Notes: generated by a model not told the origin, from the letters alone. A stretch of DNA of 64,000 bases from Myxococcales bacterium (GCA_029880325.1 JAOUOP010000027.1:1-64000); one strand, 5' to 3'; positions 1 to 64,000 are shown, numbered from the stretch's first letter. A program made the numbers and translations.

Positions 1-250
1 GCATCCGGACTGCCGCCAGCGCGCCCGCGTCTCCCGACAGGCAGCACTCGCTGTTCCTCCGCCCCGGCATTCCCCGCATCACAGCTTCAGGCTCAGCACA
101 AGCCCGTCATTCGCCGAGGGCTTACCGTCTACCGGCTGTGCAACGCCCGCGTTACCACGCAACTCTTCATCTCCGACGCGCTAAGCTAGTGTTTCGCCAT
201 TCCGATCGCCTGGCAGCGTGAACGCCGCGGGCAGATTGGGCGCAAGGTGA

Positions 251-480
251 CCTTGCGGCAGGGCGGGTTTTGCCGTTTTTTTGGCAAAGCCGACGGAAGA
301 GGTCCCCCTGTGCGACAACTACGGCCGTGGTGCTTCACTGGTGAAGTTTTTCTCCTTCGGCCACAGCTGGGTCATCCTATGTGCTTGCGTTCTCAAGCCA
401 TGAAGCTTTGCTTCCATGTACGCCATTCCCGTGGCTGCCCGCCTCTACCGTGCCAAGAAGCGTTGCCCTCCCGAAGACTA
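251..480 (+). pseudogene. decayed IS transposase (DDE endonuclease type) fragment
   Basis: In the frame running from 251 the translation reads through GRGASLVKFFSFGHSWVIL, meets an in-frame stop at about 401-403, then resumes with PVAARLYRAKKRCPPEDYRK. The order of a GHxWV segment, a P-V-x-x-x-L-Y-R-x-K-K segment and a YRKR segment resembles what I remember of DDE-superfamily IS transposases common in myxobacteria. No catalytic aspartate region can be followed further and the frame degrades after about 480. I read it as a dead fragment of a mobile element, recognised from motif memory and not from a search. An antisense or chance resemblance is possible. Confidence 0.4.
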
Positions 481-483
481 CCG

Positions 484-1007
484 CAAGCGTTGTCAAATAC
501 ATGGAGTATTCGCGCGGCGTCGCGCCTTGCCGCAACGGGCGCCTCGAAGCCGACTTGGCAACCTTATTTCGCGGCGGCTCCTTCGCCTTTTGCACGAAGC
601 CTCGGGGGAGGGGCGCGCGACATGGACCGCATTGCCAATGCCGGCCCAAGGCCTCCGCTCGACGCAAGGCCAAAAGCTGGTCGAGTCACTCGTGCTCGCC
701 GTGCATCACGTCATCCAGGCGGCCGTCACCATCTTGCTCCAACACCGCCATGGCACATTCCACCTGTCTGGACTGGCGGAACTCTGCAGCCAAGTCGACG
801 ACGCCATCTGCCAACTGTAGGCTGCAGCACATGTTCCGGGCCCTTCCGAGCACTCCAACCCGCTCAGGCTCTTCGAACAATCCCTTGAGCACGACTTCCC
901 CTTTTGAACCCCGAACCCACCCGCGAGACGCGACCCATAACCCCATCGAACGGTACCAACAGCGGCCCATCAACTGGGCCGCTCGGCAAGAATTGCGCCG
1001 TGCGGGT
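484..1007. other. no confident gene; region downstream of the first kinase
   Basis: Several open frames cross this stretch on both strands, but none has a convincing start, ribosome-binding site or recognisable motif. It follows the transposase fragment and may be decayed sequence. The first 250 bases of the window likewise show no gene I can support. The one structured element is the hairpin at 961-983. Confidence 0.4.
961..983 (-). terminator. hairpin terminator candidate after the membrane kinase
   Basis: A perfect 9-bp inverted repeat, AGCGGCCCA and TGGGCCGCT, surrounds a 5-base loop. It starts 25 bases past the stop codon of the minus-strand kinase. No clear T-run follows on the minus strand, so it could be an intrinsic terminator of the GC-rich kind or an RNA-stabilising stem. 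Confidence 0.5.
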
Positions 1008-2909
1008 TCAGGCTGATGGTGTGGCGCCACGCGCGATGCCGTCGGCGCTCCGTACGCTCTCCGCTGGCCTGCGAAACGCCGGAATGGCCAGCGTAAAGGC
1101 GGCGCCGGTACCCGGGCCGGCGCTGTGGGCTGCAAGCCTGCCGCCGAGTTCTTCGGCGGCGCAGGCGCTGGCGTGTAGGCCGAAGCCGTGGCCATCCGAC
1201 TTGGTGGTGAACTGATGACGGAAAAGGGCGTCCAGGTGCTGGGCTTCGATGCCGACGCCGTTATCTCGAACCTCGATTGCGGCCTGATCGTCACCGAGTG
1301 AACGAATGTAGACGGAAATGCGCCGCTGGTGGTCCTGCTGCTTGACGGCATCGACGGCATTGGTGAGGAGGTTGAGTACGATTTGAATGAGTTTATGGCC
1401 ATCGGTTCGAGCCAGTAGTTCGTCATCGTAGTCGCGCCGCAGCTCGATCTGGTGATTGGCACAGGTGGAGGAGATCATTTCGATGGCTTCTTCGGTGAGC
1501 CGCTCGAGTGAGCACACCTCAGACATGGATCCGCTCCTTGCGAGGCTTTGCTGACGAACCACGATCGCCTTGACGTGGTCGACGTGCCGCTCTAACCGGG
1601 CCAGCTCGCTGTATACCTCCGCCCGGTGCGCATCGCTCGCGGCCACTGCCGCTCTTAGGTACTCGAGCGCACGTTTGCCACGCGGGTCTTCGCTCAGGAA
1701 GCGGTCGGGTTCAGGCTGATCGAGCAGCAATCGCACGCCCCGATCGGTGGCGGTTGCGGTTTTGCTGACGGTCAGCTCCTTCAGGCAGCCAAGCGATACG
1801 TTGACGCTGTTGAGAACATTCCCCACGTTGTGGAGCACGCCGATGGCCACGTCGGCCATGCCGGCTCGTCGGGCGGTACTCACCAGGGTGGCCTGCGTTT
1901 CCTTGAGCTGCAGCATCTTGTCCTGCACCTCCGCGGTTCGCGCCTCGACCCTGCGCTCGAGAGATCGATTGAGTTCCTCCAGGGAACTCTGATAGCCGGC
2001 CCGCTCGTTTTCCGTGCTTTCCAGGCGGTCGAGCATCCAGTTGGCGGTGCTGGTGAGTTCGCCGATTTCGCCGTGGCGCTCCATGGGGATGCGCTCGATC
2101 TCCACAACTCTGCCTTCGCGAGCGATTTTCTTCATGCTCTCGATCACGTGGCTCAGGGGTCGGTGCACTGTGACCGCCAGCAGTATCGAGCACAGCAGGG
2201 CGTAGACGGCGACGGACCCAAGATACGTGGCGAGCCCTCCTATCATGGAGGAAGAGGTCATGCCCTGGTCGGCGGCAGAAATCACCAGGCTGGCCAGGTA
2301 GGTCGCCGGAGCGAATGTGAGACAGGTGGTGTAGGCGACCAGCTCCCGTGCGAGGCTGCTGCGTTGTTCGCTGAAGCGGAGGCCATGCACGCGCGCCAGC
2401 CGCCAGAGCTCGCGTGTTACCGGGGTAGAGATCCACGTTGCCAGAGAGTGGGCGAGAGGCCAGGGACCGAAGACCAAGGCCACCAGGAAAAAACGAGCTG
2501 CCCAGTTGTCGAGCAGATCACGGTCACTGACCAAATAGGCCGAGTGAACGCTCCACTTGATACTCCAGAGGTGGGCTGCCCAAGTCGGCAGTCGGTGGCT
2601 GACGTGGGCCATCTTCTCGAGTTCACCCGTGCGAACGATCGAATCGCCCGCAAGCCAACGTGTGACCGGCAGGGTGACTCGCGTGAGAAAGACGGCCCAG
2701 ACAATCTCCGCGAACGCGGCTGTCCCGGCGTACTCGATGGCTCCTTTGCGATAGCCCTCGGGACTGTGATCACCAACCAGTACTAGAAAAGCCACCGCCA
2801 TGACCGGCATGAAGAGAACGTCCACGGCCAGAAATGCTCCCAGCATCCGCGACGTGAAGGTGCGGTACAGGGGTATCCGATTTGATTCAAGCGGCGCGAG
2901 GGACTCCAT
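1008..2909 (-). CDS. membrane-bound sensor histidine kinase with HAMP
   Basis: A sensor kinase of about 633 residues. Five or so hydrophobic segments lie in the first 250 residues, for example around residues 27-50, 142-162, 195-215 and 225-250. They are followed by a HAMP-like segment and a coiled coil at about 300-345. The phosphoacceptor region reads VLHNVGNVLNSVN, placing the histidine near residue 360, an H-box variant shared with the kinase at 7399-9246. The ATPase domain has an N-box (NLLTNAVDAV), a G1-box (DNGVGI) and a G2 region (GHGFGLH). I chose the ATG at 2909; the longer frame starts at a TTG three codons upstream. No response regulator is adjacent, so its partner and signal are unknown. 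It probably phosphorylates a regulator encoded elsewhere. Confidence 0.9.
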   Translation of the reverse strand: MESLAPLESNRIPLYRTFTSRMLGAFLAVDVLFMPVMAVAFLVLVGDHSPEGYRKGAIEYAGTAAFAEIVWAVFLTRVTLPVTRWLAGDSIVRTGELEKMAHVSHRLPTWAAHLWSIKWSVHSAYLVSDRDLLDNWAARFFLVALVFGPWPLAHSLATWISTPVTRELWRLARVHGLRFSEQRSSLARELVAYTTCLTFAPATYLASLVISAADQGMTSSSMIGGLATYLGSVAVYALLCSILLAVTVHRPLSHVIESMKKIAREGRVVEIERIPMERHGEIGELTSTANWMLDRLESTENERAGYQSSLEELNRSLERRVEARTAEVQDKMLQLKETQATLVSTARRAGMADVAIGVLHNVGNVLNSVNVSLGCLKELTVSKTATATDRGVRLLLDQPEPDRFLSEDPRGKRALEYLRAAVAASDAHRAEVYSELARLERHVDHVKAIVVRQQSLARSGSMSEVCSLERLTEEAIEMISSTCANHQIELRRDYDDELLARTDGHKLIQIVLNLLTNAVDAVKQQDHQRRISVYIRSLGDDQAAIEVRDNGVGIEAQHLDALFRHQFTTKSDGHGFGLHASACAAEELGGRLAAHSAGPGTGAAFTLAIPAFRRPAESVRSADGIARGATPSA

Positions 2910-3422
2910 GGTCGCCAAGAATTGAACGGCCGCCGGCCGAATTACCTAAAGAGACCTGGAGCTATCGTGGTCGTAGCGTGCAGGAGGCCGGCTTTGACCT
3001 CTGAAATGGTTAATGCCCCGCGCACGGGCAACCTGCCCATCCGGTACGTCATTTGCCTTGTGCGCTCGGGACGGCGCCCGGATAGGAGTCTGCGCTAGTA
3101 CCAGAGGTACATCGAGGAACCCTGAGTAGGGCCCCGGTTACACCAGAGTTCGCCGTTTGGCACCGTCCGGAGGGTCCGCTCGCGGCTTACTTCCTCGTGA
3201 AATACCTTAAACTAGCTGTGCTATGCCTGGGGATTTTTCTCCGGGCGCGCTCGCGATCGAGTTTCGCCGTCACGCACCAGCGATCAACTTGTTTTGCGGC
3301 GGTGCCCAAGCGCACGCCCGGCGCGTGCTGGCCGGTGCGTACCAAATGGCCAGGTTGCCCGTGCGCGTACCAGATATCCGACGCGTTCCGCTCGGGCGGA
3401 ACCGCGCGCGACGTCGCCCAGC
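2910..3422. other. intergenic stretch, no supported gene
   Basis: About 510 bases between the start of the membrane kinase and the end of the terpene synthase. A short plus-strand frame at 3223-3426 has no ribosome-binding site or recognisable motif and was not accepted. The kinase promoter must lie here, but I see no clear -35/-10 pair. Confidence 0.4.
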
Positions 3423-4571
3423 CTAGTTGCGAGGCAATCGGTGAGGCCCGCGAAACACCTCTTCGAAGCGTGGGTAGTACTGATGGGGGCTGAAGCCGTC
3501 CTGGACCAGGTCGCGAACGACATCGAGACCCTTGGCGTAGCGCGGCACGGCAAGGTGAAAAAGAACGTTGCCCTCCATCATGTGCAGCAGCGTCTCCTCC
3601 ACGAGCGACCGCGCGCGATGGCGTGGTAGAGCCGCCAGCAGCAGTCTGAGCTCGGCGTGCCAGCTGCGCACTCGCTCGAGCGTGGCAAGCGCGCCCATGA
3701 GGTAGCCTCGCAAGTCCGGGCTCGGGGCAAGTACGGCCGGAAGATTCGCAGTGTCCTCGACTTCACGGTCCTTGTAGATAGAGAAGAGATCGTTGACTGC
3801 CGCGCAATGAAGCGTGGCAAGTTCCTCACACCGCCGAACCTCCGGGCGCTCGAGGTAACGAGACAATTCGCGTGCTCCAATGCCCCGGTGCAGCGCCTTG
3901 ATCGCGTAGGAAAGCTCGTAGCAAGGCTTCATGCCGACGCAGACCGAGCGCGTCTGAAGAAATACCTCCGTACGTGCCGAGATATGGTGCGAAAGTCTCG
4001 CTTTGTCCGCAAACGACGCGAAAAAACGTTCGAGCTCGTAGACGATGCGCGGACTGTAGGGGGCGAGTTCGCCTTGCAGAATCGGCTGACCGACCAGCAA
4101 GAGCTCGATCACAGCGTCGACGTGCCTACTCAGCTCGGTTTCCGCACTGGAGCTAGAGCAAGAAACCATCTGACCAGCAAGCGCGCCGCGAATGCGCTGC
4201 GTGCTGTGCGCAATCAAATCCGCCAGCTCTGGATGTCCACCATGCTCGTCGACAAGGTCGTCCCAGATCCAGCCGCCGAGGAGCACGAGAGGGTAGACGA
4301 ACGCGGCTTGCTCGCGTGCATAGCGTTCGCGCAGGGTGAGTACGGCGTACTTCGCAGCGACGTCACTGAGCTCAGAGTAGCGACCCCGTAGCAGTAGCTG
4401 AAGAGCTGAAAAAATTGCCTTCACAGACCGAGCCTCATTTGGAGTGCTCAAGGCTAGGTAGGTTCCGCCCGCCTCGCGAAGGAAGAAATCCGCGCTCAGT
4501 TCGAGTGCTGCAGAGTCGATGCTCGCGATGGTACGGGCCCGTGGTCCCGTGTCCAGCATGTCGTGTGCCAT
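3423..4571 (-). CDS. class I terpene synthase
   Basis: A 382-residue protein with the two metal-binding motifs of class I terpene cyclases. The aspartate-rich motif DDLVDE is at residues 104-109. The NSE triad, NDLFSIYKD, is at 260-268 and is followed by REVED. An arginine-containing segment TRSVCVGMKP lies near 207-216, upstream of the NSE motif as expected for the diphosphate sensor. A PRY sequence near the C-terminus matches the conserved RY pair. These enzymes ionise and cyclise a prenyl diphosphate (GPP, FPP or GGPP) in the cytoplasm. The length fits a bacterial single-domain synthase. AAGGAG sits eight bases before the ATG. No prenyltransferase, P450 or methyltransferase is adjacent, so the substrate and product cannot be inferred and it looks like an orphan biosynthetic gene. 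Confidence 0.88.
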   Translation of the reverse strand: MAHDMLDTGPRARTIASIDSAALELSADFFLREAGGTYLALSTPNEARSVKAIFSALQLLLRGRYSELSDVAAKYAVLTLRERYAREQAAFVYPLVLLGGWIWDDLVDEHGGHPELADLIAHSTQRIRGALAGQMVSCSSSSAETELSRHVDAVIELLLVGQPILQGELAPYSPRIVYELERFFASFADKARLSHHISARTEVFLQTRSVCVGMKPCYELSYAIKALHRGIGARELSRYLERPEVRRCEELATLHCAAVNDLFSIYKDREVEDTANLPAVLAPSPDLRGYLMGALATLERVRSWHAELRLLLAALPRHRARSLVEETLLHMMEGNVLFHLAVPRYAKGLDVVRDLVQDGFSPHQYYPRFEEVFRGPHRLPRN

Positions 4572-5732
4572 GTGTCTTGCTCCTTAGCTATCGCTGGTCT
4601 CGGCTTGGAAGTCCGAGGCGCAGGCCCTAAAAAGTAGAGGTGCGCGCAGTGACGCGAGCGTTTGCCTCTGGAAGCCACGGAGAGCGCCCCAAGGCCAGGT
4701 CGATTCGTCGAGTCAGATCAGGTTGCGCGTACAATTTCCCGTAGCGCACCAAGAAGCGTTCGCTTGAGACGAATCCCTTTGCTTCGTCCGGGAAAACTCT
4801 GCCAAGCGTCCGTGCGAATGTCCATAGGCCAAGGGCCGAGGCCAGCTAAAATGCTGTTGCATTCAGTAACTTTAGCTCCTATGGCTATGTCATTCTGATG
4901 ACGTGACGGAGCTATGGCTGGCTATGTTTGGTGAAGATGTGGGGCCGATTTGCTGCAATGCATTGGCATCCTGGCGGGCCTGGTCGTAGTTGCTGTAACC
5001 GGCAGCCGTCAGAAACCGCGTTGTCGCGTCTCCGCGGTGTGAAGGTTGAATGCTGCGAGTGTCTTCAATCACGATCGCGGACTTGAGCCCAGTCTGCCCT
5101 GCCCCTGACGCCTCGCTGGTGCGCTGACGCTCTGACGCGCTTGCGCTCGGGCCCGGGTCTTTCGCCAGCGCCTACCAACGGGACCTGGTCGAAATGAAGT
5201 CGCCGGCTCGATTCCAAACCACGCGCTCCGCGCCCTCTGGTCCCGGCGCAATCAAAAACCTGCCGCGCGGCCAACTGCGGCATTGGTGCGAGGCACGGCA
5301 GCACGCCACAGGGCAGCCCCCTGCCATGCTACGGACCAACGCGTCGGAGCCGACCTACTCCGCAAGCAACTACCGACACAGGTGACTAGGTGGCTGGTGT
5401 CAAACGGCCGCACGCGCCTCTCGGGCGGCGCAACCCCGCGCGAGGCAGTCGAGCCAGTTGCGAAAAGAGCGGGAATTTCCTCGGTTCTCGCCTGGCCCGC
5501 ACGGGGTCACGGCGCTCCGAGATCCACGCCCACCTGTTTGACACCAGCCCCCCAAGGAGCAGTTTGAGCTGGAGTCGCGAGCCGCCGCAGGCGAGTTCCC
5601 CAGCCGTCCGGTGAACGCGACCTGCGGCCACAGATGTCGGTCCAAAAACCACACAATCCTCACCGGTGCACGCACGCCCTCAAGTTAATGACAGAACCTG
5701 ACGTTACGAGTGATTGAGGAGCGATTGCGCTG
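4572..5732. other. 1.16-kb gene-poor stretch
   Basis: No convincing gene. On the minus strand, a frame ending at 4890 and open from about 5175 contains a protein-like stretch, HRGDATTRFLTAAGYSNYDQ, but it has no start codon with a ribosome-binding site and no recognised family. It could be the tail of a broken gene. The inverted repeats at 5392-5405 and 5536-5549 bound a small element. Together these features suggest a site of past insertions. Confidence 0.4.
5392..5549. repeat. 158-bp element bounded by perfect 14-bp inverted repeats
   Basis: The sequence GGCTGGTGTCAAAC at 5392-5405 recurs as its exact reverse complement at 5536-5549. The intervening 130 bases are GC-rich and carry no supported gene. 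The layout is that of a miniature inverted-repeat element or the ends of a collapsed IS. No target duplication was recognised. Confidence 0.5.
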
Positions 5733-7226
5733 ATGACGACCGCCGCCCTATCGGACCCCGGGTCCGGCCTTGCTGAACCCCAGGGTATCTCGGCTCACAG
5801 CCGCAGCGCTAGCCCAGGTCCGATCGAGTATTCGCGACAACAGGAACTCGAGCAGTACCGCTTGGGGGTGGAAGCGTCGCCCGTCGGGCTGCTCATGATC
5901 GACACCAAAGGCGAAATTACTCTGGCCAATCGCCAGGTCGAGCTGATGTTTGGCTACTCCCGAGAGGAGCTACTCGGAGGACCTGTCGAAAAGCTTATTC
6001 CTCAGCGCTTCCGAGGCCACCACCCGGCGGTCGTCTCGAGGTTCTTCGGAACGCCATCCACCCGTTTCATGGGCGCCGGTCGCGATCTCTTCGGTCAGCG
6101 TAGCGACGGCTCTGAGTTCGCAATTGAGATTGGACTCAATCCCCTCAGAGTCGGAGACCACCACCGCGTTCTTGCGTCCATTGTGGACGTCACTACACGC
6201 AAAGGACAAGAGGCGGAACTGCGCTCGCGCGTGGACGAACTTCAGGGCTACCAACGCGAGATGGAGCTACTGAGCGTGATGTCGTCACTGCTGCAGCACG
6301 CGCTTAGTAACACCGAGGCCCACGAAATAGTCGCCGCATTCGGCCAGCGGCTACTACCTTCGGTGACGGTTGCCGTCTACACGCTGCCTGAATCGCAGGA
6401 CGCGCTGGAGTGCCACTCGCAGTGGGGCGGGGCAACGGCTGACAGGAGTTTTCAGCAAGAAGCCTGCTGGGCCCAGCGCCGTAGCCAGGTGCATTGCTCC
6501 GGACCCGACATGGCACCTCGCTGTACGCACGGCTGGAACAGCCCCCAGAGGGCGCAGATGTGCATTCCCATGTCAGCGCACGGTAGGGCCAGTGGCGTGA
6601 TCACGGTCGGTTCTGAGCAGCCGATGGAGAAGGGCTGGGGCGATCTAATGCGCGTCGGCAGGGCGATGGCCGATCAGCTCGCACTCGCACTGAGTAACAT
6701 CAGCCTGCGCGAATCACTACGCGCGCTCTCGATTCGCGACCCCCTCACGGGCCTATTCAACCGCCGCTACCTGGAAGAGGCCATCGGACGCGAACTGCCC
6801 CGTGCCAAGCGCAAGAACTCCGAAATCGCGGTTTGGATGCTCGATGTCGACCATTTCAAGCGGTACAACGATTCCCACGGGCACCAGGCTGCCGACGCCG
6901 CGCTGCAGCAATTGGCCAAGCTAATGGCGGCGATGCTTCGGGCCGAGGATATCGTCTGTCGGTTTGGGGGGGAAGAATTCGTGGTTGTGCTGCCGGATTG
7001 TTCACTCGCCGACGGCGCTCGTCGGGCCGACGAGATGAGGCAGCGGGTACGTAGCGTAATCTCGGGAATCAGCGTCTCCATAGGCGTAGCGGCCTGGCCC
7101 CAGCACGGCCGCGCCTGGGAGGTAGTGCTGCGCGCCGCCGACGATGCGCTCTACAAGGCAAAATCCGGAGGGCGGAACCTTGTGGTAAGCGCCGAGGCTG
7201 TTCAGGATGTACGGCCGGGCCAATAG
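5733..7226 (+). CDS. PAS-GAF-GGDEF diguanylate cyclase
   Basis: A 497-residue soluble protein that should make cyclic di-GMP from two GTP. A PAS/PAC sensor covers about residues 40-155 (GLLMIDTKGEITLANRQVEL), then a GAF-like region at about 175-315, then the GGDEF domain. The active-site loop is GGEEF at 412-416, a catalytically competent form. The product-inhibition I-site RAED precedes it by five residues (403-406), so feedback control is expected. No membrane segment or signal peptide is present. GAGGAG lies about a dozen bases before the ATG. It is convergent with the kinase at 7399-9246. A PilZ protein, a possible cyclic di-GMP receptor, is encoded 3 kb away. Confidence 0.92.
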   Translation: MTTAALSDPGSGLAEPQGISAHSRSASPGPIEYSRQQELEQYRLGVEASPVGLLMIDTKGEITLANRQVELMFGYSREELLGGPVEKLIPQRFRGHHPAVVSRFFGTPSTRFMGAGRDLFGQRSDGSEFAIEIGLNPLRVGDHHRVLASIVDVTTRKGQEAELRSRVDELQGYQREMELLSVMSSLLQHALSNTEAHEIVAAFGQRLLPSVTVAVYTLPESQDALECHSQWGGATADRSFQQEACWAQRRSQVHCSGPDMAPRCTHGWNSPQRAQMCIPMSAHGRASGVITVGSEQPMEKGWGDLMRVGRAMADQLALALSNISLRESLRALSIRDPLTGLFNRRYLEEAIGRELPRAKRKNSEIAVWMLDVDHFKRYNDSHGHQAADAALQQLAKLMAAMLRAEDIVCRFGGEEFVVVLPDCSLADGARRADEMRQRVRSVISGISVSIGVAAWPQHGRAWEVVLRAADDALYKAKSGGRNLVVSAEAVQDVRPGQ

Positions 7227-7398
7227 CGCGCCCGGGCCGACCTGTCCAGACACCGCTGTCGGTCAGCGGGCGCAGCGTGTTGGCGCACGCGATCGGGCCC
7301 GGGATACCGGTCCGCGCGCAGGGGCTCGTTGGGCCCTGCCCAGGTGCTGATCTCGAGAGCTGGTTGGCATTGCGACGACCTCCGGATTCTGAGCCGGT

Positions 7399-9246
7399 TC
7401 AGGCATTCCAGGACCCGGGGTGCTCCGCTGGCTCCGTGGCGGCAGTCAACAATCGTGTCGGAAGCGTCAGCGTGAAGCGTGCTCCCGAACCCTCACCGTC
7501 ACTCTCGGCCGTCAGTGTGCCGCCCAGCTCGATCGCGGCCGTCGCGCTTACGTGCAAACCGAAACCCTCTCCGCCAGCACGGGTCGTGAACCCATGCTGA
7601 AAGATCCGGTCCAGTAGGCCCCTCTCGATCCCTCTGCCGTTATCTGTTATGCAAAACACCAGCCGGTCTTCGCAGACCGAAAATATTTCTATGCCAATGG
7701 TGCGGTCGTCAGTGCTGCGTGCGGCCAATGCATGGCGCGCATTGCTAAGCAGGTTGACCAGGATCGTCATCAGCTTGTGTGGGTCCGTAAGCACCCTGGC
7801 CTTTCCGTCATACGCCCTGCGCACCTGGATCGGAGCCCCATTCATCGAGGGAATACTGAGGTAGATTGCTTTGTCGAGAAAGGGCCCAAGTTGAATCTCT
7901 TCAATCGCTCCCATCGAATGAGCAAACTCCTGCTGGCTGCTGATGATCGTGATCACCTGACGCAAATGGGCCTGTAAGGACTGCAGTTCCGTGCAAACCG
8001 TCGAGCGCTCCTGCTTCAGCTGGTTCGTCACGATCGAAAGAGACTTGGCAACCTTCAGGTCCGGACCTTCGAGCGCTAAGAAGCGCTGCAGCGCAGACGC
8101 ATCGCCTCCTTGCGATTCGAGCAGTGCGACAAAGCGTTCAAGTAGCTCGAGGGTGGAGCTCCTAAGGCCGGTACGAGCCGTCTCCGCGCAAATGTTGATG
8201 CTGTTTATGGTGTTGCCGATATTGTGAAGTACGCCCGTTGCAACCTCGGCCATTCCAGAGGCGTGTGCAAGCTGACGCTCAGTCTGTCTCCTTGCATCTT
8301 CGATCTCCTGATGCTCTGTCCGGTCAAATACCGCTGCGATGGTGATGGCATCGCCTTGTAGTACGGCCGACGAGAGGGAAATGAGAACTGGAAACTCAGA
8401 GCCGTCCTTACGACGTCCCCGGACTCCTTCTGGCGTCAGCGTCACGCGAACCCCGCCTGTCGCAACGAAGCCTCTGCGCAACTCGGGGTGCCCCTGTCGG
8501 TGGCGTTCGGTGAGAAGAAGTTCGACGCACTCACCAATCAGCTCGCACTCGGTGTAGCCAAATAAGATAGCAAGAGTTTCGTTTAACTCTTCAATGATAC
8601 CGCTCTGGTTGATAACGCAAATGCCAACGGGGGAGGCTCGAAGCAGCTGCTTTAGATAGGCCTCGGCGCGCTCCCGCTGGCCGATGGCAGATTCGAGTTC
8701 CCGAGCGGTATGGCGGATCTCTTGGTAGCTCTGCTCCAACTCCATGGTGCGTGACTTGACGCGGCTCTCGAGTTCAGAGTTGAGCGCAAGAATACGCATC
8801 TCGGCTTCGCGCTTCTTCCGTACCTCGTTCTCCAGTTGGCGAACCTTGTCCGTCAAGAGCTGAAAGTCATGAGAGGCGCGATGGCGCGGAATCATCGTGA
8901 CCGCGATGCCTCTAAAGCCTGCTCGAAGTGCGCGAAGCCGCAGCTTGCAAGGGACCCGATCTTGTGCCCCCAAAATAGTCAAACCCCCAACGGTTGCCTG
9001 GGCCGAGCGCAGGGAACGCCGCATCAAGGTCGCAAGCGTCTCGGGCGACTCGATAATGAACTCTCCAAGACCACGTCCCTCGGCGGAGCGTGGTCCCAAT
9101 CCAACGAGCCTCTCGAAGGCGCCGGAGGCGACAACGATGCGCCCCTCGGGTGACAAGACCACGGCAGGGAAGTCAACGGCCTGAAGAAACTCAAATAGAG
9201 TCTCAAGTGCAGCTGTGGCTTCCGTAGTACTCTCGAGTGTCTTCAT
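7399..9246 (-). CDS. PAS-domain sensor histidine kinase (soluble)
   Basis: About 615 residues with no membrane segments. A degenerate PAS domain lies at about 20-125, a long coiled coil at about 130-200, a second PAS with PAC at about 205-325, then the kinase core. The phosphoacceptor region is VLHNIGNTINSIN (histidine near 341), the same variant as in the kinase at 1008-2909. ATPase boxes are NLLSNARHAL, DNGRGI and GEGFGLH. I moved the start to the ATG at 9246, because GAGGAAGG lies about nine bases before it, whereas the longest frame overlaps the upstream gene by 98 bases. The remaining 44-base overlap with the MetOD1-like gene implies translational coupling, so the two proteins probably form a sensor pair. 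Confidence 0.88.
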   Translation of the reverse strand: MKTLESTTEATAALETLFEFLQAVDFPAVVLSPEGRIVVASGAFERLVGLGPRSAEGRGLGEFIIESPETLATLMRRSLRSAQATVGGLTILGAQDRVPCKLRLRALRAGFRGIAVTMIPRHRASHDFQLLTDKVRQLENEVRKKREAEMRILALNSELESRVKSRTMELEQSYQEIRHTARELESAIGQRERAEAYLKQLLRASPVGICVINQSGIIEELNETLAILFGYTECELIGECVELLLTERHRQGHPELRRGFVATGGVRVTLTPEGVRGRRKDGSEFPVLISLSSAVLQGDAITIAAVFDRTEHQEIEDARRQTERQLAHASGMAEVATGVLHNIGNTINSINICAETARTGLRSSTLELLERFVALLESQGGDASALQRFLALEGPDLKVAKSLSIVTNQLKQERSTVCTELQSLQAHLRQVITIISSQQEFAHSMGAIEEIQLGPFLDKAIYLSIPSMNGAPIQVRRAYDGKARVLTDPHKLMTILVNLLSNARHALAARSTDDRTIGIEIFSVCEDRLVFCITDNGRGIERGLLDRIFQHGFTTRAGGEGFGLHVSATAAIELGGTLTAESDGEGSGARFTLTLPTRLLTAATEPAEHPGSWNA

Positions 9247-9757
9247 CCACCGAGCCTTCCTCTGGCCGAAGGAACAATACGACACGGCAACCCTGGTCAC
9301 CGCGAGCGATGGTTCGGGCGAGTCTCACGCGGGCGTAGCCTAGATTCTCAGAGGCGATCGTACCAAAGACGTTCGAAGTCATCATGCACAACGATGGCCG
9401 GTCCTTCACCCTATCCTCAAACGGGCAGCGAGTGTTAGCGAACACGATCCGGTCTTCTGCCTCTTCGACGACGTGAAAGGTTCCCTGGATCCGCCTCTTT
9501 AGATCGATGAGCACGTCCTGTACCTGGCCTCGGTCGAGCCTTTCGACGTTAAGCGCGCGACGGTACTTCTGGTCGATGCGCTCGCCCATACTTTGGCCGA
9601 CGATGCTGATGAGACCCGCGGCTTCGTCGAGTCCTACGATGTCCTGAAGCGCGCCCGAAAGCTCTCCAATCAGATCACGCAAGAAGCCGTCTCGGTCGAG
9701 AGAAACTTCCGCATTCTGGACCGCAAGGGAAAGTCGATGCGTTTCAGCTTTTTCCAT
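9203..9757 (-). CDS. MetOD1-like (methanogen output domain 1) signalling protein
   Basis: A 184-residue protein. The second half has a cysteine-containing core, NTRCPFEDRVKDRPSLCMM followed by TSNVFG, then ENLGYARV and RGDQGCRVVLFLRP. This arrangement matches my memory of the MetOD1 domain, which caps or accompanies signalling proteins in archaea and bacteria. The cysteines at CPF, LCMM and GCRV could bind a metal or small ligand; that is inference. AGGA lies nine bases before the ATG. The gene overlaps the PAS kinase that follows, so it probably supplies that kinase with an input or takes an output from it. Family assignment is moderate; no search was possible. Confidence 0.7.
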   Translation of the reverse strand: MEKAETHRLSLAVQNAEVSLDRDGFLRDLIGELSGALQDIVGLDEAAGLISIVGQSMGERIDQKYRRALNVERLDRGQVQDVLIDLKRRIQGTFHVVEEAEDRIVFANTRCPFEDRVKDRPSLCMMTSNVFGTIASENLGYARVRLARTIARGDQGCRVVLFLRPEEGSVDEDTREYYGSHSCT

Positions 9758-10243
9758 CGCGAAAATCCTGCTTTTTCAAACAAACGTTGAACACGAAATA
9801 TCCTCGGGCGCCACTGGAAAAATGGCACGAAAGCTCGTGGCCGGGAGCGACACATCTCTATTTCGCGCTTACAGTTCTTAATCGACGGCGAACACCGGAA
9901 CTTGATCCCTGCCACGCAGCAACGCCGGAGCGATCGGGGTGAGGCCGGGCGCAGCACCATTTTATGGCGGACTTGCAAGGCTGCCAAGGTCGCTCCAATG
10001 GTAGTTCGGCTGTCGCCGAGACAGCCGAATGGGCCATTCGCTCATTTGCAGAATCACATGGCCCTTTGCAGAGCGTCCACAGCGGCGACCGGTTCATTAT
10101 CCACGGTAGTTCACGAGGGCCAACGGGTACAGCCTGGCGCTTCGGCACCAGAAAGTAGCTCAGAATACGCCTACGGCACCGCATGCGCATTCTGGGCCAG
10201 ATGCACCACCCGAATTGGCAACGACTGCAGACCTGACGGTAAC
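9758..10243. other. intergenic stretch with one hairpin
   Basis: About 490 bases between two minus-strand genes. Short open frames occur on both strands but lack ribosome-binding sites and motifs. The region must hold the promoter for the MetOD1-like gene. The only clear structure is the hairpin at 10005-10029. Confidence 0.4.
10005..10029. promoter_or_regulatory. perfect 10-bp inverted repeat
   Basis: TTCGGCTGTC and GACAGCCGAA flank a 5-base spacer. It lies downstream of the PilZ-J-TPR gene and upstream of the MetOD1-like gene. There is no T-run, so it could be a terminator stem for the former or an operator for the latter. Confidence 0.4.
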
Positions 10244-11866
10244 CTAGCCCACCTTTGCGAACAGGCGCCTTAGAATACCGAGGCGTTCGGCCGGACCCCT
10301 CGAGGAGACCCTGTCACGCCCAAAATTAGAGGCTCTCTCGAATTCGCCTCTCGCGCTTTTGGGCATATTCACGGCCATGTAGACATGCCCGAGTGTCCGG
10401 TGGGCCTCGATGCTGGTGGGAGCGAGCTGTACTGCGCGGCGTCCGTGAACGACAGCTTGTCTGAGGTCTCCGCCGGCCTGGAGCAGTGCTGAGGCAAGGC
10501 GTCTATGGCTCTCGGCGTCCTCGGGGCGGCCGGCGCAAACGCGGCCCCAAGAGATGACGGCCTGGGACCATTTGTTGTGACGCTCCTCGTATAATGCCTG
10601 CTGTTGGTAGTATTCCGCGAGGCCCTGACAAAGGTAGCGTTCGAGCGTGGACGCTCGGCGCTCAAGATCTACGTTGCCGTGATCCATGGCTTGCAGCAGT
10701 GCAAGGCAGCGAGCCGCCTCCAGGTGCTCTCCCCTGCGGTGAAATTTCAGTGCCTCCTGATAACAGCGTTCTGGCAGAGAGCCGCCGGATGGCTGCGCGG
10801 GTGCGTCCTTTCGCCGGTAAATCGCAGCGCGAACCCTTCTGGCCTGGCGCCTTCGCACCGCGGCCAACCTCTCGATCGTCTCAGCGTAGTCAGGCGAGGA
10901 CTCGGAACGGTTCCTTATCGGAGCAAGCTGCGCTAGGTGATTCTGACGACGCAGGTAAGCGTCGTACTCAGCGCGTGACTCTGGGCACATCAAGACGCGA
11001 TAGGCCTCATTGAATCGAACAAAAGCGTCATCAACTCGGCTCCGAACCTGGCCCAGTCGATGATTACTTGCGGCCTCAGAGCGCAGCATCGAATCCAAGC
11101 GACGATAGGCTAGCCGAATTTCCTCGGTGCTGGCACTTGTGGATACCCCAAGTGCCTGATAGTGGTTATCCTCCGTGATAGCCCGGTGCTTGGCCTCGAT
11201 GGCGCCGCCAGGGACGGCGTCCAGGGGAGTGCAAAGAGTCGACCGGGTGCGGACCTGGCTTGTGTCGCAGTCGAACGCATCTTCATTCGCTGCGCTGCTC
11301 GAAGATTCCAAATTTGATGCGGCCACGCGGTCTACGAGGCCGAGGCTCCGCAGTTTGTCGAGCATAAGCTCGACGGTGCTGTGATCGAGCGCCAGCGCCT
11401 CGGCCAGATCCACCGCGCGTCGCTGGCCGTCTATAGCGCACAACAAGTAGTTGTAGGCTGGGTCCAGGTCCTCCGGAGTTCCGATGCTCGAGCGCCGACG
11501 GGGAACGTCCACGCTGGCTTCGCAGAGCTTGGCCTGCGCGACCAGGTGCTCAATTGCATCTCGTGCGGCCGCGTCGTCACGTTCGAACTGTAGCCCCATG
11601 CCGGCGGCAGCTCCGCTTTCGCAAGCATCCACTGCCGACAGAACGTGCACCACGCGGGCATTTACCCATGTAGTGGTGTTGTGGCCTCTGGGTATTGCCA
11701 CTCGCACGTCGGTGAAAATACTCGGCGGATTATCTGTGGCTATAAATAGCCCGCCTGCGCTGACGTCGGTCGCCAGAAATCTTTGTGCCTCCGGCCTACC
11801 CACTACACGCAGTTCGACAAAGTGCCGTGTATAATAACGTGGGGCGAGTCTTCGCGACCTATTCAT
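10244..11866 (-). CDS. PilZ domain + J-like domain + TPR protein
   Basis: A 540-residue cytoplasmic protein with three parts. Residues 1-115 are a PilZ domain: a basic, arginine-rich start and DVSAGG at 34-39, matching the cyclic di-GMP-binding pattern. At about 233-300 is a DnaJ-like domain (HYQALGVSTSASTEEIRLAY), but the HPD tripeptide that activates Hsp70 is missing; the loop reads LDSML. Residues from about 360 onward contain TPR-like helical repeats (DAESHRRLASALLQAGGD, then SIEAHRTLGHVYMA). It may act as a cyclic di-GMP-responsive scaffold with the J-like part as a docking module. The ribosome-binding site is weak. A diguanylate cyclase is encoded at 5733-7226. Confidence 0.85.
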   Translation of the reverse strand: MNRSRRLAPRYYTRHFVELRVVGRPEAQRFLATDVSAGGLFIATDNPPSIFTDVRVAIPRGHNTTTWVNARVVHVLSAVDACESGAAAGMGLQFERDDAAARDAIEHLVAQAKLCEASVDVPRRRSSIGTPEDLDPAYNYLLCAIDGQRRAVDLAEALALDHSTVELMLDKLRSLGLVDRVAASNLESSSSAANEDAFDCDTSQVRTRSTLCTPLDAVPGGAIEAKHRAITEDNHYQALGVSTSASTEEIRLAYRRLDSMLRSEAASNHRLGQVRSRVDDAFVRFNEAYRVLMCPESRAEYDAYLRRQNHLAQLAPIRNRSESSPDYAETIERLAAVRRRQARRVRAAIYRRKDAPAQPSGGSLPERCYQEALKFHRRGEHLEAARCLALLQAMDHGNVDLERRASTLERYLCQGLAEYYQQQALYEERHNKWSQAVISWGRVCAGRPEDAESHRRLASALLQAGGDLRQAVVHGRRAVQLAPTSIEAHRTLGHVYMAVNMPKSARGEFERASNFGRDRVSSRGPAERLGILRRLFAKVG

Positions 11867-12267
11867 GGCTGAAATGAGACTGGGTGCGCGGGACTTCGCG
11901 GCATTCGAATAATCGGATCAACTAAATGTAAGCTTGAGAACTATCTGCAGTCAGGTTGGCGCAGTCGAAAGTAGGCGGGGATCCTGAAAGCCTAGTATGC
12001 CTCGTTCATTCCGCGTGTGGCGCGTGGTGCGTTTGCATCGTAGTCCGTTTTACAAGGGCTCGCTTATGCGCCGAAGCTGCGTCTGCAAGCAGCATGCTGC
12101 AGCATTGGTGCCGCCTCATTCTACGCGAAGTTGAAGTGCATTCGAATGCGCCTGTTCTCGACTCTGGCGGCGGAGCTATGCCTGCTGATCGAGGTTGGAC
12201 AGGAAGATGTGCTGTGCACTCGAACAGAATGGTGGAGCTGGGCACGGCGTCCGAGCGAAATCCCTCC
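11867..12267. other. intergenic stretch, no supported gene
   Basis: About 400 bases between two minus-strand genes. A plus-strand frame from 11956 runs through here but continues deep into antisense of the CHASE2 gene and shows no motif. The promoter of the PilZ gene should be here; none was recognised. Confidence 0.4.
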
Positions 12268-14721
12268 TCATGCAGAATGAGCAAAGCCACGAACTTTTGG
12301 TGCGGGTGGCAACGAGCGGGTCACGACGACAGGTCGAGCTCGGAGAAGGTGTACGGTAACGCGTATGCTCCAGTCGTCCTCGCTAATTTCGACCCTGCCG
12401 TGACTCGCTCGCACCGCCTCTATCAGGCGACCGAACTTTTCGAGCCCGGGCGGCGGGTCACTGGGCGCGAGCAGCACGCGCCGGAGCACGGATGTCGGTA
12501 CGCCATAGGAGATGTCCAGCAGATGTACGGCGACGCTCTCTGGAAGCTCCTCCATGGTCACGATGAGTTTTCCGGCGCCAGCAGAGCGTTCGGCCGCCTC
12601 ACCCAAGAAGCTCGCAAGCGTATCCTTCAACTCTCGATGATTTGCGACGGCGTAGCCGAGCTCCCTCGGCGGCTCGTACTGAATTGTTCTTCCTGACATC
12701 GTTCGAGCAGAGCGCACAGCACGCTGCACTTCCTTGGCGACTGGCTCGACATACAGCAGGTCGCTTCGACCGTCTTCGCCGATATGCAAAGGTCTTCGCG
12801 CTTTCACAGAAGTGTCGTCGGCCGGGACGCCGCTACTTACGTTTTCGATGAGTGTGCCCACGTAGCCGGACACCCACGAAACGCCGTCGGCCTCCTCGCG
12901 GATAGGACGCAGCGAGAGGCTTCCCCAGCGAGAGCGTTGGGATTCGTTGCCTCCGACTCGCACACGATAACTTGTGCCCTCGGTCGCTGCGCTGATGAGC
13001 GAAAGCGAACCAGCCTGACCGTCTGGAAGCGAAAGCTTGTCCACGATGTTGCCGAGGGTTAGCGACCCGGCGCTGATCGGCGCGTCGGCCGCGCCCGGCG
13101 GCAACGCGATACCAAGTCCCTGGAGCCAGTCTGCCATCGGCCCTCCGAGTACCCGGACATATCCGAAGGCGTCGGCGTAGAGCAATCCCACGGGGGTGCG
13201 TCTCACAAGCGCATGAAAGACCCGAAGGTCTTCAAAAGCGGAGCGCGCGCCGTCCAGCATCTTCGTAGCGGAGAAGCCCCTTCCATTGTCGTCACGATCC
13301 GCCGGTCTTCGGCGAACTGCTCCGTCCAACGCGGATCTGCGTCTGCGTAGCAGGCGGCCGAGGTCCCTAGAGAGATTCTCTGCAAGTTGTGGTGAGCGCA
13401 GATAGGCTTGCTCAGCCGCGTCGCCACAGAGAAAGACATAGCCCTCAACTTCTCCCAGTGCGACTAGGGGCACAACCACAACGGGCGTGTGCTCCATCAC
13501 CAGAAGGTTCCTGGTTACGTTGAAGTCGGGCATCCCCTGGTCATTGGCATATGGGCGTCGTCGTACGTCCCGGCGCCGCTCCTTCATCACGTTTTCGCCC
13601 ATTCCTCGGTAGGTCCAAAAACGAAGGTGCCATTTTCGCGGAGGAAGTTCCGCAACCAGGACGGCGTCGGCAGGATGTGCCTGCTGAGCAAGGTCACCTA
13701 TTCGGGTCCAGAGGTCTCGCTCTCCAAGGGAATACAGCGCGTCCCCACCCAGAACCGCAGCTCTCTCCACCGACTCACTAGCCTCCAATAGGGCGCGTCG
13801 ATCGTCCCGGAGCTGCGGTAGCAGCAGCAGCGCTAGCGTGACCGGAGGTATGATCGATAGATGAAAGACAGGTAGCAGCGACGAGCTATCCAGGATGAGA
13901 GCTCCGGAGGCGACGCCGAATAGTAGCAGCCAGGATGCGACGATGGACACCCACCACGGGGGGTTCATCCGCCGCTGAACCATTCGAAGCAGGCTTACCA
14001 GCAATACTCCCAAAAGCGCCCCGATCAACGGTGGTGCTGGCCGCTTCCCATTTCCCTGAACGATGGCAGACGCCAAACTTGCCACCTCGGTGGCCTCGAG
14101 TGTCGATCGGGCCGCAATTTCCACGACGCCAACGCGGCCCGAAAGGTCGGTCGCTCCAAGTCGCCCTATCGCGTCCTTGCTTAGCGCGACCACCGGCGTG
14201 CCGCGGGGGTCGGGCATCAGGGCCATTGGAGGAAGGGAGCCTCCAAGGGCTTGCGCGAGTGATCCATTGGCCGAAGCCTTGTGATGCCATCCGACGATTC
14301 CCCAGGGCGACTGTCGGCGCAGTGAGCCTCGCGTAACAGAACCAGAGGGCAGGTGTGGCTCGGTCTCGAGAGGGCAGAGCTGGTCGGCCGGAGGAAGCAA
14401 TAGAACGGAGCTGAGGCGCTGCTCGGCCGCCAGAACCTCCAACCGCTGCGTACAGGTCCGTATCGACTCGACGTTCGGTTCCACGCGTATTACGACTGCG
14501 GCAGTGGCCACCTCGCGTGTTGAAAGAAGCCGAAGCAGACCGGCGTTCACCCAGTCGTCGGCCTCGCGTAACGGCGCCATATAGACCAGGCCGGCCGCCA
14601 GTAGGCCGGCTGCCAGTTTCCCGACCGGAAACCACAGAAAGTTGCGTGGCGTCGTTCCTGAAAGAGCCGTGGGTCGTGGCCGTCGATACTTTCGAAGCTC
14701 CAGCGATCTACGGAGATTCAT
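12268..14721 (-). CDS. CHASE2-type membrane sensor with degenerate kinase end
   Basis: About 817 residues from the ATG at 14721; a longer frame uses a GTG at 14790 with no ribosome-binding site. One membrane segment near the N-terminus (residues ~30-47) is followed by an extracytoplasmic region, then three closely spaced membrane segments at about 255-330, the usual CHASE2 arrangement. The cytoplasmic part has a GAF-like region and a PAS-like region. The C-terminal ~150 residues resemble a HATPase fold but have no N-box asparagine, no DxGxG and no clear phosphoacceptor histidine. It may be a signalling pseudokinase. It is divergent from the five-gene polymer operon across about 316 bases, so a role in sensing envelope or polymer state and controlling that operon is a reasonable inference. 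Confidence 0.7.
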   Translation of the reverse strand: MNLRRSLELRKYRRPRPTALSGTTPRNFLWFPVGKLAAGLLAAGLVYMAPLREADDWVNAGLLRLLSTREVATAAVVIRVEPNVESIRTCTQRLEVLAAEQRLSSVLLLPPADQLCPLETEPHLPSGSVTRGSLRRQSPWGIVGWHHKASANGSLAQALGGSLPPMALMPDPRGTPVVALSKDAIGRLGATDLSGRVGVVEIAARSTLEATEVASLASAIVQGNGKRPAPPLIGALLGVLLVSLLRMVQRRMNPPWWVSIVASWLLLFGVASGALILDSSSLLPVFHLSIIPPVTLALLLLPQLRDDRRALLEASESVERAAVLGGDALYSLGERDLWTRIGDLAQQAHPADAVLVAELPPRKWHLRFWTYRGMGENVMKERRRDVRRRPYANDQGMPDFNVTRNLLVMEHTPVVVVPLVALGEVEGYVFLCGDAAEQAYLRSPQLAENLSRDLGRLLRRRRSALDGAVRRRPADRDDNGRGFSATKMLDGARSAFEDLRVFHALVRRTPVGLLYADAFGYVRVLGGPMADWLQGLGIALPPGAADAPISAGSLTLGNIVDKLSLPDGQAGSLSLISAATEGTSYRVRVGGNESQRSRWGSLSLRPIREEADGVSWVSGYVGTLIENVSSGVPADDTSVKARRPLHIGEDGRSDLLYVEPVAKEVQRAVRSARTMSGRTIQYEPPRELGYAVANHRELKDTLASFLGEAAERSAGAGKLIVTMEELPESVAVHLLDISYGVPTSVLRRVLLAPSDPPPGLEKFGRLIEAVRASHGRVEISEDDWSIRVTVHLLRARPVVVTRSLPPAPKVRGFAHSA

Positions 14722-15037
14722 GCCCTGCCTCTGCTGTTGCTCGTGAATGCCTGCAGTTCGAAAAACGTGGCCGTCACGGCCATCCACCACGAGCAGATTG
14801 CCTTGCTGTGCGGTCGGTACATGGGACTGTGAGGCTTGGCCTGTAAAGGTGTTGGTGCCGGAGCGGCTCTGGCCTATTCAAACGTACGGGGACCCGCGAA
14901 AATTGAGCCCGAAGGCTCTGTCTCTTAACCGAACGGGCATTCTCCTGACGCGGATTTAGCTGTAGCGGCTAATTTGCCCCACGGGGCGTCCGTTTGAAGA
15001 AGGATGAGAGCAACTTTCGGCGCCCCCTTCCGTATTT
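14722..15037. promoter_or_regulatory. divergent promoter region of the polymer operon
   Basis: A 316-base gap between the CHASE2 sensor and the five-gene operon. Both transcripts must start here. No convincing -35/-10 or sigma-54 -24/-12 pair stands out by eye. The operon's first ATG at 15038 has only a purine-rich patch, GAAGAAGGATGAGAG, about 25 bases upstream, so its initiation signal is poor. Confidence 0.5.
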
Positions 15038-18000
15038 ATGTCCGTGGGATCGAGCGTAGAACTGTTTCCGGTCAACGGGCTGGATCGCAGCCTTCACGCT
15101 CCCGTTCTGCTCGGTCTGCTCGTCAGTGCGTTCTTCGCTGAGACTCTCGGCTGGACGTTCGCGGGGCTCGTCGTTCCGGGCTACCTGGTATCGGTCATTG
15201 TAGCTGCGCCTCTTACGGCCGTCTTGGTCGTGGTTGAGGCATTGTTGACCTACTTTCTATGTGCGGCGATTGGGCTGTGGATTCCGCGCACCGGAGCGTG
15301 GTCAACCGCATTCGGCCGCGAGCGTTTCTTCCTGTTCATTCTGGCGGCGCTCGCCATTCGATTGTCTGTGGAGGCAAGCCTCCTGCCCTGTCTTCAGGAG
15401 CGCTATGAGCTGCCGCACTCGCGAGAGTTGCACAGCCTCGGGCTGGTGCTCGTTCCGTTGTTGGCGAATATGCTCTGGAACGACGGCCTTCTGCGCTCAT
15501 TCACGCGTGTCTCGTGCGTAGTCGCGATAACGTACGTTCTGGTCAGTGAAGTTTTGCTGAAACATACGAACTTCAATGTCTCGCGCTTCGAGATGGCCAA
15601 CGAAAGCGTCTCTCTTGATTTTCTCGAAACGCCTCATGCCCAGATCATTCTCGTTACTGGCGCTCTGGTGGCAGCGCGTGCGAATGTGCTCTACGGCTGG
15701 GACTACAACGGCATACTCGTACCCGCGCTGCTTGCAGTGGCCTGGTACCAGCCAACGAAACTGCTCACGACCTGCGGGGAGGCGCTTCTAATTTACATGT
15801 TCGCGCGTGCCATTGTGCGCCTGCCTCCGTGGTCGCGACTTCTCATGGTCGGTACACGGCGAACTCTGCTTACTTTCGTAATTGGGTTCGCTTTGAAATG
15901 GACGCTGGGGGTCGCTCTGGCCCACGTGGATCCAACTGTCCATATGTTGGACTATCAGGGATTTGGCTATCTCTTGCCAACTCTTTTGGCGACCAAAATG
16001 TGGAACCGCGTGTCAGTAGGCACGGTTCTCGTTCCCACTCTCCAGGTTTCGGTAGTCGCATTTGCTCTTGGAAACTTGATTGGTTATGTCGTGACCTTGC
16101 CTCGCCATACCGAGGCTCGCACGTTGTCTCGCGGTACATCGGTACAGTCCACGCACCCCCTTTCTGTCGAGTTGATGCTTGCAGACACGGCGCCCGACCC
16201 GAGTCTTGTGAGGCAGAGCAGCTACTCGAGTACGCGCCTCGCGCTGGAGATCTTTCGGCGCATCGACCGTAAGAAAACAGTCGGAGGTGCGCTGCTCCGG
16301 CGTGCGGACCGCCTATCGATGACCGCGGTTTCTGTCGAGGGAGTATCCGGGCGATACCTTATGGTCGGTCCACGCTCGGCGGACCCTGACGCCGACGTTG
16401 CTGCGCCTCGCGCAGCTGTCCGTCTTCATCCTCAGCACGGCTGCGAATGGCTGCTGCTGGTGGAGAGCGGTGGCGATAGCGAGGCGCTGGTGGCAACCGC
16501 CGACCAGTTGGGAACCGCCTTGGGGGTCCGTGCCATTGTCCTTCAACGCAGTGGCACACGGCTAGGCGATTTTGATGCAGCCTTTGCGCGGTCGCTGGCA
16601 AGTCTCCTCCGCGTAGACCACATCCTGCGCCTAAGAGTCGACGCGCGCGATGAGCTCTCGGTAGTCGGTGAGCTCCCGAGGGAACTAGACTCGACCGGCC
16701 TGCAGGAGGTCCTGGGCCTGGATGGGCCGCTGCCGCGACGCTGGCGAATGCCGGGGGAAACGGCTGACTTGTTGGAGGAGGCGCCAATTGTCGCTCTGCA
16801 GCGAAGCTCCGCCGAACGGGCCGGCCTCCTGGCCCTACCAAAATCCTCATATGATGTCTGGCAGGGCGGCCTTGCAGCATGGGTCTCTCAGCAGCAGGCG
16901 AACTTTGAGGAGGCCGCCCCGGTCGTTCCCAGAGCGCCAACCGTTGAAGAGTTGCGTCTATTGCGCGGCACGGTAGTGTCACCGGGGTTCGTCGCAGGTC
17001 TGGCTCCTTCGCCATGGTACTGCGCGCTCGCGACACAGCTGGGATTGCGCTTTGCTGCATTGTCGGCGTTGACCGATGAGGGTGCGGAGAAAAGTACGGG
17101 CATCCGAGCGGTTGATTGCCGCGACCACTCACTACGGGAGGGGCCAGCGTATTGGGCGCTGTACGAGCCCCACCCGGGCCGGCGCCTCGGTCATCCCACT
17201 TGGCTCTGGCGGAAGGTTCAGGGGAAATCAGACCAGCAGCGACTGTTGATCGAGGTTCCGGCCGGGGGTCAGGAGAGCGGGACTATTCGGGGCGGCCTGA
17301 TGTTGTTCAATGGCCTGCAGGCGGACTCACTCTTACTTTCGTCGTCCCGCCGAGACTGGACGCCGGACGGCTCCTTCGATGCGAGATCCAGGACGGGGAG
17401 GCAATCGCTCTACCAGGTGATTCATCAGGCGTGGCTAGAGCGAAACGGCGTCGCGGCATCGATTCACGCATACGAGATCCGAGACAGAGAGGCTGTTCCT
17501 GGCGCTGACGTGATTGTCTCGCTAGGCCGGGAACTCGAAACGCCAGATGCCGCGCCGAGTTGGGCGGTAAGTGCGATTGACTACTTCAGGAAGGAGCACA
17601 TGGCCGTCTCCGTCGTTGATGGCTCCCCGGAGTTAGAGCGGTTTCATGGACGGAGTGTGCCTGGGCTTGCCTTTGCACAGCGATTTGCGCCGGACTCGAC
17701 GGTTCTCCTCTGGCTGTCGCCACATTTTCGAGAAAGGCTGAAATTAGTTGATGACGGGGGACGTCACCTTGCTCGTATGGACGCGTTTGTTCGAGAAGGG
17801 CGGCGCCCGGGTCCCACTCGTGCGGAGCCCGTGCCCGCGCTTGGTGGCCGCGTTTGCAGAACACTGGGGCAGACCAGCTTGTGCGAGAAGGGCGCAGCGC
17901 CTTCAGAGTCGAGGGTCCATCTACGGTCCGAAATGCCAGCTCTCGGCCCGAAATCGAGCGAGCGAGTTAGCAGGTCGGTTTTCGAAGTCGTGCATCTGTG

Positions 18001-18373
18001 GGCCAGTTGCACAACAGGCTCGGCGGAAAGGTGGTGTTTCCAAGCCGTAGCAGGGCGCTCCTGCGACCCGAGGGCGATTGGGCGGCAGCTTCAACTCTAT
18101 ACGGCGTCGCGAAACCCATACCGGCTTCAGGCCGCTCTGGGAGCGGCTCGCGGATGCATGGTCCTGAGCGTTCACGATCCTTTGACCGACGTTGTCTGGG
18201 CGGCGGTTGCCGATAGCGGCGAGATGGTGCTCGTGCCGCTTTCGACAGGTCAGGTGGAGCGCAGCGAGGAAGTGGGCAGCGATCCCCTCGAGGAGCTTGC
18301 TCCAACACTGGCGAGTGGCCTCGCAGCATGGACAGTGGTGCGTCAGCCCGACGATCCACAACGGCCGCAATGA
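15038..18373 (+). CDS. CapC/PgsC-like polyglutamate synthesis membrane protein with large soluble extension
   Basis: A 1111-residue protein. Residues 20-170 and 200-352 are two hydrophobic halves, each resembling the CapC/PgsC subunit of poly-gamma-glutamate synthase: GLVVPGYL at 43-50 in the first, GWDYNGILVPALLA at 220-233 and DYQGFGYLLPTLLATK at 305-320 in the second. Known CapC/PgsC is only about 150 residues, so this is a tandem duplication plus a 750-residue soluble tail. Within the tail, residues about 735-830 (LLIEVPAGG, then SIHAYEIRD) align by eye with the hydrolase encoded two genes on, but alanine 742 replaces that protein's histidine. The tail may therefore hold an inactive hydrolase-fold domain that binds polymer. 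First gene of the operon; its stop overlaps the next ATG as ATGA. Its partner ligase is the last gene. Confidence 0.85.
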   Translation: MSVGSSVELFPVNGLDRSLHAPVLLGLLVSAFFAETLGWTFAGLVVPGYLVSVIVAAPLTAVLVVVEALLTYFLCAAIGLWIPRTGAWSTAFGRERFFLFILAALAIRLSVEASLLPCLQERYELPHSRELHSLGLVLVPLLANMLWNDGLLRSFTRVSCVVAITYVLVSEVLLKHTNFNVSRFEMANESVSLDFLETPHAQIILVTGALVAARANVLYGWDYNGILVPALLAVAWYQPTKLLTTCGEALLIYMFARAIVRLPPWSRLLMVGTRRTLLTFVIGFALKWTLGVALAHVDPTVHMLDYQGFGYLLPTLLATKMWNRVSVGTVLVPTLQVSVVAFALGNLIGYVVTLPRHTEARTLSRGTSVQSTHPLSVELMLADTAPDPSLVRQSSYSSTRLALEIFRRIDRKKTVGGALLRRADRLSMTAVSVEGVSGRYLMVGPRSADPDADVAAPRAAVRLHPQHGCEWLLLVESGGDSEALVATADQLGTALGVRAIVLQRSGTRLGDFDAAFARSLASLLRVDHILRLRVDARDELSVVGELPRELDSTGLQEVLGLDGPLPRRWRMPGETADLLEEAPIVALQRSSAERAGLLALPKSSYDVWQGGLAAWVSQQQANFEEAAPVVPRAPTVEELRLLRGTVVSPGFVAGLAPSPWYCALATQLGLRFAALSALTDEGAEKSTGIRAVDCRDHSLREGPAYWALYEPHPGRRLGHPTWLWRKVQGKSDQQRLLIEVPAGGQESGTIRGGLMLFNGLQADSLLLSSSRRDWTPDGSFDARSRTGRQSLYQVIHQAWLERNGVAASIHAYEIRDREAVPGADVIVSLGRELETPDAAPSWAVSAIDYFRKEHMAVSVVDGSPELERFHGRSVPGLAFAQRFAPDSTVLLWLSPHFRERLKLVDDGGRHLARMDAFVREGRRPGPTRAEPVPALGGRVCRTLGQTSLCEKGAAPSESRVHLRSEMPALGPKSSERVSRSVFEVVHLWASCTTGSAERWCFQAVAGRSCDPRAIGRQLQLYTASRNPYRLQAALGAARGCMVLSVHDPLTDVVWAAVADSGEMVLVPLSTGQVERSEEVGSDPLEELAPTLASGLAAWTVVRQPDDPQRPQ

Positions 18374-21231
18374 GGTTTCAGGGCCGGACAAAGGGTCGCT
18401 TCGAGAGACCAAATGCTGTCGCGTTCGAGACCACTCGACCGGGAGCCCAGCCGCTGAGGGAAGACGGGCCAGTTGCCCTAGGTCGCCAGTCGGGCAAGGA
18501 GTTTACACAGAAGCCTGTGGCTGGAACCTTCACGCCAGGTTCTGACCAGCTGAGTTCGCGAACAACCGAAGGTAAAGGCAATATCGGGCGCTCACTGCAG
18601 GTACGGCGACCGGGCAGCGGCGCAAGAGTCCGGGCCTCGCGGCTAGGGCCCATCGCAGTTCAGGTGGCTCGATGGTCTTTGGTCGCCGTGGTGTGCTGTG
18701 CGGTTGGCCTGATGTTGGTCGGGACTCGAGACTTCGATATGAGTTCGGAAGGTCGGGTAACCGACGAACTTCTCGGCTACGAGATTACGCCTGTGGACGA
18801 GCTGTTGATCGGCCTGCCCGCCGGCATTCGTGCCGTTCAGCTTACGTCTTGGGCTCTGCTTCCGTCGTTGACGATCGACGACAGAAAGGGCGGAAACGTT
18901 TATGGGCTGAATGTCGCTCTACGGTGCCGCGGAGAGGGGGCCTGGCACTTGCGACGGCTCGGCTTTCGGTCGCCCCGCAGCTGGACTCATCGATTATCGA
19001 ACTGGCTTCCTGCTACAGGCAAGACCAAGACGCTGTTTGATGGAGACCGAGAAGAAAGCATTGCGACCCTCAGCGAGCCAAGAACCCTGGCGCTTGAGGT
19101 CGGCCGCTGTCTGAGCCGAGGGGGTCAGCTACGTCTACTGGCTCTTCCTGGGGAGCACGAACGCATTCTAGTGCGGTTGACCCATCGCACCAGCCGTACT
19201 GCGGTGGAGAGGGCCTTTGCACGCCGGGGATTGACGAGAGAAGCAGCGAGACGGCTGCTGGCCGAGGATGCAGCGCTTGGGTTCAGCGACCTTGGGGAAC
19301 GTGCGAAGGAGCATGCCCTGTCGTTCTGGGGGCGGCGCCTCACGGCGGCCGGACGCTCCGGCGATTCCTATCGAACGCGCAGGGTCATCGTGACTAGCAG
19401 GGGTTGGATGGAGCCTGAGAGTCCGAGTACGGACCAGGGTGTACGCTCTGTCGGACCGATTCGTAGCCTCGCGTACAATTTTAACGAACCTCTGCAGGCC
19501 CGTGTCTACGGTCCTGCCGACAGCACGGTCTGGGTTTGCGAGGGACCTGCGATGACAGAAAGTCAGTGTAGGTTCGTAGATGGTGGCCCACGCCTGAAGG
19601 ACGAATGCAGATGCAGAGAGATGAGGATTGGAAACGATGGGCACAGCGAGGTCGAACTCAGCGACGTTGGCGTGCGCTCGGTGATGCTTCGAGCTCGGTC
19701 CATGGTACCGCTCGCGCTTGCAGTCCGCGCCTCCAGTCTTAATGCCCAGGTTGGATCAAGGCGCCGCAGGCCACTGGACGACGGCTGGTATGCAATCCAG
19801 CCAGACGAACGACGTTTTCGCTATCACGCCCTGCACTCGACCGAATCAGTTCGCTTTGCTGTCGACGCTGCTTCCGGCCCCCTGCGGCTTAGCGTGCGCG
19901 CTGCAGGGCCTCGGGTCGGGGACTCCTCTGTGCTCTGGAGCGGGCAATTGCGATACGTTTGGCGAATGTCCACGGCAACAACTGCCGACTCTTTTGTCAA
20001 CATTGGATTGGCGGTGTCGGAATTCGACCGCTTTGAAGGCAAGCCGGGTGCAAGCGAGGCAGAGCGCTTCTATCTGCGCCCACCGCCTGGTGCGAAGGAG
20101 CTTTTGATATTCGGCGATCGGAATCTCGCCATGGCTGTTCACGTTGAGGAGCCCTACGTACGTGTAAACCCTCAACACGCGCCCTACATGGGATTGGGCG
20201 GTCTCGAGCATCGCTTTCTGCACGCTCCGCCGCAGTCGGCTCGATTTGCGCGGATCGAGCCGCTGAATCGAGGCGATCTGGAGGCCAATGGCCGGTCCCT
20301 GACCTTCGTCGGGCAGGTGCGTCTGGCGCCAAGCAAAGCGGCCGGAAAATCTCTCGGAGAGCGACCGCTGGATCCTGTGGGACATCCTCCCAGGCGCCAG
20401 CTTTGGGTCAAGCGAACGCTCGCCGACGACGACTCCCGGAAACCCGACCAGTCGGCCCGCTACTGGTACAGGGTTCAAGAAGGGCAGAGGGTTCTGGTGA
20501 AATCTCGGCGCGGGCGGATTCCTCGGCTGCGTGTGCGGTACGAGGTCGCGCGATCCATGCTTGGTCGCGAGTTCGATTTTTCTCTGGATGACGACTCAGT
20601 TCACGAAGGGACTCTGATCGTTCCGAGCGAGGAGTTCGCAGTCGAGATACCGGAGGGCTGGCACCGGTTAGGATATCAGGGGCTCGGGACGGAGGCGGTC
20701 GTCTTCGCGGACGCGAGACCGGCAGGCACGACACACGGCTATATCGTACGGTCTGTTTTTGAGCTCACCACAACGCGCTGGCTTGAGTTTCCAATCGATC
20801 GTAAAGAAGGGAAGCCGCTTCGGGTTGCACTCTTTGTGGTGACAGAGGAAGCAGCTGCGAGCTGGACGTTAACGTACGCCGTGCGGGGCAATCGCCGGAA
20901 ACGGCCATCACTGGCACCCTTTCGGCAGGTTTCCGATCGCGAGGGGCAGGTTATGGGGGTTTCAGGGGATCACGAACTCGGCACACTCTGGGAGTCAAGC
21001 CACGCCTTGTCGGACGAGCTGTCGCTAGCAGGCAGTGGTGTCTCGAAGGCGGTATTGCACCTTGGTGACGACCTATCCTCGCGGTACGTGCGCCTGCGCT
21101 TGCGCATTCCACGCACGGCCTCGGCGTCCAAAAGACTTTGGGTGCGTGCGGTCCTGATTGGTCAACATGCGCCATCGGCGTCTTCCGCGAGCCGTCGATG
21201 GCTATCGGCGAGTAAGCGTGATGATGTGTGA
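18370..21231 (+). CDS. membrane-anchored periplasmic protein of the polymer operon, family unknown
   Basis: A 953-residue protein starting at the ATG that overlaps the upstream stop as ATGA; a longer frame begins at 18328. The first ~95 residues are polar and basic. One membrane helix lies at about 99-118 (VARWSLVAVVCCAVGLMLVG), then some 830 residues probably face the periplasm. The rest looks beta-rich with no catalytic motif I recognise. A segment FNEPLQARVYGPADSTVWV resembles GRPLEFEVYGPTVVRLWM in the outer-membrane protein two genes downstream, suggesting a shared beta-sandwich module. Position and topology suggest a bridge between the inner-membrane synthase and the outer-membrane protein, like periplasmic adaptors of other export systems. 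This is inference. Confidence 0.8.
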   Translation: MRFQGRTKGRFERPNAVAFETTRPGAQPLREDGPVALGRQSGKEFTQKPVAGTFTPGSDQLSSRTTEGKGNIGRSLQVRRPGSGARVRASRLGPIAVQVARWSLVAVVCCAVGLMLVGTRDFDMSSEGRVTDELLGYEITPVDELLIGLPAGIRAVQLTSWALLPSLTIDDRKGGNVYGLNVALRCRGEGAWHLRRLGFRSPRSWTHRLSNWLPATGKTKTLFDGDREESIATLSEPRTLALEVGRCLSRGGQLRLLALPGEHERILVRLTHRTSRTAVERAFARRGLTREAARRLLAEDAALGFSDLGERAKEHALSFWGRRLTAAGRSGDSYRTRRVIVTSRGWMEPESPSTDQGVRSVGPIRSLAYNFNEPLQARVYGPADSTVWVCEGPAMTESQCRFVDGGPRLKDECRCREMRIGNDGHSEVELSDVGVRSVMLRARSMVPLALAVRASSLNAQVGSRRRRPLDDGWYAIQPDERRFRYHALHSTESVRFAVDAASGPLRLSVRAAGPRVGDSSVLWSGQLRYVWRMSTATTADSFVNIGLAVSEFDRFEGKPGASEAERFYLRPPPGAKELLIFGDRNLAMAVHVEEPYVRVNPQHAPYMGLGGLEHRFLHAPPQSARFARIEPLNRGDLEANGRSLTFVGQVRLAPSKAAGKSLGERPLDPVGHPPRRQLWVKRTLADDDSRKPDQSARYWYRVQEGQRVLVKSRRGRIPRLRVRYEVARSMLGREFDFSLDDDSVHEGTLIVPSEEFAVEIPEGWHRLGYQGLGTEAVVFADARPAGTTHGYIVRSVFELTTTRWLEFPIDRKEGKPLRVALFVVTEEAAASWTLTYAVRGNRRKRPSLAPFRQVSDREGQVMGVSGDHELGTLWESSHALSDELSLAGSGVSKAVLHLGDDLSSRYVRLRLRIPRTASASKRLWVRAVLIGQHAPSASSASRRWLSASKRDDV

Positions 21232-22294
21232 ATCGGCTAGGCTAGGGCCGAAAGGCTCGCTGCCGCTTCTGCTGCTAGCGCTAGGTTTCTGCACTGTGCA
21301 ATGTTGTGGTGCGTGTGGTTCTGGCCCAAGCGCGACCAAGGCTGAGCTCGGAGCGGCTCAGGTTGAACAGGCAAGAAAGTTTCGGCGCGCGCCGCCAGAG
21401 TTGCCTCGCGGCGTTCCGCTGCGGGCAAATGGGCACAAAGAGTTGGCTTCCAGGCTTCTCGGTACCCTTCAAGAGCTTCGAAGCAGAGGGAGAGGGGCCC
21501 GCTTTAGGCCTCCGATGGAAGACGAGGCACAGGGGTATCGTGACTGGACCTTACGGGCGCTTGAGGCGGCCAGCGAGTCCCGTGTGTCGCCGCGTCTGCC
21601 TTCCGGGTTCTCAAGATTCGACCTTCCGGACTCACCGATCATGGTTGTGAGCGAGTCGGGAGATTCGCTTCGTGGCGCCGGCGCCCTCGCGCTGCGTGAG
21701 GGCGCCGCCGCGCCTGTCGTTGTTGAGGCGCCCCATACGTTCTACGATCGCGGTACCCTGGAGATTGCAGTTGCGCTTTTTGCGGCGCTAGAGGCGCGAG
21801 CCCTGCTCATCAATACCGTTCATCGGTATCGAGGCAACGGCCTCGCTTCGATGGGCGGGCCACGGGGAAGCGCCTCCGATCCGGTTGCCGACGTCGCGCA
21901 CACTCCGAGGAGTTTTTTTGCCGCAGCCCATGAAGCAACCGCTCGAGCGCGTCCTGCACTGCTTGCCGTGCAGGTACACGGCTATCGCGACCAACGCGTG
22001 CCTGGCTTTGACGCCGTATTGAGCGCGGCCGGAAGCTCACTCGATCCGGAACACTTCGCCCATTGCATGGAGCACTATCTCACCGGTGCACGCGTTGGAG
22101 TCTACCCGCGGGACCTTCGAGATCTGGGAGGTACCCGGAACCGCCAGGCTCAGTCGAGTGTGCAGTTCGGGGCGCCCTTCCTTCATGTTGAACTTTCAGC
22201 GCGCCTGAGAGCGCGTTTGCGACAGCCGGGCCCTGGTCAATCGGCCTTTGCAGCTGCGTTTTTTTCAGTCTCCGAGGGTTCCTGCCGCCCATGA
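21221..22294 (+). CDS. poly-gamma-glutamate hydrolase-like exported protein
   Basis: A 357-residue protein. The N-terminus has a hydrophobic signal segment (SLPLLLLALGFCTV) followed by several cysteines (QCCGACG); no ideal lipobox is present, so lipidation is uncertain. The catalytic part has APH at 170-172, an RGTLE whose glutamate is residue 181, a histidine at 201 in NTVHRYRG, histidine 253 in VQVHGYRD, and a late HVELSARLR. This order (APH, GTxE, H, HG, then ELxxxLR) resembles phage and bacterial poly-gamma-glutamate hydrolases, which are zinc-dependent. It would trim or release polymer in the periplasm or at the surface. The start (ATG 21221 or 21224) overlaps the previous gene by 8-11 bases; its stop overlaps the next ATG as ATGA. 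N-formylglutamate amidohydrolase is an alternative relative. Confidence 0.75.
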   Translation: MMCESARLGPKGSLPLLLLALGFCTVQCCGACGSGPSATKAELGAAQVEQARKFRRAPPELPRGVPLRANGHKELASRLLGTLQELRSRGRGARFRPPMEDEAQGYRDWTLRALEAASESRVSPRLPSGFSRFDLPDSPIMVVSESGDSLRGAGALALREGAAAPVVVEAPHTFYDRGTLEIAVALFAALEARALLINTVHRYRGNGLASMGGPRGSASDPVADVAHTPRSFFAAAHEATARARPALLAVQVHGYRDQRVPGFDAVLSAAGSSLDPEHFAHCMEHYLTGARVGVYPRDLRDLGGTRNRQAQSSVQFGAPFLHVELSARLRARLRQPGPGQSAFAAAFFSVSEGSCRP

Positions 22295-25200
22295 GCGAGG
22301 GTGTCCTTGACGCGCGCGGGCCTCGTTTGTCGACACCGCAGGTTCTGCGTAGAAACGTAGCCGCTCTCGTCACGCTGTTCTGCTGGACGCGCGCCTCGAG
22401 CGTCGCGCAGCCGCTTCTTCCGGCTGAGATCCCGCCAGTGGTGGTCTTTGAGTGGTCTGCTGAGGAGGCACGAGGAAATATAGCGAAATTCAAGGATGGA
22501 ACGTTTTTCGTAAGCGGCCGTCGTGTCGCGATTGCTCGGGCCAAATCAGGAGACATGTTCGAGGTAGGTGGTGCGAATCTTCAGATGGGATTGGGCTATG
22601 GATCGGGTTCGCTACCTGACACAGTCGTGTGGTCGAGCGAGGGCGGGCGTCTCGCAGTTCCGGCCTGGTCGGCTGCGCGTTTCGTTGTGGTGCGGAGTCG
22701 AGATGGGCGGCGAAGAAAAGGCCGCCTGTCGCGCAGTGCCGAACCAAATGATGCCTTGTGGTGGATGCGCTTCGAACGCACCACAAAGGACTGGATCGAT
22801 GCCTTCGAGCCGGACGCGAGGGTTCCGCCCGTGATTCATGACGACCTTCACCAGAAGCTTCTGGAACTGCGTGCTCTTCAGCGTCTGGGTGTGGCTGCCG
22901 GCGTACCAAAGAAGCTTGTCCAGGAGCTCCTTCTTAAGCACTTCCAACGTTTTTCCGCGGTCGAGCGACCGTTGTCGCCAAACTTTATGCAGCCCTGCCC
23001 GGTGATTCACAGTCGATCTGCCCTCAAGGACCGAAATGCTCAAGCGCGTAATCGGTTGCAGGTCGGTGAACGCCTATCCGTCCAGGGGCCTTTCGGAGCG
23101 ACCCTCATGCTTGAGATCCGGGCTAGAGCGCCCGGAGAATACCGCGTCGAGCTGTGGCAGAACGGAATGCTCTACCGTGTCGTTGAAGGCCGCGCTAGGG
23201 CCTACCGGGCCTCCGAGCCCTGGTCGAAGCCCTTGCGACTACGGATGGCCGTAGAAAAATTTGCCGAGATTCGCGTGGTCCGCGGCGAGCTCCTCGTTGA
23301 GCACAAATGCCTGGAGCCTCGGTTGCGCTTTGGAGACCTGTTCGAGGCTCGCGCCGAGATTGCCCACAGCCAGAGCGCTAGGCTGCCAGCAGAGCTTCAG
23401 GCGATGCTCCGGTGGGTGCGTGCGCCGTCTCCGGGTAGTCGCCGTGCTCTCATCGAGCTCGCGCAGTCGGAGGCTGTCTCTCCGGCTGCCGCGGGGCTGT
23501 TGGCGCTATTGGCGATCGACTCAGGCTTGCTTGCGCCCGAAACACTCAGTCGCCTGCTGCAGATCGCACGCGAAGGCCTGAGCGTGCTGTCGGCGTCCGA
23601 TCGCGCGCGACTGCTGGACGCAATCGTGGTGCGAATATGGGTGAATCTTGCGCTTGAGCGGGGTCGGTCGAGCGGCAAACCTTTGATGCCGATCTTGGGC
23701 TCCCTTAGCGGTTTGGGTCGGGCGCTCGTGCTCTCGCTGCAGAGCGCCGAGCAACCGCTGACGCAGGGGGCTGCCCGCCCAAGCCGAGAACTTCTACAGT
23801 CTCTCGAGACCGAAGCATTTGTCTCTTCAGTTCAACCGAAGGCTGTGCGCCGGCTGCGAAAGCTGTGGTGGGACACCTTTCCCTACCGCAACGCCAGCCC
23901 GGAGGAGCCGGAGATCTGGACAGAAGAAGCGTTGATTCCGGATAGGGAGTTCGCTGGATCGGAGCAGTGCCAGCCGCCGTTGCTGCGTCCTAACCGGTGG
24001 ATATTTCTTAGAGACCGGATGGAACTCGAAGTGGCTGGCTCCGGGGGAAGCCATGCGCTGCTACAGGCGCGGTCTGTGGATCCGATCGCCGAGCTTGACA
24101 GCGTCCTGACGGTAGACGGTGTGGAAGCCGTAGTGCATGGTTCGGTGGGACTGGGGGCGCGTATGGCGGTCCGATCCGGACGTCGGAATTTATCCGTTCG
24201 CGGAGGACCGTTGCTGCTTCGGCTCGCAGTCGAGGGGACGCTACCCTGCGAGGGTCTTCGAGACCTCCAGCGCTGGCATGCAATCGGCCTGAGTCGGCGT
24301 TTCGTCGTTCCCGAGGCCGCTTCCGTGGGGCCCTCGGCGCGAGTCACCGTTGGACCGCGGTTGGGGCGCAGCCACGAGGTTCGTGTCGTGACCGGCCCTG
24401 ACGACTCCGGAAACAATGGGTCGGAGGCGAGTACTCGCCCGACCGTCCACGAGGCCTGGATCAGGGGCCGGTCGCGCGCCTGGTTTGAAGTTCCACTTCA
24501 GCCCGGACAAGCAGCACTCTCTCTGGAGTCGCATTCAGATATACGAGTGCGGGTGCAAGTTCGAAGTGCCCCCCTGCGGTCGGGCCGGGCCCGGCGAATC
24601 ACAACTCCGGCGGTTCCGAACGACGAACGGCCAGCCGAGCACATTCTCGCGCGGCTGCGTGCTGCCAGCCGCGCGCTTTCGTCAATGAAGGGCGTTGGGC
24701 GGCGCCCCGAAGTGTTGGCCGAGCGGGCCCGGGCACTGCGTGACCTCGGACAGCTCACCCTTGCCCGCGCCGACGAGGAAGCGCTTGGCGTCTCGAGTTC
24801 TGCTGGCCTCGGGCTCGAGGGGGGGCCAGATTCGATGTCAGGGTCATCGCACTTCGGTCTCCTATCACCTCTGGCTCCAGATGTCGTGGTTCTCAACGGC
24901 GCCGCTCGCATTGCACCGCTTGACGTGCCGGTCGATCGTGATGGCACTGCTGCCGCTTTGCTCTCGCTGCGCAGAGTCCGCAAAGGTGGCAATGGCCGAG
25001 GCCCTACTCAAGCACCGAACCATGGCGCGCACGACGGCAAGCTTCTGCTACAGGCTCTGACGCTCGAGCACGAAAAGAAGCGCCTCGAGGCCGCCGCGAC
25101 GTATGCCGTGATTGGAGGCGCCACGGGGTCTCCCTACGCCCTGTCCCGCGCGGCTCGCCTCTGCATCGAGCAGGCAGCGACGAGTCGAGACAAATCGGCT

Positions 25201-27291
25201 GCCATGCGCGCTCTGCAGCTGGGGGCCAGGGCCCGGCAGCTAGGCGACGCTCCGGGCGCGCTGGAACAACGTCTCGCACCCGTGCTCGAGTGGATACGTC
25301 CGGCCGCCGTCGATTCATCGGCAGGGACCTCCGTCTTGATACACGAGCGGGACATCGGTGCGAGTGCTGGATCCGAGGAAATCTCCCTTGCGAAACGCGC
25401 GAAAGCGGCTCTGCTGCTCGCGCCGTCAACTGCGACTCTGTTGTCCCGAGGTCAAAGACTTTTACTGCATATGGCTCCGAGGCAGGGAGCGCTGATCGAG
25501 GGAGCGTGCCTCGACATGTCGAGCGTCGAACTGCCCTGTCAGGTCGAATTGCAGGTTGCAGGCCGTGCTCGCGGCTGTCAACGCGAAGACCCACGCGAGG
25601 GTCTTTCCGGTTTCTCGCGTTCTATTCGCCGCTTTCGCTGCACAATTGCACCCGCCCGGTGGACTCGTGAAGCTTCCGTCTCGTTGGTAGCGAGCGACGA
25701 GGCGAACGCATGGATTTCTGTGCGCGATTCGCTCGGCAACGTCATTCCCGCGCACACTCGTTCGTCCTGGCACGAGTTCGACGTAGGACGTCCACTGGAA
25801 TTCGAAGTTTACGGTCCCACGGTCGTCAGGCTATGGATGCGCGCGCTACCGGCTAAGAAGACTTCTGTAGAGGCAGGCATCTGGTCCGGTGACTCGCGGC
25901 TGGGCCGTGAGGTCATCGAATTAAATGGGGATGCCGACCCAAACACGTCTCTTGCGCACGGATTGTACGCGCCCTCGTTTCGACCTGGTGTCGAGCAGAC
26001 TCAAGACCTCATTGTCGAGCACCAGGGACGAGTCAAAGTCAAACTGTCCGTCAAAGACGGACGTGCCTTGGCCATCCCGCGTGTTGCCACATTCAGACGT
26101 GATATGGACCGCCTTGCTGAGCGGATAGGCGGTGGGCCTCGGGCCGTGCAAGAAAAATCAAAGTCGGGGGCGCCGATCGACAGCATTTCGGCCATGGGGA
26201 TTGCCACTCAGGACCACACAGAATTTGCATCCGAACGCGAAATCGTATCGACCGCGGAGCGTTCAGACCATCTGGGTCCTGCGCCACTGGGAAGACGTTC
26301 CGCTACGACACGGCTCATGCCCGCTGAAAATGTCATTTCCCATGCCTACGGTGGTCGGGTCGGCGTGTCATCGCTGCAGCTTGATGAGGATGAGGCGGTC
26401 CGTGGCAGAGAGCTTCTGGAACTCCAAACGTTTGGATCGGTCAACGTGATTCAGAATCGCCTGTGGGTGGATGGACGCGGCGTCTTTAGGGACCGATGGA
26501 CGGCACCGAGTGCCGCCGGAGAAATCGGACTTGCTTACCTGCCTAAAGCGCGGTCATCGCTGGCACTGTCCGCTCGCGGGCGAGCCGTTGACCAACTCGT
26601 TGATGCAAACCATGCGACAGCGTCACGTTTGCAACTTGGTTTGCGAGCGAGCTGGACGCTGAGCCCGAACTTTCGGGTGCAGCCCATGGTGCGGGCAACG
26701 ACTCGGCACGGTCAGAAACCGAGCGCGGAACGCTATGATCTCGATCCGGAGATTTTTTCAGATTGGGGAGTTGCCAATTCCCAGACTGTGAGTGCAGCTT
26801 TGACCGTGACTAATCTCGTTGCATCCGATGCACTGCTGCGGCATCGCGTGAACTTTCGTATTGCGCCCAAGCAAGGTCTCGACCGTTTCGACCTAGCAAC
26901 GCTCTTCGATTTGGTGCCGGGTCCCCCGTCGACACCTTGGCTTTCACTTCGGGCCCAGCTAAGCCACCGTCCCACGAACTTCTGGCGCAAGAACGCCTTT
27001 TCGCGTTTTGGTCTGCTAATCGCTACAAGGCTATTGTCGTGGTCCTCGATCACAGACTCAATCGACCTGCGCTTTTCGTTTGAACCGCGCATCGACTACC
27101 GAGATGCCAGCTTCGAATCTCCCGCTGTTACCGCTCAGCTGACGTTTGAATGGCAAAGAATGCTGGGAGAGGGCATGCAGGCTTGGTCGCCTGGATCGCG
27201 CTTGCTCAGGCCATATCGGGAGGAGGGCAGCGGACTTCTGCGCACACGTACCGGTGGTTACCTGCAGCTGCCTTGGGAACAGACACCATGA
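22291..27291 (+). CDS. large periplasmic/outer-membrane protein with C-terminal beta barrel
   Basis: A 1666-residue protein starting at an ATGA overlap. The N-terminus has a positive stretch and a hydrophobic segment (NVAALVTLFCW) then VAQP, consistent with a signal peptide. The middle alternates beta-rich regions with helical, repeat-like stretches, for example about residues 390-540 and 790-1000. Residues from about 1357 to 1640 show alternating polar/hydrophobic strands typical of outer-membrane barrels (SSLALSARGRAVDQLVD, RLQLGLRASWTLSPNFRVQP, and SIDLRFSFEPRIDY near the end), although after the barrel-like part come about 30 residues with no terminal aromatic residue. It is probably the outer-membrane exit or anchoring component for the polymer. 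The family is not recognised; function is inferred from position and architecture. Confidence 0.78.
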   Translation: MSEGVLDARGPRLSTPQVLRRNVAALVTLFCWTRASSVAQPLLPAEIPPVVVFEWSAEEARGNIAKFKDGTFFVSGRRVAIARAKSGDMFEVGGANLQMGLGYGSGSLPDTVVWSSEGGRLAVPAWSAARFVVVRSRDGRRRKGRLSRSAEPNDALWWMRFERTTKDWIDAFEPDARVPPVIHDDLHQKLLELRALQRLGVAAGVPKKLVQELLLKHFQRFSAVERPLSPNFMQPCPVIHSRSALKDRNAQARNRLQVGERLSVQGPFGATLMLEIRARAPGEYRVELWQNGMLYRVVEGRARAYRASEPWSKPLRLRMAVEKFAEIRVVRGELLVEHKCLEPRLRFGDLFEARAEIAHSQSARLPAELQAMLRWVRAPSPGSRRALIELAQSEAVSPAAAGLLALLAIDSGLLAPETLSRLLQIAREGLSVLSASDRARLLDAIVVRIWVNLALERGRSSGKPLMPILGSLSGLGRALVLSLQSAEQPLTQGAARPSRELLQSLETEAFVSSVQPKAVRRLRKLWWDTFPYRNASPEEPEIWTEEALIPDREFAGSEQCQPPLLRPNRWIFLRDRMELEVAGSGGSHALLQARSVDPIAELDSVLTVDGVEAVVHGSVGLGARMAVRSGRRNLSVRGGPLLLRLAVEGTLPCEGLRDLQRWHAIGLSRRFVVPEAASVGPSARVTVGPRLGRSHEVRVVTGPDDSGNNGSEASTRPTVHEAWIRGRSRAWFEVPLQPGQAALSLESHSDIRVRVQVRSAPLRSGRARRITTPAVPNDERPAEHILARLRAASRALSSMKGVGRRPEVLAERARALRDLGQLTLARADEEALGVSSSAGLGLEGGPDSMSGSSHFGLLSPLAPDVVVLNGAARIAPLDVPVDRDGTAAALLSLRRVRKGGNGRGPTQAPNHGAHDGKLLLQALTLEHEKKRLEAAATYAVIGGATGSPYALSRAARLCIEQAATSRDKSAAMRALQLGARARQLGDAPGALEQRLAPVLEWIRPAAVDSSAGTSVLIHERDIGASAGSEEISLAKRAKAALLLAPSTATLLSRGQRLLLHMAPRQGALIEGACLDMSSVELPCQVELQVAGRARGCQREDPREGLSGFSRSIRRFRCTIAPARWTREASVSLVASDEANAWISVRDSLGNVIPAHTRSSWHEFDVGRPLEFEVYGPTVVRLWMRALPAKKTSVEAGIWSGDSRLGREVIELNGDADPNTSLAHGLYAPSFRPGVEQTQDLIVEHQGRVKVKLSVKDGRALAIPRVATFRRDMDRLAERIGGGPRAVQEKSKSGAPIDSISAMGIATQDHTEFASEREIVSTAERSDHLGPAPLGRRSATTRLMPAENVISHAYGGRVGVSSLQLDEDEAVRGRELLELQTFGSVNVIQNRLWVDGRGVFRDRWTAPSAAGEIGLAYLPKARSSLALSARGRAVDQLVDANHATASRLQLGLRASWTLSPNFRVQPMVRATTRHGQKPSAERYDLDPEIFSDWGVANSQTVSAALTVTNLVASDALLRHRVNFRIAPKQGLDRFDLATLFDLVPGPPSTPWLSLRAQLSHRPTNFWRKNAFSRFGLLIATRLLSWSSITDSIDLRFSFEPRIDYRDASFESPAVTAQLTFEWQRMLGEGMQAWSPGSRLLRPYREEGSGLLRTRTGGYLQLPWEQTP

Positions 27292-30200
27292 CCCGGGCAG
27301 CGGCGCCCGTGTCGTTTGACCGAAAGGGGCTACTACAACGCTTCGTCCCGTTGCTTCCCACGGTGCATCAACAGACGCGCTTGGGCGCCCTGGAGTCGAT
27401 CGTTGAAAACGTGGTCGCGCGCGTGAGTGATCAGGAACCTAGCGACGGGACGCTGGTCGTATCCCTGATTGGGGCAGCCGACTCGGCCTTTGGCGCGATG
27501 CTGTCACTCGATGAAGCCCGCACGCGGTTGACGCTTGAAACCCAGAGGGCCCCCAGTGAGGAAGCGCGCCGCACGATCTTGCGGGATTACCTGGTGCGTA
27601 CGCGCCGCGGCAAGGAACTGCGAAGGGACCTGCGAGCCCTTGATCGGTGGCTTGATTTCGAAGCAATCGAGGAAAGAATCTCGGTTGCAGTCGCCGACCG
27701 CGTCGATGAGATTGAGGTCGCCTATGCGTGCGCGTCAGGCGTAATTGGCACGATCACAGATAACAGCGAACGGCTGCGGGCACTCGGATCCGGAATTTCG
27801 CTTGAGACAGCGTTTCGGCATGCCGTGGATGGACGGCGCGAGGCCGTGCGAAAGGCGGCGATTGATTGCGCGCGAGAGTTGCTCAGGGGCCTTCCGCAGG
27901 CCGACCGATTGCGTGTCTTGGGCGTCGAACGTCTAAGAGACGTGCTTCGCTGGTCCGAAAATTCCACCTTGTCGCGCTGGTTCCGAATTGCGGCGCTAAA
28001 TCTTGGACTGCACGTCGCTCCCATTCAAACGCTACCTTCGCTTCAGCGCCTTCTTGATGGGTTGCCGAGAAGAAACCCCTCCAGCTTCCCTGGGCGGGTA
28101 GCCGGCGTCACTGCCGAGAGCTTTGCTCGGTCCGTCGACGACGATTTGCCCATCATTGCTTGCAATGTGCTGCGTATGGCCGGACAGGTGAAGGACTTTT
28201 CAATCGCCGACAAACTCAATCTGGCGACGAGGGCCGCCGGTTGCGAAAGTGAACATGTCCGTCAGGCGCTCGCTCAGATGCTCGCAACGGCCTGCGGGCG
28301 CGAAGGTCTTGCGGCCGTTTGCGCGATGATGTTCGAGGATCCGTCCCCGCGAGTCCGTGCGGCGGCGATGCGAGCTGCCGTCGACCGCTGCTGGTGCGAT
28401 GATGCACAGTATCTATCGCTAATGCATCCGATCGAAAAATACGTTTCGGGAGCTCGCGACCCCATTGAAGTAGCGGTAGCGCTAGAGGCCGTGGCCGTCC
28501 TATGTGGGCGAAACTCGCCATTGGCAGAGCGCAGGCGGCTCGTCGAGGCTCTTTCGCTGTTGATTCATCGCGAGGGCATCGCTCCTGAACTCGCCGAGGA
28601 GGGTGCGGCTCTTTTGCGACGGTTCGAAGTGGAGTCGGCGCCGTCGCAGATTGCTCTTGCAGAGCGCTTGCGCGCGAGCCTTGATCAGCTGGCGGAAGGC
28701 CAGGAGGCGACTTTGCGCATGGAACCCGGTACGTCCTTGTCGGAAGTCGAGCAGGCTCTGTTGGTGGCAGCTCGCGGAGATCTCGACGTACGTCTCCGTT
28801 GGCTCAGTGCTGGACGCGTGGCAATTCGAAGGGGAGTGCCTCGTCGCGCGAGACTTTGGAGGATCTGGCACGAGGTCATGCAGCCCGCCCCAGATAAGCG
28901 CAAAGGATTTCTTCACTCCCATGCGCGTGAAGTCGGCCCCGGCTCTCATATCCCCAGTCATTTACTATCGGAGGTGACACCGACGCAGGTTCCAGGCGAG
29001 CGGCGGTTGGCCGCTCAGTTGGGTGGATGGGGCCTCACGTTACCGCGCGTCGATGACCTAATTCAGGCGTGCCGGCCTTTCGCGAAGCCGGTTCGTATCG
29101 TCACCAGCCTAGGCGTTGTCTCCGTGCGTGGGCCACGATCTCGGATGCGGCGCGCCGCCGTTTGGCTTCGCCTGAACTTGCTGTACAGTCGATATGCCTT
29201 TCTGCGCGAGCGCTCGCTTGCTGCCAAGACTGCCGGGGAACATCAAGGCTTTATTGAGGAGTGTCGCCGTCTCGGTTTCGATGTTTCGATCGGCAAGACT
29301 AGCGGAACGATCGGGTGCGTGGCCTACGACACTGCTCTGCCGCGCTTCCTGCAATATCTTGGTGGAGGCGCTTTCATTAATGACATTCGTACGCATGGTG
29401 AACAGCTGTTGCATTATGTAGTATCTCCGAGCGGCAACGCGCCATGGCACCTGGCCGTGCTTGTCTGGCTTGCTCTATGTGGCTTCGTGGCTCGCTCTGC
29501 CTTCATCATGGGGCGCATCGAGCGTGCTCGTAGACGCATTCCCGTATCTATTGGCGGATGGGGTACCCGCGGAAAAAGTGGTACCGAGCGGCTCAAGGCA
29601 GCGCTCTTTCACGCGCTTCGTTGCGATGTGGTCGTCAAGACGACTGGCTGCGAGGCCATGTTCATACACGCTCGTCGGGATCTGCCCGCGCGGGAGATCT
29701 TTCTGTATCGACCGTACGACAAAGCTACGATTTGGGAACAGCGCAAGGTTCTGGAGCTTGCAGCGGATCTCCGAGCGCAGGTTTTTCTCTGGGAATGCAT
29801 GGCCTTGAACCCGAAGTTTGTGGAGGTCATCAACGGGGATTGGATGCGCGATCCCGTCACCACCATCACCAACGCCTACCCCGATCACGAGGACGTCATG
29901 GGGCCGACGGGCGAGGATGTGGCTCGTGTCATCGGACTGTTCATGCCTCGCGGGGGCTGCACCTTCACCTCTGAGATACAGATGTTGCCGATTCTGCGGG
30001 AGATGGCCCGACGAAGACAATGCGATCTTCGAGCAGTCACAAAGCTGGAGGCGGATTTGCTTCCGCAGGACCTGCTTGCGCGATTTCCCTACGATGAGCA
30101 CCCGCATAATATCGCGCTTGTGATGCGAATGGCCGAGCATTATGGAATCGATCCGGAGTTTGCCTTGGTTGAGATGGCTGATCGGGTGGTGCCTGATCTC

Positions 30201-31571
30201 GGTGTGCTCAAAACCTACCCGAGAACCCGCTATCGCAGTCGAGAACTCGTTTTTTCCAACGGAATGAGTGCCAACGAGCGAGCGGGGTTTCTCTCCAACT
30301 GGACGCGTTTGGGGTTTGATTGTCTGGAACCCGTGAAATACCCGATGGTTGAGCGTGTGGTAGTGGTCAACAATCGAGCCGACAGGATTCCTCGGTCAAG
30401 AGTATTTGCGCGCATTCTCGCGGCCGATATCGGGTGCTCGCGCATTGTTCTGATTGGAACCAACCTAGATGGAATTCGGCGCTTTCTTGAGGAAGAGTTA
30501 CGGAGCACCTTTGGAAACGTGAGATTCGCTGGAAGAAGCAGTGCTGACGAGGCGCTTGAAATTGTTGACGAGTTTTGTGGCCGCCTCGGCTTGGTCTCTG
30601 ATGCGGATGGCATCCGGAAACGGCTGCACGCGATGGTTCGCGCTGCCGTGGGCCCTGACGCGGCTGATGTCCTTTTTGGAGGCGACGAGATGCAGCTGGC
30701 GTTTGCGGCACACGACTGGGAACTTGTGGGGGCGAAGCTGCAGGATGCTCTCGCGGATTGTAATGCGGAAACTCAGTATGGTTCTAGCGTTGTGGATCGC
30801 GTCGGCGCGGATGAACTCCAGACTCACGTGCGGCAAGAGCTGTCTCGGGCAGCGGCGGTCGCGGAACTCAAAGGAAGCATTGCTGACTATCTCGAGCGGG
30901 GGGAAGGCGCGCAGGCGGAAACGTTGGCTCAAGGCTTCTTGTTTGAAATGGCGTGTTCTCGCATTTACACGCTTCAGGACGAAGGTGCCAAGGGCGACGC
31001 CGTGGTCGACTTCATTGCCAATGTTGTTCCGCCGGGTCTCGATGCTCGGGTCCTCGGCTGCCAAAACATCAAGGGCACCGGACTGGACTTCGCCTACCGT
31101 TTTATTGCGCTGGCCGAATTGGATGACCGGTTGGCTGGCATCGACCGTGACGAGGCTCGGCGTGGCGAGCGGCTTGCCTCTCTCATGACGCGAAATGACT
31201 ATGGAATTCTGGAAGCTGCGCTCGCGATCGATAGGATCTCCGCATGGGAGGCGGGCGGGCAGGCCGGCTGGCAGCGGCATTTGGACTTACTATCGGCCCT
31301 TCGGCAGCAGCTGGAGCGCATTGGAGCCGCGAAGCAGGCGAAGCTTTCAGAAGTACAACGTCGCGGCTGGCTGGATGGCTTCATCAGCCGGAATTTCGAG
31401 CCTCTCGTGGACCACTGGGACTCGACGCGACGTACACGTCAGACCGGTCGGGTTATGACGGATCTTTGCGCGCAGCGCGTATCGCAGGCGCGGGCCTCTG
31501 CGCTGCTTCGTGAACTTGTTGCGCGCCAGAAAGGTGGCTGGCTCGCCCGGTCGCTCGGTATTCGCGGGTGA
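27288..31571 (+). CDS. CapB/PgsB-like poly-gamma-glutamate synthase ligase with long extensions
   Basis: A 1427-residue protein from the ATG at 27288, which overlaps the upstream stop as ATGA; the longer frame from 27150 lies inside the previous gene. Residues 1-650 are helical, with HEAT-like repeats around 330-480. A membrane helix lies near 720-745 (WHLAVLVWLALCGFVARSAF). The ligase core follows: P-loop GTRGKSGT at 759-766, then VVVKTTG, LWECMALNPK and ITNAYPDHEDVMGPTGED. These match the Mur-ligase-like CapB/PgsB subunit, which uses ATP to join glutamates through gamma-carboxyl groups. Known PgsB is about 390 residues, so both the N-terminal repeats and a ~250-residue C-terminal region are additions. 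Last gene of the operon whose first gene encodes the CapC/PgsC-like partner. Which amino acid is polymerised is unknown. Confidence 0.88.
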   Translation: MTRAAAPVSFDRKGLLQRFVPLLPTVHQQTRLGALESIVENVVARVSDQEPSDGTLVVSLIGAADSAFGAMLSLDEARTRLTLETQRAPSEEARRTILRDYLVRTRRGKELRRDLRALDRWLDFEAIEERISVAVADRVDEIEVAYACASGVIGTITDNSERLRALGSGISLETAFRHAVDGRREAVRKAAIDCARELLRGLPQADRLRVLGVERLRDVLRWSENSTLSRWFRIAALNLGLHVAPIQTLPSLQRLLDGLPRRNPSSFPGRVAGVTAESFARSVDDDLPIIACNVLRMAGQVKDFSIADKLNLATRAAGCESEHVRQALAQMLATACGREGLAAVCAMMFEDPSPRVRAAAMRAAVDRCWCDDAQYLSLMHPIEKYVSGARDPIEVAVALEAVAVLCGRNSPLAERRRLVEALSLLIHREGIAPELAEEGAALLRRFEVESAPSQIALAERLRASLDQLAEGQEATLRMEPGTSLSEVEQALLVAARGDLDVRLRWLSAGRVAIRRGVPRRARLWRIWHEVMQPAPDKRKGFLHSHAREVGPGSHIPSHLLSEVTPTQVPGERRLAAQLGGWGLTLPRVDDLIQACRPFAKPVRIVTSLGVVSVRGPRSRMRRAAVWLRLNLLYSRYAFLRERSLAAKTAGEHQGFIEECRRLGFDVSIGKTSGTIGCVAYDTALPRFLQYLGGGAFINDIRTHGEQLLHYVVSPSGNAPWHLAVLVWLALCGFVARSAFIMGRIERARRRIPVSIGGWGTRGKSGTERLKAALFHALRCDVVVKTTGCEAMFIHARRDLPAREIFLYRPYDKATIWEQRKVLELAADLRAQVFLWECMALNPKFVEVINGDWMRDPVTTITNAYPDHEDVMGPTGEDVARVIGLFMPRGGCTFTSEIQMLPILREMARRRQCDLRAVTKLEADLLPQDLLARFPYDEHPHNIALVMRMAEHYGIDPEFALVEMADRVVPDLGVLKTYPRTRYRSRELVFSNGMSANERAGFLSNWTRLGFDCLEPVKYPMVERVVVVNNRADRIPRSRVFARILAADIGCSRIVLIGTNLDGIRRFLEEELRSTFGNVRFAGRSSADEALEIVDEFCGRLGLVSDADGIRKRLHAMVRAAVGPDAADVLFGGDEMQLAFAAHDWELVGAKLQDALADCNAETQYGSSVVDRVGADELQTHVRQELSRAAAVAELKGSIADYLERGEGAQAETLAQGFLFEMACSRIYTLQDEGAKGDAVVDFIANVVPPGLDARVLGCQNIKGTGLDFAYRFIALAELDDRLAGIDRDEARRGERLASLMTRNDYGILEAALAIDRISAWEAGGQAGWQRHLDLLSALRQQLERIGAAKQAKLSEVQRRGWLDGFISRNFEPLVDHWDSTRRTRQTGRVMTDLCAQRVSQARASALLRELVARQKGGWLARSLGIRG

Positions 31572-31579
31572 GCAGATGC

Positions 31580-31596
31580 GCTCCGGCTGCTGGAGC
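31580..31596 (+). terminator. weak hairpin after the polymer operon
   Basis: GCTCC and GGAGC surround a 7-base loop just after the ligase stop codon, in the 50-base gap before the convergent diheme lipoprotein gene. The stem is short and there is no T-run, so support for termination is weak. Confidence 0.25.
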
Positions 31597-31621
31597 AGTG
31601 CCTAAGACGGGATCGAGGCGT

Positions 31622-32113
31622 TCAGGGGGCGAATATTTTTCCGGGGGCGCCGCCCACGGGAGGGTTGCTGTGGCAGGCGTTGCAGGCGGCGAGCGTCGGC
31701 AGCTCGCGCATCATGCGGATGCTACGGCCCTCGAATTCGATGCGTGGGCCCGGGGTCGGCTGCATCAGTTCCTGGTCGGTCCAGAAATTTCCGGCTTCGT
31801 TGGTCACGAGTTCGAGTTCGGATCCGTCCGCCGCCATCAGAACGACTTTGACGCCCTCGACGCCGTCGCAGTGTTCACTCTGGGGTGAAGCGAAGATTGT
31901 GCCGGCGGCGGTGAACTCGGGGGCCTCTTCGTCGCCGAAGCCATCCTGGTGGCAGCTCAGGCAGTTGTCACCCGGGCGCATGGTGGGGCCCGGCGTGGTC
32001 TGCCGTTGTCCGCAGGCCCCTTCCACGGGATTGCTGCAGCCCGAGATCAGTGCGACGAGGGCACAAAGAAGTACAGCGTCGACGGCGCCACAGGGTCGAT
32101 GAAAACGGGTCAT
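31622..32113 (-). CDS. diheme c-type lipoprotein of the RiPP cluster
   Basis: A 163-residue exported protein. A signal sequence ends in a good lipobox, LISGC, with the cysteine at 26. Two heme-binding motifs are present: CLSCH at 51-55 and CNACH at about 144-148. Between them is a beta-rich segment. It should be a periplasmic or outer-membrane-anchored electron carrier. Its ATG overlaps the stop of the DUF2063 gene by four bases, so it belongs to the same transcript as the MNIO enzyme and precursor peptide. It could pass electrons during peptide maturation or take part in the metal or redox chemistry of the product; both are inference. Confidence 0.8.
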   Translation of the reverse strand: MTRFHRPCGAVDAVLLCALVALISGCSNPVEGACGQRQTTPGPTMRPGDNCLSCHQDGFGDEEAPEFTAAGTIFASPQSEHCDGVEGVKVVLMAADGSELELVTNEAGNFWTDQELMQPTPGPRIEFEGRSIRMMRELPTLAACNACHSNPPVGGAPGKIFAP

Positions 32114-32859
32114 TCAATCACTCCGGGCACCTCTACGGCGCAGATGTAGCCGCGTGCAAACCAACCGCGCAGCAGGCCAAAGGCGCGCTCGATGCCGCCG
32201 GCATCGGCGGCGAAGTCTTCCAGCACTTCCGCCACGCAGGCGCCACCGCGGGCGAGGTCGAGGGCGCGGGCTTCGGATTCGTCGAGTGCCACGTGGCGTA
32301 CGGCGAAGCCACGCCGAAAAACGACTACCGGAATCGAAGTTGGGCGCGAGGCGGGTTGCGGTCCGGCGCCGAACGCCTGCAAGGCGAAGGCGTCGACGTC
32401 GACGCGCTGCAGGGAGGGAGCAAAGCCGAAACGTGCGCTGGCGAAGCTGTCCGGTCGTGCCTCGGAGGCGGTGCACTTGGCGGGCGCATCCGGGGCCAGC
32501 AGAGCGAGGGTATGGGCCCACTCCAGTCGGCACAGGCCAGCCAGCTCAGGTTGGCGCTGGGCGATGAAGTGCGGCAGCGAGGCGCCCAGGTATTCGAGGG
32601 CGTGGTGGCTCGAGGGGTAGTGGCGGAGGTAGCTGCAGCAAAGGCGCGTGAAGGCCTGCTCACCGAGCTGCTCTGCGAGCCGCGGAAAGGCTTGATCCAG
32701 TGCGTGCACCTGTCGCAACCAGTACATGCGCCGGTAGATGGCAAGGCGGCCGCTGGCGTCCAGGCGAGCGTCGCCGTCAAAGAAGTCGAGGGCGTCGTCG
32801 GGCGTCGGGTCGAAGCGCACCGCCCTCCACAGGGCGCGCTGGGCTTGGCGGAGGCTCAC
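32110..32859 (-). CDS. DUF2063-family partner of the MNIO enzyme
   Basis: A 249-residue protein starting at a GTG whose codon overlaps the previous stop (GTGA). The N-terminal half has the DUF2063 signature: IYRRMYWLRQVHALDQAFP, then a Y-L-x-x-Y-P-S-S segment and a G-x-x-L-P-x-F-I segment. In MNIO systems such as methanobactin and bufferin clusters, this kind of protein forms a complex with the DUF692 enzyme and helps recruit the precursor peptide. No metal ligand set is expected here. It lies directly downstream of the MNIO gene and upstream of the diheme lipoprotein. Confidence 0.9.
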   Translation of the reverse strand: MSLRQAQRALWRAVRFDPTPDDALDFFDGDARLDASGRLAIYRRMYWLRQVHALDQAFPRLAEQLGEQAFTRLCCSYLRHYPSSHHALEYLGASLPHFIAQRQPELAGLCRLEWAHTLALLAPDAPAKCTASEARPDSFASARFGFAPSLQRVDVDAFALQAFGAGPQPASRPTSIPVVVFRRGFAVRHVALDESEARALDLARGGACVAEVLEDFAADAGGIERAFGLLRGWFARGYICAVEVPGVIE

Positions 32860-33686
32860 GCCGCCGCCTCGGCGGAAATTCGGTTGGCGCGGTCGCAGGC
32901 GTGCTCACTTTCGGCCAGCAGTCGATCGAGTGCCGGCAGGTTGCTGTCCCACTCGACGATCGTGGGGCGGCCGCCGATGCGCGCAACGGCGTATTCGTAG
33001 AGTTCCCAGGTGGCGTCGCCTACGGCGCTGCCGTGATCGTCGAGCAGAAGCGGTCCCATCTCGGAGTGACCGGCCAGGTGGAAGTAGCGCACTCGCTCGG
33101 CGGGAATGGCGTCGATATAGGACCAGGCGTCGAAACCCAGGTTGTGGGCTGAGACGAAGACATTGTTGACGTCGAGCAGCATGGCTGCGTCAGCTTCCTG
33201 CAGTACAAGCGTCATGAACTCGGCTTCGCCGAGCCGGCTTTGTGCGTAGTCCACGTAGGCCGATACGTTCTCGATGACCAACTGTTCTTCCAGCATGTCC
33301 TGAGCCTGTCGAATGCGGGCGGCCAGGTGGCGCACTGCTTCTTCGGTGCGCGGCAGCGGCCACAGATCGTGCCCGAAGTGGCCGTCGAAGGTGCCGAAAC
33401 TCAAGTGGTCGCCGACGAAGGCTGCCTCGATCCGGCTGCGAAGCTCCCTGAGGGAACGAAAATACGCCGGATCGAAGGGGTCGGGGCCTCCGAGGGACAT
33501 GGAGACCCCGTGCAGGATGATTTCGCGGTCGCGGCGGACTCGCTCGAGTACGGCCAGTGGCCGTCCGCCGCGACCGAGAAAGTTTTCCGTGATCGCCTCT
33601 GCCCAGCCCGGCCCGAGGTTGCGCTGAAGCAGCTCTTCGTAGTGGGTCGCCTTGAGGCTGATGCCGTGCTGTGGTGAGAGTTTCAC
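32856..33686 (-). CDS. MNIO (DUF692) RiPP-modifying iron oxidase
   Basis: About 276 residues. It has the TIM-barrel metal-ligand motifs of the multinuclear non-heme iron oxidase family in order: SPQHG near the start, HGVSMSLGG, DHLSFG, ENVSAY, DVNNVFVSAHN, HLAGH, DDHG and VEWD. Such enzymes modify cysteines in ribosomal peptides, for example into oxazolone-thioamide or related groups, using oxygen. I chose the GTG at 33686: GGAAGAGG lies just before it and it starts 13 bases after the precursor stop. The longer frame uses a TTG at 33737 and would overlap the precursor by 38 bases. The adjacent Cys-rich peptide is the likely substrate. Confidence 0.92.
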   Translation of the reverse strand: MKLSPQHGISLKATHYEELLQRNLGPGWAEAITENFLGRGGRPLAVLERVRRDREIILHGVSMSLGGPDPFDPAYFRSLRELRSRIEAAFVGDHLSFGTFDGHFGHDLWPLPRTEEAVRHLAARIRQAQDMLEEQLVIENVSAYVDYAQSRLGEAEFMTLVLQEADAAMLLDVNNVFVSAHNLGFDAWSYIDAIPAERVRYFHLAGHSEMGPLLLDDHGSAVGDATWELYEYAVARIGGRPTIVEWDSNLPALDRLLAESEHACDRANRISAEAAA

Positions 33687-33699
33687 GCCGCCTCTTCCG

Positions 33700-33966
33700 C
33701 TACTCGATGATCGCGCCACCCTGGTCGGTGCATTCAACTTCGCTGTCGACCGATACCCAGCCCATGCCCTTGCACTCGTTCATGCCTTGGCAATCGTTGG
33801 CGCCGTCGGGGCCGGCGCACTCCGAGGTGCCGGCGCATTCATTGATGCCCTGGCACTTGAGCGCCTGTTCCGATGTTTCCACCTCGGTGGTGTCGTTGGT
33901 GCAGCCGGCGGCGCCGAGCAGAAGCGCCACCGCCGACGCCACGAGGGCGCCTCGTTTCTCATTCAT
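33700..33966 (-). CDS. Cys-rich exported RiPP precursor peptide
   Basis: An 88-residue peptide from the ATG at 33966, with AAAGGATGG just upstream; another ATG sits three codons before. A signal sequence ends in ALLLGAAGC, which may be a lipobox or a signal-peptidase I site. The mature part holds two near-copies of a cysteine motif, CQGINECAG and CQGMNECKG, separated by TSECAG and NDC, followed by MGWVSVDSEVEC. Regular C-x-G-x-N-x-C spacing and the adjacent MNIO gene mark it as the probable modified substrate. Other MNIO precursors (bufferin, HvfA types) bind copper; metal binding here is inference. It heads the four-gene minus-strand cluster. Confidence 0.85.
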   Translation of the reverse strand: MNEKRGALVASAVALLLGAAGCTNDTTEVETSEQALKCQGINECAGTSECAGPDGANDCQGMNECKGMGWVSVDSEVECTDQGGAIIE

Positions 33967-34123
33967 GGTTTCCATCCTTTCTTTGCCACATGCGGCGGGC
34001 TACCTCGCCACACCGCCCCCTACGCGCCCTGTGGTCCGGCGTTACGGAAAATCTCAGCGACCGAGACGGCTCGATCGGAAAGCGCACGGGCGCGCCCGCT
34101 CGGACGAAACGCTAGACGGGGCT

Positions 34124-36142
34124 TCACCCGCCGCAGGTTGGGTTGACGCAGATCGGGCTGCCGTTGGGGCGCGTGTCTCCGGAGGTGGCCATGCGCGTCG
34201 TATCGCGGTCGTCGCAGACCCAGGCAGCAGGGCAGTCTGCGTCGGTGGCACAGGCCTTGACGCAGACGTTGGCTTCGGGATGGCAGAACATGGAACCGTC
34301 CACCTGGCCGCTTGTGAGACGGATGCCGCAGGCGGCATCTCCCCGTAGCTCGACGCTGTTCAGGATGCGCTGGTCACAGGCGTCACCCAGGTCGGGCTGT
34401 TCGACGCCCATCATCACGTCCTTGCGTTGCTCGCTCAAGGTCTGGGCTTCGTTCAGGCATTCGAGCTTGACGGTAACGCCCGTGGGTGGCTTGGCGAGGT
34501 TCGTGAAAGCCACGCGCTGGGGTTGCTCCGGCTTGCAGTCGCTGCCCAGCGTTTCCGAGAAGTCGTCGTAGTACCAGCCTTCGGCGAAACCGCCGGTGAG
34601 CTGCCGCGTTCCGTCGGTCACGGCGAGCTGTGATACCTGGCAGACGGCGCCACCGTGCTCGGCGACCGTGGCGCGACCGGTGTCGGGAAGCTGCAGGAAC
34701 TCCCAGCCGCTCTGGCGGCAGGCGGTCGGGGTACCGGCCTGGGCCAGGTGGGGGGGGGGCAACTCCCAGACCACCTTGCAGTCCACCAGGCCGTTGGAGT
34801 TGCGCACCAGCGGCCGCGGAAGGCATACGTTGCCCAAGCGATCGGCGATGAGGTTGATAATGGCATCCATGGCGGGACCGAAATCGTCTTCGCAGATCGA
34901 CTGAACGATGCCGCTGTCGCGGAAGCGCCGGGCGACCTCGACCAGCCGGCGCGGCGGAAAGGCCCGACCGCTTTCGCTCTTGCAGGATGGCGCTAGATTG
35001 TCGCCCACGGTCGGGTCGGTGCTGGCAACGACCACCTCTTGCATGCGCGGGTCGGCCAGGATCGTGGCGTAGTGGTTTTCGCGGGCACCCTCGTCTTTGA
35101 AGTCGACCTCGGCCAGAGCTTCGGGCGAGACCAGGTCTGTGGGCACACCCGCGATGACACCGAAGAGGACCAGATCCTGGCGGCTCGGGCGTAGTGCTTG
35201 CAGCCCGCTGACGTAGCGGTCGACGTCGTAGAGGTTGTGCTTGTTGTGGTAGCAGCGGACGTTCAAGTCCTGGTCGCGCAGGGGGTCGTCTTTCGGCAGC
35301 AAGTCATCGGGCGAGAAGTGCCTGGTGTCGTGCGAGGAGCAATCCTCCTCGTCGGTCACGACGATGACCGCGATCAGCGAGATGCCCTCGACGGGATCGT
35401 TGCGCAGGAAGCCGGCGTTTTCCTGGTCGCCGTGTCCCAGCTTTCCGAAGCCGTTTTCGTCGGAGAGAAACTCGAAGCGGTTTTCAGGGAAAGGCTGACC
35501 GGTCATCGGGTCGATGTCGATGGAAGGCCACAGGGCTTTGAACCCCGCCTCCAGCTGCTGTTCGAAGCCGCAGCCGTCGGTTCCGAGCGCCGCGATGCAG
35601 GCGAAGTCCTTTACCGTTTGGTCGGGTTCGTTGACGCCTGCTGCATAGGCAATGAAACGCGGATAGTTGGCTTGGCATTCCGTGGCCTCCGGGCCTGGCC
35701 TGGTATTCATGATGCCGTCGCCGCCGAAACCGTCGCAGCCACCGATGCCCTTGATCCCGACCAGACCCATGTCCGAGGAAACCACGCCCAAGTGCAGGTC
35801 CTTGGCCGCCGGAAAGTCGCTGACGCCGTCGCCGTCGCGGTCGCCGGTGGTCAGCACGCGCACGAGCTTGGGAATTTGCACGGATAACGAGAGCTGCTCT
35901 TCGCGCATGGAGCTGGAGTTATCGACCACGAAGAGCAGGTCGATCTTGTCGATATTGGTAATCGCAACCTGGGCGCTGACGCCGGAGACGAGGCAGGGAT
36001 TGAGTTCCTTGAGGTCGCGCTCGAGGCACCCCGCGAAGAGCAGCGATAGCGCTGCCAATATCACCTTCACCGTCAGGTGCCGCCGCTGCCGCCGGTCGAT
36101 GCTCCCCTTTGAAACGCTGTTGTCGGCTGTGGATCCCATCAT
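34124..36142 (-). CDS. VWA-domain lipoprotein
   Basis: About 672 residues from the paired ATG codons near 36142; the longer frame begins at a GTG at 36448 with an unlikely N-terminus. A basic stretch and hydrophobic segment end in LLFAGC, a lipobox. A von Willebrand A domain follows, with the MIDAS sequence DNSSSM in LLFVVDNSSSMREEQ and a calcium-loop-like DRDGDGVSDF. The C-terminal third is cysteine-rich and ends near CVNPTCGG. Such lipoproteins are common in myxobacteria and are probably surface-exposed and metal-dependent binders; no ligand is known. A run of ten C residues on the coding strand encodes three prolines (see the repeat at 34750). Transcribed toward the RiPP precursor, about 150 bases away. 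Confidence 0.85.
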   Translation of the reverse strand: MMGSTADNSVSKGSIDRRQRRHLTVKVILAALSLLFAGCLERDLKELNPCLVSGVSAQVAITNIDKIDLLFVVDNSSSMREEQLSLSVQIPKLVRVLTTGDRDGDGVSDFPAAKDLHLGVVSSDMGLVGIKGIGGCDGFGGDGIMNTRPGPEATECQANYPRFIAYAAGVNEPDQTVKDFACIAALGTDGCGFEQQLEAGFKALWPSIDIDPMTGQPFPENRFEFLSDENGFGKLGHGDQENAGFLRNDPVEGISLIAVIVVTDEEDCSSHDTRHFSPDDLLPKDDPLRDQDLNVRCYHNKHNLYDVDRYVSGLQALRPSRQDLVLFGVIAGVPTDLVSPEALAEVDFKDEGARENHYATILADPRMQEVVVASTDPTVGDNLAPSCKSESGRAFPPRRLVEVARRFRDSGIVQSICEDDFGPAMDAIINLIADRLGNVCLPRPLVRNSNGLVDCKVVWELPPPHLAQAGTPTACRQSGWEFLQLPDTGRATVAEHGGAVCQVSQLAVTDGTRQLTGGFAEGWYYDDFSETLGSDCKPEQPQRVAFTNLAKPPTGVTVKLECLNEAQTLSEQRKDVMMGVEQPDLGDACDQRILNSVELRGDAACGIRLTSGQVDGSMFCHPEANVCVKACATDADCPAAWVCDDRDTTRMATSGDTRPNGSPICVNPTCGG
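34750..34759. repeat. 10-base G tract inside the VWA lipoprotein gene
   Basis: Ten consecutive G on the plus strand (C on the coding strand) span the codons for a Pro-Pro-Pro-His stretch. A change of one or two bases by slippage would shift the frame and truncate the C-terminal third. Confidence 0.8.
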
Positions 36143-36433
36143 GTCGTCGACTCCCTTGTCCGCTGCGTGCTGGCCGGCATGGCGCGGTCCGCGGAGGCAG
36201 CGCGCACGCCGCTGCCAGGGGCCGCGACTGCGGTTCTCTTGCTTCCCCGAGCCCGGCTTGCACCGGGGTCCCGAGCCACTCGCTCCCCCTTGCAAGTAGC
36301 GGGCCAAGCACAACAGCGCCGTGCTTTGCGCGGTGCGCGGGAGGTCGTGTGCCCAACGAGCGCCGGGCTCGGTCAACTGGGTTGGCCGCCCTCGCCAACG
36401 CCGTGCGCTGAGGCGGCGTGATAGACTTCGGTG
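36143..36433. promoter_or_regulatory. divergent region between VWA lipoprotein and small lipoprotein
   Basis: About 290 bases separate the VWA lipoprotein (minus) from the lipoprotein starting at 36434 (plus). Both promoters should lie here. GC-rich sequence without a clear promoter motif by eye. Confidence 0.4.
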
Positions 36434-37168
36434 ATGCGCCAAGTCCACCGACTCTACCGTCGCAACCGGAGCGTCAGCGTCTGCTTCGCCATGCTGCTGA
36501 CCTGCGCCTGCGGCACCACCACGCCGGTCGAGCGACCGGTGCCCCCCACACCCGAGGAACCAGCGGTCGTTGCATCGCGGGAGCCGGTGCCTGGGTCTGC
36601 CCTCTACGGAGCCGGCGATGCCTTGCAGGACGCCCTGGCCGGACAGTGGGAGTATGTGGGCACGGGCCCCTGGCCGACGATTGAGCGCTCGAGCGCCTGC
36701 GTCTTTCGCAACGACCGGGTACTAGTGGTCAATGTCTACTGCACGGTCTCGGAGATCGAGGCCTTTGCCGTCCAGATCTACTCACCCGAGCGGGGGCGCG
36801 TGCGCATCTACGCCGAGGGCAAACGCCCGGTGCGCGCACGCCAGCGCGAGGAGTACTTCACGTTTCTGGCCGAGAGTGAACCGCCGCCCGAGCCCGGGGT
36901 GGCGCCCAAGGTGGAGCTGACGATGTCTTTTGATGAGCTCGCGCAGCACGAAAAGCGGCGGCACGACGCCATGTTGCCGGGCTGCTACGGCGGCGAGCGC
37001 CACGAAGAGACGGTGGGTGGCTGCCTGGGCGCACTTACTTCCGAGGCGCCCCGCTGGGCCGAGCAAAACCGCGCGTTCTTGGAACGGCCGGGCGACCCTT
37101 GGTATCGCTTGGTGCGCGAGATGCACGCGTTGGCGGCGCGCCACGGCAGGGATCCGGAGGGGGCGTAG
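36434..37168 (+). CDS. small lipoprotein, family unknown
   Basis: A 244-residue protein starting at ATG 36434, one codon after a GTG. The basic N-terminus and hydrophobic VCFAMLLTCAC segment, then a proline-rich linker (PVPPTPEEP), suggest a lipoprotein with the second cysteine as the modified residue. The mature domain is about 180 residues with no catalytic motif I recognise; it contains a few cysteines (ACVF, VYCTV, GCYGG, GGCLG). It is divergent from the VWA lipoprotein and convergent with the chemosensory operon. Confidence 0.7.
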   Translation: MRQVHRLYRRNRSVSVCFAMLLTCACGTTTPVERPVPPTPEEPAVVASREPVPGSALYGAGDALQDALAGQWEYVGTGPWPTIERSSACVFRNDRVLVVNVYCTVSEIEAFAVQIYSPERGRVRIYAEGKRPVRARQREEYFTFLAESEPPPEPGVAPKVELTMSFDELAQHEKRRHDAMLPGCYGGERHEETVGGCLGALTSEAPRWAEQNRAFLERPGDPWYRLVREMHALAARHGRDPEGA

Positions 37169-37346
37169 TAGAGCGTCGAGCGGTATGAAGGCACCCCGCT
37201 ATCGCGGCCCTCGGCCGGCGCGGCGCGCCGCTGCAGCGTCTTGATGCCGCTCTCGGGCTACGACCGGGCACCGAAACGACGTCGAGAACCCGCTTTCGCT
37301 CGCGACGGTGCGTCCTTTTTCAAAGCGCTTAACGCTGCCTTTCCGA

Positions 37347-38474
37347 TCAGGATTCGGCCTTCATCTTCTCGTAGCACTCATCGGCTGCTGCCTTCCAGCT
37401 GTCGAGGCGGTCGCTGGCGCCGACAGACTCGAGGTATTCGAGGTCGACCTTCACATGCTCGTGGTCCTCGGCTCCGCTGAGCTCGTAGGCCAGGGCATCG
37501 GCCACGTGCACAGCGCACAGTACCCCGATGCCCTCCTGGGCCCCTTCCTTGGGCATGTGGTGAAAGGCCGCGGCCTCGACGATGCGATCGGGAAGCCCCC
37601 AAATGCCCAGCAAGCAAGCGCCAGTACGCTCATGACCAGTTTTTGTTGGATCTTCGGGGTCGATAATGAGCTTCCCCACGTCGTGAAGCAGGGCAGCGGC
37701 AAAGGCCTCGGCTGGTTCGCGGCGGTCGTCAATAATGCGCCAGGCGATGCGGGCCGTCAGCAGCGCGTGCTCCTGGAGGTCCTCCACAAGGTCCCGCTCC
37801 CCGGAGTTCATGCCCGACTTGTCGAAGACCTCCAGCATCAGCACAAGGTTCTTCACCAAGTCGAATCCCAGGCGCGTGACTGCGCTTTCGACCGATGCGA
37901 TCTCGACTCGAGGAGCGAAGAACGAGGAGTTGACAAGCTGCAAAACCTTGGCGCTCATGGCCACGTCGCGCTCGACGATATGGGCGATGTCGCGCGCGGT
38001 CGTTCGGGGTTGCTCCAGCTTGCGCGTGAGTTCGCCGTAGACGCGGGGAGCCGGCGGTAGGCGCGAAGTCCGCCCGATGCGCTCGCTCAGGTCCCAGTCA
38101 GAGATCACACCGCGCAGCTTCAAGGCCCTGTCGATGACGGCTTCAAGGACCTGCGGCGGACAGGGCTTGCTGAGGGCCTGATGAGCCACAGAGATGGCTC
38201 GCAGAACCACCTCGCGTTCCGTGTAGCCCGAGAGTACCACGCGAACCGTATTTGGGTGCAGGTCGCGCACGTGCTGCAGCAGGCTCGCGCCGTCCATGCC
38301 AGGCATTCTCATGTCGGTCACGACGACATCGACCGGCGCTTCCCTGAGCATCTGCAGCGCCTCATCACCACTGGCCGCGAAGGACATATCCCATTCGCGT
38401 CGTCGCCGCCGAAATCGATTCCGCAGGCCGTCGAGGATCAACGGCTCGTCATCGACGAATAGGATCTGCTTCAT
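37347..38474 (-). CDS. response regulator with HDOD domain
   Basis: About 375 residues. Residues 1-125 are a receiver (LFVDDEPLILDGL, phosphoacceptor in VVTDMRMPG, LSKPC). An HDOD domain follows (RLPPAPRVYGELTRKLEQ, SAKVLQLVNSSFF, SAVTRLGFDLVKNLVL), with a degenerate HD-like region at the end (LLHDVGKLIID). HDOD regulators act in cyclic di-GMP and chemosensory signalling in several proteobacteria. The ATG at 38474 overlaps the stop of the preceding kinase by four bases. It is the last gene of the chemosensory operon and a likely output for one of the two kinases before it. Confidence 0.9.
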   Translation of the reverse strand: MKQILFVDDEPLILDGLRNRFRRRRREWDMSFAASGDEALQMLREAPVDVVVTDMRMPGMDGASLLQHVRDLHPNTVRVVLSGYTEREVVLRAISVAHQALSKPCPPQVLEAVIDRALKLRGVISDWDLSERIGRTSRLPPAPRVYGELTRKLEQPRTTARDIAHIVERDVAMSAKVLQLVNSSFFAPRVEIASVESAVTRLGFDLVKNLVLMLEVFDKSGMNSGERDLVEDLQEHALLTARIAWRIIDDRREPAEAFAAALLHDVGKLIIDPEDPTKTGHERTGACLLGIWGLPDRIVEAAAFHHMPKEGAQEGIGVLCAVHVADALAYELSGAEDHEHVKVDLEYLESVGASDRLDSWKAAADECYEKMKAES

Positions 38475-39955
38475 AGCTCTATCTCCTCGCTCTGATACTC
38501 CGTGCACATGGTGGGTAGGCGCAGGTGCACCGTGCGCGTGCCGCCGGACGTGCGTTCGAAGCTCAGGCTACCGCCCTGCTTGGCTACCACCGCCGACAGG
38601 GTCGTGCTCGGCTCGAAGCCCGTCGCGCCGGTGGTCGCGTCCCGGGAGGGCCGTGTAGCGCCCTTCGCGTGCGCCGTTCGCGTGCCCGTGTCGTGTATTG
38701 AGACCCTTACCATGTCGCCCTCGTGGGCTGTCAGAACGGAAATCGTGCCGCGTTCGCTGCCGCCCTGCACGGACTCGCGCACGGCTCGAGCCGCGCTGGC
38801 CAGCAGCGATACGATGAGCCGCCGAATCATCGTAGGTCGGCACAAAATCATCGGCAAGTCGGCAAAATCGGTCTGCACATGTGCCACGTAGCGGTAGTCG
38901 GCGTGGGTCGCGATGAGAGCATCCTCGACGGCCTGATTCAAATCGAGCGCCTCGACCCCCCGCTCGTCCGGATAGGAGAATTCCTTGAGCGCCCTGACGA
39001 TGTCCGTAATTTGCTCGATTCCCATCAGTGCCCGGCTCAGGGCTCGGGGGACCTGGTCCTCGATATAGGAGAGTTCCTCCAGCGCGTCGGGGCGGAGTGC
39101 GGTCAGACCTTGCTCGCCCGGAGCTGATCCGTCGTCGCCGCCGGATGTGATACTGCGGCGAGCGATGGGCAATAGCTCTTGGAGCACTTCGTCGAGAAAC
39201 TGCAGGCTGTCGCCGATGTACTGCAGCGGCGTGTTGATTTCGTGAGCAACACCCACCGCCAGTTGGGCGACAGCACGCAGCTTTTGAGCCGAGCTGGCTG
39301 CCAGGTCGGCGCTCTTTCGATGTTCGTCGGCGACCTCGAGCCGTTGCTCCACCTGCCGAAGCTCCGTCGATTTTTCCTGTATTGCCGACTCCATGCCCCT
39401 AAGGCGCTGAGCGAACCAGCCGGCCAACCCCCAGCGAGAGCGCAAAGCCCGAAGCAGCTGGCGAACCTCGTCCTGGTCATAGGGCTTGCCAATCAGCAAT
39501 ACGCGATCGCTGCCCCCGAAGGCGTCGAGAATTGCACCCCAGGCGTGTTCCTTACGTTCGGCGCAAAGGGCCACGGCGGTCTCCGGATTCGCCTCCAATA
39601 TCCGGCTGGCCGTCTCCACACCGTCCCACCCCCCGCCAAGCGCGATGTCGACGAAGGCGACGGCGTAGGGGTGCTGGAGGTTTCTGGCCAGGCGTACCAG
39701 CTCGTAGGCCTCTTCGCCGCCGTATGCGTGCTCGAGTTCAAAGCCAGAGGGCGAGGACTTTGCATGCAGTGACGCTTGGACCATCGGGCGCAACTCGGCG
39801 CTGGCTGAGCCGCGTAAGATGTTGCGAAATGAGGCATGAACGGCCTCATGCGGATCCACGAGCAACAATCGGACCGTTTCCGAGCCGCTCGGTGCCAACG
39901 AGCTGCGAATATCGCTTTGACCGAAAGGCCAGGACGACTCGTGTACATTCGGCAT
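38471..39955 (-). CDS. receiver-histidine kinase with degenerate ATPase
   Basis: About 494 residues. An N-terminal receiver (VRLLLVDPHEAVHASF, acceptor region VAFVDIALGG, then LIGKPYD) precedes a coiled coil and a kinase core with H-box GVAHEINTPLQYIGDSL. The ATPase domain looks damaged: the N-box position reads IVSLLASAARAV without the conserved asparagine, and the G1 position reads HDTGTR. It may therefore not phosphorylate itself normally and could serve as a phosphotransfer or heterodimer partner of the next kinase upstream. Two ATG codons, 39964 and 39955, lie after GGAGAGG; I used the second. Tenth of eleven genes in the operon. Confidence 0.85.
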   Translation of the reverse strand: MPNVHESSWPFGQSDIRSSLAPSGSETVRLLLVDPHEAVHASFRNILRGSASAELRPMVQASLHAKSSPSGFELEHAYGGEEAYELVRLARNLQHPYAVAFVDIALGGGWDGVETASRILEANPETAVALCAERKEHAWGAILDAFGGSDRVLLIGKPYDQDEVRQLLRALRSRWGLAGWFAQRLRGMESAIQEKSTELRQVEQRLEVADEHRKSADLAASSAQKLRAVAQLAVGVAHEINTPLQYIGDSLQFLDEVLQELLPIARRSITSGGDDGSAPGEQGLTALRPDALEELSYIEDQVPRALSRALMGIEQITDIVRALKEFSYPDERGVEALDLNQAVEDALIATHADYRYVAHVQTDFADLPMILCRPTMIRRLIVSLLASAARAVRESVQGGSERGTISVLTAHEGDMVRVSIHDTGTRTAHAKGATRPSRDATTGATGFEPSTTLSAVVAKQGGSLSFERTSGGTRTVHLRLPTMCTEYQSEEIEL

Positions 39956-40056
39956 AATTCCCATCCTCTCCTCGAACTTCCATGGTGCTCGCATCGATCG
40001 ATTGGCCGCGATAGGAGCCTACCTGACGCCAAATAAAGTGACACGTAGCCACGCGC

Positions 40057-41331
40057 TCAATGCCAATGCCGCTCTCCTGCGTCAGGCTCAAGGGGGAGTG
40101 AGACGACGATGGTCGTGCCTACGCCCTCCTCGCTCTCGACTTCAATCGCTCCCCCACAGCGGTCTTCGATCGTCACCCGCGCGATGGCCAGGCCGTGACC
40201 CAGGCCATGACCCATTTCTCTGGTTGCAAAGAACGGTTCAAGAATTCGACGGCGAACCTCTTCAGGCATACCAGGACCATCGTCTGAAACTCGAATTTCG
40301 ATGCTAGAGCCTCTGCGCTTGGTTGAAATTTGAATGTTGGATTTTTCGCCCCCCGGCCGCTGTGCGACCAGGTCGGCAACCGCGTGGGCTGCGTTCACGA
40401 GGATATTGAGGAGCGCCTGGCTCAGGTCGCCGGGGTGAGCGATGACCGTGGGCAGTCCCCCCTCGAGATCGAAGTGTACTTCGGCCACGTGCTTCCATTC
40501 GTTTCGCGCCACCGTGACGGTGCTCTTGAGAAATTCGTTGATATCGATAGGGAATGGATCCTTGCTGCCCGGGTGGGCGAGTAATTTCATCGCACCCACA
40601 ATATCGCTGACGCGCAGCAGTCCATCCATCGATTGGGCGACGGCGACGGGAAGCTCCCGAACAAGGTAGCTCAAATCGCTCTCGTCCTCGATTTCGCCAA
40701 GCTCGCGAAGGGATGCGGACTGGCTGGATTCGTAAACGCGCAGCCTGTCCCGGTAGCTGGCAAGCAGGCGCAGTACGTCCTCCAGCCCAGACCGTACGAA
40801 CTCGGTGTTGTCTCCTACGAACTGCAGTGGCGTGTTGATCTCGTGTGCAATGCCAGCCGCCAGCTGCCCAAGGGTCTCCAGTTTTTGTCCCTGCAGTTGA
40901 TTTTCGCGCTCGCGCCGGGCGACAACCTGCCGCTGCAGATCGAGCACCTCAAGCTGTAAACGCACCCGTTGCCGCAACTCTTCGGGCTCGAAGGGTCTGG
41001 CAATGTAGTCGTTGGCGCCAGCTTCGAGAAGCTTCGCCTTGTACTCATCGGATCCACGACCGGTGAGGATTAGAACAGGTAGATCGTTGCGTGACTTCGT
41101 CTCACGTAGCAGGCGCAAAAGACCGAGGCCCCCCAGGCCGGGCATCTCGTAAGCGCATACCAGAAGCGACCAGTCGCCCTCGGATAGGCGGTCGAGAGCT
41201 TCCCTCCCGTCGCAGGCCTCAGCGACCTCAACGCATCTCATGTTCTTGAGCGCGCAAATCACCACAGCGCGGGCCAAAAGCGAATTATCAACCACCATGA
41301 CACGGTGAAGTTCTTGCGACGACGCGGTCAT
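40057..41331 (-). CDS. histidine kinase with pseudo-receiver domain
   Basis: About 424 residues from the ATG at 41331, which overlaps the cheB stop by four bases. The N-terminal receiver-like domain keeps HRVMVVDNSLLARAVV and a later LTGRGSDE and IARPFEP, but the acceptor site reads LLVCAYEMPG, with alanine where the phosphorylated aspartate should be. The kinase core has H-box GIAHEINTPLQFVGDN and a complete ATPase: NILVNAAHAV, DDGPGM and GHGLGHGLAIA. So it should be an active kinase with a receiver-fold input that cannot be phosphorylated. It sits between cheB and the related kinase that follows. Confidence 0.88.
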   Translation of the reverse strand: MTASSQELHRVMVVDNSLLARAVVICALKNMRCVEVAEACDGREALDRLSEGDWSLLVCAYEMPGLGGLGLLRLLRETKSRNDLPVLILTGRGSDEYKAKLLEAGANDYIARPFEPEELRQRVRLQLEVLDLQRQVVARRERENQLQGQKLETLGQLAAGIAHEINTPLQFVGDNTEFVRSGLEDVLRLLASYRDRLRVYESSQSASLRELGEIEDESDLSYLVRELPVAVAQSMDGLLRVSDIVGAMKLLAHPGSKDPFPIDINEFLKSTVTVARNEWKHVAEVHFDLEGGLPTVIAHPGDLSQALLNILVNAAHAVADLVAQRPGGEKSNIQISTKRRGSSIEIRVSDDGPGMPEEVRRRILEPFFATREMGHGLGHGLAIARVTIEDRCGGAIEVESEEGVGTTIVVSLPLEPDAGERHWH

Positions 41332-42449
41332 GCCACCTCGTTCGTTGCGACGTCGGTCTTTTCGCGGCTCGCCCATGCGACGATTTCTGCGGAGATGGCC
41401 TCCAGCGGCTTTACGCGGCAGGCAGCGCCAAGCTTGATGGCTGCGCCGGGCATGCCCCATACGACGCTCGTAGCCTGGTCTTGAGCCACGGTCATCGCAC
41501 CGGTTTTGCGCAGCTGCAACAGGCCCTCGGCTCCGTCAGCGCCCATGCCGGTCAGAAGGATTCCGAGCGCGTTGGGGCCCACGTGCTTGCTCACGGAGTC
41601 AAACATCACGTCCACCGACGGTCGATGGCGATTGACCGGGGCGCCGGCGTCCGTCTCACAGACGTAGCGCGCGCCGTCCTTGCGAACTTTGAGATGCAGG
41701 TGACCTGGCGCAATATAAACGTGCCCCGGTCGAACAGCGGCGCCGGGCGCTGCCTCCTGCACGCGCAGGGCAGTTACCTCATTGAGGCGATTGGCAAACG
41801 GCTTGCTGAACGCCTCCGGAATATGCTGGGTCACCACAATGCCCGGCGCATCCGCCGGTAAGTTGCTCAGGATCGCACGAATAGCCTCGGTCCCGCCGGT
41901 CGATGCACCGATTGCAACGACGCGGTCTGTAGTGCGTAGAAAGTCGGAGCGACCCTGAGTCGCGAGCTGCTTGACGCGTTCGGCTGCTGCACTGTCGCCC
42001 GGCAACTGCCGAACCCTTGCACGGGAGAAATTGCTCCGGGCCGCAACCTTCACCTTGGTTACGATTTCCTCGGCCAGGTCCGTCAGTCCTTGGGAAACGT
42101 CCAGCCTGGGTTTCGCCACAAAGTCGATGGCTCCCAACTCCAAAGCCGTCAGTGTGACATCGGCGCCGCGCTCGGTAAGCGAAGAGATCATTAGCACCGG
42201 TGTTGGCCGCAGGCGCATGAGGTTCGAGAGAAAAGTCAACCCATCCATGCGAGGCATTTCAACGTCGAGCGTAAGCACGTCGGGGCTAAGGCGCTTCGTC
42301 TTCTCGCGCGCGTCGTAGGGATCTCTGGCGGTTCCGACGACCGTGATCTCGGGGTCGGCGTTCAGAATCTCCTCGAGCAGGCGCCGCACCAACGCAGAAT
42401 CGTCAACCACCAGTACGCGAATCGGCGCGCTTTGAGTCTTGTCATTCAT
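41328..42449 (-). CDS. cheB: chemotaxis methylesterase/deamidase CheB
   Basis: A 373-residue protein. The receiver at 1-125 has LVVDDSALVRR and the acceptor in LTLDVEMPRMDG. The esterase domain begins near 175 with GASTGGTEA (catalytic serine), TQHIPEAF (histidine) and GMGADGAEG (aspartate). It removes methyl groups from receptor glutamates when phosphorylated by CheA. One base separates it from cheD, and its stop overlaps the next kinase gene. Its partner receptor is the globin-coupled protein upstream, whose C-terminal AWEEF could tether it. Confidence 0.95.
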   Translation of the reverse strand: MNDKTQSAPIRVLVVDDSALVRRLLEEILNADPEITVVGTARDPYDAREKTKRLSPDVLTLDVEMPRMDGLTFLSNLMRLRPTPVLMISSLTERGADVTLTALELGAIDFVAKPRLDVSQGLTDLAEEIVTKVKVAARSNFSRARVRQLPGDSAAAERVKQLATQGRSDFLRTTDRVVAIGASTGGTEAIRAILSNLPADAPGIVVTQHIPEAFSKPFANRLNEVTALRVQEAAPGAAVRPGHVYIAPGHLHLKVRKDGARYVCETDAGAPVNRHRPSVDVMFDSVSKHVGPNALGILLTGMGADGAEGLLQLRKTGAMTVAQDQATSVVWGMPGAAIKLGAACRVKPLEAISAEIVAWASREKTDVATNEVA

Positions 42450-42450
42450 A

Positions 42451-43158
42451 TCATTCTCCGGGCGGTGGACGAAGGCTCGCGATTTTCACAACGAGATCCC
42501 ACTCGTAGGACGACTCCTGGTCAACCAAGGCGTTTTGCACCGTGGGAGGCAGACGCCTCATGCGCACACGGCCGGACGCAGGAAAGTAGTGGATACGGCG
42601 CGGAAATGGGCCGCCTACATCCTCCGCGACGATTTTCAGGCCGCGCGAATACAGAAACTCGTGTACGAACCGAATGTTGCCATCGCCTATGTTCAGGTCG
42701 CTGTCGAGCACTCGACCGCCCCCGAACACCTTCACTTCCAGGTCGCTCTCGCAAGCGCCACCCGTTACGAGATCTTCGATCAGACTCTCCATCGCAAACT
42801 CGCCGTAGCGCCCGGCTTCACCCGAGGTGATGCATCCACGTCGCGGCAACATGAAGTGGTTCATGCCACCGACAGCGGCCTTTGGGTCTCTGATGCATGC
42901 CGAGACGCAGGACCCGAGAATCGTCGAAATCATCTCGTCTCTATGGGTCACGTAAGCCTGGCCCGGGAGGATCTGCACTACCCGCATGCCAAGACGGCGA
43001 TCCCAATAGGAGGGAATCTCCTCGGTCACGCCCAGTTCTTCGGGCCGAAGTGAGCGTGCAAGATTCGCGCGTGGCGGCCCGTTCCCAGAGGGACTTGGCA
43101 GAGAGAATCGCGTACGCTGCGCCTCCTTGGCCATCGCTGCACGGACGCTGTCGATCAT
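42451..43158 (-). CDS. cheD: chemoreceptor glutamine deamidase CheD
   Basis: A 235-residue protein with the CheD catalytic pair: cysteine in GSCVSAC and histidine in GGMNHFM. It deamidates receptor glutamines and often influences CheA activity. Some 60 residues precede the family core, longer than usual. Its ATG overlaps the cheR stop by four bases. Confidence 0.93.
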   Translation of the reverse strand: MIDSVRAAMAKEAQRTRFSLPSPSGNGPPRANLARSLRPEELGVTEEIPSYWDRRLGMRVVQILPGQAYVTHRDEMISTILGSCVSACIRDPKAAVGGMNHFMLPRRGCITSGEAGRYGEFAMESLIEDLVTGGACESDLEVKVFGGGRVLDSDLNIGDGNIRFVHEFLYSRGLKIVAEDVGGPFPRRIHYFPASGRVRMRRLPPTVQNALVDQESSYEWDLVVKIASLRPPPGE

Positions 43159-44000
43159 GCGAGGGCCTCGTTGTCCAGCTTGACGTAGGTCGATTGCCCC
43201 CTACAGGAGAACATGCTCCCCAGGTCCGTGAGGGTCTCGGAATGGCCAGCGTAAAAAACTCCACCGGAGCGAAGAAGACTATGGAAGCGACGGATCAACG
43301 CGTCGCGGGTGGGTCGATCAAAGTAAATGATGACGTTGCGACAGAAGATTACGTCAAATGGCCCCCGCATGGGCCACGCGCCTAGAAGGTTGAGGGGCTG
43401 AAAGGAGATTAGCGACCGTAGCTCTTCGTTGACGCGCGCAAGCCCGGAGTTTTTTCCGATGCCTCGCGAGAAGAAGCGCTGGCGTAAATCCCGAGGAATG
43501 TTTGCGAGATCGCTAGCTGGGTAGATGCCCGAGCGAGCCTTGTCGAGTACCTCGGTGTTGATATCGGTCGCAAGAATGCGCTGGTCCCAGCCCGGCGTTG
43601 GCGGGGAATTCGATGCGAGAATCGCTGCGATCGAGTAGGGCTCCTCCCCGCTCGAGCACCCCGCCGACCAAATGCGTAGGCGCCGCTGGCTTGCGTTGCG
43701 GTTCCAGACGGCAGGCAATACTTCGTTGGCAAGATGCTCGAAGTGATGGCCTTCGCGGAAAAACTGGGTGACGTTGGTGGTGACCGCGTTGACGAAGTGA
43801 GTCATCTCCTCAGCGTCGCCGCTTTCGATGTATGACAGGTAGCGCGCGACGCTATCCATCTGTAGGCGACGCACGCGGCGAGCAAGTCGACCGTAGACCA
43901 TCTGTGACTTGTTGTCGGCCAGATCGAGCCCGATCTTTTCTCGTACCAGAAGCTGAATCCTGCGAAAGTCAGCGTCGGTGAACTGAAAATCCTCTATCAT
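43155..44000 (-). CDS. cheR: chemoreceptor methyltransferase CheR
   Basis: A 281-residue SAM-dependent methyltransferase. The N-terminal helical domain ends in TTNVTQFFRE, then the SAM site SAGCSSGEEPYSIA, an ATDIN strand and FCRNVIIYFD. It methylates glutamates on the receptor encoded immediately upstream. No TPR extension is present. It forms a coupled pair with cheD. Confidence 0.95.
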   Translation of the reverse strand: MIEDFQFTDADFRRIQLLVREKIGLDLADNKSQMVYGRLARRVRRLQMDSVARYLSYIESGDAEEMTHFVNAVTTNVTQFFREGHHFEHLANEVLPAVWNRNASQRRLRIWSAGCSSGEEPYSIAAILASNSPPTPGWDQRILATDINTEVLDKARSGIYPASDLANIPRDLRQRFFSRGIGKNSGLARVNEELRSLISFQPLNLLGAWPMRGPFDVIFCRNVIIYFDRPTRDALIRRFHSLLRSGGVFYAGHSETLTDLGSMFSCRGQSTYVKLDNEALA

Positions 44001-44028
44001 CTCAAGGGCTCAATCGGATCCCGTCGGG

Positions 44029-47000
44029 CTAGAACTCTTCCCAGGCGTCCGAGCTTGCCTCCGGAACGTATCGGGCTCGACCGTTGCTGCCAGCCTCGGA
44101 GCGCGCGGGGGGGCGGCCGCGTCCATTGCCATTGCCTGCGCCGTTTCCATCGCTGACACCACTGCCGTTGCCCTTTCCCTTGCTACGTCCGTTGGAGGAC
44201 GCTGCTTTGCGGCTGCGAGCGGAAGCTTCAGCAGGAGCACGGCCGTTCTTTCGACGCGTGCGACGCGACTGGGAAAAATCCTCGTGATCGTCGTCCTCGT
44301 CTTCGGTTTCGTTTTCCGCTGTGACCTGAAAGAAGGCCATGAGGTCGCGAAGATTGGCGGCCTGCTCGCTGAGCGATTCGCTCGCGGTCGTTGCTTGTTC
44401 CACCAGAGCCGCGTTCTGCTGTGTGCCCTCATCCATTTGGGCTACCGCCGTGTTGATCTGGTCGGTACCCTGTGATTGCTCGCGGCTAGCGGCCGCGATT
44501 TCAGCAATAATATCGCTGACCTTCTTTACCGCGACGACGATCTCGTCGAGGGTCTCGCCGGACTTGTCGACCAGCTTGGAGCCGTCATCGACTTTCTCGC
44601 CGCTGTCCTTGATCAGCGCCTTGATCTCCTTGGCCGCCTGGGCGCTGCGCTGCGCCAGGTTGCGCACCTCGCTGGCGACTACAGCAAAGCCCCTGCCCTG
44701 TTCGCCAGCGCGGGCGGCCTCGACTGCGGCATTGAGAGCCAGCAGATTCGTCTGGAAGGCGATTTCGTCGATGACGCCGATAATATCGGCGATCTGGCGG
44801 GAGGCGGTATTGATTTCGGTCATCGCAGATACTGCAGAGCGCACCACCTCGCCGCCCCTCTCAGCCAATGTTCGCGCACTGGCAGCCAGCTGATTGGCTT
44901 CCATGGCGTTTTCCGCGTTCTGCTTGATGGTGCCGGTGATTTCCTCAATAGTGGCCGCCGTCTCTTCGAGAGCAGATGCCTGCTTTTGTGTGCGATCGTT
45001 TAGATTGGCATTGCCTTCGGCGATGTCCTGACAGCCTTCGGCGATTTGATCGGCCGATCGCTGCACCTTGCGCACTGTCCCGCGCAGGTTCGTCACCGTG
45101 GCGTTGATGGCAGAGCTCAGCGCTTCGAACTCACCGCTATATTCGCCGTTCATGACCTGAGTGAGATCGCCGTCGGCCAGGGCTCTGGCGACGTTTTTCG
45201 TCTCCGCAAGCGGTTCTGCGATGGAGTCTAGTAGCTGATTGACCCCATCGGCCAGGTTACGCAAGAACCCATCATAGCGGTCGGCATCGATGCGTGAGTC
45301 GAGGCGTCCACTGACAGCGTCGCGAACCAGACGGGCAATTTGGTCCTCGGCATCGCGCGTCAGTGTGACGTCATCCCATTCGAGCACAGAGCCGGTGTAG
45401 TTGCCCTCTGCATCCCAAATTGCTGATACCGCGATTTGAAATTTGAGGTCACCCACTTGGATGTCGGTACGATAGGGGAGGTTGCTCGGGTCGCCCAGCA
45501 GCGCGCGTTGGTGGGCGGGGTTCTTATGAAAGGTGTCGATGCAGGTGCCCAATAGGTTACCTGTCTCGAAGCCGGGGAATAGTTGCTTGAGCTTGGGAGC
45601 ATTCTTGCTCAGCAGCTTCATGGTCGCGTCATTGGCGTATGTGACCCGTAGGTCACGGTCAATGGTCATCAAGGCAGTGCTCGCCCCATGCACGGCGGAT
45701 TTCAATGAGGCGATTTCGGCGGCGTCCGCGCGCGCCTTGGTCACGTCCATCCACTCGAGCATGTAGCCGTCGAGCGAGCCGTCCGCCTTGACTACGCCGC
45801 TGACGTTAATCCGAAAGACCAGCGGTCCGACCTCGATGTCAGCCACATGGGGAAGGTTCCGTGGGTCCGACAGCAGGCGCCGTTGGTAGCTCGGGTCCTT
45901 GTGAAAGCTATCAATGCAGGTTCCCACCAACCGGTTGGGATCAAAACCGGGATAGAGCTTGCGTAAAAGCTCGCTGTGCTCGGCAATGATTTTGCGCGTC
46001 GACTCGTTGACGTAGCGGACTACGAGATGGTCGTCGATGAGCATGATCGCGGTGCTCCCGTGATCGACGGCCTGCTGTAGACGCTCGGCCCGTGTGCGCT
46101 CTTCCGCGTGCCTTTCTTGCTCGCGACAGCTCAGAACCGAGCGCTCTGTGGTGGCCACAAGGGCGCGCAGCGCCGCGACTCGCTCAGGAGCGGCGTCGCG
46201 CGCGTCGCGGGTAAAAGCCTGCACCACGCCAAGTAGGTCGTTTCCGGCTGCGACCGGCAAGAGGACCGATGCGGTCGCGCCAGCGCGACCTGCCGCGCCG
46301 CTGACCGGGCAATCGTAGACCTGCTGGAGGTCGTTGACAGCGGCGTCGGTCCGCTGCTGCCAGGCTCGGCCCAGGGGACCGATGCCCAACTGAATGCGCG
46401 AGCCGCTGCATATCGCTCGAAACTCCTCGCCAAGCGAGCCAACCAATCCCTGCATGGCGAGCGTCTGGGTTGCGTCGGGTATCCACAGTGAAGCGCTCGC
46501 AAAGCCTAGGCTTCGAGTCAATGTCTCAAGAAGAGCCGCAATCGCGTCATCCGCGGCGCTTGCGCTCAGAAGCTTTTCGTATAGGTGACTTCTGGCCTGC
46601 GCTTCCCTCAGCTGGAGTGCTGCATCGAGTTGAGATGTTGCGACGTCATTCATTTCGGAATTGCTCCCTTCCGCGTAGCCTTCGAGCATTAACACCGCGG
46701 ACTGCTGAAGTAGGTTTGCCCATGCGCGATCGACATCTTTGGTCCATTCCGTGCCCACGAGTTCGGCGAAGACCTCCCTTAGAACCTCCGCCACAGCCGC
46801 GTAGTGCGCTGCTTCGGCACCGTAGCCCTGATGGCGAGCGCCTAGTGCACGCAGCGATTTTCGGAGCGATTGAGGGCGGTCGAGGGTCTTGACCAACAGC
46901 TTCAGAGACGATGCGAGGGCGCTCTTTTGAGCGTCCCAGTCGAGGCCATTGAAGATATCGCGAACCTTTGGGTGCCTCTGCAGAAGCCGCTCATAGAACA

Positions 47001-47118
47001 GTTCGATCGCCTCTTCCAGGAGCGGCTCAAGATAACCAAAGGACGCACGAATCAGTCGGTCGCGGTCGGCGTCTGATGCCTTGGAGCGACGTTTCGAGCT
47101 TCGAGCCATGGCGGTCAT
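44029..47118 (-). CDS. globin-coupled soluble chemoreceptor (MCP)
   Basis: A 1029-residue receptor without membrane segments. Residues 20-150 form a flavohaemoglobin-type globin: tyrosine 42 ([12 protein letters not shown]) at the B10 position, glutamine 64 at E7 and the proximal histidine 96 in [12 protein letters not shown] domain follows at about 170-330, two related PAS domains at about 350-470 and 480-600, a HAMP-like stretch and the MCP signalling hairpin ([19 protein letters not shown], then [17 protein letters not shown]). The tail is a Gly/Asn-rich linker ending in AWEEF, like the xWxxF tether that binds CheR and CheB. Heme could make it an oxygen or nitric oxide sensor. It lies between cheW and cheR. 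Confidence 0.93.
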
Positions 47119-47127
47119 GTCTTCGTC

Positions 47128-47637
47128 CTACTCGGTGAGTGCGGTGGCGGGAACCAGCGCGCGCCTGCTGAGGGTGCGGTCTATGTCGACGATAATGATC
47201 ATCTTTTCCTCAATCGTGGCAATTGCGCAGGCGAAGTTCGTGTCGGACTCGCCGCCGAAGTCCGGAGTGGGTTTTAGGCACTCGCGACTGATTGTGTGCA
47301 CGTCGGCAACTGCGTCGACGACAATACCCACCGTGCGGGCTTTATCTGGAGCCTCCACCTTTAGAATGATCACGACGGTGGTTGGTTCGATCGGACGGCT
47401 GGGCATTCCCAGGCGTTCGCGAAGGTCGACGATAGGCACGATTGCGCCGCGCAAATTGATCACGCCTCGCACATAGGGCGGCGCGTGTGGAATCGGGGTG
47501 GGCGTGCTATAGCCACGTATCTCCTGGACCCGCAGGATATCCAAGCCGTATTCCTCTCCGTTCATGATGAAGGTGAGGAATTGAGCGGTGGTGCCGGTTT
47601 TCAGGGCCGTTGGTGTGTTGTTGACTTGAAGGTCCAT
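47128..47637 (-). CDS. cheW: chemotaxis coupling protein CheW
   Basis: A 169-residue single CheW domain: FLTFIMNGEEYGLDILRVQE, then RGVINLRGAIVPIVDLRERL and VGIVVDAVADV. It couples the receptor next door to CheA. Three bases separate it from cheA and nine from the receptor gene. Confidence 0.95.
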   Translation of the reverse strand: MDLQVNNTPTALKTGTTAQFLTFIMNGEEYGLDILRVQEIRGYSTPTPIPHAPPYVRGVINLRGAIVPIVDLRERLGMPSRPIEPTTVVIILKVEAPDKARTVGIVVDAVADVHTISRECLKPTPDFGGESDTNFACAIATIEEKMIIIVDIDRTLSRRALVPATALTE

Positions 47638-47640
47638 TGT

Positions 47641-49701
47641 CTAGGCTCCGGCCGGAAATAGATGCACGGATTCGGAGGTCTTTTCGGAACGGTTCCGGGT
47701 AGGCAGGCGTTTCCGGGCGAGCGCCATCAAGCCCACCACGTCGACGATCAAGGCCACGGTTCCGTCTCCGAGGATGGTTGCGCCGGCGATTCCATCGACT
47801 GTCCCGTAGTTCTCCTCGAGACTCTTGACGACCACCTGCTGTTGTCCGAGGAGCTCGTCGACCAGGATGCCTGCACGGCGCTCTCCGGCCTCAACCACCA
47901 TGATCAGGGCATTTTCCGTGTCACCGGCCTGTTGCCGAACGATGCCCATGGCGCGAGCAGGGTCGAGGATCGCTATCTCCTCATTGCGCAGGCGGTAGAT
48001 CGGCCCTTGGCCGACCAGATTATGGGTCTTGGACCAGGCGACCTGCAGCGACTCCACGATGGCGACAAGTGGTACAATTAGTGTCTGGTTGCCTACGCGC
48101 AGCAGCTGTCCGTCCATGATGGCAAGCGTAAGCGGTAGCCGAATCGAAACCCTGGTGCCGCATCCGGACTCGGATTCCATCCTAACGCTACCGCCGAGGT
48201 CGGTGATATTGCGGTGAACCACGTCCATCCCGACACCACGGCCGGAAAGCTCGCTGACCTTGTCGGCCGTGGAGAATCCGGGCTGAAAGAGAAATCCGTA
48301 GACTTGCTCATCGGTCATGTCGTCGCTACAGGGCAGACCGAGAACTTGGGCCTTTTGCAGAATTTTCTTTCGGTCGAGGCCGCGACCATCGTCGATGATC
48401 TCGACGACGACACTGCCGCTGAGGTGGTAGGCCTTTAGGGTGAGATGGCCGCTTTCGGGCTTGCCGCCTGCGACACGATCCTCAGCGGTTTCGATCCCGT
48501 GATCGAGAGCGTTGCGAACGAGGTGGACCAGGGGGTCGGAGAGCTTTTCGAGAACTGTCTTGTCCAGTTCAGTTGATTCACCGGTGATAGTGAGCTCGAC
48601 CTTTTTACCGAGCTTTCTGCTGATGTCGTGGACCAGGCGCGGAAAGCGATTAAAGACCACGCGGATTGGCATGCTGCGGATCCGCATTGCGCTCTCCTGC
48701 AGTTCGGCGGTATTGCGGGCCAGCTGTGCCAGTCCATCTTCGAGCTGGCCGAGGCGCTCGATGTTGAAGTTCTCTCCGACCTGGCGAAGCATTGCTTGGG
48801 TGATGACCAACTCACCGACCATATTCATAAGGGCGTCGATCTTGTCGACACTGACGCGTACCGACGCGCTCGACTCTGAATTCTTGGTCGAGACGCTGGC
48901 CTCTGGCTGAGACGGCGCCGGTGAGGCCGCAATCTCGGTTTCTGAGGCATGGAGCTTGAATGCGCGGGCGTCGAGTGCCGTGATTTCTAGGTTGCATTCA
49001 TCTTCGACCCAGGCGAAAACTTCAGCGATCTCTTCGGCGCCAACGGTGGTTTGCAGCTTCAATTCCCAGCTGAGGTAGCACTGAAGAGGGTCGATCTCGG
49101 ACAGGCTGGGTAGCTTGCGTGTGTTAGCTGAACTGGACAGCTCTCCCATTTCGGCGAGTTCCCGAAACATTCGCACCACATCGTTGCCGCTCTGCAACAG
49201 CTGGGGGTGGGGCGTAAAGCTGATCTGCCAGAGGCGTTCGCAGTCAGGTTCGTTCTTGGTGGCTGCGGGGCTGGCCGCGAGGTGTGGTGCTGCGGCGTTT
49301 CCGGTGTTGGCCATTCCGTCCAGGCGCTCCTGTACGGTCTCCGTGCGGGCAGGGTCGGTTTCGCCTTCGTTGCGCAGGGCCGACACCTCGGCCCGCAGGC
49401 AATCGACACCCTCGAGCAGTGCCTCGACGAGCTCGGAACTGGTCGACCTCTCGCCAGATCGTACCTGGTCGAGCAAGGTTTCCATCGCGTGCGTCAGCCG
49501 GGTAATCACCTCGAGCTGGAATGTGGCGGCGCCACCCTTGATGGAGTGCGCCGCACGAAAGATGTCGTTGATTAGATTTTCGTCGTGGTCGCCATCAGCA
49601 AGGCTGAGCAGTCCGCGTTCCAGAATGTCGACGCCTTCCGCGCTTTCTTCGAAGAATATGCCAAGCAGCTCGGCCCGAAGCTCGCTGGACTCGAAGGACA
49701 T
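47641..49701 (-). CDS. cheA: chemotaxis histidine kinase CheA
   Basis: A 686-residue kinase with all five parts. The HPt domain has AHSIKGGAAT with histidine 52. A P2-like CheY/CheB-binding region lies near 160-250. The dimerisation helices start near 285 (SVDKIDALMNMVGELVITQ). The ATPase has NALDHG, DDGRGL and GRGVGMDVV. A CheW-like domain occupies the last ~150 residues. It phosphorylates CheY and CheB. Gaps to cheY and cheW are three bases each. Confidence 0.96.
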   Translation of the reverse strand: MSFESSELRAELLGIFFEESAEGVDILERGLLSLADGDHDENLINDIFRAAHSIKGGAATFQLEVITRLTHAMETLLDQVRSGERSTSSELVEALLEGVDCLRAEVSALRNEGETDPARTETVQERLDGMANTGNAAAPHLAASPAATKNEPDCERLWQISFTPHPQLLQSGNDVVRMFRELAEMGELSSSANTRKLPSLSEIDPLQCYLSWELKLQTTVGAEEIAEVFAWVEDECNLEITALDARAFKLHASETEIAASPAPSQPEASVSTKNSESSASVRVSVDKIDALMNMVGELVITQAMLRQVGENFNIERLGQLEDGLAQLARNTAELQESAMRIRSMPIRVVFNRFPRLVHDISRKLGKKVELTITGESTELDKTVLEKLSDPLVHLVRNALDHGIETAEDRVAGGKPESGHLTLKAYHLSGSVVVEIIDDGRGLDRKKILQKAQVLGLPCSDDMTDEQVYGFLFQPGFSTADKVSELSGRGVGMDVVHRNITDLGGSVRMESESGCGTRVSIRLPLTLAIMDGQLLRVGNQTLIVPLVAIVESLQVAWSKTHNLVGQGPIYRLRNEEIAILDPARAMGIVRQQAGDTENALIMVVEAGERRAGILVDELLGQQQVVVKSLEENYGTVDGIAGATILGDGTVALIVDVVGLMALARKRLPTRNRSEKTSESVHLFPAGA

Positions 49702-49704
49702 GGC

Positions 49705-50067
49705 CTAGCCGAGTACCTTCTTGACGGTGTTCAAGAGCGCGCTTTGGTCAAAGGGCTTGACCATCCAACCGGTGGCGCCAGCCGACTTCGCCTGTGCGCG
49801 TTTGTCCTTGTTGACCTCGGTAGTGAGCACGAGGATCGGAGTGAAGCGATAGTTGTCGAGCTGCCGGAGTTCGCGAACCAGGGTGATTCCGTCCATATTC
49901 GGCATGTTGACGTCGGTGATCACCAGGTTGACCGACTGCTTGGCCGCGATGCGCATGGCTTCCACCCCGTCGGAGGCCGATAGCACGGAGTGACCGGCGC
50001 CTTTGAGGGTGGCTTCGACCAGCTCTCGCATGGTGGGGGAATCATCGACTGCAAGGACTGATGCCAT
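49705..50067 (-). CDS. cheY: CheY-type single-domain response regulator
   Basis: A 120-residue receiver from the ATG at 50067, with GAGG six bases before; a longer frame would overlap the STAS gene. It has LAVDDSPTMRELVE, acceptor aspartate in VITDVNMPNMDG, the threonine pair in LTTEV and lysine in VKPFD. No output domain. It is the probable output of CheA in this operon, whether for flagella, type IV pili or another target is not shown. Confidence 0.94.
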   Translation of the reverse strand: MASVLAVDDSPTMRELVEATLKGAGHSVLSASDGVEAMRIAAKQSVNLVITDVNMPNMDGITLVRELRQLDNYRFTPILVLTTEVNKDKRAQAKSAGATGWMVKPFDQSALLNTVKKVLG

Positions 50068-50074
50068 GGGTGCC

Positions 50075-50392
50075 TCAACTTTCCGAGTTGGTTCGGTCGG
50101 GGGGGGCTTTGGCACTTGGCTCCAGGGCCAGCGCTACGGTGAGGTCGAGTAGCTCGGCGGCTTCGAGTAGGGGCCGCGAGGCAGAAGACCACAGGACGCG
50201 GTTTCCGAGCTGAGTTGCGCTTCGCACGAAGGTGACCAGCAGCTGTAAAGTCGCGGTGTCGGCGCTTTGAACGCGGGAGCCATCGAGCCGAACGGTCTCG
50301 CCAGCGTCGACCAGACTCAGGAGAGTGACCTTGAGCGCCTCGGCCGAGTCGATTCGCAGGTCGCGTGCGAGGGTGAGGGTCTGCTTCGACAC
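50075..50392 (-). CDS. STAS-domain protein at the head of the chemosensory operon
   Basis: About 105 residues. The sequence VRLDGSRVQSADTATLQLLV fits the STAS fold of anti-sigma-factor antagonists; the position normally phosphorylated is in SADTATLQ. I took the GTG at 50392, preceded by GGAAAAGCGAAA; a longer frame starts at a GTG at 50422. STAS proteins occur at the head of several chemosensory operons with unknown roles. First gene of the eleven-gene transcript. Confidence 0.8.
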   Translation of the reverse strand: MSKQTLTLARDLRIDSAEALKVTLLSLVDAGETVRLDGSRVQSADTATLQLLVTFVRSATQLGNRVLWSSASRPLLEAAELLDLTVALALEPSAKAPPDRTNSES

Positions 50393-50723
50393 TTTCGCTT
50401 TTCCGTGGCAATTCGAGCACACCGCGCGCGGTTTGCCGTCGGCCCTCTTGCTCCGCAGGCTGCCGGAAAACTGTGAGCGGCGTATGCCTTCAGGTACGTC
50501 ACAGGCACAGAGACGCTAGATAGCCAGAATGGCTAAAATTCGGGTGTGTAATGGTTGTCGGCCGTGTTGCGAATGGCGCACCGGATGGACGAATGGTGGT
50601 CCCGCGCAGGAAGGCTCAAGGAAGGGGGCTCTCTGCCGTGTAGTTGGCAGGTAAGTCGATACGACACGTCCGGAGTACGAACGCGCGAGCTTCGAATCCC
50701 CAGAGTTTGAGAGGTTTTCTGAC
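50393..50723. promoter_or_regulatory. divergent promoter region of the chemosensory operon
   Basis: About 330 bases between the STAS gene (minus) and the short receptor-like gene (plus). It contains a 15-base inverted repeat at 50521-50535 (TAGCCA, GAA, TGGCTA) that could be an operator. No clear promoter boxes or sigma-54 site were seen. Confidence 0.45.
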
Positions 50724-51731
50724 ATGACCAGGGTGTCCCCGTTAGGTGAAGCGACGGCGTCTTCAGACCATCAGGAGTTCGTGAGGGAAACGATTGCGGG
50801 AACTCTTGCGGCCGTCCGCGACGACTTGACGCGCATCGGCGGAATCGTCTCCGATGCTACGGGAAAAATGGCATCGAGCTTTTCCGGGCTTCGCCAGCAG
50901 GCCGAGTCTCAGGCGGAGGTACTGAACGCCTTGGCTGGCAAGCTCGGTACGGGAGGCAACGGAGGCGGTGCGGCCTACTCCAGTTTTGTGGGGGCTACTC
51001 GCAATTTGCTGGAGGGATTCGTGGGGCAAACGGAGGAGGTTTGCTCCGAGACCGGGGCAATGGCGGACCGCATGGATGCGGTGGCCGCTGACATGGCGCG
51101 AATTGCGGGTCTGCTGCGCAAGATCGAGCGGATCGATAGTCAAACGAACTTTGTGGCCTTGAACGCGACCATCGCGGCGGGACGGGCGGGCGATGCCGGC
51201 AAGCCCTTTGCTGTCGTGGCCCAGGAGATCAAATCGCTGTCTCGGGAATCGTCGGCCTTTAGCGAGCAGATTCACGGTGCCGTTCAGTCTTCGAAGCGAC
51301 GGGTAGCCCAGGCGAAGGAAACGGCAGACTCCATGGTCTCGCGCAACAAGAACGTCGAGAGTGAGTACCGCGTGCGGGTAGACCGGATGCTGGAAGAGCT
51401 GGGGGAGGTCAACTCGATGGTTTCGCAAACGCTTGGGGCGGTGTCTGCGATCACTGACGAGGTACGCGAGCAGACGGCGCTGGCGATTCGATCGCTGCAG
51501 TTCGATGACATCGTCAGTCAGGTGGTGCAGCACGGGCTCAACCAGATCGGGCATCTGGAGAGGCTCACCGAACTTCTTACCGATTCCGTACGAGGTTCTG
51601 GTGGAGGCGAACCGGGCGACGGTGCGGCCTTTGCCCGGGAGCTCCAGGAACTCGCTCAAGCCAGTCGCGCGTGCTGGGCGACCAGCGTGGGTCAGCAGGA
51701 CCTGGAGGTCGGGGAGATCGAACTCTTTTGA
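50724..51731 (+). CDS. short soluble MCP-like signalling protein
   Basis: A 335-residue protein with no membrane or sensor domain. The central hairpin IERIDSQTNFVALNATIAAG, then RAGDAGKPFAVVAQEI, matches the tip of MCP signalling domains with several substitutions. After it comes LQFDDIVSQVV, a motif often seen in stand-alone MCP-like proteins. GAGAGG lies eight bases before the ATG. It is divergent from the chemosensory operon and probably docks with its CheA-CheW array, perhaps as an adaptor. Confidence 0.85.
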   Translation: MTRVSPLGEATASSDHQEFVRETIAGTLAAVRDDLTRIGGIVSDATGKMASSFSGLRQQAESQAEVLNALAGKLGTGGNGGGAAYSSFVGATRNLLEGFVGQTEEVCSETGAMADRMDAVAADMARIAGLLRKIERIDSQTNFVALNATIAAGRAGDAGKPFAVVAQEIKSLSRESSAFSEQIHGAVQSSKRRVAQAKETADSMVSRNKNVESEYRVRVDRMLEELGEVNSMVSQTLGAVSAITDEVREQTALAIRSLQFDDIVSQVVQHGLNQIGHLERLTELLTDSVRGSGGGEPGDGAAFARELQELAQASRACWATSVGQQDLEVGEIELF

Positions 51732-51754
51732 ACTGCGTGCGTCATCGCTCCTCG

Positions 51755-51772
51755 CCGTCAAGGTGTTGACGG
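51755..51772 (+). terminator. hairpin after the short MCP-like gene
   Basis: CCGTCAA and TTGACGG form a perfect 7-bp stem with a GGTG loop, starting 24 bases past the stop codon. No T-run follows. Probably a terminator or mRNA end-stabilising stem. Confidence 0.45.
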
Positions 51773-51940
51773 GTGTGCGGTAGCAGAACGAGATGGGCCA
51801 ACGGATCTGATTGACGCGCGAAGTGGAAACAGGTCTGCCAGAATTCGCAGGGGCCGGCGAATCTCGGCGATGTTCTGAATTCCGACACAGGGGCGGAACC
51901 AATGGAGACCCGAGCGTCATGTGTACATGCCTGGTGATAG

Positions 51941-52645
51941 ATGTCGAATAGCAAGAGCAGTGTGATAATTCTTGATGACCACGTAGTCTTTCGCGAGGGG
52001 CTGCGCGCCTTGATCGAGTGCCAGGGAGATTTCGATGTCGTGGGTGAAGCAGGTGATGGACAGCAGGGCGTCAGCCTGGTGAGACTGCTTGCACCGGACG
52101 TGGCGGTGGTGGATCTGAATATGCCTCGTGCTGGTGGCATCGAGGTGATCGCCCGAATTCGGGGCGCCGGTCTGGCGACTCGAGCGCTGGTGCTGAGCGT
52201 GTATGACGACGACCAGACGCTGAGGGCTGCCATGGAAGCAGGTGCCAGCGGCTATGTGCAGAAGAAGGCGTCGGCCAAGCAGATGATCGAAGCGCTACGG
52301 CGGGTTGCGGCGGGCTCGACGTACTTGCCGGGGGTCGAGCCAGACCCCTCCGAGGTGAATCCCGAGGACGCTAGGCGAGGGGCGAAAATCAGCGGATTCA
52401 AGGGCCTGACAGAGCGAGAACTCGCAGTGTTGGTGCAGCTGGCTTGGGGCCATACCCATCCTGAAATCGCCGACACGCTACGTCTCAGTGTCAAGACGGT
52501 TGACACCTATCGTCAGCGCATTACCCGCAAGCTGGGTCTCAGAACTCGCGCCGAGGTCGTACGCTTCGCCATGGAAGCGCGGCTGCTGGGCATGTCCGAA
52601 GCGGGGCGGAGTGGTGAGGACGATGTCGGGCGCCCGTGGCCATGA
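51941..52645 (+). CDS. NarL/FixJ-type response regulator
   Basis: A 234-residue two-domain regulator. The receiver has VIILDDHVVFREGLRAL, acceptor in VAVVDLNMPRAGG and lysine in VQKKAS. The C-terminal LuxR-type HTH reads LTERELAVLVQLAWGHTHPE, then IADTLRLSVKTVDTYRQRI. No strong ribosome-binding site precedes the ATG. It is followed by a possible small gene and a soluble kinase on the same strand, which is the natural partner. Confidence 0.93.
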   Translation: MSNSKSSVIILDDHVVFREGLRALIECQGDFDVVGEAGDGQQGVSLVRLLAPDVAVVDLNMPRAGGIEVIARIRGAGLATRALVLSVYDDDQTLRAAMEAGASGYVQKKASAKQMIEALRRVAAGSTYLPGVEPDPSEVNPEDARRGAKISGFKGLTERELAVLVQLAWGHTHPEIADTLRLSVKTVDTYRQRITRKLGLRTRAEVVRFAMEARLLGMSEAGRSGEDDVGRPWP

Positions 52646-53019
52646 ACCACAAAGGGGTGGCAACTGTGGCGATGGACCCGAGCCGTTCACATCGGTCGGT
52701 TGCGTTGCAGGAGTCGGTGAACGATGCGCGGGCCCATTTTCGGTATGAGGGTGCATGTGATGAGGCACTTTCATGCCAGGTCGCCGGCCGGGGTGATGCC
52801 TCGGTGTCATCAAATGCGTTGCTCGCCTTGGGCTGGACTAGTCGGAGCTGTTGGGCTGTAGCGTTGGCGACCGCGGGGCTTCCTGGATCCTCACTCTCTT
52901 GGGCGCCGAAAGACCTGGTCAGCTTTTGCACCGGGGGTGGGCGTGGGGTCAATGCGACCGACAAGACGGAGAAGACTCTCTGTAGATTCCGTGGTGTGGC
53001 CGCGGGCTGGCGTGGGTGA
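52642..53019 (+). CDS. possible small hypothetical protein
   Basis: A 125-residue frame whose ATG overlaps the regulator stop as ATGA, the coupling used at many junctions in this window, and which ends 13 bases before the kinase start. The protein resembles nothing I recognise, has several cysteines and a mildly hydrophobic middle (CWAVALATAGLPG). Codon usage is not clearly coding. It may equally be a spacer. Confidence 0.3.
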   Translation: MNHKGVATVAMDPSRSHRSVALQESVNDARAHFRYEGACDEALSCQVAGRGDASVSSNALLALGWTSRSCWAVALATAGLPGSSLSWAPKDLVSFCTGGGRGVNATDKTEKTLCRFRGVAAGWRG

Positions 53020-53032
53020 TTGGAGCGGACAC

Positions 53033-53851
53033 GTGAGCTATTTGATGGGTGAGGTCGAGGCTCGCGTGCAACTCGATACCGAGCGTGCCGAGAGGCAGCG
53101 TCTACAGCGTGAGCTGTCGCGACTTCGCGAGCAGTTGGTTCGGACCGACCGACTGGCTTCCCTGGGAACGCTGTTGGGAGCGATTGCGCATGACCTGGGC
53201 AATATCGCGGGCAGCTACCGGCTTTACATGGAGGTGCTGGAGCAGGACGTGGCGGAACAGGGGCTATCCAGTCGGCAGGGGCTCTTGGGTCTTGCGAAAG
53301 TTGGTGACGAGATCGAGCGCCATGCGGAGAATTTGTCGACGCTGTGTAGGGGCCAGGAGGACGGGGTCGCTTTGCTCGACCTGCGCGCGCCGATAGAGAA
53401 TGCGGTCGCCCTGGTTCGACGTACTCGAGTCTCCGCGGCCGAACGGGTGCTGGTTCAGCTGCCCGAAGCCCCATTACTGGTGGAGGTGCAGGGTGCGCGC
53501 ATCGAACAGCTCGTGCTCAATCTCGTGCTCAATGCGATCGACGCCTGCGAGGGGCTTCCGGCCGACCGCTCTGTGCGCGTGATGTTGGACGCCGCTGACG
53601 AGGGCCACGGCCACGCGTTGAAGATCGCGGACGATGGGTGCGGGATTGCGGCCGAAGATTTTCTCCGGATCTTCGAGCCGTCGTATACGACCAAGCCGCC
53701 GCATCGTGGCACAGGCCTCGGGCTGTTCGCGGTCGCGCAGATCGCGGAGACCCACGGTGCGACTGTGCAGGTCGTCAGTGAGCTGGGCCGGGGCAGCGAG
53801 TTTCGCGTGTTCTTTCCCCGGCGTATCGAGAAGCCTTCAGAGGCCAGCTGA
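53033..53851 (+). CDS. soluble histidine kinase
   Basis: About 272 residues from the GTG at 53033, with GGAG nine bases upstream. A coiled coil leads to H-box LLGAIAHDLGNIAGSYRLYM, then N-box NLVLNAIDAC, G1 DDGCGI, F region YTTKPP and G2 GTGLGLFA. There is no sensor domain, so input probably comes through a partner or the coiled coil. It lies downstream of the NarL-type regulator and overlaps the convergent PAS-LuxR gene by 15 bases at its end. Confidence 0.9.
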   Translation: MSYLMGEVEARVQLDTERAERQRLQRELSRLREQLVRTDRLASLGTLLGAIAHDLGNIAGSYRLYMEVLEQDVAEQGLSSRQGLLGLAKVGDEIERHAENLSTLCRGQEDGVALLDLRAPIENAVALVRRTRVSAAERVLVQLPEAPLLVEVQGARIEQLVLNLVLNAIDACEGLPADRSVRVMLDAADEGHGHALKIADDGCGIAAEDFLRIFEPSYTTKPPHRGTGLGLFAVAQIAETHGATVQVVSELGRGSEFRVFFPRRIEKPSEAS

Positions 53852-54592
53852 CGCGTAGTACTCGGTGGTCCGTCGGCTGTCGACGAAGCATTCACGCAGG
53901 GCCGCCTGAGAACTCACGCCGAATTTGCGCTCGATATTCTTCAGGTGATTGCGCACGGTGCTTTGGCTCACAAAGAGTCTCGTGGCGATGGTTTCCGTGG
54001 CGTAGCCCATGAGAAAGAGACCGAGAATTTCCCGTTGACGCGGGGTGAGTTCTTCGTGGCTTCCGGCCTGGTCTAGCTTGCGTTTGAGCGCGGGGCCGCT
54101 CTCTGGGCCATCGACGGTCGACATGCCAGGAGGGCCACTGTTCCAGGGCATCGGGCCCGGCTTCAGCAGCTTTGCGGGGGCGATGGCCGAGTGCTGAAGC
54201 GACAGAAAGAGCTGCAGCGTGCCGGCGTAAACAATCTCATTCGGGATGCGGCGACGGACCTCGAGCACCGGCAAGGCCGTGCGATCCGAGTTGATCATCG
54301 TTGACATACGCCAAGGCGCATCGGCATCTGCACCCGCTGGGTCGACTAGATCTTCGGCTCCTCTCAAGTAGCGCGAGGCCGGCGCGCCCAGCGCTTCATC
54401 GGCTCGTATGCCCAACCAATCGTCCAGGTGCCCACCGATCTTCACGATTTGCAGCTCGCGATCCAGAATCCAGAAACCGAGGTTCAACACGGAACAGTAC
54501 AGTACGAGCGCGTCCGTGTGTGCGCCCAGGTAGGATTTCAGGGGGCTGAGTGGTTGCCTGTGCTCCGTGTGCGTGTAGTTCAATTCTTTCAT
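53837..54592 (-). CDS. PAS-LuxR transcription regulator
   Basis: A 251-residue protein. A PAS-like sensor occupies about residues 25-135 (GFWILDRELQIVKIGGHL), a linker follows, and the C-terminus is a LuxR HTH: LTPRQREILGLFLMGYATET, then IATRLFVSQSTVRNHLKNIE. No receiver is present. CGGAGCG lies five bases before the ATG. It is convergent with, and overlaps, the kinase gene; antisense effects at the overlap are possible. Confidence 0.88.
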   Translation of the reverse strand: MKELNYTHTEHRQPLSPLKSYLGAHTDALVLYCSVLNLGFWILDRELQIVKIGGHLDDWLGIRADEALGAPASRYLRGAEDLVDPAGADADAPWRMSTMINSDRTALPVLEVRRRIPNEIVYAGTLQLFLSLQHSAIAPAKLLKPGPMPWNSGPPGMSTVDGPESGPALKRKLDQAGSHEELTPRQREILGLFLMGYATETIATRLFVSQSTVRNHLKNIERKFGVSSQAALRECFVDSRRTTEYYASAGL

Positions 54593-54973
54593 GATCGCTC
54601 CGGTCTTCGGGGGGATGGGCGCCTGCGTCCTGCTGAGAGGCCTTCCCCTAACCTAGTTCGGCTGCCCGTAGTCGAGCATTCGGGATCTGCCGAGAAGCGA
54701 TCGAATTTGTTGTCGGGATCCTCCGGTGCGCCCAGAAACCGAGGGTCGGCATGTCTGATGCACGTTTATCTGTGAGATAAGTCACAGCGGAAACCCGGAC
54801 AAGAAAAGCAGGTGACGGAGGATCTAGACCCGGTGCCGATTGGGGACAAGGGCCGTATAACAATTGAGGAGTCCCGAGTCTGGCCCAGCGTTTGGGCAAT
54901 TCCGATCGCGGCGCTTGAAAGGCCCTGCTAGCGCGCCGAAGTCGGTGCGGTCTGGCTTGTCCGGGAGAACACC
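54593..54973. promoter_or_regulatory. divergent intergenic region with a short palindrome
   Basis: About 380 bases between the PAS-LuxR gene (minus) and the REC-DUF4388 gene (plus), holding both promoters. A 15-base inverted repeat, TTATCT-GTG-AGATAA, lies at 54766-54780 and stands out as AT-rich. No other gene or RNA was recognised. Confidence 0.45.
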
Positions 54974-56128
54974 ATGAGCGAACGCGTGCTCATCGTGGAT
55001 GACGATCCACAGCTACTCGATACCCTGACGCGCAAGGTGCGAACGTGGGGGTTCGACGTGACCGAGGCGGCCTCGGCCGAGGGGGCGCTGCGGGAACTCG
55101 GAAACGGCGACTTCAACGTCATGGTGACGGACCTGCGTCTCGGGGGGGTCGACGGCATCGACCTGATTCGCGAGGCTCGCAGCGTCTCTCCGCGCACCCA
55201 TACCGTCTTGATGAGCGCGTACGCAACCGCGCGCGACCATCAACTGGCCACCGACAACGGCACCGTACGTGTCCTGTGCAAGCCGTTTACTCCGAGCGAG
55301 CTGCGCACGGCGATCGGTGATGCCATCGAAAGCCGCACTAGTTTTCGCGGCACGCTCAGCGGGCTGTCGTTGGTCGACGTTCTGCAGATGCTCCATCTGT
55401 CGAGGCGCACTACCAGTATCGTGCTTTCGGGTGATGCACCCGGCAGCCTGCATTTCAGCGATGGTGAACTCGTACACGCCGAGTGCCGACAACAGGTGGG
55501 CACCGAAGCACTCGGTGTTCTGTTGTCGGCACCCTCGGGCACCATGGCGACGCGGCCGTTCGATCCGGCGACGCCGGCGACGATCGCGATCCCCTTCCAG
55601 GCGCTGATCATGGACACCCTTCGCGCCATCGACGAAGCGGGTAAAAAGCCCTCGATGTTGCCGCCCGGCATGGACGACAGCAGCCCGCTTTTTGACCTTT
55701 GCTTCGAGGCCGATTCTCGGACTGCCAAGCTCGAGCTGTTGTGCTCGAGGATCGTGGTGGAGACGCCGGGATCTCAGTGCTGTGCAGTGGTCGACTTGGG
55801 TTCGAGTCAAGTGCTCGCGGCCTATGGCGCCAAGGGTGTTGAGGTGGAGTTTGATGATGAGTTTCCTCGGTGGATCAGGCGTCTTTTTCGTGGCCAATTT
55901 GTGGCAAAAATCTCTGACGAGTTGGCGCGCATTCGGGAGAGCGAACCCGATCACCCTCCGCAGTTGAAGGAGATTGTGATTCATACTGCCAATACGCGAG
56001 TCTTTCTTCGCGCTGTGGGAGCGACCTCGGCAGTCCTGGCGCTTGTGTGTAACCCGGAAACCCAGCAGGGGTTCGGGGCGGCTTCTCTGCGCATAGCAGA
56101 CCCCGAGGTTGCTGCGCTGCTATGTTGA
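54974..56128 (+). CDS. response regulator with DUF4388 domain
   Basis: A 384-residue protein. The receiver has VLIVDDDPQLLDTL, acceptor in MVTDLRLGGVDG, MSAY and CKPFTPSE. The DUF4388 (PATAN-like) domain follows: FRGTLSGLSLVDVLQMLHLS, then SLHFSDGELVHAE. The C-terminal ~150 residues may be a roadblock-like domain. DUF4388 proteins are abundant in Myxococcota and Cyanobacteria and probably mediate protein interactions. GGGAGA lies six bases before the ATG. The kinases downstream are candidate partners. Confidence 0.9.
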   Translation: MSERVLIVDDDPQLLDTLTRKVRTWGFDVTEAASAEGALRELGNGDFNVMVTDLRLGGVDGIDLIREARSVSPRTHTVLMSAYATARDHQLATDNGTVRVLCKPFTPSELRTAIGDAIESRTSFRGTLSGLSLVDVLQMLHLSRRTTSIVLSGDAPGSLHFSDGELVHAECRQQVGTEALGVLLSAPSGTMATRPFDPATPATIAIPFQALIMDTLRAIDEAGKKPSMLPPGMDDSSPLFDLCFEADSRTAKLELLCSRIVVETPGSQCCAVVDLGSSQVLAAYGAKGVEVEFDDEFPRWIRRLFRGQFVAKISDELARIRESEPDHPPQLKEIVIHTANTRVFLRAVGATSAVLALVCNPETQQGFGAASLRIADPEVAALLC

Positions 56129-56319
56129 GCCTGCAGTCAGTCGGAGGCGTCCCGGGCGCGAAGGGGAGCGGGCGGCAGCGCGCGCCGGGGTGGCAGGGTG
56201 TGTGCGTAGAATCGCGAACAATCGCTCTGCCCGCCGGAAGCGCCTCACGGGATGGCAGAGTTCGGCGTGGCTGCTCCGAGGCGGGACAATAGTGGCAATA
56301 ACGACAGGGAAATGGACCC

Positions 56320-57630
56320 GTGATACGCAATCCAGCGAGAGCCGAAGACCAATCGATCGACGAATCGGGCGAAGCTCCCGGCCTGCACCGAACGGAGCGA
56401 CGAGGAGAACGCGATGATGCGTCCCTAGGGCCGCGTGAGGCGTTGCTGTCGGAGTCCAGCCTTCACGATCAGCGAATCCATTTGGCGGGCCGAATGGTTG
56501 GAGAGATCGCCCATGACTTCAACAACCTGTTGGCGACGATGGTGACGTACACCACTCTGGTGCTAGAAACCCTGCCGGCGCGCGATCCGCGTTCTGAAGA
56601 CCTGCGCGAGGTGATCCGCACGGCCCGGACGGCGGGCTTTTTGAGCCATCGTTTGCTTTCCTTCTTTCACAAGCGCCCGGTCGAATCGGTCCTGTTGGAC
56701 GTCGGAGAGGAGTTGCGTGTGCAAGCGCGGTTGCTGCAGCGTTTGCTCGGAAGTCGGGTGCAGGTTGTGGTGATTCCCTTTGAGGAACGCGCGCACATTC
56801 GCATCGATCCGGGGCAGTTCGAGCAGCTGCTCATGAATTTATCGGTCAACGCGCGAGACGCCATGCCATCCGGTGGCAGGTTGACGCTGCGAGTCGAAAC
56901 CACGGAGCTGCACGGAGCGACGGGTGAGGGATGGGTAATCCTTACGGTTTCCGACACGGGCTGCGGAATTGACGAAGCGACACAAAAGCGCCTTTTTGAT
57001 CCCTTCTACAGTACCAAACGCGGGCGCGGTGCGGGCCTGGGCCTTGCCACCTGCCGGGCGATCGTGGAGCAGGCGGGCGGTACCATCAGCGTTCGCAGTG
57101 CTTGCGACGAAGGCAGTGTCTTCCGTATCGAGTTGCCGCGACATCCGTCGCCAGCGCCGGCCCCGGTGAGGGCGGAGCGAGGTGCAGTCGATTGCGAGAT
57201 CGAACCGGGTGTGGTGATCGTGGTCGAGGATCAGGCGGAGTTGCTGTCGGCGACGTCGCGGTCGCTGGAACATCTCGGACTCTCCGTCTTGCAGGCCCGC
57301 AGCGCCGAGGAGGCCCTGATTGTCGCCTCCGAGGCGCGGGACCCGGTTCGCCTGGTCATCTCGGACGTGATTTTGCCTGGGCTCAGTGGGGTCGAGTTGA
57401 TCGAGCGTCTGCGGCTTCGTTTGGGCCCTGTGGCGGCGATGTTGGTATCGGGGAGCACCGAGGAGCACGGTAGTCGGCGCTTGGAGGCCGAGGGGCCTAC
57501 ACGCTTTCTCGGAAAGCCATTTACTGCGAGTGAATTGCGAGCGGCCGCGGTGGCCCTGCTCGAGAGCCGTCGTGATTCGGCGCGGCCGCTGGCGTGGAAG
57601 GATGGGGAGGTGCGACGTGATGCCCGATGA
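56320..57630 (+). CDS. hybrid histidine kinase (HisKA-HATPase-REC)
   Basis: A 436-residue soluble kinase starting at a GTG with AGGGA ten bases upstream. H-box GRMVGEIAHDFNNLLATMV, N-box NLSVNARDAM, G1 DTGCGI and G2 GAGLGLATC. A C-terminal receiver has VIVVEDQAELLSATS, acceptor in VISDVILPGLSG and GKPFTASE. No sensor domain precedes the H-box. Its stop overlaps the start of the next kinase by 11 bases, so the two are co-translated. Confidence 0.92.
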   Translation: MIRNPARAEDQSIDESGEAPGLHRTERRGERDDASLGPREALLSESSLHDQRIHLAGRMVGEIAHDFNNLLATMVTYTTLVLETLPARDPRSEDLREVIRTARTAGFLSHRLLSFFHKRPVESVLLDVGEELRVQARLLQRLLGSRVQVVVIPFEERAHIRIDPGQFEQLLMNLSVNARDAMPSGGRLTLRVETTELHGATGEGWVILTVSDTGCGIDEATQKRLFDPFYSTKRGRGAGLGLATCRAIVEQAGGTISVRSACDEGSVFRIELPRHPSPAPAPVRAERGAVDCEIEPGVVIVVEDQAELLSATSRSLEHLGLSVLQARSAEEALIVASEARDPVRLVISDVILPGLSGVELIERLRLRLGPVAAMLVSGSTEEHGSRRLEAEGPTRFLGKPFTASELRAAAVALLESRRDSARPLAWKDGEVRRDAR

Positions 57631-58822
57631 CGGTAGGGTCGATGGTGCTCTGCACGGTGGTACGGGGGAGGCGGTCGTGGTCGGCCTCGATGTGGGGAGC
57701 GCGGCCGGCGGAACTTCGTGCGCGCAGGTTTCCCGGGAGAAACTGAAGCCGGGTGTCGACGGTGACGGTCGCAGCACCGCGGCGGACGCATCGTTGACCA
57801 CGGGCGCGGAGACCGAAGAGGACCGTGTGGACATGGCGGTCGCGGTCTGTGACGAGCACGGCTTGATTCTGGGCCTGACGCGCTTCGCCCGGGAAATCCT
57901 GCGCGGCGCGGCCAGGGCTTCAGGAGCGGATCGGATTCCTGCCGACCTCTGGTTTGCGCTCACCAATGTCAATGATGGTCAGGGAATTCCTTGGAGTCCG
58001 ACGAGCAAAGTCCGCGGGATCTACAATTGTGCGCGCTTCGCCCTCGATGGGGGGCGCTATATCGTGCTGCTTCAGGACAACAGCGATACGCAACAAAGCC
58101 TGCTGCAGCGCCTGCACAAGCAGCGTCTGGAGATGACAGGTCGGCTCGTCGCCATGATCGCCCACGACCTGCGGGTGCCGCTTGCTGCCATCGTATTCAA
58201 TGCCGACTCGGCCTGGGAGGAGGGGATCGAGGACGAGGACCTGGTGATGGCCATGCAAGGCATTCGAACCGCGGCCGAGCGCATCCGGAAGTCCATCGAC
58301 AACCTGCTGCAATTCGCCAGGTCCGGCAGTCCGGCTGTGGCCGCTGTCGACCTGCGAGCTGTGGTGGGACGTGTGGAAGCGCTGCTGAGGCCCGGGATGC
58401 GCGATGGGGATCATCGTTTCTCGGTGTCGATTCCGGACGCCGTTGCCACGGTTTCCGGTAACGCGCTTGTGATCGAGCAGGCATTGACGAATCTGGTTCT
58501 CAACTCCATGGAGTCCGATACGCGCGGCGTGCGGATTTTGGTGGCCGCCGAACGCGTCGAGCGCGGCGGTGCTCCGGAGGCGATGCGTAGCGGCGATGAT
58601 GGCCGGGCTTCGATCATCCGGCTGAACGTTTCGGATACGGGCCCCGGGGTTCCGACGGCGCTGACCACGCGCATCTTCGAGCCCTTCTTTACGAGCAAGA
58701 GCTCGGGCACCGGTCTTGGGCTGCCGATGACCCGCGAGGCCCTGCGCGCCATGGACGGCGAGCTCACACTTGAGCCGAGCGAGTACGGCGCACGGTTCGC
58801 GCTGTGGTTTCCGGCCGCGTAG
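57620..58822 (+). CDS. histidine kinase with variable N-terminus
   Basis: About 400 residues from the ATG at 57620, with GGGGAGG nine bases upstream; the longer frame from 57530 lies within the previous gene. Residues up to ~85 are low-complexity, then a PAS-like region at about 85-180. H-box MIAHDLRVPLAAIVFNADSA, N-box NLVLNSMESD, G1 DTGPGV and G2 GTGLGLPM. Co-translated with the hybrid kinase before it; they may heterodimerise or act in one relay. Confidence 0.88.
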   Translation: MPDDGRVDGALHGGTGEAVVVGLDVGSAAGGTSCAQVSREKLKPGVDGDGRSTAADASLTTGAETEEDRVDMAVAVCDEHGLILGLTRFAREILRGAARASGADRIPADLWFALTNVNDGQGIPWSPTSKVRGIYNCARFALDGGRYIVLLQDNSDTQQSLLQRLHKQRLEMTGRLVAMIAHDLRVPLAAIVFNADSAWEEGIEDEDLVMAMQGIRTAAERIRKSIDNLLQFARSGSPAVAAVDLRAVVGRVEALLRPGMRDGDHRFSVSIPDAVATVSGNALVIEQALTNLVLNSMESDTRGVRILVAAERVERGGAPEAMRSGDDGRASIIRLNVSDTGPGVPTALTTRIFEPFFTSKSSGTGLGLPMTREALRAMDGELTLEPSEYGARFALWFPAA

Positions 58823-58897
58823 CGATCCACGGTGGTGGTCTCCAAGCGGCCTCAGGGGTCACTGGCAAATTGCCGCACGCGTCTTTCCGGAAGAGCG

Positions 58898-58928
58898 AAG
58901 GCCCGCCTCGCATCGCGAGACGGGCCTT
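58898..58928. terminator. strong bidirectional terminator
   Basis: AAGGCCCG-C-CTCGC, loop ATC, then GCGAG-A-CGGGCCTT form a 13-pair stem with one mismatch. It lies between the end of the plus-strand kinase and the end of the minus-strand copper-monooxygenase-like gene, and A/T pairs flank both sides. A classic convergent-gene terminator. Confidence 0.85.
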
Positions 58929-58959
58929 GCCGCGGTTCCTTCCGGGGTGGTCGGGCGCC

Positions 58960-60516
58960 CTACTCGCCGAACTGCCAGCAGGTGTTGGTGGCGCCGATCA
59001 GGCTGAGCACGCCGTTGTCGAGGGCGCCGGCCGGGTAGGAGAAGGCGAACTGGTAGCACATCTCCTGATTGGTCGACTGGCCGAAGGCGACGGTTCCGCC
59101 GCTGTCGTTGAAGAAGGTGCAGGTCGACTTGATCGCGTCGTTGGGCTGCAACACGATCGGCGGGTCCATCATGTAGTGAACCTGCCAGTTGAAGTCGAAG
59201 GGCTGGTCGAAGACCGTCTCCCAGGTCGTGCTACCCACGCGCTGCACCTCCGAGCGCATGTTGATGCCGTAGGTGTGCAGGTGGGGCAGGAAGGCCACGA
59301 TGGTGATTGGGGCGCCCGAGTCGTTGATGCAGGTGCCGAACTTGTCGTGCATGCCCGGGCCCATGGTCAGGTTCTCGGTTCCGAGCCAGGTGAGCCCGCC
59401 CAGGTTGGGGCGGCCGCCCGGGGGCACGGTGCAGAACTGGACCGCGGTTCCGTCGGGCTGGCTGACGCCGGTGGTGTTGTACATATGCCATTGGATCATC
59501 AGCTTGCCGCTCGGCGGCAGCTCGATGGCCATGTCGTCGGGGGTGATGAAGTTGCAGCCGCCCACCGCCCAACCGCCGATTAGCTTCGCGTTGGCGAAGA
59601 GGGTGGTGCCGGTGACGTTGACATTGACGGTGCCGCCCGGCTGGGTGGTGGTGTAGCCGAAGGCCAGCCAGTGGTGCAGCACTTGGAGGTTGTCGAAGTC
59701 GGCGCCGAAGCGGGTGCCGGCCGAGCCCGCGGGCCAGGGCACGTCGTAGATGAACTCGTGGTAGGACTCGCCCGGCGCAACGTTGAACTTGCTGGTGTCG
59801 GTCGGGGAGCTGATGCCGTGGACGCGGAAGTCGTAGCAAGTCTCGCCAGGTAGGGCGACCAGCGGCTCGTAGGCATCGGCGCCGCCGCATTCATCCTGCA
59901 GGGGACCGGGGCCGGTCGGTGCGGGTCCGGTGTCGCAGACCGCGTCTGCGTCGGTGCCGGCGATGGCGCCGCCGCTCAGCCAGCCGTCGAGCACGAGCTT
60001 GTCCTCCGCGCTCAGGGTGCCGCCCTGGGGCATCTCGCCATTGTCGATGCGGATCTGGGCCACCTCGTAGACCTTCTTGGTCGCGTCCATCAGCGTGTTG
60101 GGACCGTACAAGGGTGAATCGCGGTGCCAGTCCTCGTGGCTGACCAGCTTCATGGCGCCGCCGATGGGGGTCGGTCCGTGGCAGCCGTGACAGGCGTTGG
60201 TGACCACCTTGGCCACGTTGCACGGGATGGGGGTGCCCGTGGTCGTGGTCACCGGGACGGTGGTGTCGCCGCCAGGCTGTGTGACCGTTCCGGCCTGTTG
60301 GCCGGTGCCGGTGCCGGTCCCGGTGCCCGCCTGCGTGGTCGCCCCGGGATCGTTCCCGCTGGCGCCGGCCGTGGGACCGAAGGTCGTGCTGCCCGGAGGC
60401 CTGGCCTCCGGAGCTCCGGCCTCGCCGCAGGCGGAAAAAATCAGCGCCAGCCCGAGCGCCGCACCCGAGGCGCCGCTGGCAAACAACCGATGCCTCAACC
60501 CATTCCAGCTCATCAT
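58960..60516 (-). CDS. copper type II monooxygenase-like lipoprotein with c-heme motif
   Basis: About 518 residues from the ATG at 60516 (another at 60513). A signal sequence ends in ALIFSAC, a lipobox. A linker with a GTGTGTGTG run and threonine-rich segments precedes a c-type heme site, ACHGCHG. The main domain carries the histidine sets of peptidylglycine-hydroxylase-like copper monooxygenases: LHHWLAFGY, IQWHMYNTTG, LPHLHTYG, and a late FGQSTNQEMCYQF with the methionine expected at the second copper. The fusion suggests that electrons arrive through the heme. The substrate is unknown. It is downstream of the PhoB-type regulator. Confidence 0.8.
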   Translation of the reverse strand: MMSWNGLRHRLFASGASGAALGLALIFSACGEAGAPEARPPGSTTFGPTAGASGNDPGATTQAGTGTGTGTGQQAGTVTQPGGDTTVPVTTTTGTPIPCNVAKVVTNACHGCHGPTPIGGAMKLVSHEDWHRDSPLYGPNTLMDATKKVYEVAQIRIDNGEMPQGGTLSAEDKLVLDGWLSGGAIAGTDADAVCDTGPAPTGPGPLQDECGGADAYEPLVALPGETCYDFRVHGISSPTDTSKFNVAPGESYHEFIYDVPWPAGSAGTRFGADFDNLQVLHHWLAFGYTTTQPGGTVNVNVTGTTLFANAKLIGGWAVGGCNFITPDDMAIELPPSGKLMIQWHMYNTTGVSQPDGTAVQFCTVPPGGRPNLGGLTWLGTENLTMGPGMHDKFGTCINDSGAPITIVAFLPHLHTYGINMRSEVQRVGSTTWETVFDQPFDFNWQVHYMMDPPIVLQPNDAIKSTCTFFNDSGGTVAFGQSTNQEMCYQFAFSYPAGALDNGVLSLIGATNTCWQFGE

Positions 60517-60584
60517 CACGCTCCACAGATTTCGTTGCCCGAAGGCAGGTTGACTCGCTGCCGCCGCGCGCCCGACTCGTTCGC

Positions 60585-60599
60585 TGCGGTAAGACCGCA
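60585..60599 (-). promoter_or_regulatory. operator-like inverted repeat 1
   Basis: TGCGGT-AAG-ACCGCA, perfect 6-bp arms, about 70 bases upstream of the monooxygenase start. Its right arm runs into the TATGAGGAC that is shared with the second site. Confidence 0.35.
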
Positions 60600-60707
60600 T
60601 ATGAGGACACCGACGACCTGTACCCAAATGGCACACTAGCCGAGGAGTGCGCGGGCGGCGAGACTGGCTCAAGGTCAAAAAGGGGTGTGCTTTCGGTAAC
60701 TTGGCTA

Positions 60708-60723
60708 CATACGGCCCCGTATG
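60708..60723 (-). promoter_or_regulatory. operator-like inverted repeat 2
   Basis: CATACGG-CC-CCGTATG, perfect 7-bp arms, about 190 bases upstream of the monooxygenase start. Also overlaps the shared TATGAGGAC sequence. Confidence 0.35.
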
Positions 60724-60942
60724 AGGACGCATGCGAGGGCTAACCCAAAGAGATCCTTGAGGGTTCCCATGTCCAGGGGTCTCGGTAGCCGCAATTGAGG
60801 TAGATCAAAGGGCCGAACCGGGCCTCCCGGAAGGGGCCTATGGGGGGCCGATCGCGCTGGCCTCCGCGCGCGCTGGCGGGGGTTCACCGGTCGCCAGGAT
60901 GGCCCCAACCGGGGACGCATGGCGCCTGGTTCCTTTTCCGTT

Positions 60943-61641
60943 TCAGGACTCGGGCGTATCCACGAAGCGGTAGCCCACGCCGCGCACGGTCTCGATGTAG
61001 GCGCCGGCGGCGCCGAGCTTGCTGCGCAGGCGCTTGACGTGGGTGTCCACGGTGCGCGTGGTTTGGTCGCCGGAGGCCTGCCAGACGTCGGTCAGCAGCT
61101 GGCCGCGGCTGAGCACCCGGCCGGCGCGTGCGCTGAGGGTGTCGAGCAGGCGAAATTCGAGGGCGGTCAGCTCGACCTCCACGTCGTCGACCTTCACGCG
61201 ATGGGCGGAGCTGTCGAGCGCGAGGCGGCCGTGGCGCCGAACCGTCGTCGGCGCCGTCGGCTGGCGTTCGCTGCGCCTGAGCAGGCCCCGCACCCTGAGC
61301 AACAGTTCGCGCACGCTGAAGGGCTTGACCACGTAGTCGTCGGCCCCCACCTCGAGGCCCTGGACGCGGTCGATCTCCTCGCCACGCGCTGTCAGCATGA
61401 TGATCGGGACTTCGCGCGTCTCCGGGCGCGCGCGCAGCCGCCTGCAGACCTCGGTGCCGGAGATGCCCGGCAGCATCAGGTCCAGCAGAACCAGCGAAGG
61501 CGGCGGCTCGCGCAGCGCCAGCATCATCGCATCTTCGCCGCTGTGGGCGATGCGCGTGCGGTAGCCCTGGTGCTGGAGGTTGAACTCCAGGGTTGCGGCC
61601 AGGTCGCGTTCGTCGTCCACGATCAGGATGGTTTCATCCAA
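60943..61641 (-). CDS. PhoB/OmpR-family response regulator
   Basis: A 232-residue regulator starting at a TTG, with AGGACGG about eight bases upstream and no in-frame ATG nearby. Receiver: ILIVDDERDLAATLE, acceptor in VLLDLMLPGISG, LTARGEE and VVKPFS. Winged-helix DNA-binding domain: LTALEFRLLDTLSARAGRVL, then TVDTHVKRLRSKLG and VRGVGYRF. It follows the GAF-PAS hybrid kinase and precedes the monooxygenase-like gene, so it may be phosphorylated by the first and control the second. Confidence 0.93.
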   Translation of the reverse strand: MDETILIVDDERDLAATLEFNLQHQGYRTRIAHSGEDAMMLALREPPPSLVLLDLMLPGISGTEVCRRLRARPETREVPIIMLTARGEEIDRVQGLEVGADDYVVKPFSVRELLLRVRGLLRRSERQPTAPTTVRRHGRLALDSSAHRVKVDDVEVELTALEFRLLDTLSARAGRVLSRGQLLTDVWQASGDQTTRTVDTHVKRLRSKLGAAGAYIETVRGVGYRFVDTPES

Positions 61642-61812
61642 AGGGCACCGTCCTGGGGGTCACGCCGCCCGCTGCGTGGGGGAACGGGGCGCGCCAGGGC
61701 CGGGTTCCGATGGGGTTGTTGTCGCGTCGCGCTGGCTCATGGCTGTGGCGCCTCGGTCGTGGCGGGCGCGCCGGAGGCGCTGGACTATGGCGCAGTTTCG
61801 CCGCCCCGGCCA

Positions 61813-63996
61813 TCAGACGTCGAGCGCTGCGCGCACCTGGGCCAGCAACTGGTCGGGGGTGATCGGCTTTTCCAGGCACCGAAATTCCGGACCGCCGTGG
61901 CGGCGGTCGCTGAGTACCTGTTCGCCGTAGCCGCTGAGCAAGATCACGCGCAGATCCGGGTCGCGGTCGGCCAGCTCGCGCGCCAGGTCGACCCCCGAGC
62001 CATCGGGCATCACCACGTCGGTAAGCAGCAGCGCCACCTGCTCGTCGCGTGCGAAGGCGGCGCGGGCGGCGCGCATGCTCGAGGCGGCCGTGACCCGGTA
62101 GCCACAGTCTTCGAGCACGCGCCGCATCAATTCGAGCAGATACTCCTCGTCCTCGACCAGCAACACGCGCTCGCCGCGGCCGCGCACGGCCTGGGGGTCG
62201 GCCGGCGGCTGCGCGGGTGGGGAGGCCGAGACGCCCGGAGGATCCACGCGCGGTAGGTAGATCGTGAGGCAAGTGCCGCGTCCGAGTTCGCTCGTGAGCG
62301 TCAGCACGCCGCCGTGCTGCTCGACGATGTCGGCTGCCGAGGACAGCCCCAGTCCGGTGCCGTTTCGCTTCGTCGAGAAGAAAGGCTCGAGCGCGCGCGC
62401 CAGGGTCTCCTCGTCCATGCCGCGGCCGTCGTCGGTCAGCTGCAGCTTCAGCCACTGGGGGGGGGCCGCCAGTTGTTTCTGCTCGGCCTCCTGCGCATCG
62501 ACTTCGCTCAGCTCGATCGCCAGGTGGCCGCCGGCCGAAAGCGCGTCGCGGGCATTGAGACCCGCGTTGAGCAGCACCTGTTCGAAGTGTACGGGGTCGA
62601 AGCGGGCGTAGGGTTCTGCGGCGGTGGTGGTCACGCTCAGCTCGATGTCTTCGGGCAGCAGTGGGCGGATCAGGCCGACCACCTCGCGCAAGGCGGTCGC
62701 CAGGGCCAGCGGTCGCGCGTTGGTGACGTGCTTTTTACCAAGCACCAGAAGCCGTCGCGTCATCGAAGCCGCGTGGCGGGCGGCGGTCATCGCCAGCTGT
62801 ACGTCCTGGGCCATTACGGTGTCCGGCTCCAGGTCGCCGGCGATCAGCGAGAGATGGCCGAGGATCGCCTGCATTACGTTGTTGAAGTCGTGGGCCACGC
62901 CGCCCGCCAGACGCCCCACCACCTCCATCTTCTGCGACTGCCGCAGGGTTTCCTCCACGGCGAAATGTTCGCGCAGGTCGCGAACGACCGACAGTTGTGA
63001 TGGCATGCCCTCGTAATCGAGGGGGCTCGAGTAGACCTCGATTGGGATCGGCTCGCCATTCTTGTGCCGAAAGCTGTAGTGCTGGGGGGGGGTGCGGCGC
63101 CCTTCGAGCAGCTGTCGATAGCGGCCGCGGGCCAGGGGGCGGTCGGGCTCGCCCAGGAAGTCGAGCACTTCATTGCCGAGTAGCTCGCCTTCCGTATAGC
63201 CCGTCATTTCCAGTAGTCGTGGGTTTACGTATACGAAAAGGCCATCGCGGATCACCGTGATTCCGTCCGGCAGATTGGCCAGCAGGGTCAAAAGGCGCCG
63301 CTGGTTGAGTTCCAGCCTGTCCTCCACGCGCCGGCGTTCGGCGACCTCCTCGCGCAGCCGTTGGTTGGCGCGCTCGAGGGCAGCCGACTTCGCGCGCACT
63401 TCCTGCAGGCTCAAGAGGGTGCTGAGCGCATCGCCGATGTGGCGACCGAGGTGTTCGAAGAGCTCCCGTTCGGCTGCCCCGAAATTGTGGGGCTCCTTGC
63501 AGTTCTGGATGCACAGCAGCCAGGGTGAGCCCACGCGCGGGTGAATCGCCATCACCCGCTGCGCGCGCACCGAAAAGCGTTCGGCGAGCATGGTCGGCAA
63601 GGGTTGCCCAGGGCTGCCCTGGGCGAGCGAGCCCGGTTCGGCGAGCGCGGCCGAAAGCAGCTGGGAGACCTCCGAGTCCATCGTCACGCGAGTGCCCTCG
63701 GCCGCCGGGCCAGGGCAGCGCGAGGTGGTGCGTTCCAGGGGCACGTGCCAGGAGTCGGCCTCGGGGTCGCAGGGGTGAAGGAACCAGGCGCGGTCGCAGC
63801 CGAAGATCGCGAGCAGTTCCTCGAGCACGGCGCCAAAAGTGGACTCGACGCGTTCGCCCGCGCGGGTCAAGCGTGCCACTCGTTCGAGGGCGTCTCCAAC
63901 GGGCGGAAGTGATGCGCGGCCAGCAACGGCTGCCTGCTGCGCTCCGGCGCTGGCCGCGTGCTCGGCCCCCGCTGGAGGATCGGGGAACTGCTTCAT
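61813..63996 (-). CDS. GAF-PAS hybrid histidine kinase (start near window edge)
   Basis: A 727-residue soluble kinase if it starts at the ATG at 63996, four bases from the window end; an upstream start cannot be excluded. A GAF domain lies at about 45-205, a coiled coil follows, then a PAS/PAC at about 235-350 (ITVIRDGLFVYVNPRLLEMT). H-box GGVAHDFNNVMQAILGHL, N-box NAGLNARDAL, G1 DDGRGM, G2 GTGLGLSS. The C-terminal receiver has VLLVEDEEYLLELM and acceptor in LLTDVVMPDGSG. Two 9-base C/G tracts lie inside the gene at 62457 and 63084. Separated from the PhoB-type regulator by 171 bases. Confidence 0.9.
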   Translation of the reverse strand: MKQFPDPPAGAEHAASAGAQQAAVAGRASLPPVGDALERVARLTRAGERVESTFGAVLEELLAIFGCDRAWFLHPCDPEADSWHVPLERTTSRCPGPAAEGTRVTMDSEVSQLLSAALAEPGSLAQGSPGQPLPTMLAERFSVRAQRVMAIHPRVGSPWLLCIQNCKEPHNFGAAERELFEHLGRHIGDALSTLLSLQEVRAKSAALERANQRLREEVAERRRVEDRLELNQRRLLTLLANLPDGITVIRDGLFVYVNPRLLEMTGYTEGELLGNEVLDFLGEPDRPLARGRYRQLLEGRRTPPQHYSFRHKNGEPIPIEVYSSPLDYEGMPSQLSVVRDLREHFAVEETLRQSQKMEVVGRLAGGVAHDFNNVMQAILGHLSLIAGDLEPDTVMAQDVQLAMTAARHAASMTRRLLVLGKKHVTNARPLALATALREVVGLIRPLLPEDIELSVTTTAAEPYARFDPVHFEQVLLNAGLNARDALSAGGHLAIELSEVDAQEAEQKQLAAPPQWLKLQLTDDGRGMDEETLARALEPFFSTKRNGTGLGLSSAADIVEQHGGVLTLTSELGRGTCLTIYLPRVDPPGVSASPPAQPPADPQAVRGRGERVLLVEDEEYLLELMRRVLEDCGYRVTAASSMRAARAAFARDEQVALLLTDVVMPDGSGVDLARELADRDPDLRVILLSGYGEQVLSDRRHGGPEFRCLEKPITPDQLLAQVRAALDV
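62457..62465. repeat. 9-base G tract in the hybrid kinase gene
   Basis: Nine G on the plus strand encode Ala-Pro-Pro-Gln on the minus strand within the ATPase domain. Slippage would truncate the ATPase and receiver. Confidence 0.6.
63084..63092. repeat. second 9-base G tract in the hybrid kinase gene
   Basis: Nine G on the plus strand encode Thr-Pro-Pro-Gln in the PAS domain. Slippage would remove the whole kinase core. Confidence 0.6.
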
Positions 63997-64000
63997 CGGA

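Follow-up and report, generated by a model that had tools for sequence, protein, structure and literature searches.

Five overlapping genes at positions 15038–31571 of a 64,000-nucleotide stretch of DNA from a Myxococcales bacterium (the window) probably encode a machine, spanning the cell envelope, for the synthesis and secretion of poly-gamma-glutamate or of a gamma-linked polyamide much like it. Such a machine would represent a polyglutamate synthase variant coupled to a dedicated outer-membrane exit, new relative to the known PgsBC systems. Polyglutamate is known chiefly from Gram-positive bacteria, hosts without an outer membrane. To the question of how a diderm could export it, this operon offers a specific and testable answer. 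The host genome, of 8.16 Mb, falls among the Polyangia (Myxococcota) by its relatives and by tree. All five co-oriented, overlapping reading frames of the original prediction were recovered at their positions on the plus strand, and its reading of the operon as a system for making, trimming and exporting a poly-gamma-glutamate-like polymer is supported. The features are as follows.

15038–18373, plus strand: gene 1, 1111 amino acids; two tandem CapC/PgsC membrane domains at about residues 25–355 (PF14102, hydrophobic segments), then a C-terminal region of about 720 residues, a fold without known match
18328–21231, plus strand: gene 2, 967 amino acids; membrane helix at about residues 106–136, then about 830 residues predicted to be periplasmic (hydropathy)
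21158–22294, plus strand: gene 3, at most 378 amino acids; predicted exported, lipoprotein-like zinc hydrolase of the PGA-hydrolase/N-formylglutamate-amidohydrolase fold
22291–27291, plus strand: gene 4, 1666 amino acids; signal peptide, long N-terminal region and predicted C-terminal outer-membrane beta-barrel at about residues 1350–1625
27150–31571, plus strand: gene 5, likely start 27288, giving 1427 amino acids; about 720 N-terminal residues with HEAT-like repeats (HEAT_2, 1.2e-4; alphaREP profile match, 9e-4), membrane helix at residues 722–740 (the sole hydrophobic segment by hydropathy, just ahead of the P-loop), PgsB/CapB Mur-type ligase at residues 741–1072 (TIGR04012), conserved C-terminal extension
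12268–14790, minus strand: sensor-like neighbour, 840 amino acids, divergent from the operon; several membrane helices, with a C-terminal HATPase domain in relatives

Three features did not figure in the original prediction: the doubling of CapC, the HEAT-like N-terminal part of gene 5 and the sensor-like neighbour. Scans for promoters and terminators gave no usable signal.

The first gene, predicted to be CapC-like, matches PF14102 in two stretches with 144.4 bits (gathering score 27; E = 2.6e-42), and the same profile is matched by 25 of 25 relatives. Against the PgsC equivalog model TIGR04011 it scores 75.3 bits (5.3e-21), below the cut-off of 96.45. The doubling is not unique to this operon, as the PgsC of a Chroococcidiopsis plasmid likewise contains two CapC stretches. 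Family and structure searches with gene 2 and with the C-terminal part of gene 1 identified nothing, MHC matches at E about 0.08 being taken as chance, and the “CapC” of an eLife lipocone paper is CapCone, unrelated to CapC.

Gene 5 matches TIGR04012 with 212.9–213.0 bits (E = 5.7e-63), missing the equivalog cut-off of 222.7, so that both synthase genes match their expected profiles, though below the strict NCBIfam equivalog cut-offs. Judged by sequence, gene 5 is homologous to PgsB but stands outside the strict TIGR04012 equivalog definition. The motifs GTRGKSGT, KTTG and PDHEDVMGPT, which had been read by eye in the last gene, are all present and lie inside the PgsB profile match. The start at 27288 is favoured because there the start codon and the gene 4 stop codon overlap as ATGA, and relatives begin at the matching place. 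Alignment with the annotated short PgsBs of Cetobacterium, Chroococcidiopsis and Streptomyces showed the main PgsB motifs in unchanged order and with their key residues retained (RGKS, K-TG, ECMA, TN/DH, DxG, NxRxDRxxR). The PgsBs found in the plasmid collection are all of the short type. With a single predicted helix the HEAT-like part of gene 5 would be placed outside the cytoplasm, a puzzling location, unless the segment forms a hairpin.

In a catalytic-domain tree, obtained by a quick search that raised long-branch warnings for plasmid sequences, 90 of 90 long forms fall to the same side of a branch 4.9 changes per site long, supported by an SH-aLRT of 100. Owing to this distance from the short CapBs, the substrate of the long clade could differ, which counts against polyglutamate. 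The product may accordingly be some other gamma-linked or unusual polyamide assembled by the same ligase chemistry, a reading to which the missed equivalog cut-offs also lend weight, as do the stretches KTTGCEAM and WECMAL, fixed in the long CapB type and not in the short PgsBs compared. This is nevertheless rather unlikely, given that the main PgsB motifs are retained and that the fold of gene 3 groups with enzymes acting on glutamate amides. On the polyglutamate reading, the ligase of gene 5 and the double CapC of gene 1 would together form the inner-membrane synthase: the carboxyl of the growing chain would be activated with ATP and the next amino acid, presumably glutamate, added, while the CapC pair would thread the chain into the periplasm.

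Gene 3 would contribute an exported zinc hydrolase for trimming or clearing of chains. Its likely start, at about 21218, is directly ahead of the signal peptide; a rough lipobox count of 14 out of 66 is an underestimate because of ill-placed starts and was set aside. The fold was resolved by prediction only, as searches of PDB sequences with the single protein and with a profile gave no match. An AF2 model built with 44 relatives (pLDDT 91, pTM 0.91) was compared with known structures (VIA), placing 2odf, 5onj, 2q7s, 21dc and 3a9l on top (Z 13.0–15.1). These top matches comprise Atu2144 (15.1) and YndL/PghL with bound PGA (13.4), followed by N-formylglutamate amidohydrolase (13.3), the PM1 phage PGA hydrolase (13.1) and PghP (13.0), with carboxypeptidases trailing at Z 11.4 and lower. 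For 3a9l, 21dc and 5onj (Z 13.0–13.4) the match covers 172–176 residues with an rmsd of 3.5–3.6, and 2odf and 2q7s are likewise named as structural neighbours of PghL in the paper describing its structure (PMC6506827). The modelled gene 3 protein thus shares the PghP (PF05908) fold, although PGA hydrolases and N-formylglutamate amidohydrolases cannot be told apart by that fold.

Invariant motifs of the gene 3 family are PHxxxD, HG and HxE, and the invariant residues H109, D113, H190 and E261 (294-residue numbering) appear in the same order as the zinc and catalytic residues of PghL, His41, Glu46, His102 and Glu165 (PMC6506827). The predicted fold, and the order of the presumed zinc and catalytic residues, resemble those of PghP/PghL and the N-formylglutamate amidohydrolases. 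Unlike in PghL, where the spacing is H-x4-E, the presumed zinc site of gene 3 reads H-x3-D, with Asp replacing the zinc-binding Glu, and gene 3 has no sequence match to the PghP/PghL family above cut-off: against PF05908, 1 of 19 and 1 of 45 members reached E 0.002–0.013 (best 0.0023), below the cut-off. The predicted fold upholds the original idea of a PGA-hydrolase-like protein.

The large protein with a barrel-like end is gene 4, and here the original prediction is backed by the predicted structure. An AF2 model of residues 1207–1666 (460 residues, 38 relatives) contains about 14 long strands, with pLDDT mostly above 90. It matches CymA (Z 20.4) and OmpG (19.8), with an rmsd of 2.8–3.5 over 227–265 residues, as well as the polysaccharide exporters BcsC (15.0), PelB (15.0) and PgaA (14.7). 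From these predicted strands and structural matches the C-terminus is modelled as an outer-membrane barrel, the fold alone being silent on cargo. In one relative an OmpA peptidoglycan-binding domain is present (2.7e-20), as would suit a wall-spanning part, and in methanotrophs gene 4 is split in two, the products having about 1100 and 730 amino acids. TPR profiles gave no match to gene 4 at cut-off (a weak 0.06 in one member, with an alpha-repeat match at 0.015), and a DUF7406 match (0.023), below cut-off, was discarded. In the proposed machine, gene 4 would bridge the periplasm, with its barrel serving as the exit.

Other roles for the barrel have been weighed. The ligase and CapC might put short poly-gamma-glutamate tails on a lipid, peptidoglycan or an outer-membrane component, the barrel then acting as anchor or surface display; the polymer is predicted rather than isolated free, and glutamate ligases that tail other molecules exist in the folate and F420 enzymes (PMC10861534). 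Such tailing is improbable, since CapB and CapC are mandatory for polymer synthesis in known systems (PMC5542703) and a secreted chain better explains why one operon would hold both a barrel gene and a gene resembling polymer hydrolases. Polyglutamate might also be kept inside the cell or periplasm as a nitrogen or carbon store, with no export across the outer membrane. CapB and CapC of Ca. Thiodiazotropha, one genome of which contains the operon, were classed under storage compounds in a 2024 symbiont paper (PMC11168628); the conservation of the beta-barrel gene 4 argues against this and makes storage very improbable.

For the secretion machine, the membrane-anchored periplasmic protein that had been predicted corresponds to gene 2, probably a single-helix periplasmic protein by hydropathy. 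It is conserved across phyla, with no match in Pfam, NCBIfam or PDB sequences, and for genes 2, 3 and 4 alike Pfam and NCBIfam gave nothing above cut-off. Anchored in the inner membrane, it would escort the chain, as CapA/PgsA may do elsewhere. The divergent protein at 12268–14790 is a probable sensor or regulator and would control the machine. Related frames were found 38 times at operon loci, divergent or co-directional, which makes it a frequent sixth neighbour; some relatives have a HATPase domain (HATPase_c 5.9e-7 in one).

The architecture of the operon and its conservation are well supported. Among 40 loci of class-level relatives, nearly all that extend far enough contain the remaining genes, ordered as here; the exceptions are Sorangium-type genomes. 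A species-genome scan with the gene 5 alignment found its best 80 relatives all in Gram-negative-type phyla (Myxococcota, Pseudomonadota, Planctomycetota, Acidobacteriota, Nitrospirota, desulfobacterial groups, Poribacteria, Verrucomicrobiota and Hydrogenedentes). An uninterrupted 1-2-3-4-5 order on one strand is present in 53 of 120 loci, these being two sets with some genomes in common, in which many of the non-intact loci end at a contig or locus edge or are rearranged. Myxococcota, Proteobacteria and Planctomycetota all have members with this order, and other groups have rearranged forms; Alphaproteobacteria and Acanthopleuribacteraceae have differing orders. Arrangements written “2C34B”, which may be truncated or spurious frames at locus edges, were left out of the counts.

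Within 290 Polyangia genomes, gene 1 is present in 47, the long gene 5 in 48 and both in 47 (47/47 co-occurrence; Fisher p = 1.2e-53, the genomes not being independent). Gene 3 is present in 44, all 44 with the long gene 5, and the four genomes with gene 1 and without a strong gene 3 match are each assemblies of more than 500 contigs. The neighbourhood survey thus confirmed the suspected linkage, with near-perfect co-occurrence of genes 1, 3 and 5. Even Sorangium, with its operon dispersed, keeps all three genes, gene 5 lying tens of kb to more than 100 kb from gene 1 and gene 3 elsewhere in the genomes checked. Another 32 Polyangia genomes have a short CapB only. The distribution is patchy, and the single same-genus genome searched lacks the operon. 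Considering the E-values for CapC and PgsB together with an order conserved across many genera and several phyla, the operon is not a product of chance.

Counted for a polyglutamate machine are CapC twice, PgsB once, the kept motifs, the fold of gene 3, the barrel of gene 4, the conserved order, the co-occurrence of genes 1, 3 and 5 and the Gram-negative-type hosts of the gene 5 relatives; counted against it are both missed equivalog cut-offs, the long branch, the lack of CapA, the ambiguity of the gene 3 fold and its Asp-for-Glu exchange, the puzzling topology of gene 5 and the lack of TPR matches at cut-off in gene 4. Taken more broadly, the chances somewhat favour an undescribed, dedicated polyamide secretion pathway common to many Gram-negative phyla, in which an ancient PgsBC lineage, with doubled CapC and HEAT-ligase fusion, has its own periplasmic protein, barrel, hydrolase and sensor. 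Many marine and soil bacteria would then be predicted to secrete polyamides, overlooked by matrix studies focused on polysaccharides, and several protein families now without annotation would gain a likely role. Culturable species with operon genes occur in Halomonas, Marinobacter, Methylovulum, Corallococcus and Erythrobacter.

Full texts of an open-licence library contained, as far as searched, no description of the operon. A 2017 capsule survey reported CapB/CapC systems in most phyla, CapB and CapC being mandatory (PMC5542703). The Bacillus operons capBCADE and pgsBCAE share with the present one the core of CapB Mur-type ligase and CapC, plus processing genes (PMC5542703). As originally remarked, the layout is otherwise unlike capBCA: CapA/PgsA (PF09587) has 0 matches in the whole host genome (98% complete), CapC is doubled and fused, CapB is more than three times the length of the PgsB model of about 380 positions, and barrel and periplasmic proteins are added. 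Gram-negative polyglutamate production has been reported from the fusobacterial phylum (Candela et al. 2009, as cited in PMC4497714). The fusobacterial pgsBCW cluster of a Cetobacterium plasmid likewise combines PgsB and PgsC in a diderm host, but encodes a short PgsB (376 amino acids) and a single CapC (142 amino acids) with pgsW, ggt and a succinylglutamate desuccinylase gene, and the 11 kb examined hold no annotated barrel or long proteins like genes 2, 4 and 5. The BcsC, PgaA, PelB and AlgK/AlgE systems resemble the operon in their inner-membrane synthase, periplasmic escort, trimming hydrolase and barrel, fused or split. In contrast to exopolysaccharide secretion, where TPRs are expected and here went undetected at cut-off, the synthase is an amide ligase rather than a glycosyltransferase; the operon would, if correctly read, be the equivalent, for a polypeptide, of the machines for cellulose, PNAG and alginate, with a product that is possibly not glutamate.

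The putative polyglutamate synthesis and export operon is flanked in the window by the following features:

5733-7226, + strand, PAS-GGDEF protein, upstream of the operon
10244-11866, - strand, PilZ-DnaJ-TPR protein, upstream of the operon
12268-14790, - strand, sensor-like membrane protein, kept beside the operon in several phyla
31622-33975, - strand, gene cluster, convergent
33700-33975, - strand, Cys-rich, lipoprotein-like peptide of 91 aa, a member of this cluster

The sensor-like protein itself gave no Pfam match. The convergent cluster, which also encodes an MbnB/TglH/ChrH-type enzyme (PF05114, 3.9e-91), a DUF2063 protein and a CxxCH protein, resembles metal-binding RiPP clusters of the bufferin-like kind.

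Among the compared loci, CapBs of intermediate length with an N-terminal extension were seen in two Polyangia, with an open frame of 784 aa in L159 and one of 868 aa in L164, and these fall within the short CapB clade. Gene 4, which carries the predicted outer-membrane barrel, has an inserted OmpA domain in a Sulfuricellaceae genome (L098:3958-9792; 2.7e-20).

Two CapC stretches are also present in a 333-aa PgsC/CapC encoded on a Chroococcidiopsis plasmid (L155:4166-5164), adjoining a short PgsB, a serine hydrolase and an HlyD-like protein, a gene set that possibly represents a separate, cyanobacterial arrangement for poly-gamma-glutamate export.
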